This document shows positions 1 to 64,000 of a stretch of 64,000 bases of DNA, piece by piece. A program made the translations under genes and the position numbers. The DNA is taken from assembly GCA_037447655.1 (NCBI GenBank), contig JBBHKE010001642.1, positions 1 to 64,000 of the forward strand, read 5' to 3'. Position 1 is the first letter of the stretch. Each line of letters starts with the position of its first letter. The notes beneath the pieces were generated by a model. It made no database searches, was not told where the DNA came from, and saw only the letters and a list, made by a program, of their open reading frames with translations. Source of the stretch: Zygnema cylindricum (lineage: Eukaryota; Streptophyta; Zygnematophyceae; Zygnematales; Zygnemataceae).

Positions 1-2041
1 AAAGGCAAAAAAGACAATCTACTACTGCTTGTTTTTACTCCTCTGAAAAAAAACATGGATATAGGTGTTATCCTAAACTGAAAAAAGCAGATGAAACAGG
101 TTTATACAGACCAGGCTTGCTGCAATGACAATATCACAAAGGCTTTTCTGGGAATTCTACACGTGAAAATGCTCTTTTTTCGGCATCTGCAACTGATGTA
201 GATGAGTCTCTGAGCTTCATTGACCAAGAGGAGGCGAAGTTATCTGCTATGGTGGCAGCCATGGAGGGTCGAAAGGATGCAAGATGGATCAGGGACACGG
301 GAGCATCGGCCCATATTTGCTGGAACAAGGCGGCTTTTACAAATCTGCAGCAAACACCTCAAAAGAGTATCTAATACGCTTGTGGCATAAGTGTTCAGAC
401 CTCAGCTCAAGGTGATGTATCTTTAATGGAAGATGTGGGGGGAAAGTTGGTAGAGAGAACTCTTCACAATGTTTTGTATGTTCCAGAATTTAAGAATAAT
501 CTTTTTTCTACTTCATTAGTCGAAAAACAAAGGCTTTAAGGTCATTATGAAAGGTAGTAGAAAGGTTGTTAGCAAGAAAGGGAATGTAGCAGTAAAAAGA
601 ACTAGAGATGCTAGCAAAGTATACCGGATGGACAAAGCTTAATTTAAAAAAAATGAAATTCTCTACTCCAGTGTAAAATCTGATAATGAGTTGTAGCATA
701 AAAGATTAGGATATGTGGATTATGATAGTCTAAAGAAAATGGTGAATTCGAGAAAAGTTGATGGAGTTTCTCCCACATCTCATCCTATAAAATCATGTGA
801 TAGTTGCTCACTTGGCAAGATGCACAGATTGCCATTTCCACGGGAAACAAACCACATATCGGAAAAAGTTCTGCAGCTAATACATTATGATGTTCTCGGT
901 CCTTCACAAGTGGCTTTTAGCAGGAGGCGTTCACTGTATGGTCACATTCACGGATGACTACTCGAGGTACACCAAAGTTGACTTCATGCAGCATAAAAGT
1001 GAAGTGTTTACTCACTTCAAACACTACAAAGCGTGGGCGGAAAAGCTTCATGGAGTTCGAATCTTGGCGCTGAGATTGGACAACGGCGGAGAATATACAT
1101 CAAAGGAATTCGAACAGTTCCGCCTTTAGAAAGGTATAAGTCACAATCTTACAGTTCCTTATACACCGAAACAAAATGGTGTTTCTGAGAGATTAAATAG
1201 GACAGTGACAAAAAGTGCTCGGTCCATGCGTGCAGATAAATGGCTAGATTTCAAATTCAGGGCTGAAGCACTTAACTGTGTTGTTTATATTAAGGATAGA
1301 ATTGCATCTAGATCTGTTAGTACTACACCTTATGAGCTTTGGACAGGAGAAAAACTTGATGATAGTCACTTTAAGATCTTTGGCAGCAAGTGTTTTATTT
1401 TAGATACTTCACAATATAGATGGAAAATGGATGCTAAGGCTTACCGTGGATTTTTATGAAGTATGATGATCATGCAAAATAATATAGAGTATTTGTATTT
1501 TAGATGCAGAAAGTGATCATCTATAGAAATATACAGATTAAAGATGAATTGGAGTCGGTTGACTTATTAAAAGTGGCAGACCAACCAAAAAAAGCCAAAC
1601 AAGAATATGTTATTTTTCACCATACACAGCTAGTTTACTTTCCACCAACAAGTGGGACATCTCTTTTGTCGCCCCTGGCCGCACAATACTTCAGTTCAAC
1701 TTAGGCGGAAGGAACGTTAACACAGTCAGTACCAGCTCAAGATATGGTTCAAACAAGGCAGAAAAATTAGAGGTTGTCGACAATTTCAGCCTCTGAATTT
1801 CCGGGGGGAAGGAGATCTAGCAGCCGGCTGCAAGCAAGTTCTCACTTTGTTTTTTCTACAGCTACAGAGGAGCCTTTATCATTTCAGGAGGCCCTTTCAT
1901 CAACTGAGAAAAATTATTGGATCGAGGCGGCAAACGATGAAATGAAGTTTATTATAGAGGCACAGACATGGGAGCTGATGGATCTTCCTCCGGTTAGGAA
2001 AGCCATTGACAATAAATGGGTATTCAAGGTGAAGCTGAACA
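1..2041 (+). pseudogene. Ty1/copia gag-pol remnant, truncated at both ends
   Basis: Reading across frames gives the copia order: end of a gag zinc knuckle (about 20-120, first Cys pair damaged), aspartic protease with DTGASAH near 294-314, GAG-pre-integrase (690-860, HKRLG then CDSC and GKMHRLPFP), integrase core (870-1200, with DNGGEYTSKEF and the remains of the EQNGVSERLNR motif), integrase C-terminus, and the first residues of the reverse transcriptase (NKWVFKVKLN) at 2008-2041. The reading frame is broken by several stops, for example before YACG near 373 and a Trp-to-stop before HKRLG. At about 2041 the RT breaks off and unrelated - strand sequence follows, so RT palm and RNase H are missing. 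Residues resemble those of element F at the right end of the window. No LTR is visible. Dead copy. Confidence 0.88.
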
Positions 2042-2067
2042 CGGACCCAGATACTGACCCTCTTACA

Positions 2068-2190
2068 AACACATCTTCATAAGTGACATCACACCAAGTA
2101 GTGATGTCAAATCCACCCTCCCCCAATTTTATCCAGAAACCACTAGTCCCTACCAAAGTTCTCATAAATTCTACATCTTCCCCACTTAAA
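2068..2190 (-). pseudogene. RNase H-like segment at the 3' end of gag-only element C
   Basis: On the - strand this stretch reads MRTLVGTS..ITTWCDVTYED, which corresponds to the start of the copia RNase H seen in element G (YLVGTRELW..ITTCSDVSYWD near 57.0 kb), including the first catalytic Asp. It follows, in one frame interrupted by single stops, an acidic linker (about 2190-2540) that itself follows the gag zinc knuckle of element C. The RT that should precede an RNase H is absent. This is either a deletion scar or an in-frame gag-linker-RNase H fusion. It ends where the + strand copia fragment begins. Confidence 0.55.
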
Positions 2191-2997
2191 TGATTATCTA
2201 TGGTAATTACCTCATTTTTTGAACTTTCCTAATTTCCCCCTTTTAGATCCATATAAGTCTTTTCACTATCACTTTTCATTTTGATTCCCAATGAATATTT
2301 CTCCTCCCCTAAACCTTTCATTAAACTTTCCTTTTCTCCCCTATCCTTTCAAGCCCCATCTAGGATAATTTTTCCCTTTTCCGCGGAATCCGTTGAAGTC
2401 TCCTCTTTCGACCAATTTTTTTTCTCCAAAATACCTATGAAACTATCCTCAATATTTTGATTTTTCCCTTTTTCCAATTTTAATTCTATATCTGACTTTC
2501 TCATTTTTGAGTCATTTACCCTACACTCCTTGACCTCCTCATCATGCTTAACTCCGTTAAGTACCTCTTTTCTTTAAACTTCTCTTATACCTCCAAAAGC
2601 ATACTGTTGCTTTCGAGGAATTTCGTTTTGCTTTTCTTTCTTCTCCATACTACCGATGCGAAGAAGCTCCGAAATATCTTCATCCTATTTCTCCTCTTCC
2701 CCTTCATCCTCCTCATCCACATTCCAACTTCTAATTTCTTCCAAACAAGGACATTCCTCCATATAGTGACCCGGTTCCCTACAAAAGAAGCAAACCCCTC
2801 CTTTCAAAACTCCCCTCTCCTTTCTTCTCCCTCTCTTTAAACCGAAGTTCCGATAAAGTTTATGTTTGTCTTTCTTCCTTTCATCACGCTTTCGCGAGTC
2901 ACCATCATTCCTCTCTTCACGCTTCCGCCAGTCACCACCATTCCTCTTATCATGCTTCCGCCAGTCACCACCAGCTATTAGTGCATTCACCCTTTCA
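2191..2997 (-). pseudogene. Gag C-terminal half of non-autonomous element C (CCHC zinc knuckle)
   Basis: The - strand ORF at 2685-3002 holds a charged repeat region with the recurring unit GGDWRKRDER, then a CCHC knuckle C-x2-C-x4-H-x4-C (CFFCREPGHYMEEC) and an acidic tail. Downstream (2240-2540) the frame continues as an acidic linker, broken by stops, with the same text as gag-only element A (33.8-34.0 kb), for example ETSTDS. In autonomous copia elements the aspartic protease follows the knuckle here, and none is present. The N-terminal half lies at 5501-6070 beyond an insertion. Role: nucleocapsid RNA binding in the virus-like particle. Confidence 0.8.
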
Positions 2998-5491
2998 TGC
3001 ACGATTTTATATATTGCCTATGGAGTATTTTCGACCCTATTACTACTTCATTGGATGTGGTTTCGGACCAATTTTGGAGTTAGTCAATATTGAGCCGGCA
3101 AAGCACCAAAAGCCGTTTTTGAGAGACGATTATGATCACCCAGATTATTGTTTTGTTATGTAAATTAACGCCCTATTAAATTCTATGTAGCATAGATAAT
3201 ATAACTTTATTTCACTTAAATTTGATATTTAGGCTAGAAGATATGTGAGGTCAAAGTAGTGATTTGGTGCAAATTTTAGAAACTTTGACGTTCAATATCT
3301 TTTCAACGGCTTCGGTACACATGCAGTGTTTTAAATTAATAGATATAACTTTTTAATACCTTTCTAATGAAAGTTTGTTTAGATTGATCACATAGATATT
3401 ATGAGAGATATGGAAATTTCTGTAAATTAGAAAATATAGGTTAATTATTGACTTTTTGAAGTAATGATTGCTTTTGCCGGTTGGAAATTAGTACAGGCTG
3501 TCCAACCGACTTTTCATAAGTCAGAATTTTTGACGTTTTTGGGAGTTAAACATAGAATGAGTCCCGTAGTGTCATTTTTTGATGCTAAGTATAAGTTCTG
3601 AGTACTTTAGGTTGTTGGAACTCAATATTGCCTTGGAAATGAAGGCTCAGAACTCTGTTGTCGCCTTCCGAAACCTCAATTCATCAAAAAAGAGTAATTT
3701 TGCAAGCCTTCCTTTTGCCAACTTTGGATCATGTTGGAGTTGCCTTCCATTTAGTCAATTTGTGTCTTGTTTGGCAACAAGGATACTTGGGGCTTTCTGA
3801 TTGCAATAGTCCTTGGGAGTCTAAATGAGGGAGTTGTAGAAATAATGGTTCTTTTAGTATTTTCTAGGTCTAAAATGAAATGCAAAAATAAATGTCAAGG
3901 GAGTCAGCCTCTAACTCCTCTCTTCGGCTCCCACACTTCTCGTAGTCACTAAAGGTTAAAGAGGGAGTTAGAGCCATGGTTGCCTATGTTGTCTAGAGAT
4001 AGAGAGACAGGCGGTAAATTTTGGTAGGTTTACCAAAATATACTTAACGGACCCAGGATTTGATCCTGGTACCTACCTTCCGTCAAGTTAGCAATAGCCA
4101 GTAGTTTTATCTTATAGTCTAGGATTGGTGCTAAGACATAAAGGGTTTGATGGATATTTAAAGATGTACGACAATATAAATTCATTTAACGGCACGAACA
4201 AACATGTAACATAGACATAGTTAAAATATACATACGGCGTACGGTACTTCGGGAAATGAATACCGCGCTTTTGTTTCAACGGCGAAACAAATATCGCGCA
4301 TTGATTTTCGACGGCTATAATCAAATGGAGGTTTTAATCGAACGGCCACGATAGGTGCCAAGATCGCGGAATAGGCGCTTTGGCGTTTTTCGGTCAACGC
4401 CACGTCAACCGCCACGTGGCACGACATCATTAGCGTGCGGCATCTCCGGGGAATATGGGATCTAATCCGGATATGGCAAGTGTCAATATTTTAGCCATGG
4501 TGTACGATGGCCGTACAGAAAGTACTTTGGCACCTGTACCTTTCTGTAAGACACATTCTAGTAAGTGGTGTCATACTCTAGTAGTTGAGGGTTTAGAGAG
4601 GGATGTACGACTTAGAAAATTTGGTAGGTAGCCCTCTCTCTCCCAAGAACTCCTATACAAAAGGTCAACTTTGACCCTTCATAACTTACTGCTCAAGGGA
4701 GCAAATTCAGAGATTCTTTTTGCTATCGACTGAGGGGAGTTTTCTCTTCACAAGGGTGAAGGTGGTCAAAGTTTTTGTCTGCCACGATGGCAGTTATTCT
4801 TGTTGAAACACAAAGAGGTCAGGGTTTTCCTAGGGCCTTCGTGTGAGCTGCCTACTCTGTGGACTAATGGAGGTCTCAGAGTTGCAGGAGTTGGACGGAT
4901 CCCCGATTGGGAGGGATCCATGGGGTTTCGAGACCTTTGGAGTCTGATCACGAGAGTTTTCCGTGGCCTCAGTTTGCTCCTCTTGGTGGGTCAAAACACT
5001 TATTAAGTTTGCATTTGGGGACGCTTGGATGCTACTTATTTTGTTTTTATTTTTTGTAATATGTTTATGTATTGTGGTGAATGGCTTCGATAGAGTAGGG
5101 CAGGAGGCAATATGGTTAAATCTACAGAGATCATTGACATAAATGTTATGGCAGTCTAAATTATTTCCATTTTGATTTGATATGTTAATTCCAGGATTAG
5201 AGTTATGGTTGACTCTCTTTTGTTTAAAGTTGTTAGCATAGCCCACCGAGCTTGATGATAGTAAACCTCGCGGTTAGAATGATTCACGAGTAAACACGAT
5301 GGTCTTAACACTAGGACGGGGTTGGTAACTTTTCTGTCTTTTTATTGTTTTTATCATCTTTATGTCCACACTAAAGTTGCCAAGATGATCATTCTATTTC
5401 GACGTATGGAAAGCTCTAAGCAAAGTGTTATTTGTCACCAAATTTATATATTCTTCTTCTTACATGAAACATCACAACCATGGGCTCGAAA
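2998..5491. mobile_element. Unclassified insertion splitting the gag of element C
   Basis: This block separates two halves of one gag. It is bordered by a 9-bp imperfect direct repeat, ACCCTTTCA (2989-2997) and ACCCTGTCA (5492-5500), which looks like a target-site duplication. A 9-bp duplication suggests a Mutator-like element, but I see no terminal inverted repeat. After removing the solo LTR at 3835-4886 it is about 1.4 kb of AT-rich sequence without a convincing gene. The only curiosity is a short + strand frame at 2981-3163 ending DYCFVM, a CaaX-like C-terminus; it could be a captured gene end or chance. Confidence 0.4.
3835..4886 (+). mobile_element. Solo LTR, A/C/H type, with intact TSD
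   Basis: The 1052-bp LTR starts TGTAGAAATAATGG and ends GTCTCAGAGTTGCA, with target-site duplication GGAGT at 3830-3834 and 4887-4891. This fixes the LTR boundaries of the whole family. It contains the conserved U3 blocks seen in the other copies: hairpin-rich start, antisense tRNA-like module (about 4048-4135), ACGT-core motifs, the region near 4640 with CCCTCTCTCTCCC, and the ATGGAGG start codon at 4867, 20 nt before the LTR end. No internal sequence follows, so it is the product of LTR-LTR recombination. Confidence 0.93.
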
Positions 5492-5500
5492 ACCCTGTCA

Positions 5501-6070
5501 CTTCCCCTTCGAAGCTCTAAAGTGCTTTCCCTCACAAGAATCATCCCCATGGTATACTCCAAGTCCATGAGGAGCCATCCTTTTCCTACATACGGTTGAT
5601 AATGTTTTCGTACTCATCTGGAAGTTTCATGATTAGTGTGTTAATCTTTCTCTCCTCAAATTCTACATATGGTGCACTATTAGGTTTATAAGAGTGATAG
5701 CTATGGACTTTGACACTTTTCTAAGTATGAGATGGTTATCTATAATGTTTTTGTATTTCCAGATTTTTTTTGTCATTTCTTCAATTTTTGGTTTAGTTAT
5801 AACCCCTACAAGTGGAGACGTAGCCGAGAGCCTAACTCCCCCCACCATAGGTGTCCCTTTATCCTTCTCTCATTTTTCCGCTTCCATGGTAAAGATTTTC
5901 CCTTCACCTTCCCTAGCACTTGGACTCCAGTTGTTTTTCTGGGAATTAACAGATGAATCTCCGTAGTGAGATCCACGAAAGCCATGTGGCGGACACCTCA
6001 CTTGTCTCGAAACAACCGCCCATAATTGCTTTTCGAAAAGCAACCCCTCCATCGTAAACTCCCAATAAGT
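5501..6070 (-). pseudogene. Gag N-terminal half of element C
   Basis: The - strand frames at 5663-5848 and 5870-6070 read as copia gag: TYWEFTMEGLLFEKQLW (the usual YWxFxMExxLxxKxLW), a serine/charged stretch, WKYKNIIDNHLILRKVS, and near 5500-5570 the piece just before the zinc knuckle half. It matches element A gag over its whole length. It is joined to the gag start at 7233-7281 across the solo LTR at 6071-7227. Confidence 0.75.
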
Positions 6071-7227
6071 TGAAACTTTGAGACCTCCATTGGCCCTCAG
6101 AGTAAGCAGATCCAAAGAAGCTAATCTAGATAGTGCCGACTCCTAACTTGATATAAACCCAAATGACTGACCCCTTGACAGTCAAAACCCCAATATAGAT
6201 TCACCCCTGTGAAGTAGCAGTTTCTCTTTGCTCAGTTCCACCATAGAATGCAAAGTTAGAATATGACATTTGGACACATTCACCCACTTTGACTTTCCCT
6301 TATAAATTCAGCTACCCTGGCAAACAAAAACTCTCACCGAATACAACCCTGTGTAGCCTCGACTCCCATGAGTCCGCAGCAAAAAGAATCACTGAAAATG
6401 GTAAAGTAAATTGATCGTTATGGCTGGCCAAAGTTTTCCATTTATACAAGGTGTTCTCTGGGAGAGGCAACTACCTACCAAAAATATTCTAAGTCCTCTT
6501 CCCCCTCTAAAACTCTATCTACTGAAGTACGGCACCAATCAAATTACTATGTCGTACAGAAAAGTACAGGTGCCGAAGTATTTTCTGTACGACCATTGTA
6601 TAACATGGCCAAAATGTGGACACGTCCCAAATCGGGATTTGTTCCCGTAATCTCCGGAGTTCCTGTTATCCAATGTTATCATGCCACGTGTCATTTGACA
6701 TGGCAAAGACCGTAAAATGCCAAAAGTACCTCTTCCGTGATCGCGGCGCCTATCGCGGCCGTCCGATCAAAACCGGTTATAATCCTAGCCGCTGAAATTA
6801 GACGCGCGGTATTTGCTTCGCTATCAAAACAAATGCGCGGTATCTGTTCCGTCCCCATACCGTACTCCGTACAAAATCAAACTGTAACTTTCGCGTTAAA
6901 CGAATTAGTCTACGTGCAACAATTTATATATTTATCAAACCCTATATATCGTAACATTAGTCCTATACTTAGCGGTTAGAGCTAACGGCTACGGAAACTT
7001 GACGGACGGCAGGTACCATGATAAATTCCTGGGTCTGTCAAGTACCTTTTGGTAAATCTACCTAATCTACCCCCTATCTTCTCTAGTGAGCTTAGGCAGC
7101 CATGGTTCAAGCTCCCTATCAAGCCTTCATTGACAACAACAAGTATGGGGGCTTGGAGAAGGGAGTCAGGGATAGACTGCCTTTGCTCTTTTTCTATAAA
7201 GACCTAGAAAATACTCAAATATCAACA
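6071..7227 (-). mobile_element. Solo LTR inserted in gag of element C
   Basis: A - strand LTR of about 1157 bp starts TGTTGATATTTGAG (right end) and ends AGTTTCA (left end). TAAGT occurs immediately on both sides (6066-6070 and 7228-7232), and the gag reading frame resumes exactly once the LTR and one TAAGT copy are removed. It carries the antisense tRNA-like module at about 6955-7041. Confidence 0.92.
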
Positions 7228-7281
7228 TAAGTGATGTCTGTTCCATCAAACATAGGCACCCTAGATGGTGGGCCCATAACA
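7228..7281 (-). other. Primer-binding site and first gag codons of element C
   Basis: Directly inside the 5' LTR the - strand reads TGTTATGGGCCCACCATC, complementary to the anticodon arm of initiator tRNA-Met. The same bases encode V-M-G-P-P, followed by SRVPMFDGTD, the conserved start of this gag. The frame then runs into the solo LTR. Confidence 0.8.
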
Positions 7282-8433
7282 TGAAACTCTATGGGGTCCA
7301 TTCCCCTCACAGAATTCGCATATCCAAAGAAGCTTATCTAGATAGTGCCGACTCCAAGTAGATAAAAACCCAAATGACTGACACCTTGATAGTCAAAACC
7401 CCTATAGATCTTCACCCTTGTGAAATAAGACATTTTGTGTGCTGAATTCCACCTCAGAATGCAAAGTTAGAATATGAGTTTTGGATAACATTTCCCACTT
7501 TGACTTTCCCTTAGAAATACCACCACCCTAGTAGGTAAAGACTCTGACCGATTACACTTTTGTGTAGTCTGGACTCCGTTGAGTCCGCATGATAAAAAAT
7601 CACTGAAAATGATCAACTGAATCGTTATTTATGGTTGCTCAAAGTTAGCCTTTTTATACAAGGGTGCTCTCGAAGAGAGGCGGCTACCTACCAAAAATGC
7701 TAAGTCCTATTCCCTCTCTAAAACCCCTTCTATTGAAATACAGAACCAATCATAGGATTGTACCGTACATGGAAGTACAGGTGCCGGAGTACTTTCTGTA
7801 CGGCATTTGTATGGCATGTCCATACCAGTGAAATCTATCACATCCGGACTTGTTGTTTTGCGCTTTGGAGATTTCGCAAACTTGTAAGATGTTGAGACGT
7901 GTCATTCGGAGTGGCGACATCCTAAAACCGCCAAAATGTCCTTTCCTCGATACTGGAGCTTATTACGGCCGTCCGATTTGATCAACTTTTTATACGGACC
8001 GTCGAAATAATTGTCTGTATCATTTATTTTGTGCGGTATATAAAGAACAATGGGTGTTATACATGAAGATTTTGTTCTAGCAGTTAAATGGAATCTTTGG
8101 CGTGTACACGTTTAAATATCTATCGTAGAATATACAGTTTAGCATTGATCCTAGTCTATAGGATAAAGCTCACGGTTATCGACATCTCTAACGGACGGTA
8201 GGTATTAGGATCAATTCCTTGTTCCGGGAGCCATCTTTTTGATAGAGACTAGTACTTGCCTATTCTCTGTCTCCTTGGACAGCATAGCTAGCCATGGCTC
8301 TAGCTCTCTCTCCGATCTTCAGTGACTGCAACAAGTATGGGGACTGGAGGGTGGAGCGAGAAGCTGGCTGCCTTTGCTGACACACTCCATTTATTTTTCC
8401 AATACAGATCTAGAAAATACATAAATTTTAACA
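7282..8433 (-). mobile_element. 5' LTR of gag-only element C
   Basis: The 1152-bp LTR is bounded by TGTTAAAATTTATG (right) and AGAGTTTCA (left) and followed inward by PBS and gag. The U3 includes the antisense tRNA-like module near 8145-8230. No matching 3' LTR remains at the left end of C, so C is truncated. Immediately outside lies an LTR fragment in the opposite orientation. Confidence 0.85.
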
Positions 8434-8686
8434 CCTCTCTCCCAGAGTGCTTCTGTACAAAAGGTCAACTTTGACCCTTCATAACTTACTGCTCAGAGGA
8501 GCAAGTTCAAAGATGTTTTTTGCTATCGACTCAAGGGAGTCTTGTCTACACATGGTTGAAGGTGGTTAGAGTTTTTATCTATCAGGGTGGCAGTTATTCT
8601 TGTCCAAACACAAAGAGGCCAAGGTTATCCTAAGGGCATCGTGTGAGCTGCCCATTTTGGGGACCTATAGAGGTCTCACTATTGCT
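8434..8686 (+). mobile_element. 3' fragment of an LTR
   Basis: The sequence from CCTCTCTCCCAGAG to GAGGTCTCACTATTGCT is the R/U5 part of the family LTR (compare 4640-4886 and 10980-11238). The U3 half is absent, probably because element C integrated here and the other side was later lost. Confidence 0.7.
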
Positions 8687-9219
8687 CACTCCCACCATCA
8701 AAGTTTGTCGCTGCCTTTTTGTCGTTCCATTTTGAAATTATAAAAAATAATTGTTAATAATTAGTGTAAACACATTACTATTTTTACTAACTCTATTTGG
8801 GGTTTAAGGGCCTAACGCCAACAAAAAATAATAATAGTTTATACACCTAACTCTAATTTGGATGTACACGCTGTAGTCTATGTTCACATATTCGATGCTT
8901 TAACATGTGAGAACAAGTTTTATTAATTTTCCCTCGTCTTTATGACTTAGAATAAAATATGAGTACGTTTTTCCGTGGCGACACACTCAATTTCCCCAGT
9001 TGACGCCTTTTATCTGACACTTATTTTGTACAATCGTGCGAATTAAGTAGGATTTTTATTACAGACTAACACATTTCGTACATTGCACTTTTTAAAGAAA
9101 GTCGAAATTAGAGTAACTAACGCTAATTTAACAATGCATACTGTCTGTCTTCACATATTCGACGCTTGAACATGAGAGATCAAGGTCTCCCAATTTTCTT
9201 TCGTCTTTATGACTTTAAT
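8687..9219. other. Non-coding spacer with a dispersed unclassified repeat
   Basis: No gene is visible. Two stretches recur elsewhere: the block around TTTGTCGTTCCATTTTGAAA (about 8700-8740) resembles 15525-15580, and the GGCCTAACGCCAAC block (about 8808-8823) recurs near 16629-16642. A motif near 8875-8930 (TTCACATATTCGA then CATG(T)GAGA) is repeated at 9150-9190. Confidence 0.4.
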
Positions 9220-9227
9220 CAAATCTG

Positions 9228-9595
9228 TAGTGTTTCGTATCGGGTAAGATCATATCGCGATGATTTCGATATTCGATTTATCAAATATCGATCAGTCACA
9301 GGTCGCGATATAGTATGAAAAATCGTACAGAAAAGGTACAAAAATAACACGCCTCCCCCCCCCCCCCCCCCCCGCGAAGGGCGCGCCACGGGGTGGGGGG
9401 GGGGGGGCTTTGAAATTATTTTGACCTAGCTTCCACTTCGATATATCGAGGTAGAAACTATATCGAATTATTGTCCGATGTATTGCATAAATATCCCGAT
9501 ATTCCCCTTTTCGATGAAGCAAAATATCGATTATCGGGTACCCAAAATTCGGTACATAATGAAAATCGGCATGGGGCCCTCGATACCCAACACTA
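9228..9595. mobile_element. hAT-like MITE with 8-bp TSD
   Basis: The 368-bp element has imperfect terminal inverted repeats TAGTGTTTCGTATCGGG and GTAGTGTTGGGTATCGAGG, and flanks CAAATCTG (9220-9227) and CAAATGTG (9596-9603), an 8-bp TSD with one mismatch. The interior is rich in TATCG/CGATA motifs like the larger hAT copies at 11752 and 18779. It also contains a run of 19 C (9355-9373) facing a run of 13 G (9395-9407). It has no coding capacity. Confidence 0.75.
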
Positions 9596-9603
9596 CAAAT
9601 GTG

Positions 9604-10144
9604 AGTACGCAAAACCATGGCAACGGACTCAATTTCCCATGTCGACAATTATCTCTGACACTTATTTTGTATGCCTGTACAAAATTAAGAGCAGAATTAG
9701 TATAAAATAACATATTGTACATTGCACATTTTAAAATAAGTCAAAATTATAATAACTTCCATTAGGCGTTTCAGTAATTGTACAAAACAATTAACACAAT
9801 AACGATTGTTTCTTAACTATAATAGCGATTCACGGTGTACTCTCTACCCTTTCTTTGAAATCGATCATACATTTTATCCGTACGTGTTTTCCGTACAAAA
9901 AATATACGCATTTTATGGATGATTATAAATCCCAAAAATATAACGAAATCCGTACGAATTAGACATCTATCATCTATGCCTAAAATCATCGATGTCCTAT
10001 GCGCATAACACACACGGATTAAACTAACGATTACTATGTACAGTGCGTATCAAAAGATTTCGGAATTTTTAAAATTCGTACATTATTTTGACTATCAAAA
10101 TTCAAAAAATTTAAATATTCAACTCTAAAAAACTGAAAAGTTCT
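9604..10144. other. AT-rich spacer, nothing recognised
   Basis: I see no gene, LTR or terminal repeat here. The short frames are not supported by codon pattern or similarity. Confidence 0.4.
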
Positions 10145-11580
10145 ACGAACTAGCAGGGAGCGGCAGAAATTAAGGCGTCTCCAACGGCGCCAGTAGAAAT
10201 TAATTGTCCGTTTAAGGTATTTTCTAGGTCTAAATATAGAAAGAAGTCAAGGCAGTCTACCTCTAACTTCTCTCTCCAACTCTCAAACTTGTCGTAGTCA
10301 CTAAAAATTGGAGAGGAAGCTAGAGCCATGGCTACCTAGGCTATACAAAGGTTTACGGGGAAATATAGATTGGTTTATTTACTAAAAGGATAGGATTTAT
10401 GGAACCACCAGGATTTGATCCTGGTACCTGCCGTACAGTTAGCTGCCGGTAGCCGATGGCCTTATCCGTTAAGACTAGACTTAGTGTTACATACTATATG
10501 GTTTTATATTTACTTAAACATTTCTACGTAGGATAATTCCTTTAACTGAAACTGTTTACGGGATATATAGATCTAGTAATGTAAAAGTACGGTTTGCGAT
10601 ACGGATAAGAAACAAATACCACGCATTTGTTTCTTTAGCGAAACGAATACCGCGCAGGTATTTATTATTGCTACAATTAAATGTGAATTTAATCGGACGG
10701 CCGGAATGAAAGCCGAGATCGCGGAATAGGATTTCGGCAGTTTATGGTTATCACCACATCAAATGACACGTGGCGGAATAACATTGGATCGCGGCATCTC
10801 CGAGGATTAAGGGAGCAAATCCGGATATACCACGTGTTGACATTTAGGCCATGTCGTACAGTGTACGAACAAAAAGTACACCGGCAGCTGTACTTTGTGA
10901 AAAAAAGTGTATTTTGATTTGCTCCGTACATTAGTTGATAGAGTCTGTGAGAGAGATAGGACTTGGAAAAATTAGGAGATATGACCCTCTCTCCTAGAGA
11001 GCTTCTGTACAAAAGGTCAACTTTGACCCTCCATAACTTACTGCTCAGGGGAGCAAATTCAAAGATTCTTTTTGCTATCGACTCAGGGGAGTCTTGCCTT
11101 CACAACGGTGCAGGTGGTCAGAGTTTTTGTCTGCCAGAGTGGCAGTTGTTCTTGCGGAAACACAAAGGGGTCAAGATTATCCTAGAGGCTTCTTAGAAGC
11201 TGTTCATTCTGAGGACTTATGGAGGTCTCAGAGTTTTAGCGACTTCCTTCTAAAGACAGAGTGGAGGACAGATAAAACTACGCGCTCGCAAATGAAGCAA
11301 GATGGCTTAAGGAAGCCATCGTTGGAGAAGCCATAAATTTCATCGCTCGCCACTAGTTCGTTGCAACGAACTAGAGGCCGCTGCAACGAACTAGTTGCGA
11401 GCGGTGGAATTTATGGCATCTCTGAAATGTTCAACGAACTTGCGGCGAGTGGCGGAATTTATGGCATCTCTAAAAAGTTCAACGAACTAGCGGCGATCGG
11501 CGGGATTTATGGCGTCTCTAAAAAGTTCAACGAACAAGCGGCGAGCGGCAGAATTTATGGCGTCTGCAACGGCAGTTTCC
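10145..11580. repeat. 48-bp tandem repeat array, split by an LTR
   Basis: Three units start at 11430, 11478 and 11526, exactly 48 bp apart, each TTCAACGAAC..GCGGCGA..GGCGG..TTTATGGC..CTCTAAAAAG. A degenerate unit lies at 11382, and another is on the far side of the LTR at 10145-10186. Because the period is a multiple of three, a frame through it encodes a 16-residue repeat (FNELAASGGIYGISKK). An inverted pair around TAGTTCGTTGCAACGAACTA lies at about 11354. A second block containing TACGCGC(T/G)(C/T)GCAAATGA occurs at 11279 and 11591. Function unknown; it may be subterminal repeats of a DNA transposon. Confidence 0.7.
10192..11238 (+). mobile_element. Decayed solo LTR in the 48-bp repeat array
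   Basis: The 1047-bp + strand LTR aligns end to end with the family. Its terminal dinucleotides have decayed from TG...CA to AG...TA, and the flanks are GCGCC (10187-10191) and GCGAC (11239-11243), a TSD with one mismatch. It includes the tRNA-like module (about 10400-10490), TTCTGTACAAAAGG near 10999 and the GGAGGTCTCAGAG end. Confidence 0.8.
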
Positions 11581-11751
11581 TTGATAGAAATACGCGCGTG
11601 CAAATGATGCAACGTTTTTTTTATATATTTATGTTCGTACAACATTCCTTACAGTGTGAAACATACGAAATTTACAAAACAAGCGAATACTATGTAGTTT
11701 TCGAAAAAAAAGTCCAAAATCCTTACGAATTCGACAACTATGCCTAAAATC

Positions 11752-12375
11752 TAGTGTTGTGTAACGGTAAAAACTTTATCGCAATAACACCGATACTGAT
11801 AGTTATCGGTTATCGAACAGTAAAAGGTCCCGATATATCAGTCTGAGACCAACAAATTCCATATAGGCGATAACTTCAAAAAATATAGTATGCATACAAT
11901 AATACTTTATAACATACTGTATTATATTATTTACTTTATATAGCGTGGCATGCCACGTATAAGAATTTGTTCTGTCTCTGTTTAACTTCGATTTATTACG
12001 GACAGCGCAACACATAAATGTTGGCCGGTTAACTAAACATCAATTTTAGGGCAACGTACGGAATTGTACCGACAAACTGGTGAACATGGAACGAGAAAAA
12101 GACGGCGGACACAAAGTACAAATGACGCAAAATAACATTCTGCCCGCCGCCGAAATCAAACTGACGACTTCGAATGAGAAAACACGAGCGGACGACCAGC
12201 GTGAGCGCCGACATCCCAGAATGGATCTTTTGGCATCTTATGCCAAAAAAGCCGACAATTTGACATGTGGCAGGTCCCTAGTGGATCCCAAGGAAGAATG
12301 AGACAAAGCCATGGCGTCGGATGTGAAAGGTACATGGATTTTAGTGGATCCGTACCAAACCGTGCAGATCTCATG
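11752..12375. mobile_element. Truncated hAT-like element, second copy
   Basis: It begins TAGTGTTGTGTAACGGTAA, the same terminal repeat as the right end of the element at 18779-19601 read in reverse. The two are alignable for about 600 bp: subterminal TATCG motifs, an AT-rich block, a CGTGGCATGCCACG palindrome near 11943, and an ORF. The far end is lost beyond about 12375, so no TSD pair can be seen. Confidence 0.7.
12086..12301 (+). pseudogene. ORF remnant carried by hAT-like element
   Basis: The frame starts MEREKDGGHKVQ and ends VDPKEE. It aligns codon by codon with the reverse-strand frame in the other copy (19027-19266). In that copy the region after VQRTQ has a helix-turn-helix look (DILRAAGIERTTLKERI, resembling pipsqueak-type HTH). 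Here several of those positions are changed and the ORF stops early. It sits about 330 bp inside the terminal repeat, where a transposase N-terminus could lie, but a captured host exon is equally possible. Confidence 0.5.
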
Positions 12376-12491
12376 GCGGCTACTGAACTTTCTATGCTTG
12401 TACAACTGTACAATACAGTGATCTGATAGGTAGACACCTCAGTAGATAAGGGTTGTGGGTAGGGCACGTCCCGAGAATAACACGTAGTTGA
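12376..12491. other. Spacer between hAT copy and LTR
   Basis: A short stretch with no recognised feature. The last five bases, GTTGA (12487-12491), flank the LTR start. Confidence 0.3.
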
Positions 12492-13685
12492 TGTTGGATT
12501 TTCACTATTTTATAAGTCTAGAGATTGCAAAATAAAAAGCAAAATAGTAGATATTGACAGCCTGCCTCTAAGTCCTCACTCAAAGTCCCCACACTTGTCG
12601 CAGTCCCTGAAGACTGGATGAGGAGTTAGCCATGGCTGCCTGTGCTGTCTAGAGAGAGACAGGCAGTTATTTTATAAGGTTTTCCCTAAAAAGGAGTTTG
12701 ACAGAGCCATGATTTAATCCTGGTACCTGCCATATGTCAAACCCAAAGTAGCCGATAACCTTATCCAAATAGTCTAAATTATATGATACAGTATATGGGG
12801 TATGATATTTATTCTAATAGTTACAATAAGACTAATTCATTTAACGAGAACTATATGCATACTGCATAGAAACAGTTGTGTAAAGTATGACGTACAGTAC
12901 GGATACGAAATAAATACCTCGCAGTTTGTTTGACGCCGAAAAAAATACCGCGCAAGTATTTATGATGGCCACGATTAAAATCCAAATTTGATCGGACGGC
13001 CGCGAAGAATGCTGAGATAGCGGAGTACAATTTTGGCGGTTTGCGATCACCGCCACATTGAGTGACACGTGGCAAAACTACATTGGATTGCAGCAACTCC
13101 GAGGATTACGGAAACGAATCCAGATATGACACGTGTCAACATTTTGGCCATGTCGTACTATGGCCGTACATAAAGTACACCGACACCTGTACTTTTCTGT
13201 ACGACACAGTGTTTTAATTGGTGCCGTACTTCAGTAGATAGAGTTTTAGAGGGAGATAGGACTTAGAAAAATTTGGCAGATAGGACCCTCTCTCTAAGAG
13301 AGCACCTTGTATAAATGGCTAACTTTGGGCAGCCATAACTATCAATTTACTTGACCATTTTCAGTGATTCTTTTTGCTCCGGACTCGGGGGAGTCCAGGC
13401 TACACAAAGGTGTAGTCTTTTATAGTTTTTGTCTGCCATGGTGGCTGCATATCTAAGGAAAAGTCAAAGTGGGTGAATGTGTCCAAATCTCATATTCTAA
13501 CTTTGCATTCTGTGGTGGAACTGACCACACAGAAAGTGTTATTTCACAGGGGTGAATCTATATTGGGGTTTTGACATTCAAGGGGTCAGTCACTTGGGTT
13601 TATATCAACTTGGAGTCGGCACTATCTAGATTAGCTTCTTTTGGATCTGCATACTCTGAGGGCCAATGGAGGTCTCAGAGTTTCA
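12492..13685 (+). mobile_element. 5' LTR of a broken copia element
   Basis: The 1194-bp LTR runs from TGTTGGATTTTCAC to GTCTCAGAGTTTCA. It includes the hairpin-rich start, the tRNA-like module in reverse (about 12706-12790), GACACGTGGC and ACACGTGTC boxes (13060-13140), a TATA-like TTGTATAAATGG near 13307, and an ATG at 13666, 20 nt before its end. It is followed by a perfect PBS. Confidence 0.9.
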
Positions 13686-13750
13686 GGTTATGGGCCCACC
13701 ATCTAGGGTGCCTATGTTCATTGGAACAGACTTCACTTATTGGGAGTTTA
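13686..13750 (+). other. Primer-binding site and first gag codons
   Basis: GGTTATGGGCCCACCA (13686-13701) is a 16-nt perfect complement to the anticodon stem-loop of plant initiator tRNA-Met as I know it. The same bases are read in frame from the LTR ATG as Q-V-M-G-P-P, then SRVPMFIGTDFTYWEF. The gag is cut at 13750 by an LTR in the opposite orientation. Confidence 0.85.
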
Positions 13751-14202
13751 TGCAATTCTGTGTCCTCCATTGGACTACAGAATATAGGAAGCCTCGAGAT
13801 AGTGTTTAACTAACCCACTTTAAGCCACGACCACTTCTTCCCAAGAAGGCAAACTGACAATTTGAATGCACCCTTGTGCAGCCTGGACTCCTTTGAGTCC
13901 GTAGCAAAAAGAATCACTGAAAACGGCCAACCAGTCGATAAGTTATAGGGTGGCAAAGATGCCAATTTATACAAACTCTCAGAGAGAGAGGACTATCTAC
14001 CTAAATTTTCCTAAGTCCTAGTTTTTCCTAATTCCCTCTCACAGCTCCTATCTACTGCCTGTACGAACCAATCACAAAACTGTATAGTACTAGAAAGTAG
14101 TACTGCCGATGTACTTTCTGTACGGCCTCTGTACGACAAGGCCATTAAGTGGACGCGTGTCCACTTTCCACTCGTCCGTACGTTCCTCGGAATTCCCGCG
14201 AC
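13751..14202 (-). mobile_element. LTR (G type) truncated at the assembly gap
   Basis: It begins TGCAATTCTGTGTCC on the + strand, the inner end of a G-type LTR (compare 60818 and 55527), and follows it through CACGCGTCCACTT-like boxes until the N run. The rest of the LTR lies in or beyond the gap. Confidence 0.8.
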
Positions 14203-14212
14203 NNNNNNNNNN
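14203..14212. other. Assembly gap (10 N)
   Basis: Ten N bases. The sequence on the two sides belongs to two different LTR families, so the true gap size is unknown and the join may be a scaffold guess. Confidence 1.
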
Positions 14213-14847
14213 TAAATTGCTACAAAACAGGACACGTACGGAGGCATACCAGCCGTACGTAATCAATCAACTACCTCTATTAATGTGAGTGTACCTGAAA
14301 CCTACACTAATAATTAATACACAGGACAAAACATCGTTAAATATTTACAAGTCTTACTAATTCCGTCAATCGCATCGGGACCGTCCAAAATAGGTATCTT
14401 GTGACGGACGTCCCTCACCAAACTGACGGCGCCGCCGTCCGTAGCTCTTTTTCCGCATACTTGATGTCGTGTCACACGGTCACACAATCACTTGACGAAG
14501 TGATGCCACCTCACCAAAATTAATCCGTACACGTGGCGTCCTTTCCACTCAATGCCTCTCACGCAACTTTCATTTTAAATCCCTTTCGTCATCATTATGA
14601 TTCTTACTTGCAGTGAACCTTTCAACATATTCCAAATCGGATCGCTTCGCGATCCGCCGTTCATTTGACTTACGTCTCAATACACTTAGTACCTAGTACG
14701 CAAGCTGCTATGAGTGCGATGTGACCAGCGCAGCATGGCAGCACAATATCTTTTCCATACATGCTGCTATTGCTGCGGTGTGACCAGCGCAGCATGGTAG
14801 CATAGCAATGTGGTACAGAGAGGACTAAAGGTTTCCTAAAACCAACA
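14213..14847 (-). mobile_element. LTR fragment related to families E and J
   Basis: The right end is the LTR start TGTTGGTTTTAGGAAACC on the - strand, like element E (TGTTGTTTTGGAAACC). The left part, with GTACGGAGGCATACCAGCCGTACG, matches solo LTR J near 44.7 kb. GCAGC-rich repeats, GACCAGCGCAGCATGG twice, lie at 14715-14805. The inner end is lost at the gap. Confidence 0.75.
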
Positions 14848-16656
14848 ACCTTTCCACGAATAAAATATTACACGTCTAGTGTCTAACTAGTCTCCTCCTA
14901 AGGAGACTAGCTAGAAACTGGAAAGAGTGACCGTTTGCTTTGAAAACAAGTAATCAGACGGTCGACATTATCCCCAAAAAGTTTGGAGAATCTTGACGAA
15001 TCTCTAGTAATCATGTTTCATAAAAAAGAAAAAAAAAACAGTACGGCCATGTACGAAAATGAGTTGGATATGTACGAAAATGGGCTTTTTCCAATAATAA
15101 ACCTCGTTTTTCGCCGAGTGAATGTTCACCCTAAGGTTGAACTTCAATTAGAGGAAAAATGGGGTTATTTATTGGATGTTATACGATTTCATACAGATTC
15201 ATACCATTCTTTTTTGTCAGACAAAACATGACTAAACATGTTTATTGGGTGGCTCCAATATTATAGGCTTACGTATCGATCGTTGGATTTTCATATTTTT
15301 AGATTCGTGAAGCAATCGCGCATATCGTGCAGTGTGACGAGCTCTCTTTGGGGAAAAGAGTTTCTTCACACGGGTCGCGTACCATTGGTACACGTGAAAG
15401 TAAGAAAAATATCCACCACAAACAGGCAAAAAGAAACAAACACGTTGTACACGCCATGTGTTTTACGCCACGATGTATGGAGGTCGACTGAAGTATCCTC
15501 GCACGCTCCTTTTGACATCCGCTGACCTTTAAAGTTTGCTTCGTTGTTTTGCCATTCCGTTTTGAAACTTTGATTTCTTATTTCAAAATTAAAATTTGGT
15601 CGCAAAATTTCCATAGTAATCATTAACTACCTCCGCTCGTACAAATATTTCATACATTTTTCCAGTTTGAAGAATAATTTGAGATTTTAATAATATGAAA
15701 ACTAACCTACGTGGCGCCAATCATAATTGAGAAACGTTGTTTACTTGTACGACATAATGGAACAACGCCGTGCTAGTAAACACTATAAATAAACGTCTCC
15801 GCATGTTTATTGGGACCGCCTAATGGAGCAGAGGCCTAAGAGTAACATTCCATCAAACGTTTATATAATCGTACGACCAACAGACCAGGTTGATTGAGTC
15901 GATGTTCTATCACGAAGTCTTTGTAAACCACGTGTTCTAAAATGAATGGCAAAATGTAAGCTACGATTTTTTATTGAATATCTTTAAGATTTTTAGCACC
16001 GACAAAGTTTACATCAAATCTTTACCTGCGTACCATGTACTTGTGTACGGAATCATCATACGACAAAGGTTGTTATACTTTTCGTAAAGGCCAGTCTTCT
16101 ACGCCAACTCATTTTTTAAGGTTCATTTTTTCGAGCAAAACTAAAGTCTTTTGACATAAAAAGTGTGCTGAAACAAAATGTAATGAAAATAGAGTGGTCA
16201 GGAAGAGTTACGAAATCATATTTTTATTTTCGGTTGTATTTTCGAAAGTGCGTGTTATGTGCATTTTTTTTTTTCGTTGGTTGTCTATCGTGACAAGTAG
16301 CTTAATCGTCCAGCGTGTCGCGATTTTTTTTTTCAATATTTGCCAATCCACCTCTTTGAGGTGCGTTGGCAACTATAGAGAAAAATGAAGCAAACGCCTC
16401 ATAGATGAATATCTGACGGCCAGTTTTACCTCCTAGACCTTCGGAGAGTGTTCACAAGATCCTATGTAATGTTGTTTCGCGTATATAAACAAAACAAGCA
16501 GTACGGCCTAGTGTGGATAGTCGCGGATTTTTGTAAACTACCCCACTTTTCGACTGATGAAACGTGACACTAAAGAAACAAATAGTGGTATTAAGTTTAT
16601 TAAGTATTAACTCTAAGTGGGCTCAATGGCCTAACGCCAACAGAAATTAACGCCAA
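14848..16656. other. Long spacer, no supported gene
   Basis: AT-rich DNA. A frame at 14983-15231 is 82 codons long with no recognisable domain. A piece near 15525-15580 and the GGCCTAACGCCAAC block at 16629-16642 are shared with 8690-8830, suggesting two copies of an unclassified repeat. A perfect hairpin sits at 14887-14910. Nothing else is recognised. Confidence 0.4.
14887..14910. repeat. Perfect 10-bp hairpin
   Basis: CTAGTCTCCT, loop CCTA, then AGGAGACTAG. No T-run or neighbouring gene explains it. Confidence 0.6.
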
Positions 16657-16760
16657 TGTTGGAATTCAAGTATTTTCTACGTCTAGAGATTGCAAAATAA
16701 AAAACAAATAGTAGATATTGACAGCCTGCCTCTAACTCCTCACTCAAGTCCCCACACTTG
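16657..16760 (+). mobile_element. LTR 5' fragment
   Basis: TGTTGGAATTCAAGTATTTT through CAAGTCCCCACACTTG is the first 104 bp of a family LTR (compare 12492-12597). It is cut by the next LTR. Confidence 0.8.
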
Positions 16761-17260
16761 TGTTTTTCTATGACTGCTACACCAACTGAAGATGAAGATG
16801 ATGCTGGAGTAGACATCACAGAATTCAGATACGCAAGAAGCTCTCACAGATGCTCAAAAAAAATACACACAACTTTGGAACACATTCAAAGATAATTTAG
16901 GCAACCAAATGGCCTACAAATCTGACACAATGCAGATAATTCACAAAGGAACACAAATGCAAATTTACACAGAAATATGCAAACAGATCTGAGAGATATT
17001 CTCAGTCAAAGATATCAAAAATGTCACAACATAATTTTGATACAACAAGTTCCTAATTCTGAGATGGCTTAGTCCTATTCTTATACCTATAATATATATC
17101 CTTCTAAGAGCTAGCAGCCACTTATTGCTCTAACTAAGCAAAGGAAGCATACTAGCCATGCATCAATAATATCTACTATCTAAAAGAGGATACCTGAATA
17201 TATCAAGGTATGTCATACAGAAAGAATCTGAACTGAGACACTAATCAAACAAAACATGCT
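16761..17260 (-). mobile_element. LTR (E-like family L), inner part
   Basis: On the - strand this ends ..GTCATAGAAAAACA and contains an ATG at 16816, 56 nt before that end, opening the frame MSTPASSSSSVGVAVIEK. This is the same kind of Ser/Ala/Pro-rich gag start encoded by the LTRs of B and E. Upstream it resembles the E LTR (GTTTGCATATTTC.., GTTCCTTTGTG) and has a TATA-like GATATATATTATAGG near 17085-17100. The outer end is not identified; the right border is approximate. Confidence 0.6.
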
Positions 17261-18770
17261 TCTGTACAAACTAGAGATAAGTAACATCACAGTACACCGT
17301 GTACAAACACATCAGATAATTACAGACGTATCATCGTTTGATGCGTACCGTGCATAGTATTCGTTAGTTTATACCGTACGTAATATGCCCACGGGACATC
17401 TATGCTGAATAAATAGTTATGCAAAATCAATACTTTTTTGTCGGTCACATTTTGCGGCGTCTACCTTTAAAATCACGAAACAAAAATCACGTGGTACGTG
17501 GCGTATTACACAATTTGTCCTTTTCGATAAATAATATATTATATAAAATATTATAATTTTAAAAATACTATATATCGTGATAATTTATGTTGGTATCGGT
17601 ACAATATATCAAGGAGTTTGCTCGATCGATATTTGATATATCGAATATCGAAATTATCGCAATATGATACCTAACACTACTGATGGCACAATGTTACACT
17701 GCCGTCCGTCGTAGTACAGACCGGTGTACCGTTGACACAATGTTACGCTACCGTCAACTGACTCTACGAATGACTACAACAAAAGGTATGGGACCTTCCA
17801 GGGAAAAGGTACGAGTGTTCGTTTTTTGTAACGGGCATGAAAAAAAAACATGATAAACTAAACAGGGTATATGCCCGTGTAAAGGTATGTCCCCATGTAC
17901 TTGTAACTGTGCGAACTTACTTTGTATTTTAGCGCGGATCCGTTGGACCAAGTTTTCAAGTGTCCCTATGTGTAAGAACGTAATTATAACTTACGTTTGT
18001 GACGGTTGTATACGTCGACAATACCTGTGACGGCTATCAACGTCTACAATCTGTGTTGTCGCACGTTGTTTTTTGGAACTGCATGGTGTGACGTCGCATG
18101 TCTTGCCGCGACATTGTAGACGTACCGCATTCCAGCCAGTGCAGTTTCACGGTTGAAGAATTTGCGCTTTGCCTTCGCGTCTCCTTTACGGTTTACGTGA
18201 AATGGCATCGAAATTTTGAGACCCCTGCAAAAAATAAAAATTGTACTGAACGAAAACGAACAAAACCAAACAAATTATGCACTTTTCTTCGTCGTATTGA
18301 GCGCAAACAGACAAGCATAGCGAAATTCGTACTTTTCTTTGTCTTTGGAATATGTATGAATATTTTGAAAATTACGGCACGTGCGAACACATGTTCCTAT
18401 TTGTTTATGGAAAACACCTAGTTTTAAAATACATTGCGCATGTGTGTTAAACATAAGTTTGAAAATGACGTTTTTTGTTGTGGGAGTGGGTCGAAAAACA
18501 CAAGACGCCAAATTCTTGTACATCCTAAGTTCGAGGATGACGCAAATTGTACTCTTCAAATTTGTGGTTCCTTCGTACGGTTGCAACTTAGGCAGTACGG
18601 CTCTAAGTCCACAAAAAACGACAGGACAAAACCCTACTTATGCAATATGGGGACATACCCTAACGGGCGTTGATTTACTTGTAACGAATAAACAACCTAA
18701 CTTTTCCAGTGATGGAAAATCACCCTGACACTGAAGACAATTCCTGAAACATTCTTCCGGAAAAACGTCC
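17261..18770. other. Spacer with one MITE end
   Basis: The end of a hAT-like MITE is visible at about 17570-17681 (GATATATCGAATATCG .. GATACCTAACACTAC, matching the right end of the 9228-9595 MITE); its left end was not found. The rest, including frames at 18098-18421 and 18381-18728, shows no recognisable protein. Confidence 0.45.
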
Positions 18771-18778
18771 GTAAATAC

Positions 18779-19601
18779 CAGTGTTGTGTATCGGTAAGCA
18801 TTTACCGATAACTGATATGGACCGTTTTTCGGGTACACGATAATGGATATATTGGTACTATATATCGTTATCGGTGTTATCGCCGATAAATAGCCGATAT
18901 TTATCGGCAATTATCGGCAATAACACCGATATCGATAACTATTGGCGATATGTGTACGGACCGTACAAATAAATGTACGGCCAGCACACTCATCTGTACG
19001 GTTTAGGTACGGAAAAAAAAAAAAAACGATGTACCTTTCACATCCGACGTCCCTTTCTTCCTTGGGATCCACTGGAAACTTACCACGTGTCAATCTGTTG
19101 GCTTTTTTGGCATAAGCCGCCAAAAGAGCCATTGCGGGATGCCTGCGCTCACGCTGGCCGTCCGCTCGTATTCTCTCCTTCAAGTCGTCCGTTCGATTCC
19201 GGCGGCGCGCAGAATGTCATGTTGCGTCCGTTGTACTTTGTGTCCGCCGTTCTTTTCCCGTTCCATGTTCACCAGTTTGTATGTACAATTCCGTACGTTG
19301 CCGTAAAATTATTGTGCAGTTAACCGACCAACATTTTATGTGTTGCGTTTCCCGTAATAATTTTCAGTTATATAGTTACGGAACTGATTCGTATACGTGG
19401 CATGCGACGCTATATAATGTAAATAGTATAATACATATATAATAAGGTACTATAAAATGCGTACTATATATTTTTAAAGTTATCGCCGATAGTGAATTTG
19501 TTGGTCTCGAACCTATGTATCGGTACCTCTGACCGTTCGATAACCGATAACTATTGGTATCGGTGTTATCGCGATAAGTTTTTTACCGATACACAACACT
19601 A
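18779..19601. mobile_element. hAT-like non-autonomous element, complete
   Basis: The 823-bp element starts CAGTGTTGTGTATCGGTAA and ends TTACCGATACACAACACTA, near-perfect inverted ends, with the 8-bp TSD GTAAATAC at 18771-18778 and 19602-19609. An 8-bp TSD and CAGTG ends fit hAT. The terminal regions are packed with TATCGG/CCGATA motifs in both orientations. The interior carries a - strand ORF remnant. It lies about 0.5 kb upstream of the PNSB3 start codon. Confidence 0.88.
19027..19266 (-). pseudogene. ORF remnant with HTH-like segment inside hAT-like element
   Basis: The frame starts MEREKNGGHKVQ with a helix-turn-helix-like stretch (RTQHDILRAAGIERTT), then a one-base deletion near 19180 shifts the frame. 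It resumes as KERIRADGQRERRHPAM and AYAKKANRLTRG to about GCERY. The intact counterpart of the frameshift site is seen in the copy at 12086-12301. It may be a transposase N-terminus or a captured host exon; I do not recognise the protein. Confidence 0.5.
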
Positions 19602-20129
19602 GTAAATACTAAATAGGAAAACTTGGTTAGGACTGACTGTACTGTACACTCTGAATCGTTATTAGCCTTATGTACTCTATATCGGCACCCCAAAGTTTGG
19701 AAATTGATACCTTAAATAAAGTAAATTACACTGTTTACGGACGTGGACCATAATCTGCCACGTCTCCTAGATCTAAATTAGAATGAATGACGCTAATTTT
19801 TTCTTTCCACTTATAATTTCTATACGCTAATGTGAATCACTAGGACAAAACGTACTTTCAAATAAGTTTTACATTGTTATATAGTGTAACCAACCAGGAA
19901 TAAGAATACCTGCACCTTTAAAAAATACACTTTATTCCACGTTCGGATTAACTTTTACATTTTAATCCACGTTCGGATTTCAGAAAGATTCTGAGAAATT
20001 ACAAAGTTTGGGCCAAGGCCCAACCAAAAACTCCACAAAAAACATATTGTATTTATATTTATTATTATTTATTTTTATTTATTTGATTATTTCTTGTTTC
20101 GGGTTTCTCCCGGATCTGTGTTTGCCACT
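19602..20129 (+). promoter_or_regulatory. Upstream region of the PNSB3 gene
   Basis: About 0.5 kb between the hAT-like element and the start codon. It contains GCCACGTC (near 19756), a TATA-like TTATATAG near 19878 and a T/A-rich stretch (20040-20090) just before the 5' leader. No experimental start is implied; this is position-based. Confidence 0.35.
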
Positions 20130-23100
20130 ATGGCTACTTTAATGTTACCCAGTGCTTCTATTGCTGGCTCTTTGTCATCTCCCAAAGGTGACACGTGGCA
20201 ACCTTGTACTGGTAGTACTACGGACAAAACAAGGGTGATGTGGCATAGGCGAAGTAAGAATTGGTACATTTGACACTTAAAAAAAAAAAAAAATAATAAC
20301 GGGAATAGTTTTCCTTAGAGATTTTAGGTTTACGTAATAAAGCACAGACCTACTTGTTAACCAAGATTCCGGATTGTTCTCCTTTTTTTAACTATGTATA
20401 TGCTTGCGGTTTAAGAAAACGGCTTTTTGAAGTATCTCTGTATTTCTTAGCTTTTACCTTTGTGAGATGTTTCTAAATAGGCGAAATTAGTTTTAGTACG
20501 ATTTTTGAAATTTTTCATTCCTTTTTGGAGCTAATTTGATGGCAAAAAGAAAATCTTGTCAATTCCAAACCCGAAATAAAGCAAACTACAACAATTTTTT
20601 TCCGAACAATTTGAATTCCAGGTAGCAAAAGGACAAAACTGGCGGTGAGAATATCCGCAGAAACTTCAGATGCCATTGAAGGAGAGGCCGGCACTCCAAA
20701 AATTCATATTAAGTTTTTGTCGGTGAGTTAATCGATGAACTCTTCGATGCTTTGTCGAAGTACTGAATGTGTTTTAAGTAGCACATTAACAAGATAAGTA
20801 AAATTCATTTGAATCAATTCACGAAAACGACACAAGACAATGCATAAACTTTCATTTTCTTTGTGCCAATCTGAAGGGAGAAAGTTGACTTGCACCAAAG
20901 CTAAAATTTGTCTTCATTGGATGAGCTCAAACTTATTTAATGCCAGGTGAAAAAGAAAAAAAACAGAAAACCGAAAAACCGGAAATTGCAACTGGATTGA
21001 TGCTGGAAGTTTCCATTTGTAACTCTCGAAGTTCAACGGGAATCAAATGGATGTCATACTCGAGGTTAAAGTTAAGACTAAGCTACAATGCACATAAATT
21101 GACAATGCTTCTCCCAATTTATATGGTACCGACCAGCACACGTTAGGGCCCGAAAAATCCCTACAAGTGGTTTGATTATGTGTAGGAACTACAGGACCAA
21201 CGTGAAGGTTTTATTTTTTGTACCCACTGAAACTTCAGTCCAACATCAATTGAATTTTAGAGAAGCTCAGATTGAAATGTGAAGTGGAATTCGGACAATT
21301 GAAGTTTGGTCGAGTGAAGCTGATTACAGGAGTTGAAATTGAGCTCGATTGCTTTTTGGAAGTTAATCAACATGGATTTGAAGGAAAATCTACACTGCCA
21401 TTAATTAGTGTTGTTAACACTATTTTATGATTTACGGCCGAAAACAGTCTTGCCCGAATGAGTGTTAGTAACCCTAACAGCGACGGGCTTAGCGGAAATC
21501 TGGGGGATACAATCTTGGCAATGGAACTTGAATCTACGAAATAAAGTTCGAATATCGCGCACATGCAACTCAGATTGAAACTGAAACCTGTACTGATACT
21601 GAAACTAAAACTTACGATCGAGTTGAAGTTAATCTTAATTCCAAAACTGTGACATTGAATTTAAATTTGTCGTAGATCTGAATAACAAACTGGAGCGTCA
21701 TTGCAAACAAGGAGCCAAAATTTGGAATTGAATTTGTTTTAGAACAAGGATTTGGAAACATGTAGTCGAAATAAAGAGCTGGGATTGAAGAATTCTGAAT
21801 GGGTACCCACAATAAAAAAGCAAACAAACTAAACTTAAACCTTTTGAAATCAGTTGATGCAAAAGTCAAAACAAATGGTAAGTTAAACCTTTGAAATTTG
21901 AACTGACACAAACTCAAAATGGGGCTCAAGCTCAAAGTCATATTGAAATTTTCCAACTTTGAAGAATATCAAACTCCAACTCAATTTTAAACTTACAAGA
22001 GAAAACTAAAAACTACCATTCGACTTCTCACAGTCTAACCAAAAACTCAATTTCGAAAGGCAACACATTCAAAACGCTGGATTGGTCCTCTTAATATTTC
22101 AACTGATTTATGCACTCTTCACTCTGATTAGCATGGATTACAACCTTATTTCAGTTCATGAAAGGAATCTCACTATTGTCCGAACAGAAAGTCAAGCTAA
22201 AAAGTATGAACTTCAAGGAAATTCAACACGCGGATCTGAACCTATGAATTATATGCAAAATGATGGAATAGATGCTAAATTTAATTGTTGGAACTATTGG
22301 TTTCTCAGCATAAAACGGAGGAAAGTCCTCGAAATGTTTCAGTCGGGAGTGGTGAAAAGCAGCTTCGAAAATTAATGTTGGAGGAAAAAGTGCCTCTCTA
22401 TGATGCATTTGTGAGTAACATCTCATAATCGAAGAAGTACCCTTCTTTAATAGACATGCCAGTATATTGCAAAAACCCAAAATTCATTTTAGATGAATTG
22501 ATAAGTAATATTGATCGTTTTCTCTTGAAGAAATTCTCTGAAGTTATTATGTGGTCAGTAATGGATTGGAAGTGTAAGTACTCTTTGTTCTGAAATAGTA
22601 GTATGGCCATTATTAAATTTAAAGTATCGTATCATTCGAGTGATTCCAGTGATTGTTGTGGGATTGAAAATCTTTCAGTTCATTCGTTGATGCAAAATTT
22701 ATGGTGTGGTCATTGTCACTGTTGTCATTCATGTGTTTTAACTTATTCATGTGGCCATTCAAGCTCTTCATGGAGCCATTTGTCAGGGTTTACTGTGAGG
22801 TTCTTTTTTTCTTTTGCAGGGCACTGTGATGAATTGTGGAGGCGCAGGAAATTGCGCCACCTGTCTTGTCGAGGTCAGATATGGCCATCAAACCTCTTAT
22901 GAACTTATCTCTTATTTCTTTCACTCGTTTTTGCTCCCTTTATTGTCTCTTTCTTCCATAAATTCGCTCTTTTGTCTCTTTTCTTTAACTTGTTTTCTTT
23001 TGCCTTTACTTTTCTTAGTCAACAAACTACCCCCTCCCCTTGTCTTCCTTATTTTTCTCTATTTTATTAATTTTATGTATCGGTTTATTTTTTTCCTCTC

Positions 23101-25731
23101 GCTCAATTTAATAGTGACGTAGGTTGTGATTTGATTGCCTTTACAGCATCAATTGCAGTTCCATGTTGGACAAAGCTGTATATCTGATGATTATATGTTC
23201 ATCAGATTCCGTTTGCCATCTTTACATTTTTTTCAGTACACCGGGTATTACTATTAGCATTAATGTTCTTTTCAACACTTAAATCAACTTTTCTCTGTGC
23301 ACACTCGTCAGGTTGTTAATCCGACAGTTGAGATTGAAAGGTAAGATTCTCACCTTCCGATTGGCGGTTCCTGTCGAAAATCGAGCTTTTGTGCAAGTTA
23401 ATTCAAGTGACGAAAAAATCATAACCCTAATAGTGATACACGGTGTAGTTGATACTTAAATTCTGATAGGGGGAACTGTTTGGCACGCAGAAGTGACAGG
23501 AAAACGTAGGGACTGAGAGTTAGTAAAATTTGAATGAAGCAAGAGAGAATATTATAAGACCGAATAAACAAAAAAATTATAACATTCTTACTGTGCAAAA
23601 ACGGAAGTTAACACAGGAATGTGATATGCAAAGGTTCATCATGTATAAAACGAGCTAAAGGGTGTGAGTTAAGAAATTTTCAAGTATTCCCATCGGGAGG
23701 ATTTTATTCCTGTGACTTAAAAGGGTGTTCTTTATATTTATGTTTCCAGGGCCGTTGATGAGTTAAGCTCGTTTTGGGAATTTAAAGGGGTTTTTAGAGT
23801 CTGGGATTTTTGCAGATATTGGAGGGTTCAGAGCTCTTGAGTGATCGGACAGATGCCGAATTGAAACAGCTAAAAAAGGTAGAACCAAGAAAACGCGAAA
23901 AACCTTTCCAAACATTCCTAAACCTACTTGTAAAGCCGTTGTAAACCTTGAACACGCCGTTTGAAATGTCACTGAAACCCCAGGAGACCATTTTAAAGCC
24001 CTTGAAAGTGCTGCCTAGAAGATCCTTTCAATTTCCAAACCCCTTTCAAAGTTCGGCAAAACCCAGAAAAGCCCCACAAAAAATCAAGTTTAATAAATTT
24101 ACGCTAAGCGAAGCACAAAAAACTTCACAAATTCCAAAAAACATAAAAAAACCTTGAATCTTTATCGAGTCACACAGAATTGAAAATGAAACATACGAAC
24201 GAGATGAGGAAAAGACTCTCAGGTAGAAGAGTGATTAGAAAAAGATTTATGATGTAGCAAGCATTTAAAAATAAATAAAAATAAATAAGGCAACTCATAG
24301 CCTCAATTTTTTCAGTTCAAGGACGGAATCATGGTACAGAATATTAACAAACTGGCCCGGAAAATTATTGTGGATAATAAATGGTTTTTACAAAAACACT
24401 TGCTTTTAAAGGTTGAAGGAATCATTAGCATTGTAATGTAAAGCTATCCTCGGGCAAAAGTGTGTGTATTCATTTGTTTCAATTAAACATTCTTATTTAG
24501 TATAGATGGAAGGCGGGCTTTGGGTTTTTCAGAGACCTGAAAGCTGGAGACTTGCATGCCAGACGATTTTGGGAGATAAGACGAATGCTGGAGAGGTAGT
24601 GTAACTATTGCATAACATTGTTAATCTGGACAGAATTGGTCCTTAACTGAACTGAACTGAACTGAACCGTACGTTTGTTCAGAGGCAATATCTAGTGTTT
24701 TGTACTGTATCGATACCGTGGGTTTTCCTCATGACATGTCGAGGAGACTGTTGGTCTTCGCTTCTGACAATGGGCTCAGTGCATAATTGGCGATATATCG
24801 ACTACCACAACGCAAACTTGATTATTAGTTTTCCTGTGCGATGTGTTTTCATAAATAGTATATTTGCTGCTCATATGAATGCGACGAGATTGCTATGGCG
24901 GGTATTTAGTTCAAGTCAAAGTTATGCGCCAAATACATCGAAGCTGTGACATCACAGCCGAAGTACACTGCCCATGGCTATGATTATTGTTAGACAGTTT
25001 TCGGGCACTCAATTGTCTGTAACTTTATTGTTAATTGTTCGGTTTTTAATCATTTTTTGGAGCAATGGGAAGATAATGGTCTCACCTTTCGATCATGATG
25101 TCATGATTGAGGGTTGGAATAAAATAGGATGTGAAAAAGTTCTTCGAGTGCCTGAAAAATGTTTATCAACGATAGCGATTGGCAGTTTAGCTCTGTATAG
25201 GTATAAGTTATTGACCTGTCAGAGTTCAAAAATTCAAAAAACAAATCTGATACCGCGAAACTGAATAAAAGGACACCTGGTCTTTGGTTACACTGTACCA
25301 ACTGTTTTGGCAGTATATTGACTATAATTTATTTGGTATGAAACATCGGATGTATTATAGGAATTCAATTTTGCCGGTACGTGATTTCTGCATGAAATAG
25401 AGACTGAAGAAGGGTGGAGGCGATTGGAGGAGAGAGTGAGAGGTCGAGAGTGGGGGAGGGAGGGAGGGAGAGATGGAGAGGGAGAGAGGTAGAAAGGGAG
25501 GGAGAGGGAGAGGGGGGGAGAGGAAGGGAGCGGGAGAGGGGGGGGAGGGAGGGAGGGAGGGAAGTTTACAAGCCAAGCTCAGATATAATTGTGCTGTATT
25601 TAATTTTTTCACTTTATGGATTTGATTTGACAAACCAATCAGTAGTTTTTACATAATATATTTTTGAAACACCTTTTCATTTTCTTGTGCAGGTTGTGAT
25701 TCAATGTTTGCCACAAAAAGTCAAGAAGTGA
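20130..25731 (+). CDS. PNSB3: Chloroplast NDH subunit PnsB3-like 2Fe-2S ferredoxin, 7 exons
   Basis: The exons I assign are 20130-20187, 20622-20722, 22309-22410, 22820-22873, 23816-23878, 24533-24595 and 25693-25731. All introns are GT-AG, the total is 480 nt, and the product is 159 residues. Residues 1 to about 44 look like a chloroplast transit peptide (MATLMLPSASIAGSL, then basic KRTK and AVRIS). The ferredoxin fold follows: HIKFLS, an SGEKQLRKLMLEEKVPLYDAF segment, then the cluster ligands Cys93, Cys99, Cys102 (NCGGAGNCATC) and Cys135 (RPESWRLACQT), spaced C-x5-C-x2-C-x32-C, and a short VVIQ tail. This matches PnsB3/NDF4, which in land plants belongs to subcomplex B of the thylakoid NDH complex (cyclic electron flow). 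Exon 1 phase (AAAG|GTGACA joining to GT AGC) is the least certain join. The other plausible identity is a related chloroplast 2Fe-2S protein. It is the only intact host gene in the window. Confidence 0.85.
23312..23340 (+). other. Candidate 29-nt cryptic exon in PNSB3 intron 4
   Basis: The segment is preceded by a pyrimidine-rich tract and CGTCAG, and followed by AAAG|GTAAGA, a better donor than that of exon 4 (GAG|GTCAGA). Inclusion would add VVNPTVEIE, shift the frame by 29 nt and bring in a TGA shortly after entering exon 5. The known protein family has no residues here. Confidence 0.3.
25403..25563 (+). repeat. Purine-rich (GA/GGGA) tract in PNSB3 intron 6
   Basis: About 160 bp almost entirely of A and G on the + strand, with many GAGGGA and GGGAGG units. 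The open frames through it on both strands are a by-product of composition. Confidence 0.9.
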
Positions 25732-27300
25732 GAATGGACAAATGATAACCGGAAATGCAAATGTTAAAGTAAAACTCATTGATGACAGTTCCATTTTAGT
25801 TTTTGATTTTTCGTTGATTTAAGTTACCATCATTTTTATATTTATGTTAGATCTTTTTTTGTTGAACTTGTTATTTAAAACATTGGAGAGTAGAAGTGAG
25901 AAAGAGATTATTGGCCTTAATTTTTTTCAATGTCAATACTCTAAATTTTTTTCCCGTTCTTTTCCTTGTCAAAAAATATCTCGGTGTACAGTTTCTTGGG
26001 ATAAAGAAATTGAACAGGTGGTTATCATATCATTTAATGATTCTAGTCGACGTTTATACGAATGAAAAATGGGACGAACCATATATCCAAAAGAATCAGT
26101 ATTGGAGCTTTCTGTTTATACTAGGAACCATTTTTTGTGCCTTCGGTAATAACTGTTTGGCAACCGTTCATTCTCACCTGTACATTCATCTTTCTTGTTT
26201 TTCATTTCTTCTCTCCTCTTCTCATAACTTTTTTCCAGTCCCAAATGAGCCTATTTCTCCACTTGACTGAACAAATTAATGGCAAAATCGTGAGGGTGAT
26301 TGTGACGTAATTAGTTTACCATCCTCTATAAAAAAACAAAGAAATGAACATTCTGGTTTTGTAATAATACTAGCACCTCATGCATCTTTATAAACTACTA
26401 CTGTGAACGGCGAGATTAATATGGACATGTTGTTGTGACACACGTATTGGGAAAATCCGAAATATAATAAGCCATCTCATTCTGGTGTGTGTTTAACTCT
26501 TTATAAGATGCTTTTATGTGTGAGTGTATGTGTTTCATATTTTCCGGTTGTTGTTCATGTTATGTTGCGAAGTTCTTCTTCGCAAGAGTATGTTGTTGGA
26601 TTGTCGTCCTGTGTTAGACGAAACAAACATGGAGTGTTGAAACATTTGAGGAGCTTTTTGTTTATGGGTCACTAAATGCCCAACTTCACAAAGGCACACG
26701 TCGAGCAAAATAGGACAACTTATGGATGTTGGACGAGTGTCGTAGTTGACTTTATTATATAAGTTCAGATAAAGCTAAACTTTCCCTTCAACCAGAGGAT
26801 TAGCCGATAGCCGATTTTCCTTTCAGTGATCAGATTTATGGACAATTTTGCCACGGGTAGGTGCACCGATGCGTAGTTTATTGCACGATAAGGCTACATT
26901 GAGAAGTGTGTCGCGCTATTTAAATATCACACTCTTCAACGGAACGACGTGTTTTTAAAGTGGATTTTTTTAAAGAAAGAAAGGGGTCGTAAATCACTAA
27001 TAAAAAGAGGGGTGTATGTGATACGAGTGGACCACGATGGGGATGCCTTGTTTTGAAAAAAGTGGTACGAAAAAAAAACGCTTTTGTGGACCTATATAAG
27101 TGAGTAACTCCTTGCGGATTTATGCCACTTGGACAAGCAGAGACAAACAGTCTTAGAACACAAATCACAATAAAATATCGTAATAAGGCGAGAGTCCGCT
27201 TCATGGTACGAGTACTCTTGGTGCGAGTCCTCCTTGTACAATTGTATTTTGAATTTTATTTTGAGCTTCATAAAAATTTAAACTTTTAAACATTTAATCA
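25732..27300. other. Downstream flank of PNSB3, no gene seen
   Basis: The first few hundred bases should hold the 3' UTR, but no clear AATAAA is visible close to the stop. Frames at 25896-26270 and 26920-27204 show no domain. A short GC-poor spacer follows. Confidence 0.35.
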
Positions 27301-27317
27301 TTTTGTTCACTTAGACA

Positions 27318-27435
27318 GCTGTAATTTGTACAATGTCAGCTAAACTAAAAAATGTACAATTTCAACTAAAAACTGTTGAATCTCAACTAAAAACAGTATT
27401 AATTCAACTCTAAAATGTACAATTTCAACTAATCT
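27318..27435. repeat. Short tandem array
   Basis: About four to five imperfect units built on TGTACAATTTCAACTAA(AAA), 20-30 bp each. No terminal repeats around it. Confidence 0.6.
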
Positions 27436-27950
27436 TTGGTTGCCATTTTGTTTTCCATCGGTGTTTTTTTCGTCCAAAATTGCAGCTGCCTTTGCCCATT
27501 GCTGAAAAAATAAATATCAGAAACAAAAAAAGAAAACAAAATTCTGTATTGAAACTGTGTAATATATATGCAAAACTTGGTAAAATTTATGGGAAATTCA
27601 GAAACAAGCATCGCTACTCACTTTTGCAGCTATCCTTCGAAACCTAAAATTTACACTAAGGCTTTGTAGCAAATTCAAAGGACAGGTGGCAAGTTGTTTT
27701 CCAGATTCACCAAATTTTGGCACAAAAGAAAAACTGATACGTGTAGATAATAATAGTCCCTTTTCTCTACAAGAGGGTCTACAAGAGGAATAACCAGGGT
27801 TTGATCTAGAAATTTTACTTAGGAAATGAAAAATGAGAAAGAACGAGGGAAAGGCAGAGGGAGAGGTGAGGGCGAGGGCGAGGAATCCATGTCATGGATC
27901 CATGCATCTACTGCGAACGGGCGTAAGAACCGCGCGAGGGAATTAGGATC

Positions 27951-28490
27951 CTAACTGTTGTTTCCGTGATCCACCCCTGAGAGAGTCTTAAAGTTGTTCT
28001 CCTCGCGGGATTTCAGGATCCGGTCGTTCCAGTTGAAGATCCACGGCTGATCGTTTTTTAAGATTGCTATCATCGTCAATAAAATGCCAGTCGAAGACTG
28101 GCTAATCCAACAAGATAAAATCTCTGAAAGCAACTGCCAGCCAGTTGCGTCAGTGGTATGCGGGTCATGCCAACCGAACCGACCGGGCGGGCAAACCGTG
28201 ACGAAATCAATCGTCAATATCTCGACCGCCATCGGAATAAAGTCATACATAGGGTCCCGGTGGGCATAATCACGCTCCTTCGCCTTAGCGGCATCACGAG
28301 CTGCCACCCCAACATGTCGAGCCACCTGACCAACAACTGTAGCTGAAGTAGGGTTCGCCGAATTAGGGTCGCCATAACAATATCACCGAAGATGCGACGG
28401 GCACCATCAAGCAAAACAACACCGATCCGACGCAAGGGAATAATATGAAAAACATGTCAACGCATAGGAAAGCCACCTTCCGAAGCAATA
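27951..28490 (-). pseudogene. C-terminal part of LINE-like retrotransposon ORF
   Basis: The - strand frame reads VGQVARHVGVAARDAAKAKERDY then YDFIPMAVEIL. It continues the C-terminal region of the reverse transcriptase ORF that begins at 48008. It connects in frame across the copia insertion: ..HDIIRETVATI at 45945 joins ASEGGFPM at 28490 when element H/I and one CAATA are removed. A TGA follows GGFPMR. The ORF ends GVDHGNNS at 27951. Confidence 0.75.
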
Positions 28491-29518
28491 TGCAACTTTG
28501 AGACCTCCATAGGTCCTCAAAATGAGCAGCTCACACGAAGCTTCTAGAATAACCCTGACCACTTTGTGTTTCAGCAAGAATAACTGCCCTAATAGACAAG
28601 AACTCTGACCACCTCCACCCTTGTGAAGGCTCTCTTGAGTCGATAGCAAAAAGAATCTCTGAATTTGCTCCCCTGGGCAGTAAGTTATTGAGGGTCAAAG
28701 TTGACCTCTTGTCAGGGAGAGAGGGTCATATCTACCAAATTTTCCTAAGTCCTATCTCCCTCAAAAACTATATCTACCGACGTACGACACCAATCATATT
28801 ACTGTGTCGTACAGAAAGGTACAGTTGCCGGTGTACTTTCTTAACAAAAATTGTACGACATGGCAAAAAGTCGACACATGTCATATCTGGATCCTTTCAC
28901 GTAATCCCCGAAGATGCCGCGATATAATGTCATTTTGCCACGTGTCATCCTATATGGCGATGACCGCAAACTGCCGAAATCCTCTTCCGCTATCTTGGCA
29001 TCCTTTTCGGCAGTCCTATCGAAACCAGACTTCGATTGAAGCTGTCATATATACTTGCGCGGTATTTGTTTTGTTATCAAAACAAAATGCGCGGTATCTG
29101 TTTCTTCTCGATACCGTACTCTGTACCTTTCAAAACTGAATCTACGCATTTAGTATACAGTTGCCGTTAAATGAATTAGTCTACATGTAATTTTCTATAT
29201 AATTATCACACCCTATATCTCTCAACACTAGCCTTAGACAAAACGGATAAAGCTACCGACTACTGTGGACTTTGACGGCCGGTAGGTACCAGGATCAAAT
29301 CGTGGGTCTGTCAAGTTCCTTTTTAGTAAATCAACCAATCTACTGTCTGTTTTCCTCTAGATAGCGTAGGCAGCCATAGCTCTAGCTCCCACTCCAACTT
29401 TCAGTGACTCCGACAAGTGTGGGAGTAAAAGAGAGGAGTTAGAGGCAAACTGCCTCGGTTTCTTTTCTGCATTTCATTTTAGTCCTAGAAAATACTAAAA
29501 AAACTATCAATTTTTACA
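28491..29518 (-). mobile_element. 3' LTR of element H/I
   Basis: 1028 bp, TGTAAAAATTGATAG at the right end to GTCTCAAAGTTGCA at the left end. Left flank CAATA. tRNA-like module at about 29222-29312, ACACGTGTC-like boxes near 28875 and 28940. PPT abuts at 29519-29532. Confidence 0.9.
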
Positions 29519-32406
29519 CTCCCCTTATTTTCTAGTCACTCCTGAGTTTACCACACTTCTCCCTGCAGAAAATTAGCTTAAGAGAAGGCACAGGTTTGGT
29601 CATCATATCTGCTACCATCTCGCTATCTTTTCTGTCCTCTAAACTGATTATTTTGTTCTCTACCTGCTCTCTAACAAAGCTGAGTCTAATATCCATGTGT
29701 TTGACTTTAAAATGATGTTTAGGATTGGCAGCAATAGCGATTGCTACCTGATTATCATAAAAAAATTATGCACACCACTCTTAAGGTGACGAAGCTCACC
29801 AAGCAAAGACTTGGCCCACATCAATTCTTTTACAACAAAGCAAGAGGCCATTAACTCAGCCTCAATGGTGGACTAAGCAATAACATTTCGATGTTTGCTA
29901 CTCGAACAACAAGCCCCATCACCCACATATAATACATATCCACAAGTATATCTCCTCATCGGACCATCACGATAACTGGCATCACTCCAAGTAGGGATGT
30001 CAGTATTATCCCCACCCAAATGTAACCATAGATCCCTAGTTCCTATCAAATATCTAAGGACTCTCTTAGCTGCCTCCCAATCTCTTTAAGTGGGAGCATT
30101 TAGACTTCTCTTCAGCACTTCTACAGCTGCAGCTAAATCCGGCCGGGTACAATTCATTTAATAGATTAGGCTTCCCACTACTTGTTTGTAAGGAATAGTC
30201 TGCATGAATTTCTGTTCTTCAGGACCTTATTCCTCGTCTATGATTATGACTCCTTCTTCCACACTCCCCTCAGTTCCCTTCTTTAATTCCATTAGAGTTG
30301 TACAACTATTAGCCTTATCCATCTGAAACTTTTCCAACATGTTCCCAATTGCTTCTTTATGAGTTAGTCTTATAATCTTTCTTTTTCGGTCTCTTTTGAC
30401 TTTAATTCCGGAAATATATCTTACCTCCCCCATATCATTCATGTCAAATCTCCCCTTAAGATCATTTTACTAATTTTGTCCATTGATTTACTTAAAACAA
30501 GCAAACCATCAACATAAATTGCAATAAAAATAACACCTTCCTCATCCTCGAAAACATAGATTGAGTGATTTGAGCTGATCCGGATATATCCCTGACCGGT
30601 AAGAAACTCATCATGCTTCTTATTCCACTGTCGGGGCGCTTGTTTCAAACCATAAAGAGATTTAATCAGCCGGCATATCTTACTCTCCTCTCCTTCCTCA
30701 AAAACCCTTCGGGTTGTCGCATGAAGATCTCCTCTTCCAATTCTCCATGAAAAAAGGTTGTCTTAGGGTCAATCTGATGCACCTCAATGTCTTCCGCTGC
30801 TGCCAGATGCGAAAGAGGGAAATCTGAAAACCACGGCAAAGGTTTCCTCGTAGTCGATTCCCTCTTTCTGTGTAAATCCTTTTGCCACTAATCGGTCCTT
30901 GTAATGCTCAATGTTGTTATTTGGGTTCAGTGTTAATTGGAACACCCACTTACAACCGATTGGTTTTTGTTTAGGTGGACAATCCACCAGCTCCCAAGTA
31001 TCGGCTGCCATAATTGAGACCATCTCTTCATTCATGGATGTCTTCCACCGGTTCCTTACTGGACAATTCATCGCCTCTCCATAAGTTCGAGGTTTATATG
31101 GAAGAGATATTGTTGTTACCTTGTTATTAACATGTTTTTCTTGCAACCTTTTGCTACTTCTTCTTCCTCCCTAAAATTCTGTGGCTGGAATAGATGGTTT
31201 CCGTGGGTTCTTTCGAACAATCTCGGCTTCTCCCGTTTCCTTTGATTCCGAATCAGTTTTCACCTCGTTTTCCGCTTCGGGTAGAGTTGTCATTGGAGTT
31301 TCCGCAGCTGGGTCCTTCTCGGTCTGATTTACCCCTTTAAGGATGCCATCTTCTCTAAAACCTAGATAGTTAGGAAGCTCAAAGTCATCGAAATTTTCAG
31401 ACTCAAAACTGATTTTTATTGATTTTGTATACTTGAAGGAATCCACAAACTTTCCTTCATCCATAACTACTAGATGCTTTACTAAGATTATATCTTCCCT
31501 TTTTAGATCATAAACTTTGTATCTTTTTACATCCTCATTATATCCTAATAAGTACTCCGGTTGGATCTAGCTTCCAATTGGACCGATCTGTATCTAGACT
31601 GAACACTTGACTGTCGAAACCTTTAAGTGAGATATGTCTGGTTTTCGACCGGTCCATCTCTCATAGAGTGTTTGACCTTTTACAGCTGAAGTAAGAACTC
31701 TTTTTTTGAGGTAATTAGCACAGTTCATTGCTTTTCCCCAAAACCTTTTTCCTATCTTCTTATCCGACAACATACTTCTAGCACTATCACTTAGTGTCCT
31801 ATTTAATCTTTCGGCTACCCCAATCTATTCTGGGTTTTCTGGAACTGTCTTTTGGTGTTGGACTCCATCTTCCCTCAAAAAATCCTCATACTGGCTAGAA
31901 GTATACTCTCCACCATTGTCACTCCTTACTCTCTTGATTGGAGTTTCATGGAGTTTTTTGCTTCATGCTTTATATTGTTTAAAACAAACCTGAGCCTCTG
32001 ACTTAAGTTTCAAAAAATACACCCTAGAATACCGAGATCAATCATCAGTGATAGTCATCATTAATCTCTTCCCCCCCGCTGAGGGCACGTTGGTCGGTCC
32101 CCAAATATCTGTGTGTACTAAATCTAGAATCCTTTCTCCCTTATAGGTGGTTGTTTTTGGGAAGGGTAACATGTGTGTTTTACCTTGGGCATATCCATTA
32201 CAATCACTTAGATTCTCACTCTCACCGAACTGAATCCCTTCCATTATTCCCATATTTTTCATCTCTTTTAGCTTATCTAGATTCAAATGCCCAAGCCTCT
32301 TTTGCCACAACATTATATCATGAACTCCAACATAGTAAAGTTTCTTCTTTTCATTGCTTAGAATTAGCCTAAACATCCCTTGGCTACCTTTTTCAGCATT
32401 GAAATA
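29519..32406 (-). pseudogene. Degenerate copia pol of element H/I
   Basis: From right to left: GAG-pre-integrase (LWQKRLGHLNLDKL, GYAQGKTHMLPFP), integrase start (HTDIWGP..AGGKRLMMTITDD) at 32038-32406, broken integrase to about 31500, linker (31171-31464), RT N-terminus with GCKWVFQL and KDRLVAKGFTQ (30784-31146), RT palm at 30439-30648, and RNase H remains to about 29540. The catalytic YVDD box reads YVDG. Many stops and shifts. Dead copy. Confidence 0.85.
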
Positions 32407-33588
32407 TGAAACTATGTGTGCTCCATTGCCCACAGAAATCGTAGATCCAAAAGAAGCTTATCTAGCTAGTGCCAACTCCAAGTTTATATAAACCCAAATG
32501 ACTGACCCCTTGACAATCACAAACCCATTATAGCTTCACCCCTGTGAAATAAGACTTTCTGTGTGCTCAGTTCCACCACAGAATGCAAAGTTAGAATATG
32601 AGTTTTGGACACATTCACCCACTTTGACTTTCCCTTAGAAATGCAGTTATTGTGACAGGCAAAAACTCTGACCGACTACACCCCTATCTAGCCTAGACTC
32701 CCCTGAGTCCGCAGCAAAAAGAATCACTGAAAATGGTCAAGTTAATTGATAGTTATGGCTGGCCAAAGTTAGCCATTTATACAAGGTGCTCTCTCACAGA
32801 GCCGACTACCTACCATAAATTTTCTAAGTCCTATCTCTCCTCTAAGACTCTATCTACTGCACCAATCCAAATATTGTGTCGTACAGAAAAGTACAGGTGA
32901 CGGTGTCCTTTCTGTACGGCCATCGTACGACATGGCCAAAATGTCGACACGTGTCATAGCCGGATTTGATCCCGCAATCTCCGCAGTCGCCGCAATCCAA
33001 CATTGTCGCGCCACGTGTCACATGACGTGGCGATGACTTAAAAACGCCAAAAGTACATATTCCGTGATCGCGGCGCCTATCGTGGCCGTCCGATCAAACT
33101 GGATACAATTGTAGCCGATGAAAATATACGCGCGATATTTGTTTCGCGTTCGAGACAAATGCGCGGTATCCGTTTCATAAAATACATGAAATCGTACTCC
33201 GTACTATACAAAATTGTATCTATGCATTACGTATCTATTTTCCGTTAGACGAACTAGTCAACGTGTAAAAATATAAATATTTGTCAAACTTATCATATTC
33301 CAGCACTGGATTTAGACTTAGTGGTTAAAGTTAACGGTTAGTTTGACGGACGGCATGTACCCAGATCAAATCCTGGGTCCCTCAAACCTTTTAGTTAATT
33401 CTTTCAGTATTTTCCTTCCTGTCCTCTTAGGACAACCTAGGCAGCCATGGATCCAACTCCTCTTCAAGTCTTCAGTGACTGCGACAAGTGTGGGGACTTG
33501 AGTGAAGAGTTAGAGGCAGGCTGTCACTGTCCACTTTTTGCCTTTTATTTTAAAATCTCTAGACCTAGAAAATACTTAAATTTCAACA
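32407..33588 (-). mobile_element. 3' LTR of element A
   Basis: 1182 bp, TGTTGAAATTTAAG (right) to CATAGTTTCA (left). Paired with 41001-42184. An ORF runs from its inner ATG into the adjacent pol by chance. Confidence 0.92.
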
Positions 33589-33602
33589 CTCCCCTTATTT
33601 TT
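33589..33602 (-). other. Polypurine tract of element A
   Basis: Read on the - strand, AAAAATAAGGGGAG directly precedes the LTR start TGTTG. The same tract is at 29519 (H/I) and 56533 (G). Confidence 0.85.
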
Positions 33603-33631
33603 TAGTCAACTTACTTTCAACTCCTATCAAA

Positions 33632-33639
<8 letters not shown>

Positions 33640-33721
<82 letters not shown>
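33640..33721. repeat. (TA)n microsatellite with adjoining T-rich run
   Basis: About 40 TA units, followed to 33763 by mostly T. It lies between the gag stop and PPT of element A and is absent from the related element C. Length is likely to be unstable and possibly misassembled. Confidence 0.95.
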
Positions 33722-33729
<8 letters not shown>

Positions 33730-33799
33730 TCCTTTTTTTTTTTTTTTTTTTTTCTTTTTTCTTCATGAAGCTTTAAGCGAATACTTTTATATTTAAGAT

Positions 33800-35041
33800 A
33801 GTGTTTTAGTTGACCAAAAATTCCTTCTCCCCTAAACCTTTAATAAAATATTTCTCTTCTCCCCTATCCTTTAAAACCCGCTCTAGAATTAATTCTCCCC
33901 TTTCCTCTGAATCCGTTGAAGTCTCCCTTTCCGACCAGTTTTCTGTTTCCAAAATATCTATGAAACTATCATCAATTTTGAACTCCCTAAAGTATCTCCT
34001 CTCTCTTTACTTCCCTTATACCTCCAAAAGCACATTGTTGCTTTCGTGGAATTTTTGTGTGCTTTTCTTTCTTCCCCATACTACTAATCCGGAGAAGCTC
34101 TAAAATATCTTCATCCTCTTTCTCCTCTTCGTCCTCCTCATCTACATTCCAACTTCTAAGTTTTTCCAAACAAGGGCATTCCTCCATATAATGACCCAGT
34201 TCCCTACAAAAGAAGCAAACCCATTTTTTCAAAGCTCCCCTGTCTTTTCCTCTCCCTCTCTTTCTATCAAAGTTGCGATAAGGTTTACCTTTGTCTTTCT
34301 TCCTCTCATCACGCTTGCGCTCGTCACCGCCGTTCCTCTCATCACGCTTCCGCCAATCACCGCCATTCTTCTCATCATGCTTCCGCCAATCACCACCAGC
34401 TGTAAATGCATTCACCCTATCACTTTCCCTACGAAGCTCCAAAGTGCTTTCCCTCACAAGAATTATCCACATGGTAAAGCTCCAAGTCCATGAGGAACCA
34501 TCAATAGCCTGCATACGACAAATTATGTTTTCGTACTCATCTGGGGGTTTCATGAGTAGTGTATTAATCTTACTCTCCTCGGATTCTACATATCCCGCAC
34601 TAGCAAGCTCAACATATAGCGCAGCAATATCATTGCAAAGCTCTATCATGCTACCGCCTTTATAAACATATGAATCTATTTCTTGTTTTACTAATTGCTA
34701 CCTTTTAATAGTCTCACTCTTATAAATCTGACTTAGTGCTTCCAATATCTTTGAATACTTCATTAAGTTTAAAAGAGTGATAGTTATGGACTTAGAAACA
34801 TATCTAAGTATGAGATGTTTTGCTATAGTGTTTTTGTATTCCCATATTTTTCTGTCATTTTCTTCAGTTTTAATCCCTACAAGTGGTACCATAGCTGAGA
34901 GCCTAGCTCCCCTCACCATAGGTGTCCCTTTTTCCTTCTCCCCTAATTCCCCATCCACGCAATGGTTTTTCCCTTCACTAACCGTTGCATCTAAACTCCG
35001 GTTGGTATTCTTTGCAGCCACAAAAGATACTGCATAGTAAG
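33800..35041 (-). pseudogene. Gag of element A, main part
   Basis: Continues the gag start of 40851-41020 across element B. Frames at 34698-35021 (SEGKNHCVDGELGEKEKG, then WEYKNTIAKHLILRYVS) and 33987-34649 hold the helical capsid-like region, three imperfect 10-residue repeats (GGDWRKHDEK, GGDWRKRDER, GGDERKRDER), a CCHC knuckle CFFCRELGHYMEEC, and a strongly acidic stretch. After a frame break the - strand continues with an acidic C-terminus (ETENWSERETSTDS..) to a TAA near 33806. No protease follows. The product could package RNA but not process itself. Confidence 0.8.
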
Positions 35042-35845
35042 TGTTGTTCTACAACCACCGGTGCAGGTGGAGGAGCAGCAGTAGTAGTAGAAGTAGGCAT
35101 GATACACTCTCAGAAGCTATCAAGAATCCTACCAAACAGCTATTCTTAAGTGCTCACCAACTCTTATACAAGCATCCAAACCTCACAAAACACTATCAGA
35201 ATATAGAGTAGCATAAACACTGATAACTCCCAAAGTTATAGCACAATTGACCCGACAACACTCAAGATATAATACTCAGATGTTTCCCAAAAACTCTCTG
35301 CAGTTTTACTACTTGGAAGTCTGGATACATAATATGCTATGAGTCCTAAGTCTTATACTTGTGTTGAACTGGCAACACCATTGTACTTGAGAGGTACATC
35401 AAACCACCAAGCTACAACAAATCTATCAAGCTACCATTGAGCTATCACTAAGCTACCACTGAGCTATCACTAAGCTAACTAGAATGGTATTTATCGTAGT
35501 TGCTCTATCCTGTACATAATCACATTAAGAATATTAGACGTTGTGTTGTCCGTACGGACCATATCAAACATAATCATGGTTGCCTTGTCCTGTCTGTGTT
35601 TAAGCTTCGCTGCTGCGCTGCTCTGCTGTATAGCAGCTGCTCTGTTGTATAGCTACTGCTCTGCTGTATAGCAGGTGCGCTGCAGAATAGCAGCTGCGTT
35701 GCTCTGTTGTATAGCAGCTGCTCTGCTGTGTAGCAGCTGCGCTGCTGTATAGCAGCTGCGCTGCTCTGTTGTATAGCAGCTGCGGTGCTCTGTCTGTAAA
35801 GCAGCTGCGCTGCTCTGAGACTGAAAGCTTTCCAAAAAGACAACA
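35042..35845 (-). mobile_element. 3' LTR of element B
   Basis: Starts TGTTGTCTTTTTGG (right), ends TGTAGAACAACA (left). Between 35600 and 35815 it carries many copies of TGTATAGCAGCTGC(G/T)CTGCTC on the + strand, more than in the 5' LTR. Confidence 0.95.
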
Positions 35846-36005
35846 ATCCCCTAAAGCTTTAGACTCAGTATCCCAGCGCAGCTGCGGTGATAAACTAGCG
35901 CAGCATCGCAGCATCGCAATATAGCAATTAGCAAGTCACCCAGTCCCACTACCTCACAATGGTGGAATTATTGCAGAGTCGCAGTATAGCAGTGCATCAA
36001 TTCAA

Positions 36006-37475
36006 CTATTCACTTAATCCCACTGCGTCTCTATAATACTTCAGCTTAAGAGCAGGAAGGGTTTTAGTGAGCATATCAGCAATCATTTTTGCATCTGGCA
36101 AATAACATAATTTAATCACTCTAGAGAACACCTTTTCTCTTACAAAGTGTAATCGTACATCCATGTGCTTGCTTTTGAAGTGATGACTCGGGTTAGAAGC
36201 AATGGCAATGGCAGCCTGGTTATCACACCAGATTACCAATGGACCAACTTGCATGTATCCTAGTTGTTGTAACATGGATTTTACCCATAAGAGTTCTTTG
36301 AGGGCCGAGCTTGCTGCCATATATTCTGACTCCATTGTCGACTGTGCTGTAACCTTTTGAAGTTTGCTGCTCCAACAGCAAGTACCGTTCCCAATTTGTA
36401 GAACGAATCCCGTGGTGGATTTTCGGCTTGGCATGTCGCCATAGCTTGCATCAATCCATGATTGCAGCTTGACTTCTCCTCCGCCTAGAGTGAGTTTGAG
36501 ATCTTTAGTTCCTGCCAAATATCTTAAGACTCTCTTTGCTGCATCAAGATCAGATTTTCTCGGATTTTCTAGACTCCTGCTCAGTACCCCGACTGCTGCA
36601 GCAATGTCAGGACGGGTACAGTTCATGAAATATATTAAGCTTCCCACTATCTGTCTATAAGGTATTATTGTCATAGGATCATTCTCCCCTGACTCTAAAT
36701 ACTCGCTAACAATGACACATGGTTCTGTCTCTTCTCCCTCTAACTTCTTCCGAAACTCCATTGGAGTTAAGAATCCCTTTGCCCCCCGCATTCCGTACTC
36801 ATCTAACATGTTTCCAATAGCCTCTTTTTGAGTCAATTTTATAATTTTCTTATTTCTGTCCCTCTCTACCTGGATACCCAAAATATATTTTGCCTCACCG
36901 AGGTCTTTCATCTCGAACCGTGAGTTTAGAGCAGTTTTGATTTTGTTAATTTCAGCCATTGATTTGCTAATTAATAGTAAATCATCTACATATACTGCTA
37001 TATACACTATCCCATTTTCACCTTTTAGAACGTAGACAGAGTGATCATAACTTATCCTTTGAAATCCTAGATTAGTCAAGAATTCATCAAGCTTTATATT
37101 CCACTGTCTGGGGGCCTGTTTTAGGCCGTACAAAGATTTTAGCAACTTGCATACTAAGTGCTCTTTTCCTGGTTCCACATACTTTTCAGGCTGCTGCATG
37201 TAAATGGTCTCTTCTAGTTCTCCGTGCAAAAAGGCCGTTTTTAAATCCATCTGATGAATTTCCATATCTTCTATAGCAGCCAGGGACAGCAAAATCCTAA
37301 CTGTTGGAAATCTTACAACCGGAGAAAAAGCTTCTTCAAAGTCGATTCCTTCCTTTTGATTGTACCCCTTCGCCACAAGTCTGGCCTTATAGCGTTCAAT
37401 GGTGTTATCGGGATTTAACTTCACCTTGAATACCCATTTGCTGCCAATCGCTTTTCGGTCTGGAGGAAGGTCCAC
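36006..37475 (-). pseudogene. Reverse transcriptase-RNase H of element B
   Basis: An uninterrupted frame of 489 codons. RT begins KAIGSKWVFKVKLNPDN, then [19 protein letters not shown], the catalytic box YIAVYVDDLLL near residues 170-180, and thumb. RNase H follows with CTRPDIAAAVGVLSRSL, the catalytic residues in WIDASYGD, TMESEYMA and WCDNQAA, then MIADMLTK and the natural stop after VGLSE. All catalytic residues are present. It is only a pseudogene because of the upstream breaks. About 150 bp of GCAGC-rich sequence separate its stop from the PPT. Confidence 0.93.
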
Positions 37476-37939
37476 GAGCTCCCATGTTTAAGCCTCCATG
37501 ATCGACTTCATTTCGTCGTTTGCCGCCTCAATCTAGTGATTCCGCTCTGGTGATGAGAAGGCCTCTTGGATGGTCAAGGGCTCCCCTGAGACTGCCGAGT
37601 AGGCAAAGTGAGAGTTTGCTTGCAGGCGACTGCTTGATCTTCTTCCCCCCGGAAATTCTGAGGCTGAGATCGTCGGATGCCGCGCATTGCGCTTATTGCG
37701 CTGGTTGCGATCCGTGTGTATTGACTGCTCTTGGTCCACTTGGACCCGAAGTTGGTTAGGAACTTGGAGAGAGTCTGACTCCGGAGTCATTACCGGAGTT
37801 TGTGGAATCTGCGGGACAATTTCCTGCATGGAATCTAAGATGACATACTCCTGTACTTTTTGGTGCTTTTGTTGCTCTGTCATTTGAAATAAATCTATGG
37901 AGTCTAGTTCATCCATAACAATGATGTTTCTAGCGACAA
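37476..37939 (-). pseudogene. Integrase C-terminus to RT linker of element B, broken
   Basis: The open part (37533-37916) starts MDELDSIDLFQM and includes SASEFPGGRRSSSRLQ, the usual copia linker. Three lesions lie here: a frameshift just after FERHK (about 37940), a TAG where NHWIEAA is expected (about 37530), and a TAA where EAQTWEL is expected (about 37490). Both stops are single C/G-to-T/A changes from the expected codons. Confidence 0.85.
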
Positions 37940-39163
37940 CTATTTATGCCTTTCAAACACAAAGACTCTATAACCTTTGGAGTGATCATCATATCCTAAC
38001 AGAATACCCGGTAATCCCTTCGGTTCCATTTTCCATCTATCTGTAGACGTATCCAATATAAAGCATTGACTACCGAAGACTTTGAAATGGCTAACATCTG
38101 GTTTGCTACCTGTCCAGATCTCGTAAGGAGTTGTTTCTACCGATCTTGATCCTATCCTATTCTTAATATAAAGTGCACAATTTAGAGCTTCAGCCCAGAA
38201 TTTCGGATCCACATTTTTATCTGCGAGCATAGACCTAGAGCTTTCCGTGAGAGTTCTATTCAGTCTTTCCGACACCCCATTTTGTTCCGGTGAATATGGA
38301 ACTGTCAATAGATGACTAATGCCTTCCTCGAGTAAAAAGGTTTCAAATTCTTTCGATATATATTCACCACCATTGTCAGATCTGAGCTGTAGAATAGATG
38401 AATTATGAAGTTTTTCAGCCCATGCTTTATAGTGTTTGAAGTGACCAAACACCTCACTCTTCTCCTTCATAAAGTAAACTTTAGTAAACCTGGAGAAATC
38501 ATCTGTGAAGGTGACCATGTATTTCATCCCTCCGGCAGATGGAACCTTCGCCGGACCAAAGACATCCGAATGAATTTGTAGTAAAAGTTTCGTTGACCGA
38601 TGCTCAGACTCCTTAGGAAATGGCAATCTGTGGATTTTGCCTAAAGCGCAACCATCGCAAGTTTTGACCGGCTCATCTGTGATTGATACACCCTCTATTT
38701 TTCCAGCAAGGACCGTTTTCTTCAAACTATCATAGTTTACATGGCCTAATCTTTTATGCCACAACTCATATGAGTGCAAAATACCAGAGTACAGAACATT
38801 TTTCTCCTTGGTATTAGCCATATCCATGCGATACATCTTGCTACGATCTCTAGTACCTGTAACCGCAACCTTGCTATTTTTGCTAACAATTTGTTGACCA
38901 TTTTTCAAATTAACCTCAAAGCCTTTGCTCTCTACTAACGACGTAGAAAACAGATTTTTCTTAAAGTCATGCACAAATAAGACATTGTGAAGAGTCCTTT
39001 CAATTGCTTTTCCTTCTACCTCAACTAGTAAGGACACATCACCCACGGCACGAGTTTGGACACTCATTCCACAAGCATAATAAATATTTTTCTCCGGCGT
39101 AGCTTTCAGATTTTTGAAGATGGCCTTGTTCCAGCACATGTGGGCTGACGCTCCTGTATCCAT
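37940..39163 (-). pseudogene. Protease, GAG-pre-integrase and integrase of element B
   Basis: A 407-codon frame. Protease DTGASAHMC is at its start, then GAG-pre-integrase (LWHKRLGHVNYDSL, CDGCALGKIHRLPFP) as a zinc-binding HHCC, and the integrase core with the catalytic triad in HSDVFGP, SDNGGEY and EQNGVSE, then a C-terminal domain ending DDHSKGYRVFVFERHK. A TAG at 39167-39169 separates it from gag where GWIMDTG would be expected. Confidence 0.93.
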
Positions 39164-39166
39164 TAT

Positions 39167-40162
39167 CTATCCGGGGTCCTTCGCGCCCTCCATTGCAGCC
39201 GCCATAGCGAAGAGATCCGTATCGTCCTCCGTAGAAACCGTCAAATGCTCGTCTTGGAGAGACGAAAAAGCCGAAAATAGTGCATTTCCACGAGGTGTAG
39301 TCCCCGTGAAGCCTTTGTAAAACTGGCTTTGTTGCCATCCCGGCCGGTATAAACCTGTATCATTAGCTTTTTTAAGCTTAGGACAAAATTTGTATCCATG
39401 ACCTCTCTCACTACAATAAAAGCATGCATTGTTGGATTGTCTATTTCCGCCTTGATGAAAATGTCTGAACTGATTATACTGATTTCTTTGCTGATTAAAC
39501 TGTCCTTTTCTCTCAAAGTCTGAATTAAAAGCCTCTACTTGCCCAACATTAAGAATATTAGACGTAGCTTCCTCCTCTAGTAAAATATTGATGGCTAACT
39601 GTAAAGTCCAGTTAGCTTTATCTTTTTGTTTGAGCATGTCAGATGCTCCTTTCATACTACAAGGGAGACCCCTCATGAGCTGTGCTGCCTGTTGAAAAAG
39701 AGGAAACACCCCACTTGCACAAGCATGTGCATGTACAAGGATACGAAATTTGTTAGAATATTCAGCCATTGTACCGCCAGTGTACTTATAGTCCCAAATT
39801 TTTCCAGCCAATAGAAGCTCTTCCTGGACATTTGCCTTTTCATAATCACTTTTAAGAGATTTCCAGATATCAATTGTTTTTTTCATCTTTATCCGAGACA
39901 TAGCTAAGTCCTCAGATATACAAAATTTCAAAATAGAACGAGCTTGCGTATTTTTCTTAGACCATGACGGATCAGATTCATCCAGCGAACCATTTAATAT
40001 ATCCAAAAGATTGACATTTTCAAAATGTGTTTCAACCATATCCGCCCAGTAAACATACTTATCCCCGGAAAAGATAGGAATTCTTGATGACAGGCCCATA
40101 ACGTGCTGTTCTACAACCACCGGTGCAGGTGGAGGAGCAGCAGTAGTAGTAGAAGTAGGCAT
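39167..40162 (-). pseudogene. Gag of element B, start codon inside the LTR
   Basis: 331 codons. The first 19 (MPTSTTTAAPPPAPVVVEQ) are encoded within the LTR; codon 20 spans the LTR end, and the next codons, VMG, are encoded by the primer-binding site. Then SSRIPIFSGDKYVYWADM, a helical copia capsid region (IWKSLKSDYEKAN, IWDYKYTGGTMAEYSNKF), a Gln/Asn/Arg-rich linker, and a CCHC knuckle CFYCSERGHGYKFC. It ends at an in-frame TAG after KDPG. Assembles the virus-like particle in the cytoplasm. Confidence 0.92.
40092..40103 (-). other. Primer-binding site of element B
   Basis: CGTTATGGGCCT on the - strand directly after the LTR end ACAGCA. It pairs with the anticodon arm of initiator tRNA-Met with the first base altered, and doubles as gag codons. 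Confidence 0.75.
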
Positions 40163-40845
40163 GATACACTCTCAGAAGCTATCAAGAATCCTACCAAACA
40201 GCTATTCTTAAGTGCTCACCAATTCTTATACAAGCAACCAAACCTCACAAAACTCTATCAGAATATAGCGTAGCATAAACACTGATAACTCCCAAAGTTA
40301 TAGCACAATTGACCCGACAACACTCAAGATATAATACTCAGAAGTTTCCCAAAAATTGTCTGCAGTTTTACTACTTGGAAGTCTAGATACATAATATGCT
40401 ATGAGTCCTAAGTCTTATACTTGTGTTGAAATGGCAACACCATTGTACTTGAGAGGTACATCAAACCACCAAGCTACCACAAATCTGTCAAGCTACCATT
40501 GAGCTATCACTAAGCTACCACTGAGCTATCACTAAGCTAACTAGAATGGTATTTATCGTAGTTGCTCTATCCTGTACAGAATCACATTAAGAATATTAGA
40601 CGTTGCACTGTCCGTACGGACCATATCAAACATAATCATGGTTGCCTTGTCCTGTCTGTGTTGAAGCTTCGCTGCTGCGCTGCTCTGCTGTATAGCAACT
40701 GCTCTGTTGTATAACAGCTGCTCTGCTGTATAGCAGCTGCGCTGCTGTATAGCAGCTGCGCTGCTTTGTTGTATAGCAGCTGCGCTGCTCTGTCTGTAAA
40801 GCAGCTGAGCTGCTCTGAGACTGAAAGCTTTCCAAAAAGACAACA
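40104..40845 (-). mobile_element. 5' LTR of element B
   Basis: 742 bp, TGTTGTCTTTTTGG to TGTAGAACAGCA, right flank GTAAG. Carries GCAGCTGC repeat units at 40670-40810 and the gag ATG at 40162, 59 nt before its end. Confidence 0.95.
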
Positions 40846-40850
40846 GTAAG

Positions 40851-41020
40851 CTCCTCCAACGCCAAGTGGCGGACATCTCACTTGTCCCGAAAAAATTCCC
40901 CGTAAGTGATTTCTCGAAAAGAAATCCCTCCATTGTAAACTCCAAATAAGTGAAGTCTGTTCCATCGAACATAGGCACCCTAAATGGTAGGCCCATAACC
41001 TGAAACTCTATTTGCTCCAT
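40851..41020 (-). pseudogene. Gag start of element A
   Basis: From the ATG at 41020 inside the 5' LTR the frame reads MEQIEFQVMGLPFRVPMFDG, then FTYLEFTMEGFLFEK and on to the site where element B entered. The PBS (GGTTATGGGCC, 40990-41000) encodes VMG. It continues at 35041 after removing B. Confidence 0.85.
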
Positions 41021-42184
41021 TGCCCACAGAAATCGCAGATCCAAAAGAAGCTTATCTAGATAGTGCCGACTCCAAGTTTATATAAACCCAACTGACTGAC
41101 CCCTTGACAATCACAAACCCATTATAGCTTCACCCCTGTGAAATAAGACTTTTTGTGTGCTCAGTTCCATCACAGAATGCAAAGTTAGAATATGAGTTTT
41201 AGACACATTCACCCACTTTGACTTTCCCTTAGAAATGCAGTTATGGTGACAGGCAAAAACTCTGACCAACTACACCCCTATCTAGCCTAGACTCCCCTGA
41301 GTCGGCAGCAAAAACAATCACTGAAAATGGTCTAGTTAATTGATAGTTATGGCTGGCCAAAGTTAGCCATTTATACAAGGTGCTCTCTCACAGAGCCGAC
41401 TACCTACCATAAATTTTCTAAGTCCTATCTCTCCTCTAAGACTCTATCTACTGCACCAATCCAAATATTGTGTCGTACAGAAAAGTACAGGTGACGGTGT
41501 CCTTTCTGTACGGCCATCGTACGACATGGCCAAAATGTCGACACGTGTCATAGCCGGATTTGATCCCGCAATCTCCGCAGTCGCCGCAATCCAACATTGT
41601 CGCGCCACGTGTCACATGACGTGGCGATGACTTAAAAACGCCAAAAGTACATATTCCGTGATCGCGGCGCCTATCGTGGCCGTACGATCAAACCGGATAC
41701 AATTGTAGCCGTTGAAAATATACGCGCGATATTTGTTTCGCGTTCGAAACAAATGCGCGGTATCCGTTTCAAAAAAATATATGAAATCGTACTCCGTACT
41801 ATACAAAATTGTATCTATGCATTACGCATCTATTATTCGTTAGAACGAACTAGTCAACGTGTTAAAACATTAATATTTTTCAAACCTATCATACTCCAGC
41901 ACTGGATTTAGACTTAGTGGTTAAAGCTAACTGTTACTTTGACGGACGGCAGGTACCCGGATCAAATCCTCGGTCCGTCAAACCTTTTAGATAACTCTAT
42001 CATTATTTGAATTCTTGTCCTCTTTGGAGAGCCTAGGCAGCCATGGATCCAACTCCACTTCAAGTCTTCAGTGACTGCGACAAGTTTGGGGACTTGAGTG
42101 AAGAGTTAGAGGCAGGCTGTCACTGTCCACTTTTTGCCTTTTATTTTACAATCTCTAGACCTAGAAAATACTTAAATTTCAACA
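41001..42184 (-). mobile_element. 5' LTR of element A
   Basis: 1184 bp. In transcription order: U3 hairpin block (42050-42120), antisense tRNA-like module (41886-41985), ACGTGG and two CACGTG boxes (41542-41622), TATA-like TTGTATAAATGG (41368-41380), then R/U5 and the gag ATG 20 nt from its end. Confidence 0.93.
41886..41985 (+). other. tRNA-like module in LTR (antisense to the element)
   Basis: On the + strand: a D-arm-like CTTAGTGGTTAAAGC, then about 40 nt, then a T-arm-like segment whose parallels in other LTRs form a perfect 5-bp stem with 7-nt loop (CCAGG ATCAAAT CCTGG at 45710 and 29290). In the G-type LTR the second box reads GGTTCGAGTC (61591), close to the Pol III B box. It lacks a convincing acceptor stem, so it is not called as a tRNA gene. 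Confidence 0.5.
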
Positions 42185-43734
42185 TTATATCATGAAATCT
42201 AACATAATAAAGTTTCTTTTTTTCATTGCTTATAATCTGCCTAGACATCCCTAGGCTACCTTTTTCATCAGTGAAATAAACTTCCTCCTCAAAACTAGCA
42301 GTAAAGACTCTTTTCCTAGTGCTACAATCAAAACGCTTATCATCTAATATAGACGTAGAGATGAGGTTTTTTGTTCAGCTCCGGAATAAACAATACATCA
42401 AAGAATGTAACTATATATGTCTTTTCTTTTACTCACACTTTCAGATCTACGGATCCTACAAGAGTAGTAGTGACTATCCTCTCATCCCCATACTCTATCT
42501 CTACCGTGGGAATCTTACTTATCTTAGTGAATAGGTGATTATCCTTACACATGTGCATAGAGGCACTTGAATCTACAATCGAGCCTGCTTCCCCTTTCAA
42601 TCCACCATAAGCAGATTTTTGCTTTCGTGGAATTTCGACCTTGTTTGTCGCATGCAACTCCTCATCCAATAGGAGCTCATCGTCCTCGTTCTCGAATTTC
42701 GACTCATGTACCCGTGTCACAAGGGCATTTTTCTTTCCTCTCGGGGTCCCATCAGTCTGCATGTCCTTTAACCGAAACTCGGTTAGCTTAGTGCACTATG
42801 TCATATAGTGCCATGGTTTCTTACAGAAATGACATAAACCTTTGGGAGCCCTCGATCCGAACTCGTCGGTCCGATTTTTTTGCTCCCCCCCTCCATAACT
42901 TCCGGCCGGTTTCTTGGAATCCTTGTTCCTCCAATCGGTCCCAGCTGCCAAGGTTTGCTCACTCTTTCCTCCCCTTCGGATCTCAATCGTATTCTCCCGA
43001 ACGAGAATCATCCCTACCACTGAATTCCATATCCACCTCGAATTCGGCAAGTCCTGCACACGCTTAACTATGTTCTCGAACTCACGCTTGACTATGTTCT
43101 TGAACTCATCTGGTAACTTAATGAGCAAACACTTAACCTTTTCCTTTTTTTTTCCATCTTTTCCAACACTCTCTAATTCCATGAAAAGTGTAGCAAGCTC
43201 ATTGCAAAAATCCATCATCTTCCCCCCTTTGTATATATATGCATTAATTTTCTGATCAGCCAACTGTTGTTGCTGAATCGTACCACTTGGTACATCTCTA
43301 TGAGAGCCACCCAAAGATCGGATGCCCTCTCTACCTACAAGTGAAGAGGTGCAAGCCCTTGAGTAAGATGGTGGAGGATGAAGTCCTTTGTCGCCATATT
43401 GATGTAGTCCCAGGTATCACTATCATTCTCCTTGTTCCTTGGAATACGTGATATGAATGCTGAACCGGTTGCTATTGGTGTGATCGTCTCCTTCTCCTTT
43501 CGTTTGTCCACCAACTCCCCTTCCGTTGTCTCCTCCGTTGAAGATGGATCTACTTTTTTTGTGTATCTGCTTCGTTCAAACCCTAGAGGGACGCCAAGAC
43601 TTGATGGACGCCCCACTCATCCACTCACTATCCCCCTAAACCTTTTCTCGCATAGAGCTCCTATCATCATATTTTCCCAGTATATGAAGCCAGTTCCGCT
43701 AAAGATGGGTACCATAGAGGGCGGGCCCATAACT
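42185..43734 (-). pseudogene. Gag and protease of element H/I
   Basis: Frames at 43335-43616, 42796-43314 and 42433-42762, plus GAG-pre-integrase remains to 42185. Gag contains IYKGGKMMDFCNELATLFMEL, a 24-bp tandem duplication giving FKNIVKRE / FENIVKRV (about 43063-43112), and a zinc knuckle CHFCKKPWHYMT whose last Cys is lost. The protease motif reads IVDSSASMHMC, with the catalytic-loop Gly replaced by Ser. Dead copy. Confidence 0.82.
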
Positions 43735-45939
43735 TGCAACTATGAGACCTCCTTAGGTCCTTAGAATGAGCAGCTCGCACGAAGCTTCTAGGATAACCCT
43801 GAACCCTTTGTGTTTCTGCAAGATTAATTGCTACCTTGGCAATCAAGAACTTTGACCACCTCCATCTTTGTGATGGAAAGACTCCTTTGAGTGGATAGCA
43901 AAAATAATCTCTGAATTTGCTCCACTGTGCAGTAGGTTATTGAGGGTCAAAGTTGACCTGAAGCACTCAGGGAGAGAGGGTCCTTTCTACCAAATTTTCC
44001 TAAGTCCTATCTCTCCCTAAAACTTTATCTACTAACGTACGACACCAATCAAAATATTGTGTCGTACAGAAAAGTGTTGTTTTTGAAATGTTAGTTTCGT
44101 ACTTACGCCACATTTTGTGCGCACGTGACGGTTCGTGCGTAGATTATTACCGGAAATAATGTGGTGGTACAAATGGAGGTTCGAATGGATTTGTGGATTG
44201 GGGGAGTAATTGTACGATTGAAATTAAAGGGATTAGTTGAGTGGCTCGGAATACGTTTACAAATGGACGGAGGATCGCTTCGCGATCCGATGTGAAATTT
44301 ACGAAATGTTGAATATCTACGCCGTCGGTACGAAGCGTCTTATTTGGACAAGTGTACTTATTTGCGAGAGGCGTATTTATTGCAAAGGACGCAAGTTCGG
44401 TACGGTTTAATTTCGGCAAGTGGTCCGTGGTACATTTGGAGGGCGGACGGCGTCCGCCGATATTTCTAAAGGATTGTATTTTGATAATGTGGTATCAAGT
44501 GGACCGTACGTATGTGATGTCGGTTCATGACGTGGTTTCGTCCTCAAGTGACTAATCAAGTTGATACTCAGTACACGGATTTTACGGAAGCGTCGATGTA
44601 AATATTTGGTTGAACATTGATGTGTCTTTTTGTGAATTAATTATTAGTGTAGATTTACTCACCTTGACATACCTTGAAGTATTCGGGTATACCGACATTA
44701 ATAGAGGTAGCGGGTAGATAGCGTACGGCTGATATGCCTCCGTACATTCAGCAGTAAGCTCTTGTATACATTTGTAGGACTTCGTCATTTTAGGACATAG
44801 GAACTTTTTGGACCAAAAACTGTTTATGGTTATTTTTGGTAATTTTATCTGAGGATTACTCTCAGATCTGCAAGCGGAATTATCTGAAATTCTGCATGTG
44901 TGTTCCGATTTATATTTTTGATATTGTCAGAGATTTTCAGGTCTATTGTGTGCCTGGTCTGTGTTTTACTTCATTGTGAAGTTAGTCTGTCTGATCAAAA
45001 TTCTGGCATACTGTTTTTCTGCAACTTTGACTAGATGATGTGATCAATCTGTTTATTATTTTTGTCTGAAACTTTTTGAGGTCATTTTATATCCTAGATA
45101 ATATCTGTAAATGTAGTTTCAGCTTGTTTTGCTAATTCTGTTGAATTATGTGTGTATCCAAAGTAGGCTGTTTTTAGGGTAGTCAGTGGTGCTTCCTAGG
45201 GTGAATCCATGGCTAAAGATGGCTATGGACAACAAAAAGTATAGCTACCTGTGTACTTTCTGTACGGACATTTTACGACATAGCTAAAAATTCGACACAT
45301 GTTATATCCGGATTCGTTCACGTAATCCTCGGAGATGCCGCGATCCAATGTCATTTTGCCACATGTCATCCCATGTGGCGATGATCGCAAACTGTCGAAA
45401 TCCTCTTCCGCAATCTCGGCATCCTTTCCAGCCGTCCGATCGAAACCAGATTTTGATCGTAACCGTTTTAAATACTTGCGAGGTATTTGTTTCGCTATAG
45501 AAATAAAATGCGCGGTATCTGTTTCTTCTCGGTACCGTACTCCGTACTTTACATAACTGAATCTATGCATTCAGTATTTAGTTGTCGTTAAATGAATTAG
45601 TCTACATGTAATTGTTTATATAATTATCAAACCCTATAACTCTCAACAATAGCCTTAGACTAAACGGAAAAAGCTACCGGCTACCACGGACTTTGACGGA
45701 CGGTACGTACCAGGATCAAATCCTGGGTCTGTTAGGTTCCCTTTTAGTAAATTAACCAATCTACTGCTTGTCTTCCTCTAGATAGTGTAGGCAGCCATGG
45801 CTCTAGCTCCCTCTCCAACTTTCAGTGATTGCGACAAGTGTGGGAGTTGAAGAGAGGAGTTAGAGGCAGATTGACTCGACTTCTTTTCTGCATTTCATTT
45901 TAGACCTTGATAATACTAAAAGAACCATCAATTTCTACA
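43735..45939 (-). mobile_element. 5' LTR of element H/I, split by solo LTR J
   Basis: Two parts, 43735-44074 and 45240-45939, about 1040 bp once J and one AAAAG are removed. TGTAGAAATTGATGG (right) to CTCATAGTTGCA (left). Right flank CAATA. tRNA-like module at about 45648-45735. Confidence 0.9.
44075..45234 (+). mobile_element. Solo LTR J
   Basis: 1160 bp, TGTTGTTTTTGAAATG to GGCTATGGACAACA, TSD AAAAG at 44070-44074 and 45235-45239. A different family from its host. Its last 26 nt open an ATG frame (MAKDGYGQ), as in the other LTRs. It contains the GGCGGACGGCGTCCGCC palindrome (44442-44458) and GATCGCTTCGCGATC (44272-44286). Confidence 0.93.
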
Positions 45940-48008
45940 CAATAGTCGCAACGGTCTCGCGAATAATATCGTGCGCCTGGATCTTATCTCCCCCATAGGA
46001 GTAACGAAGCAAATGGACACCATCAGGCCCCAAGACACGACCACATGCACAAATAAGAGAGCGAAGTAAAGGAGGATGAGGGAGGCCTAGGCAAAATCAG
46101 AGGGCGGTGGTGAATTGAGCAGGTGAAAATCGGAGAGTGGACAAAATAGGTGTGGGGAAAAGCCAAGACCCGTAACCAAGTCCACCAAAAGAGAGAAGAC
46201 GGGCACGCGAAGAATCGGATGGAAGCGCCTTGAGAAGGTCGAGTTTAATGGCAGCGACAACCCGATCAGAAATCGATACTTGGACACACTCAACATATTT
46301 TGTAACAAGGGTGGAAAAATTTGGCACGTCCACTAGGGCATAGGGAGGAAAAGAACGTGACGTGCCCAATAGAGATCGCTGGAAGGCGAACACACCGTCT
46401 AGAACCCTGTGATAACATTAGTTAGAATGGGGGTGTCATGAGCCAAGACACAGGAAAAAAGAGTAGAGGCAATAAGACACCAACTTCCCAAATAGGCACC
46501 GGGAGCAACACGAGCAGTGGATAATAGACCCTCCCTAGTAGAGATAGGGAGGGATGCCTGAATGCGAGCCGATGGCCCGGACTCGCGATCAAATGCCTCA
46601 CGACCTAATAGAGCGTGGAGGGCATCCATGAGGCGATCGCCAAAAGCCGAGAGAGAGGGGACAAATTTCGAGGTGGGAGGGGAAGTACGAGTAAGGTAAG
46701 AAGGGTGGTGGGGAAAACACCTGGTTAACATAGCAAAAGCAACTTGGGGATGGGGAAGGTGAGGAAGGTCGTCCAATTAGGCAAGATCTGTCTGTAAAGC
46801 ATCAAGTAGGAATTGGGTCACGAAAGTATCCAAACCAACGGGGCAATCAAACACACGAATGCCATCGGAGGGAGAAGTGGGTTGAAAAATAGGAGGGGGA
46901 GTAAACAAAAGTGGAATATCCTGAGGAGACCAAATAACACACTTTGACGGCTGGAGTGAAAGGTTGAGTGCGGCTAAACGTTCCTTGAAAAAATCAAATG
47001 CCAACACGACTTGATCTCTGAGCCCAATAATGTGCGTATCATCTGCGACAGAAGGGAAAAGGCAAGAAGGGAAGGCGGCTGCGGAGGCATGAAGGGCCGG
47101 TTATGGGCGAGGGCAAACAAAGGTCCGCCGAGAGGGTTGCCTTGGTGAGTGCAAGTAGCAGAGGAGAGAGTAATGAGATCACCATTGGACGAGAAGGGAA
47201 GGTTGTTTGTCAAAGAATATAAAGCCCTCTCAAAGGGGAATAATTGGACAATCAGAGATGGAGCCGCCATAAGCTCGGAAAAAATGACGTTCCAAACCAC
47301 CGTATTAAAGGCATTGGTAAGGTCAACCTGAAATACCAACAAATCTGGATGTACATCCAACAAAGCCCAAATCCCGTGGACCACGTCCTCACAACCCCCT
47401 CTCGTGGTCACTCCAAACTAATGAGGAGAGAAATAATCATGGAAAGCTGGTTGGAGCTGGAGACATATCCCACGAGCCACCAATCTATAAAAAACCTCTC
47501 CCGCGGCGATAACGCGGATCCCACCATTAGGTTTGACGACTGCCACAAGGCGCGACGCTGTGAGAAGATCACAAATCCGAGGGGGAACATCCTCACTAGC
47601 AATAAGGGGACATACTCGAAAAAACTCATCAAACTCCTGGGCGCCCGATTCAAGGGGAAGAACATCGCAAAACAAATCATACACTGTGCACGAGGGGCCC
47701 CCGGCTGAAAGGTGAGGAGAAGAGCTAAGTGCCTTAATGAAAACCTCCCGATCCAAAGTAAAACTCTCATAAGGCTCAAAGGCATGGATGGAAGTGGGTT
47801 AAGGGGAACGGGTAGGGGGGTGGAGAGCTCGAAGCACCTCAATAGTGGAAGAAGATCCGTGGGCGAGGTGAATGGTTGTAGGGCCCGAACCGCTCGAGAA
47901 AGCTCACCAACACGGCCCAAGTGAATTGCTCGACAATAAAAGGCAGGGAGATCTGATGGCTTAGGTGGCCGACGTGGTATGAAAGATGTGCTCAATACCC
48001 GATCCTCA
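45940..48008 (-). pseudogene. LINE-like non-LTR reverse transcriptase ORF
   Basis: Read right to left with several frameshifts. The N-terminal part has PAFYCRAIHLGRVGELSRAV. The RT has VVKPNGGIRVIAAGEVFYRLV (47418-47756), then FQVDLTNAFNTVVWNVIF and HQGNPLGGPLFALAH (46974-47411). The catalytic box VADDTH is at about 47035-47049, followed by LSLQPSKCVIWSP. The C-terminal part runs to 45945 and continues at 28490. No endonuclease is visible, and the 5' end is cut by LTR K at 48009. It is in the antisense orientation to E and the same orientation as H/I. Confidence 0.82.
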
Positions 48009-48687
48009 TGCAATTTTGTGTCCCCTATTGGATCACTGAATTTAGGAAGCCTCTAGATAGCTTTTGGCTAGCCCTCTTTCAACTTGGATCACTGTCACCC
48101 AAGCAGACAAATAGTTAATCTAACTGCACCCCTCTGCAGTTTGGACTCCCTTGAGTCTAAAGAAAAAAGAATCTCTGAAAACACCCAACCAGGCGATTAA
48201 TTATCAAGTGGCAAAGATGCCAATATTTATACAAGCTTGTTGGGAGAGAGGCGGCTACCTCCTTAATCCTCTAATTCCTAAACCCCTCTCACAACCCCTA
48301 TCTACTGATGTACGGAAAGGTACTAGGGCCGATGTACTTTCAGTACGGCCTGTGTACAACAAGGCCATGGAGTGGACGTCTGTATCCTCCAGACAAGTCC
48401 TCGCGCTCCGCGGGATTCCCGCTTCCCAATAATATCTTGCCACGTGTCGATAGGTCATGTCACGTCAAAAAAACGCCAAAGCGGCTATTTCGAGATCGCG
48501 GTGATGATGCAGACCGTCGGATCCAAACCGGCTTATAATGTTTGCCGTCTAAAATAACAAACGTCCAGTATATTTGTTTCGTACACACTAAAACTCAACT
48601 AGTTTCTATGTCCTTCATTTATTATTCCGTTGAACGAATTAATGATCTTGCTAATGTTTAAATCGCTATCAAACACTATGTATCCTA
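48009..48687 (-). mobile_element. Truncated G-type LTR (K)
   Basis: Begins TGCAATTTTGTGTCCCC like the G LTR and follows it to ..TATGTATCCTA, the point just before the tRNA-like module, where element E starts. The missing outer third is not found on the other side of E. Confidence 0.8.
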
Positions 48688-49720
48688 TGTTGTTTTGGAA
48701 ACCTTGAGTCCTCTCTATATCTTGCTGCTATACTGCCATGCTACGCTAAGTTTGACATCGCAGCTGGAAACCTTGAACGTTTCTTGCTATGCTGCAGTGA
48801 TCTGACATCGTAGCTACGCTGCTCTAATATCACAGCTGCGGTGACAGGTCATAGCAGTCATAGCAGTCACAGCAATCATAGCAGTCACAGCAGAGTCATA
48901 ACAATCATAGCAGTCACAGCAGAGTCATAACAGCTATAGCAGTCTGCGCAAGAAAGGTGTTCTGAACTTTAGTCAGTTTGTGTGAAGATAAATTGACGAG
49001 GACATGATTTAGTGAGAATGTAACTCCAATGGGAGTACATGGTTTCGATGCACTTCAGGCACATGTGTCGATCCGTGAGGAAGACAAGATTGATTGTTCC
49101 AGAAGAAGAGTTATAGTTTCAATTGAGGACCGAACTTATATGTGGAGGTTCATCTTTGGTGATGCAAGAATACTTAGAAGGCGGACAAAGTCCGCCGTCA
49201 TTTTTGGAAGAGAAATATTGACTGTACCGTCATTTCAGCAGACGAACTTTGACTGCGTACTATTTTCATTTTAGCGGCTGTCTGATTGGTGAAAACATTT
49301 ATGTACATTCGACGGTGTGAGTTTGTTGATGAAAAGTAGTGTACCAATCGACCACAATAGTTGTGGTACGGTGTGATTAGCTGTAGACTCATTTGTCTAT
49401 ATAGGACTTAGATTAATTTAGGAAAGCAAGATTTTTGTATCGAAATCTGCGAATCAGTTTCTAAGTGTTTTTGAAATTGTAAGATCATTGTGATCTTTCG
49501 GCAGAACCTTGTGAAAATTCTGCATGTTGTTTCCTTGGTGTATATTTTATATTGTGGCAAATTTGCAGACCTAGTGTGTGTGTGGTTTGCTTAGAGCTTC
49601 ATTGTGAAGCTGGTATTTTGTGGGATTTCGTGAGAGTTTCCTCTTTGCATATTTGATTATCATGACAACTCCTGGTGCTTCTTCATCTTCTTCAGTGGCA
49701 CCAGTTGCCTCAATTCCACA
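48688..49720 (+). mobile_element. 5' LTR of element E
   Basis: 1033 bp, TGTTGTTTTGGAAACC to CTCAATTCCACA. Contains a CATAGCAGTCACAGCAGAGT-type tandem repeat (48848-48945), AGGCGGACAAAGTCCGCC (49178-49195) and the gag ATG at 49662, 59 nt before its end. Confidence 0.93.
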
Positions 49721-50499
49721 GGTCATGGGCCCTCCCGCCCGGATCCCGATGTTTAATGGGCAGAAGTATCTATATTGGGCTGATTTGACTAAGTCTTACC
49801 TGAAACAGGTGAAATTATATAATGTGATTTCTGGTAATCTTCCAGACACTGATCCGGATTTTGGAAAGAAAAATAAGGATGAATTGCATGTTCTAAAATT
49901 ACATTTGTCAAAATATTTAAACATGACATATATCAATATCTCTACGGCATCTGAAAATATGGACGGCTCTGAGTGAATCTTATGTCATAGCCAGTGAGCA
50001 GAATGAGGTTGTAACTGCTGGAAAAATTTGGGACTATAAGTATACTGGGGGTGACATGAACTCATATTGTAATGGCTTGAAGCTTCTATTGTCGGAGAAT
50101 GCATGCTCCGGGGGGAGTTTTCCTCCTTATCATCAAGCTATGATTCTATTGAGAGGGCTTCCTACTGAATATAGAAGAGCTGCGGAGCAGTTAAGAAGGT
50201 TAGAGAAGAGTAAATGGAATATAACTTTAGCTCAGGCGTATATCTTAGATGAAGAGGCCACTCAGATAGCCTTAAATGGTGGTTATATCTTGGATGAAGA
50301 GGCCACTCAGATAGCCTTAAATGGTGGTTCACAGACATAAAAGCCGGTTGGATTTACTGGAAATAGAAACTTTACCCCCAATCAGAATTATAGGCAATAT
50401 GATAGGTGTGTCTATTGATTTGGTCAAGGTCATGTTTTTTGGTTGTGTCCGGCATTTATAAAAGCGTGTGAAACATGATATTATCGTGCGGGATGTAGG
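49662..50499 (+). pseudogene. Gag of element E
   Basis: Starts in the LTR as MTTPGASSSSSVAPVASIPQ, then VMGPPARIPMFNG over the PBS, followed by YLYWADLTKSYLKQV. A frameshift near 49965 moves it to the frame carrying SESYVIASEQNEVVTAGKIW and LLRGLPTEYRRAAEQL. A 45-bp in-frame tandem duplication (50239-50283 and 50284-50328) repeats YILDEEATQIALNGG. The zinc knuckle region (CVY*FGQGHVFWLC) is broken by a stop and has lost a Cys. Confidence 0.85.
49721..49732 (+). other. Primer-binding site of element E
   Basis: GGTCATGGGCCC immediately after the LTR, one mismatch from the initiator tRNA-Met anticodon-arm complement, and in frame with gag codons V-M-G-P. Confidence 0.75.
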
Positions 50500-50979
50500 G
50501 TGTGGTCCGAGGACTCACCATCAAAAGTGGCGGCATCAAAACTGCCCGTTGAAAATGCGGCGATCCTTGCATTTGATGAGCCATCACAAGAGGAAGGGTC
50601 GGTGGAAAAGAAAGACGTGGTCAGATTTCCGCAATCAGATGATGATGAGTTCTTTGCTCTTGCAAAGGATCTCATGGAGGGACCCCGAGAGAACGGGTGG
50701 AATATGGACTCCGGATGCTCGTCTCACATGTGCGGCAATCGGGCTTACTTCAAAACGCTTACTCCAATTCCCACTGGTCGGATTTATTACGCGGATGACA
50801 GCGGTGTGGTGGCTACGGCAAAGGGAAACGTGGAGTTACCATGTGACATCAATGTTCAAGTTGTAAAAAGGACCTTGCATGATGTTCTCTATATCCCAAA
50901 GTTTACAAAAAAATTGTTTTCCACTTCGGTGGCGCAAATGAAAGGTTTTGAAATTTTACAAAACATGGAAAAAAGGTAG
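50500..50979 (+). pseudogene. Protease region of element E
   Basis: The frame contains an acidic linker, then the aspartic protease motif MDSGCSSHMC at about 50704, YADDSGVVATAKGNVEL and VVKRTLHDVLYIPKFTKKLFS, typical of copia protease. In the DSG-A motif the usual Ala is Cys, which may reduce activity. It ends by frameshift after FEILQNMEK. Confidence 0.85.
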
Positions 50980-51026
50980 TAAGCAAAGATGGGAGAGTAG
51001 CTTTCGAAGGAACTAGAGGCCCAAAC

Positions 51027-52296
51027 TTGTTGTACCGGATGGACTTGGCTAATGAAATTGACTTTGCATACTCTAGTGTCCTTCCGGAAAATGTTTTGTG
51101 GCATAAGAGGCTCGGTCATGTTCATCATGAAAGGCTTGATAAAATGGTAAAGCAAAATATGATAGATGGTGTCAAATTAGGACAAAAAGATTCTCATGTA
51201 TGTGATGGTTTTGCTTTGGGCAAGCTTCACAAGCTGCCCCTACCTCAGACCGCGGATAACCGGGCCACGGATTTACTACATGTAACTCATTCGGATTTGT
51301 GGGGACCGTCAAAAGTTCCTTCCCTTAGTGGCAGCCTGTTTTTGGTTACTTTTACAGATGATTTCTCCCGTTACAGCAAGGTTTACTTTATGAAGGAGAA
51401 GAGTGAAGTGTTTACTCACTTCAAGCTCTTTCGGCTTTGGGCGGAAAAACTTCACGGGAAGCCGATTCGCTCCCCTCGGTTCGACAACGGAGGAGAATAT
51501 ATTTCTAATGCATTTTCTGATTATTTAAAGGAACATGACATTTCTCGTCAATTTACAGTTCCATATACTCCGGAGCAAAATGGAGTATCAGAAAGACTTA
51601 ATCGGACTTTAACGGAAAGTGCAAAATCTATGATGTTAGATAAAGGGATAGATTTTAAATTTTGGGGTGAAGCTTTCTCTTGTGCATCTTATATTAAGGA
51701 ATAGGATAGAAACTAGAGCCGTAAAAGGTAAAATACCCTATGAAGTGTGGACCGGAAGGAAACCCAATGTGAGTCACATCCAGGTTTTAGGTAGCAAATG
51801 CTTTATTTTAGATAATCTTCCTATTTCTAAGCTTCATCCGAAATCGGTTCCCGGAATTTTTATGGGATATGATGATGATTCCGTAGGCTATAGAGTATAC
51901 AATATGGATAGAAAAACTCTTCAGGTTGCTAGAAATATTCAGGTTAAGGAAGAAAGTCACTCGGTTGATGTCTTTGGCATGACGGATTCTGAGAAAAATG
52001 CCAAAATTCAAGAATATGTAATCTTTGAAAATGTTCCTCTTCAATCTGCGACAAGTTCTTCCTCATCTGTCGGAGGAGACTCATCTCCTATCCATACTCC
52101 AACCATTCCGGTGGTTCAACCGGTAGAACCTACTCCTCCTCCTCCTCCTCCACCTCCTCCTCCTCCTCCTCGGCGTACACGATTGGCTCCAACAGTTCAA
52201 GCCTCAGATTTTTCCGGGGGGAAGAAGGCAAAGCATCAGGATGCGAGGTTGCGATGTTGCGCTCCAAAGCTGCGAAACTGCGAGGCTTCGAAGTGA
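51027..52296 (+). pseudogene. GAG-pre-integrase and integrase of element E
   Basis: VLWHKRLGHVHHERLDKM and a CDGFALGKLHKLP (second Cys of the HHCC lost) begin it. The integrase core has HSDLWGPS, FDNGGEYIS and PEQNGVSE, so D, D, E are present. The frame shifts near 51700. The C-terminal domain runs through GYRVYNMDRKTLQVARNIQV, and the linker contains 12 consecutive prolines from a CTC repeat (52135-52172) before the LAPTVQASDFSGG linker motif. Confidence 0.88.
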
Positions 52297-53910
52297 ACAC
52301 GTGGAGCATGCTCTATTTTCTGCCACCACGATGGAGCCAGTCACCATACAGGAAGCTTTTTGAGCTCCGAAAAAGGATCAATGGATTTCCGCGGCGAATG
52401 ACGAAATGCGATCGATAATGGAGGCTCAAACTTGGGAACTTGTGGAGCTTCCACCGGATCGGAAAGCCATCGGGTGTAAGTGGGTTTTTAAAGTTAAGCT
52501 GAATCCGGATAATTCTATTTAAAGATATAAGGCTAGGCTTGTTGCAAAGGGTATAGTCAGAAGGAGGGAATTGACTATAAGGAGACTTTCTCTCCGGTTG
52601 TCAGGTTTCCAACTTTTAGAATTCTTTTGTTTTTAGCAGCCATTGAGAATATGGAATTACATCAAATGGATGTTAAGATGACTTTTTCTGCATGGAGATT
52701 TAGAGGAAGTGATCTATATGAAGCAGCCTGAAATTTATGCAGAGACATGAAAAGAGAATCTGGTCTGTAAGCTGTTGAAATCCTTGTACGCACTAAAGCA
52801 CGCTCCACGTCAGTGGAATCTGAAACTAGATGAGTTTCTAACTAGTCTCGGTTTTGTGAGGATTAGTTCAGATCACTCAGTCTATGTTATGGAAGGGGAA
52901 GATGGGATTATTTACATTGCGGTGTATGTAGATGATTTGCTGCTACTAAGTAAGTCGTTAAATGAGATTAACAAAATAAAGGCAGCCTTGACCCCAGATT
53001 TGAGATGAAAGATTTAGGTGAGGCAAAGTACATTCTCGGAATTCAAGTAGAAAAAAATTGAGATCCGAGAATAATCTATCTAACGCAGCAGAAAGCGATT
53101 GGGAATATGCTTGAAAAGTTTGGCATGGCAGAGGCAAAGGGAAGTGCCACTCCCATGGAAGTTAAGCAAAAAGTAAAAGGCACGGAGACCGATGGAGGAG
53201 TCATTTTTGATAACACCTTGGAATCAAGGGAGGCAGATTCTATGGCTGCCATTCCATATCGTCAGATTGTCGGCAGTCTTATCTACTTTATGAACTGCAC
53301 ACGTCCGGATATTGCGGCAACAGTCGGTGCTTTAAGCCGGAGTTTACAAAATCCGAGGAGATCGGATTGGGAGGAAGCAAAGAGGGTTCTTCGGTATCTT
53401 GCAGGAACAAGGAATCTGCAACTTGCTCTCGGCAGGGATGAAGTAAAAATTCAGACTTGGAGCGATGCGAGTTACGGAGACATGCGAAGCCGCCGCTCCA
53501 CTACCGAATTCATTCTGAAGATTAGAAGTGGAACATGCTGCTGGAGCAGCAAGCTTCAGAAAGTCACAGCTCAGTCTATAGTGGAGTCTGAATACATGGC
53601 AGCCAGCTCAGCTGTCAAAGAGTTACTTTGGGTAAAGTCTCTCTTTTAAGAACTTCATTTCATGCAATCTGGACCTCAAATAGTGTGGTGTGACAACCAG
53701 GCAGCTATAGCGATTGCATCTAACCTAAGTCAACACTTCAAAAGCAAGCACATTGATATCAAGCTACATTTTATAAGAGAGAAGGTGATGAACAGGATTT
53801 AAAAGCTTAGTTATTTGTCGGATGAGGTGATGGTAGCAGATATGATGACTAAGCCTTTACCTGCACCTAAATTGAAGTTTTGTAGAGAGGCATGTGGACT
53901 TAGTGACTGA
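52297..53910 (+). pseudogene. Reverse transcriptase-RNase H of element E
   Basis: RT starts around 52380 and is broken between 52500 and 52775. It has the catalytic YIAVYVDDLLLLSK at about 52915-52955, then GNMLEKFGMAEAKG and RNase H with CTRPDIAATVGALSRSL, WSDASYGDMRSR, VESEYMA and [10 protein letters not shown]. Stops occur after VKSLF (53649) and at NRI*KLSYL. It terminates at TGA 53908-53910, 23 bp before the LTR. Confidence 0.87.
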
Positions 53911-53933
53911 AAGAGTCTAAAGATTTTGGGGAG

Positions 53934-54980
53934 TGTTGTTTTGGAAACCTTTAGTCCTCTCTCTATCTCACTGCTATACTTCCATGCTGCGCTAAGTCTG
54001 ACATCGCAGCTGTAAAATTGTAATCCTCTCTAAAATTCGTTGCTATGCTGCAATTCTCCGCTGCTCTAATATCATAGCTGCGCAGGTAGAACACCGCAGC
54101 TATAGCAGCTTGAGTGAACAGCTGTGCTGCTCTAAAACATCACAGCTGCGCTGGTAGAGTACCGCAGCCATAGCAGTTTGTGTGAAGGATGAATTGTCGT
54201 AGACAAGATTTAGTGTTGTATGTAACTCCAAAGAGAGTACACAAACTTGGTACACCTCAGGCACACGTGTCGGTCCGTGAGGGAGTTAAGGTTGTTTGAT
54301 CTGGATGACGAATTACAGATTCATTTGGGGACCGTGGTTGTTTGATCTGGATGACGAATTACAGATTCATTTGGGGACCGGATTTACACGTGGAGGTTCA
54401 TATTGAGTGAGGAACGAATGCGTGGACGGCGAAGGGAGTTCGCCGTCATTCTTGGAAGAGAAACATTGACTGCGCCGTCATTTCGGTGAACGAATTTTTA
54501 TTGCGCACTTTAGCGGCGGCTACAGTTAAAGATTGATGTAAATACTTTGTACGGCATACGGTGAAGGTTTAGTTTAGTAAAGATTTAGTGTACCAGTGGA
54601 CCACAGTAATTGTGGTACGGTTTAGATCAGCTGTAGGCTCACTTGTATATGTAGGACTTAGAATATTTTGGAAGTTAGGAATTCCTTGTATGAAAACTGC
54701 GAAGCAGTTTTTTGGGATTTTTGGAATTCTAAGATCATCGTGATCTTTTGGCAAAACTTTGTGAAATTCTGCATGTGATTTTATTAGTGTGTTTTCTTCA
54801 TTGTGGCAAATTTGCATAGCTTTTGTGTGTCTAGTTTGCTTGGGACTTCATTGTGAAGTTGGTCATTTGTGGGTATTCGTGAGAGTTTCCTCTTTGTACT
54901 TTGATTCTGATTATGGCAACTGCTGCTGCTGTTGCTGCTTCTTCTTCTTCTTCAAGGGCACCAGCTGCCTCTAATCAACA
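53934..54980 (+). mobile_element. 3' LTR of element E
   Basis: 1047 bp. The ATG at 54913 is 68 nt before the end (three codons longer than in the 5' LTR) and opens MATAAAVAASSSSSRAPAAS. It contains an internal direct duplication of about 49 bp near 54289-54383 (GTTTGATCTGGATGACG twice). Confidence 0.92.
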
Positions 54981-55521
54981 CTAAAGATTTCAAATCTCAA
55001 CACTCCTCTAAATCTCTAGACTCAGTTACTCATTTAGTCAAATAGCGTATCTGCAAAACTGCAATTTAGGAGCAGAAAGAGCTTTAGTTAACATGTCAGC
55101 CACCATCTTCTCATCCGGTAAATTACACAATTGAATTACTTTTGCAAGCACTTTTTCTGACAAAGTTAAATCTTACATCCATGTGTTTGCTTTTGAAATG
55201 ATGGTTAGGGTTAGATGCAATTGCAATGGCTGCGTGGATGTCACACAAGATAGCCAGAGGACCAGATTGCATATACCCAAGTCCCTCTAAGACAAACTTG
55301 ACTCATAGGAGCTCATAGAGGGCGGAGGTTTGTTGCCATTTATTCTGACTCCATTGTAGATTGAATTGTGACCTTTTGTAATTTGCTGCTTTAACAACAA
55401 GTTCCATTTCCAATCTGCAGAACAAAACCGGTTGTTGATTTCCGGCTTGACATGTCTCCATAGCTATCATCGCTCCATGGCTTACTTGTCTCTCTCCTTT
55501 TTTGAGTACAAGCTTAAGGTT
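54981..55521 (-). pseudogene. 3' end of copia element F (RNase H, PPT and LTR stub)
   Basis: 54981-55002 is the first 22 bp of a 3' LTR (TGTTGAGATTTGAAATC on the - strand), preceded by the PPT AGATTTAGAGGAG. 55020-55521 is RNase H C-terminus (DEKMVADMLTKALSAP, MESE). It continues at 61831 after removing element G. Confidence 0.82.
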
Positions 55522-55526
55522 TCGAG

Positions 55527-56532
55527 TGCAATTCTGTGTCCTCCATTGGACTACAGAATTCAGGAAGCCTCTAGATAATTGTTAACTAACCCACTTCAAG
55601 CCACAACCACTCCTGCCCAAGAGAGCAAACTGACATTGTGACTACACCCCTGTTCAGCATGGACTCCCTTGAGTCTGTAGCAAAAAGAATCACTAAAAAC
55701 GGCCAACCAGCCGATTAATTATGAGGTGTAAAGATGTCAAGTTTTACAAACTCTCAAAATGGAGAGAGGTCACTACCTACCAAATTCTCTAAGTCCTAAA
55801 CCCCTCTCACAACCCTTATCTACTGACGTACGAACGAATCAAATGACTGTAGGGTACACAAAGGTACTACGGCCGATGTACTTTTTGAACGGCCTGTGTA
55901 CGGGAAGGCCATTGAGTGGACGCGTGTCCACTTTTAACTCGTCCTTATGTTCTCCGGAATTCTTGCAACCAAATGTTATCCCTCCACGTGGTGCCACGTT
56001 ATGCCACGTCCATAAACGCCAAAGTGACCATTCCGCGATCTTGGCAGTGATATATGCCGTTGGATTAAATCCAACATTAAATGTCAGCCGTCAAAACAAA
56101 TGTCCGATTCATTTGTTTCGTGCGAGATAATGTTCGCACTATATAACATTGTGTTCTATGTTCTTTCGTTCGTCATTCGGTTAATCGAATTCATGGTCTT
56201 TGCACATTTTAAATAATTATCAAACCTAATGTATCCTAACGGACTTCTACAACAGACTGGTTAGAGTTAACGGCTACGCCGCGCTCTGCAGGTTAGAGGT
56301 TCGGGTCGTGCCAGACTCAACCTTTTGTTGAGAGTGACATAAGTCACTCTTAAGTCCTTCTTTCTGAGCTAGGACAGCCATGGCTCAACCACCATCTCTA
56401 TCCCTCAGTGACTACAACAAGTATGGTGGGTAGAGAGAGGAGGTGGAGGCAGGCTGTTCGCCTTTTTCTTTCCCTATTTGTACTGAACTATTTAGACCTA
56501 AAAAATACCATATAAATCTAATAATTTCAACA
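55527..56532 (-). mobile_element. 3' LTR of element G
   Basis: TGTTGAAATTATTAG (right) to ACACAGAATTGCA (left). tRNA-like module at about 56232-56330 with B-box-like GGTTCGGGTC. CACGCGTCC and CACGTGG boxes near 55920 and 55985. Confidence 0.93.
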
Positions 56533-56589
56533 CTCCCCTTATTTTCTAGTCTAACTTTAACTTCAGTCCACACTTTTCTATACAATATT

Positions 56590-58180
56590 TTAACTTGGGA
56601 GAAGGCACTGGTTTGTTATCATATCAGCCACCATTTCCTCATCTAATTTATATACAAGATTCAGAATCTTATTCTCAAAATTTTCTGTCACAAAACTCAA
56701 CGTTATGTCCATATGCTTAGCTTTGGAATGATGTTTTGGATTAGCTGCAATTGGAATGGCAGCTTGATTATCACAAAACACCTCATGCACCCCCTTCTTC
56801 ATATACCGCAGTTCTTGCAACACTGACTTGACCCACATCAACTCTTTCACAGCAGAACAAGAGGCCATGTACTCAGCCTCCATAGTAGACCGAGCACCTT
56901 CCCCCACATACAACACATACCCAGAAGTGCATCTTCAGATAGGTGCATCCCAATAACTAACATCACTACAAGTAGTGATGTGAGTGTGCTCCCCTCCCAA
57001 ATGCAACCATAACTCTCTGGTTCCCACCAGATATCTCATGACTCTCTTGGCTGCCTCTTAGTCTCTTTTCGTAGGATCATTAAGACTCCTTCTGAGTACT
57101 CCAACTGTTGCCGCTATGTCCAGTCTGGTACAGTTCATAAAATAGATCAAACTTCTTACGCTCTATCTATAATGGATAGACTTCATAAACGTTTTCTCCT
57201 CTGGACTCATCTGATCATCTAAGATCATCACTCCTCCTTTACACTTCCATCTATTACTTTTAACAAGTCCATGGGAGTGGTACAACAGTTAGCATTTTCC
57301 ATCTGGAATTTCTCAAGCATATTACCTATTGCTTCTTTCTGAGTAAGTGTGATGATCCTTTTCCCCCTATCTCTTTCCATTTGGATCCCCAAAATGTATT
57401 TTGCCTCCCTAAATCCTTCATATCAAATCTGCTTCTAAGATCTTTCTTTAATTTATTGATCTTTTCCAATAACTTACTTAACACCAGCAGATCATCCACA
57501 TGAATTGCAATAAAAATGACACCATTCTCATCCTCAAACATATAGATAGAATGATCAGAGCTGATCTGGATATATCCCAGACCAGTGAGAAACTCATCTA
57601 GTTTTTTATTCTAGTGGTAAGGAGCCTTCTTAAGTCCATACAAGGACTCTATGAGCGACTTTGCTCTCTTCCCCATTCTCCACGAATCCCTTCGGTTGCC
57701 GTATGAAGATTTCTTCCTCTAACTCACCATTGAGAAATGCGGTCTTACTATTCATCTAATGAATTTCCATGTCTTTTGCTGCTGCTAGACTGAGGAGAAT
57801 CCTTACTGATGGGAACCGAACAACTAGAGCAAACGTCTCCTTATAGTCAATCCCCTCTTTTTGGGTGAACCCCTTTGCTACCAAACGAGCTTTATATCTC
57901 TTAATGGTATTATTTAGGTTTAGTTTTAGTTTAAATACCCATTAATAGCTAGTAGGTTTTCTGTCTGGAGGAAAATCCGCTAGTTCCCAAGTATTTGCTT
58001 CCATGATGGAAGCCATCTCATCATTTATGGCTCTAATCCATCTATCTTTTTTTGAGCTATTCACTGCCTCCAAGTATGACTGAGGCTCATCAGGATGAGA
58101 TAGCTTAGTTACCTTATGAGCAGCTTGTTTCTCTTGAATCCTTTTGCTGCTCCTTCTCCCTCCCTCAAACTCTGAAGCTT
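56590..58180 (-). pseudogene. RT-RNase H of element G, degenerate
   Basis: RNase H piece 56590-56916 (TMEAEYMASCSAVKELMWVKS, CDNQAAIPIA). RT piece 57326-57541 has FIAIHVDDLLVLSK (HVDD in place of YVDD). Scattered RT fragments reach 58000. Multiple stops and shifts. Confidence 0.85.
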
Positions 58181-58223
58181 GAATGGAAAGAAGTCTCGGG
58201 TTTCTCTTTATTGTCTCATCGCC

Positions 58224-59510
58224 TCACGTATTGATGGAAGCCGCTTCTCGTTCCTTCTCTTCTGTCTCCTTGAAGTCCATAGAAATATGTGAGGTGTCCG
58301 GTAGATCTCTTGTATCTTGGATCTCCCCTGAATCTGCAATCACTGTTTCACTCATGTCTTTTTCGGGAAAGGCAAGACTATCCTCGCTTATAGACTCAAA
58401 ACGGATTTTAATCTTTTTGGTATATTTGAAGGGGTCAAATGACTTCCCTTCGTCCATGACAACTTGGTGTTTAACCAAAATAATATCTTGCTTTGCTAAG
58501 TTATAGACAGTATATTCTTTGACATCCTCATCATATCCTACAAAGTATCCAGGTTTTCCCATAGAATCTAGTTTCGTGTTTTCCTTATCCGTATCAAGAC
58601 TTTAAACTTGGCTACCGAATACTTTAAGGTGTGAGATATCTGGTTTCCTTCTAACCCATCTCTCATAAGGTGTGATTTCCTTTACGGCCAAGGTAAGGAC
58701 TCTATTCTTAATGTAGTTGGCACAATTCATGGCTTGTGCCCAAAATCTCTTTCCCATTTTCTTGTCAGCCAACATACTACATACACTATCTTTTATTGTT
58801 CGGATCAATCTTTTAGCTACCCCATTTTGTTCTAGGTTATATGGTACAGTTTTCTGGTGATGAACTCCCTCATCGTTCAAATATTCCTCAAACTGGTTAG
58901 AGGTATATTCTCCCCCATAATCACTCATTATTCTCTTAATGAGGGTTCCATGCAACTTCTCACTCCAGGCTATATATTCTTTGAAGTAAGTTGGTTTTGC
59001 AGACTTTGTTTTAGGATGTAGACTCTAGAGTACCTAGACTAGTCATCGGTTATTATTAACACAAGCCTCTTCTCTCCAACCGAAGGTACTCTTGCAGGTC
59101 CACAGATATCTATGTGGACTAGATCTAGTTTCTTTTCTCCCCTATATGTGGTGGCTTTGGGAAAAGGAAGTTTGTGGGCTTTTCCTTGAGCAGATCCACT
59201 ACAATCATCCACCATTTCATCATCACCAAACTAAATGCCTTCTACTCCACCAAGCTTCTTCATTTCCCTCAACCTATCAAAATGCACATGCCCCAACCGC
59301 TTATGCCAAATCATCATTTTTGGAACTCCAACATAATAAACATTTTTCTTTTCATTACTCAAGTTAAGCCTAAACATGCCTTGGCTTCCCTTATCTACAG
59401 TGAAGTAGACTTCATCCCCATACTTAGCTGCAAAGACTCCTTTTCTAGTGAAGGTATCAAACTCTTTGTCATCTAACACAAACGTAGAAACAAGATTTTT
59501 ACTCAGCTAA
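58224..59510 (-). pseudogene. GAG-pre-integrase and integrase of element G
   Basis: 59231-59479 reads MIWHKRLGHVHFDRLREM. The core (58602-58955) has SDYGGEYTSNQFEEY, HQKTVPYNLEQNGVAKRL (E conserved, PEQ changed to LEQ) and FWAQAMNCANYIKNR. The C-terminal region (58224-58562) has YFVGYDEDVKEYTVYNL. Broken between these blocks. Confidence 0.86.
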
Positions 59511-59559
59511 GGAATGTAGAGTACATATAAGAATGTGAGTATAAAAGTCTTACCCTCCA

Positions 59560-60837
59560 CTAAGACTTCACATCTACTGACCCCACTAGATCTGTGGTAA
59601 CCACTCTCCCATCCCCATACTCTATCTCTACAGTAGGGATCTTTTTTAGCTTAGTGAAGTGGTCATCATCACGACACGTATGCATGGATGCACCTGAGTC
59701 GATGATCCATCCTTGTTGTGGAGCATCCCGAATTGCTCCAAGGGCACATTTCTGTCTTTGAGGGATCTCATTCTCCTCCAGAATCTCGTCAAGGAGAAGC
59801 TCCCCATCCTCCTCTAAGGACTCGTCCTCGGTTTCTCCTATCACTTTTCTGACCATAAGTGCCTTTTTGTTTCCTCCGGAAGAACCCCCTCCACGGTTCT
59901 CTTTGAGCCTCTGCTCTGATAGTTTGACACAATCCGCGATGAAGTGTCTCGGCTTTTTGCAAAAATGACAAAGGCCCTTTGGGGGCCTTCGTCCTCCAGG
60001 CTGATCTCTTTCCCCTTTGAAGGGTTTCTTCGGGTCCTTCCCCCATCGGTCTCCTCCTTCAGCTAGAGCTTGAATGCTCTTTCCTCCTCTCATAATCTCC
60101 ATGGTGTTTTCCTGCACAAGTATCATCCGGACCACTGTATTCCACTTCCATGAACTATATGTCATTTTGTGTACTCGGTACACTATGTTGCCGTACTCGT
60201 TTGGTAACTTCATGATGAGAGTGTTAACTTTCATCTTCATTGTACCTGTCCACCCATCACTTTCCATCTCCATATACAAACAAGAAAGATCATGTAAGTG
60301 TAACTCGCTAACTTTTGCTCAGCCAACTGAAGCTCGTTGCTCAACCAACAGGAGCTCCTGAATAGTACCAGCTCTATAGATCTCTATCAAACTCACCCAC
60401 AACTCCTCGACCTTGTAAATGTGAAGGTGAGGGGTGGCCAAAGCTTGAGTGAGGTGCCTAAGAATGAAGTTCTTTGCAACCATGTTAACGTCTTCCCACA
60501 TTGGAGTATCATTCTCCATAGTCTTCATGGCCGCCGCTTCCGGTGCCGTGGTAATAGGAGTGAGGGGTGTCTCCATTTCTTTCCCCTTTTCGGACACACT
60601 ACTGTCCCCATCATTTGCCTCCCCCGCTGAAGCAGTCGCTACTGTAGAAAACCTTACTCTTATAAATCCTGGTGGAATTCCCGAAGGTGGATGTTTCACT
60701 TGTCCACTGACGATACCCCAGTATCGTTTTTCGCACAAAGCCCCCATCATCATGGCTTCCAAATAGATGAACCAAGATCTATTGAAGGTGGGCACCATAA
60801 TATGTGGGCCCATAACCTGCAATTCTGTGTCCTCCAT
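59560..60837 (-). pseudogene. Gag and protease of element G
   Basis: The frame 60319-60837 starts inside the LTR: MEDTELQ, then VMGPHIMVPTFN over and past the PBS, followed by MWEDVNMVAKNFILRHLTQ. After one frame break near 60300, 59560-60279 carries the rest of gag, a zinc knuckle CHFCKKPRHFIADC (C-x2-C-x4-H-x4-C intact), a Gly/Ser linker, an acidic stretch and the protease motif WIIDSGASMHTC with DSGA intact. The - strand frame 59789-60046 is a shadow. It needs only the one frame correction to be continuous. Confidence 0.88.
60806..60817 (-). other. Primer-binding site of element G
   Basis: GGTTATGGGCCC on the - strand, directly following LTR end AATTGCA. Perfect half-tRNA initiator-Met type; read in frame as V-M-G-P. 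Confidence 0.85.
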
Positions 60838-61825
60838 TGGACTACAGAATTCAGGAAGCCTCTAAATAGTTTTTAACTAACCCACTTCAAGCCACAACCA
60901 TTGCTGCCCTAGAGAGCAAACTGACAGTGTGACTACACCCCTGTTTAGCATGGACTCCCTTGAGTTTGTAGCAAAAAGAATTACTAAAAACAGCCAACCA
61001 GCCGATTAATTATGAGGTGTCAAAGATATCAAGTTTATACAAACTCTCAAAAGGTAGAGAGGTCACTACCTACCAAATTCTCTAAGTCCTAAACCCCTCT
61101 AACAACCCTTATCTACTGACGTACGAACGAATCAAATGACTGTAGGGCACAGAAAGGTACTACAACCGATTTACTTTCTGTACTGCCTGTGTACGGCAAG
61201 GCCATTGAGTGGACGCGTGTCCACTTTTAACTCGTCCTTATGTTCCCCAGAATTCGTGCGACCAAATGTTATCCCTCCACGTGGCGCCACGTCATGCTAC
61301 GTCAAAAAACGCTAAAGTGACCATTCCGCGATCTCGGAAGTGACATACGTCATCGGATTAAATCCAACATTAAATGTCGGCCGTCGAAACAAATGTCCGA
61401 TTCATTTGTTTTGTGCGAGATAATGTTCGCACTATATAACATTTTGTTCTATGTTCTTTCGTTCGTCATTCCGTTAATCGAATTCATGGTCTTAACACAG
61501 AATAAATAATTATCAAACCTAATGTATCCTAACGGACTTCTACGACAGACTAGTTAGAGCTAACGGCTACGCTGGGCTCTACCGATCAGAGGTTCGAGTC
61601 TTGCCAGAATCAACCTTTTGTTGAGAATGACATAAGTCACTCTTAAGTCGTGCCTGCTGAGCTAGGACAACCATGGCCCAACCACCCTCTCTATCCCTCA
61701 GTGACTACAACAAGTATGGTGGGTAGAGAGAGGAGGTGGAGGCAGGCTGTCCGCCTTTTTCTTTCCCTCTTTGTACTGAACTATTTAGACCTATAAAATA
61801 CCATATAAATCTAATAATTTCAACA
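60818..61825 (-). mobile_element. 5' LTR of element G
   Basis: TGTTGAAATTATTAG to ACAGAATTGCA. The gag ATG (60837-60835) is 20 nt before its end. tRNA-like module 61524-61620 (TTAGAGCTAACGG then GGTTCGAGTC). CACGCGTCC, CACGTGGCGCCACGTC boxes at 61214-61292. Confidence 0.94.
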
Positions 61826-61830
61826 TCGAG

Positions 61831-64000
61831 TACATGCAAGATATCTCAACACCTTTTTTGCTGCTTCCTAGTCTACCTTTTTAGGATTCTGCAAACTTCT
61901 ACTCAAGACACCCACAGTTGCTGCAACATCGGGTCTCATACAATTCATAAAATGTATAAGACTTGCAACTACCTGTCTATATGGTTTTAAGGCCATAAAT
62001 TCTTCCTCCTCTGTCTCTAGACTCTCACTAACCATTATCCCTAAATCTAAATCACTTTCTTCCAATTTCTGCCTAAATTCCATGGGAGTTACTGATCCTT
62101 TTACGTATTTCATTTCAGATTTTCCAAGCACATTACCTATTCCTTCTTTCTGAGTCAACATAATCAACCTTTTGTTTCAGTGGCTTTCTACTTGTTTGCC
62201 TAAGATATATTTGGCCTCAAAGAGGTCCTTCATCTCAAACCTAGACCTTAAAGCTGCTTTATTGCGGTTTATCTCATCCATTGACTTACTCATTAGTAAT
62301 AAGTCATCCACATATACAGCAATGTACAGTATCCCATCCTTCCCTTGTTAAACATATACAGAATAATTCGAGCTAATTCTCTTAAAATCTAGCCAGTCAA
62401 AAACTCATCTAACTTTAAATTCCATAGTCCAAGGGCTTGTTTTAGCCCATACAAAGATTTCATCAGTTTACCTACTAATTGTTCCTTTCTTTTTTCTACA
62501 TACATATCACGCTGCTTCATGTTAATGGTGTCTTCTAACTCTCCATGCAAGAAGGGAGTTTTAACATCTATTTTGATGTATTTCCATATTCCTTATAGCC
62601 GATAGACTTAGCAGAATTTTGAGAGTAGAAAATCTAACAATTAGAGAGAAGGTTTCTTCAAAGTTAATACCTTTTTTTTTATTGTATCCTTTAGCCACTA
62701 GTCTGGCCTTATACCTTTCAATAATGTTGTCTGGGTTCAGCTTCACCTTGAAAACCCATTTGCTGCCGATGGCTTTTCTTCTCGGAGGAAGATCCACTAG
62801 CTCTTATGTCTGTGCCTCCATAATAAACTTCATTTCATCCTTCGCCGCCTCGATCCAGTGATTTCTCTCAAGTGATGAAAAGGCCTCTTGAATTGATAAA
62901 GGCTCCCTCTAGCTGCAAAAAAGACAAAATGAAAACTTGCAAGCAGACGGCTGCCAGATCTCTTTCCCCCCGGAATTTTTGAGGATGAAATTGTCGACAA
63001 CCTCTGATTTTCGTGCCTTGTTTGAAACGTGACCTGAGCTTGTAGTGACTGTGTAACACTCTCTTTCGCCTGAGTGGGAACTTTTTGTGAAGCATCCTTT
63101 GAAGGCACCTAGGGAACCGATAGAAGAGATGTCACACTTGCTTGTGAAAAGTAAATTCGCTGTGTATGGTGAAAAATAACATATTTTTGTTTGTCGTTTA
63201 TCGGTTTGTCTACCACTTGAAATAAGTCAAGTGACTTCTTTTCATCTTTAATCTGTATATTCCTAGAGATGATCACTTTTTGCTTTTCAAATACAAATAC
63301 TCTATAGCCTTTTGCATGATCATCATACCCCATAAAAATCCCCGGTAAGCGCTTAGCATCTATTTTCCATCTATCTTGTGGAGTATCTAGAATAAAACAC
63401 TTGCTTCCAAAGATCTTAAAGTGACTAACATCAGGTTTGTCGCCTCTCCAAAGCTCATAAGGTGTAGTGCTAACAGATCTAGATGCAATTCTGTTTTTAA
63501 TTTAAACAGCACAGTTAAGTGCTTCAACCCAGAATTTTAGATCTAGTCCATTATCTGCAAGGATTGACAGAGCACATTTTGTCACTGTCCTATTTAATCT
63601 TTCAAAAACTCCATTTTGTTCCGCTGTATAAGGAACTGTAAGATTGTGGTTGATACCTTGTTGAAGTAGGAACTGTTTGAATTACCTCGATGTGTATTCT
63701 TCGCCGTTGTCCAATCTCAACGCCATGATTGGAACTCCTTGAAGCTTTTCCGCCCACGATTTGTAGTGTTTCAAGTGAGTAAACACTTAAATTTTATGCT
63801 GTATGAAGTAAATTTTGGTGTACCTCGAGTAGTCATTTGTGAATGTGACCATATAGCGAACGCCTCTAGCCGAAGCCACTTGTGAAGGACCGAGAACATC
63901 AGAATGTATTAGCTGCAAAACTTTTTCCGATCTGTGGCCTGTTTCCTGTGGAAATGGCAATCTATGGATCTTGCTAAGTGAACAACCATCACAAGATTTT
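61831..64000 (-). pseudogene. Copia element F pol, runs off the window
   Basis: From left to right (3' to 5'): RNase H (MRPDVAATVGVLSRSLQN, 61868-62167), RT palm remains (62200-62500), RT start KAIGSKWVFKVKLNPDNII (62561-62797), linker SSSKIPGGKRSGSRL (62830-63108), integrase C-terminus DDHAKGYRVFVFEKQK (63109-63333), and broken integrase core up to the GAG-pre-integrase CDGCSLSKIHRLPFP at the edge. Closest relative in the window is the fragment at 1-2041. Several stops. Confidence 0.87.

Follow-up and report, generated by a model that had tools for sequence, protein, structure and literature searches.

A probable gag start codon within the LTR, in frame across a primer-binding site complementary to the host initiator tRNA, in copia elements of Zygnema cylindricum

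Nested copia elements, recognized as LTR pairs by self-comparison, are present in the 64-kb stretch of Zygnema cylindricum DNA analyzed here (the window), and they raise the question of where translation of gag begins. The initial annotation had placed the gag start inside the LTR, at an ATG held in one phase relative to the primer-binding site (PBS). We consider it likely from the arrangement of the sequence that these are Ty1/Copia elements primed by half of the initiator tRNA-Met, in which gag starts at an LTR AUG and reads through the PBS in frame.

Nested copia elements and their LTR ends

Exact 5-bp target duplications fixed the ends of B (35042-40845), K (55527-61825), C (28491-45939) and J (44075-45234), and through these four the TG...CA LTRs and short target duplication of Ty1/Copia were found. 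The ends of E and A were likewise compared and no matching target duplication was detected. Within 28491-45939, J lies inside the 5' LTR of C, A inside the pol of C, and B inside A. The domains of B are ordered as gag (PF14223), integrase (PF13976/PF00665) and reverse transcriptase (PF07727, RVT_2); the copia-type gag and the integrase ahead of the reverse transcriptase place B in Ty1/Copia (Pseudoviridae). The features are listed below.

40104..40845, minus strand: B 5' LTR (B5); target duplication GTAAG flanks 35042-40845, LTR pair 95%
35042..35845, minus strand: B 3' LTR, with the same LTR ATG (LTR pair and target duplication)
40104..40162, minus strand: putative LTR-encoded gag start of B, 59 nt (MPTSTTTAAPPPAPVVVEQ), ATG at 40162
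40093..40102, minus strand: B PBS, GTTATGGGCC; translates as Val-Met-Gly in frame with gag and complements host tRNA-iMet over 10 contiguous nt
39167..40162, minus strand: B gag frame, 331 aa up to the stop (PF14223, E = 4.9e-12)
48688..49720, plus strand: E 5' LTR (E5), ATG at 49662, 59 nt from the end (LTR pair, without matching target duplication)
49722..49731, plus strand: E PBS, GTCATGGGCC; one mismatch (third base) to host tRNA-iMet in the first 11 nt
53934..54980, plus strand: E 3' LTR (E3), 69% to E5, ATG at 54913, 68 nt from the end (LTR pair)
16761..16816, minus strand: L LTR tail, in-phase ATG at 16816, 56 nt; adjoins an A-type LTR and lacks a PBS
44075..45234, plus strand: J solo LTR, in-phase ATG at 45209, 26 nt, with out-of-phase ATGs closer to the end (target duplication AAAAG)
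12492..13685, plus strand: A-type 5' LTR (c), ATG at 13666, 20 nt; PBS at 13687-13696
41001..42184, minus strand: A-type 5' LTR (f), ATG at 41020; PBS at 40990-40999
7282..7301, minus strand: A-type LTR tail (i), ATG present; PBS at 7271-7280
60818..61825, minus strand: K 5' LTR (K5), ATG at 60837; PBS at 60807-60816 (target duplication TCGAG)
55527..56532, minus strand: K 3' LTR, ATG the same as in the K 5' LTR (LTR pair and target duplication)
43724..43733, minus strand: C PBS; the C 5' LTR (C5) has lost the ATG and contains a TAG
28491..28510, minus strand: C 3' LTR tail, ATG retained (target duplication CAATA for 28491-45939)
32407..32426, minus strand: A 3' LTR tail (e), ATG present, with an in-frame TAG
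4867..4886, plus strand: C-type LTR tail (a), ATG present, without PBS
6071..6090, minus strand: A-type LTR tail (h), ATG present, no adjoining PBS
13751..13770, minus strand: K-type LTR tail (k3), ATG present, without PBS

An open ATG in the gag phase was present at 15 of 18 defined LTR inner ends, at 20, 26, 56, 59 or 68 nt. These are 17 ends plus J; two candidates with unclear ends, b (which shows the ATG) and j (which has lost it), were left out beforehand. The spacings of 59 nt in B and E5, 68 nt in E3, 56 nt in L, 26 nt in J and 20 nt in the A/K/C type all leave 2 when divided by 3, as initially annotated. The accompanying statement that the last ATG before the LTR end opens gag failed for J, which has two nearer ATGs, at 16 and 10 nt, outside the gag phase. 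Further, the start codon expected in each definable LTR was broken at three of the 18 ends, namely e (TAG), C5 (ATG lost and TAG) and k4 (ATG lost). TATA-like sites were listed in B5, E5, c, f and K5, from which no reliable transcription start was derivable, and an Rfam scan of the window gave no match at the gathering threshold.

Seven 5' LTRs are followed by a PBS (B5, E5, c, f, i, K5 and C5). At all seven junctions, a single base (G four times; C, T and A once each) separates the terminal CA of the LTR from GTTATGGGCC, or from GTCATGGGCC in E. The PBS reads GTT ATG GGC (Val-Met-Gly) in the gag frame and leads into a conserved gag N-terminus, for example PPSRVPMFDG. Upstream of the PBS, the gag frame was open to the LTR ATG in six of the seven, the exception being C5, whose ATG is lost. 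Because L and J have no adjoining PBS, only the A/K/C type, B and E display the order LTR-PBS-gag, and the claim that every family enters the PBS in one frame was narrowed to these. E, L and J have homologous LTRs, and the families are therefore not independent.

When LTR tails (I(c), B5, E5, L and J) were shuffled, the gag frame was ATG-first with a probability of 0.22-0.34 per lineage; the product over the five lineages is 0.002, or 4e-6 with the observed lengths, figures that are overstated if the lineages share the trait. In the real tails, an ATG came first in the gag frame in 8/8 cases and in the other frames in 1/16.

Other features of these elements were also observed. A single in-frame stop (39167-39169, minus strand) separates the gag of B from its protease, and E and K have no stop at the matching place. 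The internal region of A (32407-42184, minus strand, less B at 35042-40845) is just 1,608 nt long; a zinc knuckle and, weakly, gag are matched there at 33987-34697, and no pol was noticed, so that A may be non-autonomous and encode only gag. A stretch of about 95 nt from the pol of its host element stands on each flank of A (32308-32406 and 42180-42278; 89% identity), which far exceeds a 5-bp target duplication. E (48688-54980), with LTRs 69% alike, no matching target duplication and an open integrase frame of 250 aa, may be a recombinant between two elements.

The primer-binding site and the gag phase in the host genome

The genome searched was the window's own assembly (352.8 Mb). A tRNA anticodon-arm pattern occurred at six places, and ARAGORN identified all six as tRNA-Met with anticodon CAT. 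One of the six genes (L286) was used for comparison; its sequence is presumably of plant type, judging by its looks. The PBS sequence is complementary to the anticodon arm of the initiator tRNA-Met encoded by the host itself. In the window, the complementarity extends over 15 nt in c and i, 13 in K5, 11 in C5 and 10 in B5 and f, and the PBS of E5 has a mismatch at its third base. Of 100 genome copies, 83 had an uninterrupted complement of at least 14 nt, and in 78 of the 100 the base ahead of GTT was complementary as well. Since the arm that it complements carries the CAU anticodon, the PBS must contain AUG. With this internal PBS for the initiator tRNA-Met, the elements look half-tRNA-primed (Hemivirus-like); the priming itself we infer from the complementarity.

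The junction CA-N-GTTATGGGCC occurred at 9,140 places genome-wide (21 in the control), and the PBS together with an in-frame gag motif R-[IV]-P-x-F at 6,637 (6 in the control). The 100 copies were the first listed of these 6,637 places, in contig order and not at random. The search pattern demands the in-frame gag motif and says nothing of families with gag out of frame. Further, 93 of the 100 copies belong to one LTR cluster (A/K/C type) and are not independent; the sample therefore measures retention within a family more than repeated origin.

Reading upstream from the PBS, an ATG preceded any stop in the gag frame in 78 of the 100 copies, against 8 and 5 copies for the two remaining frames. 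Thus, neither random phase nor frequent stops, the outcomes that the initial annotation had set against its own proposal, characterized these first 100 of 6,637 copies. The nearest upstream ATG was in the gag phase in 90 copies, and one copy had no ATG at all. Among the open copies, the ATG lay 20 nt (73 copies), 59 nt (4) or 71 nt (1) from the LTR end. The 22 copies without an open LTR ATG comprised 20 of the A/K/C type, with the ATG lost or an in-frame stop, plus L235 and L249. The latter two combine the PBS and in-frame gag motif with LTR tails outside the main clusters and no in-frame LTR ATG, and are possibly PBS-start families or broken copies.

Constraint on the LTR-encoded codons and the site of the gag start

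The initial annotation had further claimed selection on the LTR-encoded N-termini of gag. In an alignment of 94 rows (93 of the A/K/C type plus one B-like, L237), the LTR ATG was retained in 83, mostly in frame. The commonest base was kept in 92, 90 and 86 rows at the ATG columns, and in 60, 61, 72 and 36 rows at columns -22, -23, -24 and -25. The LTR codons of the A/K/C type showed roughly half the variability of the adjoining upstream LTR, and differed by 0.245, 0.18 and 0.252 at codon positions 1, 2 and 3, without a third-position excess. Integrase or reverse transcription may be the reason why the last bases of the LTR are conserved.

For the B family, the best 30 of 121 scored loci were taken, window copy included; one was without an anchor, which left 29. 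These loci were picked by similarity of the gag protein, with a mild bias toward silent changes, and their LTR codons differed by 0.034, 0.014 and 0.046 at the three codon positions, the gag codons by 0.033, 0.030 and 0.063, and the LTR upstream by 0.055 overall. An open LTR ATG was found in 24 of the 29. Indels in the upstream LTR were mostly not multiples of 3 (11 of 12), and the LTR codons contained one only, also not a multiple of 3.

Between E5 and L, there were 3, 3 and 12 differences at codon positions 1, 2 and 3, with 9 silent and 4 changed among 17 aligned codons. This third-position excess was equaled in 2 of 2000 codon permutations, in an alignment that was amino-acid-guided over a repetitive stretch, both of which favor such an excess. 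Between E5 and E3, the differences were 3, 5 and 2, and no excess was observed. Compared by eye, the LTR peptides of different families gave no alignment except E with L, and conservation between the window families started at the PBS. The claim of selection thus found support in E5/L and in the constraint of the B family and none in E5/E3 or the A/K/C type. The evidence on the peptide is mixed and points weakly to selection: the frame and the start are retained, and constraint on the LTR peptide is weak at most. The phase of gag is forced, because gag is conserved beyond the PBS.

Conservation that begins at the PBS would also be expected if gag started at the PBS AUG (Met-Gly-Pro...), the LTR codons being a leftover or an optional extension. 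This we regard as unlikely, even though the PBS ATG is flanked by G at both -3 and +4 and L235 has no LTR ATG. The retained LTR ATG, the excess of the gag frame over the other two in the genome sample and the codon-level constraint in B and E/L stand against it. Two copia elements outside the window speak in its favor. They come from a pol-alignment scan of prokaryote records that yielded 41 copia loci, evidently eukaryotic contamination, in which half-tRNA PBSs were found in L048, L050, L057, L066, L068, L072, L073, L074/L078 and L088. In L078, an in-frame TAG immediately precedes GTT ATG, the first Met of the frame is that of the PBS ATG, and gag (PF14223, 8e-9) is matched in that frame. The match lies further in, at residues 210-296, and is equally strong without the first 22 codons (7.5e-9), so it cannot decide the start; the second in-frame Met follows 23 codons on, within a stretch resembling the conserved gag N-terminus. 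The PBS AUG is apparently the gag start in L078. In its relative L074, the gag N-terminus and core are in different frames, separated by runs of N. In L088, gag is open through the PBS and the sole in-frame Met ahead of it is part of a TATA-like box; the end of its LTR is not clear.

That all families merely inherited one old ATG-bearing LTR end, its phase fixed once with no later selection, is highly improbable and largely refuted by the genome sample: the homology of the E, L and J LTRs and the single cluster of 93 copies would fit, but one phase is held across lengths of 20, 26, 56, 59 and 68 nt, conservation at the ATG columns exceeds that of the four preceding ones, the other frames are closed, and the indels of the B family, 11 of 12 out of phase upstream, number one in the LTR codons.

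With a start at the LTR AUG, then, the 5' half of the host initiator tRNA-Met would serve as the primer, and translation of gag would begin at an AUG located in the LTR's U5 end. The gag frame would run across the LTR end and the PBS (Val-Met-Gly) into conserved gag, so that the PBS AUG would become an internal Met or a second start and not a competing upstream start. We infer that avoidance of this competition is the reason for the phase.

The start codon in the primer-binding site of other copia elements

The Gag AUG of Ty1 (Saccharomyces cerevisiae, TYA/GAG) lies in the LTR, which fits published leader and PBS numbers. These are a 53-nt 5' UTR and a PBS at nt 95-104 inside GAG (PMC5454406). 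On that account, the Zygnema elements resemble Ty1 in a gag frame that begins in the LTR, as initially annotated, and includes the PBS, and they probably also share the tRNA-iMet primer. They differ in that the PBS of Ty1 pairs with the 3' end of the tRNA and theirs with the anticodon arm, because of which their PBS contains an in-frame AUG. An LTR start with the PBS inside gag is the layout of Ty1, here in an apparently half-tRNA-primed element. Copia elements described as half-tRNA-primed are Hemivirus (copia, 1731, Ty5 and Osser) and, among plant lineages, Osser, Bryco and part of Gymco-II, all with a PBS complementary to an internal, half tRNA-Met, as in Zygnema (PMC6317226, PMC1181622, PMC8515867).

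Among the comparison elements, L078/L074 share with the Zygnema elements a half-tRNA PBS within the gag frame, and L078 differs in the stop directly before the PBS, which makes the PBS AUG the first possible gag start. L066, whose gag we take to be that of Drosophila copia, has the same junction of LTR end CA, G and GTTATGGGCC; its gag begins 154 nt past the PBS start and its PBS AUG heads a 6-codon uORF, whereas gag in Zygnema reads through the PBS. L058 resembles them in a gag start fused to the LTR/PBS border and differs in being primed by the tRNA 3' end. Its gag ATG is formed across the border from the last A of the LTR and the TG of the PBS (L058:140-200), and is the only Met within the first 150 codons of the gag frame (PF14223, 5e-31).

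In ten further lineages (near-duplicates L059b and L060 excluded), the PBS or junction AUG opens a uORF, of 9 codons in L048, 12 in L050, 7 in L073 and L067, 6 in L057, L066, L072 and L059, 5 in L061 and 72 in L068. Thus, nine of ten uORFs have 5-12 codons, the exception being L068. A downstream gag start was traced in seven; those of L048, L057 and L059 were not traced. In shuffles of the sequence after the PBS, uORFs of at most 9 codons averaged 2.64 of 10 lineages against 8 observed (0 of 4000 shuffles had as many), and uORFs of at most 12 codons 3.61 against 9 (2 of 4000). There was no significant difference in length from the other two frames of 12 elements (Mann-Whitney p = 0.12), among which four zero lengths are due to a TGA within the PBS itself. 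We offer the short uORF as a hypothesis, since it was found after looking, in ten lineages of which L050 and L072 are 63% alike in RT. In an RT tree of 37 rows, the comparison lineages were deep and mostly without resolution, and B formed a deep unresolved branch. Searches with gag proteins returned no relative at the cut-offs. In viral contigs, none of the pol scans confirmed a copia, and PBS patterns matched at 47 places, none with a gag signature by eye, and at 67 places, none with a copia match by tblastn.

In other copia elements, then, three fates of the PBS AUG are seen: apparent use as the gag start (L078), inclusion in an open gag frame (L088) and the opening of a uORF of 5-12 codons (nine of ten lineages). 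We tentatively propose, as a possibility that we hold somewhat short of even, that an AUG in the leader is an unavoidable consequence of priming by the initiator tRNA. This AUG would come from the complement of the CAU anticodon in a half-tRNA PBS, and from CA-TGG where a full-tRNA PBS abuts the LTR end CA. Elements would neutralize it in three ways: by using it as the gag start, by keeping gag open and in frame across it, or by closing its frame within a few codons. The same three bases would serve first as a codon for the initiator tRNA and later as the pairing site of the cleaved tRNA half, a dual use that could couple the switch from translation to reverse transcription. In the open-licence literature searched, we found no statement of a start codon imposed by the primer anticodon. 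LTRs are described as non-coding, and annotation may therefore miss the first gag codons here (PMC8515867). A primer anticodon that imposes a start codon on the leader would be a simple reason why the gag start and the primer site are entangled in several copia lineages and, if true, a possible link between translation and the onset of reverse transcription.
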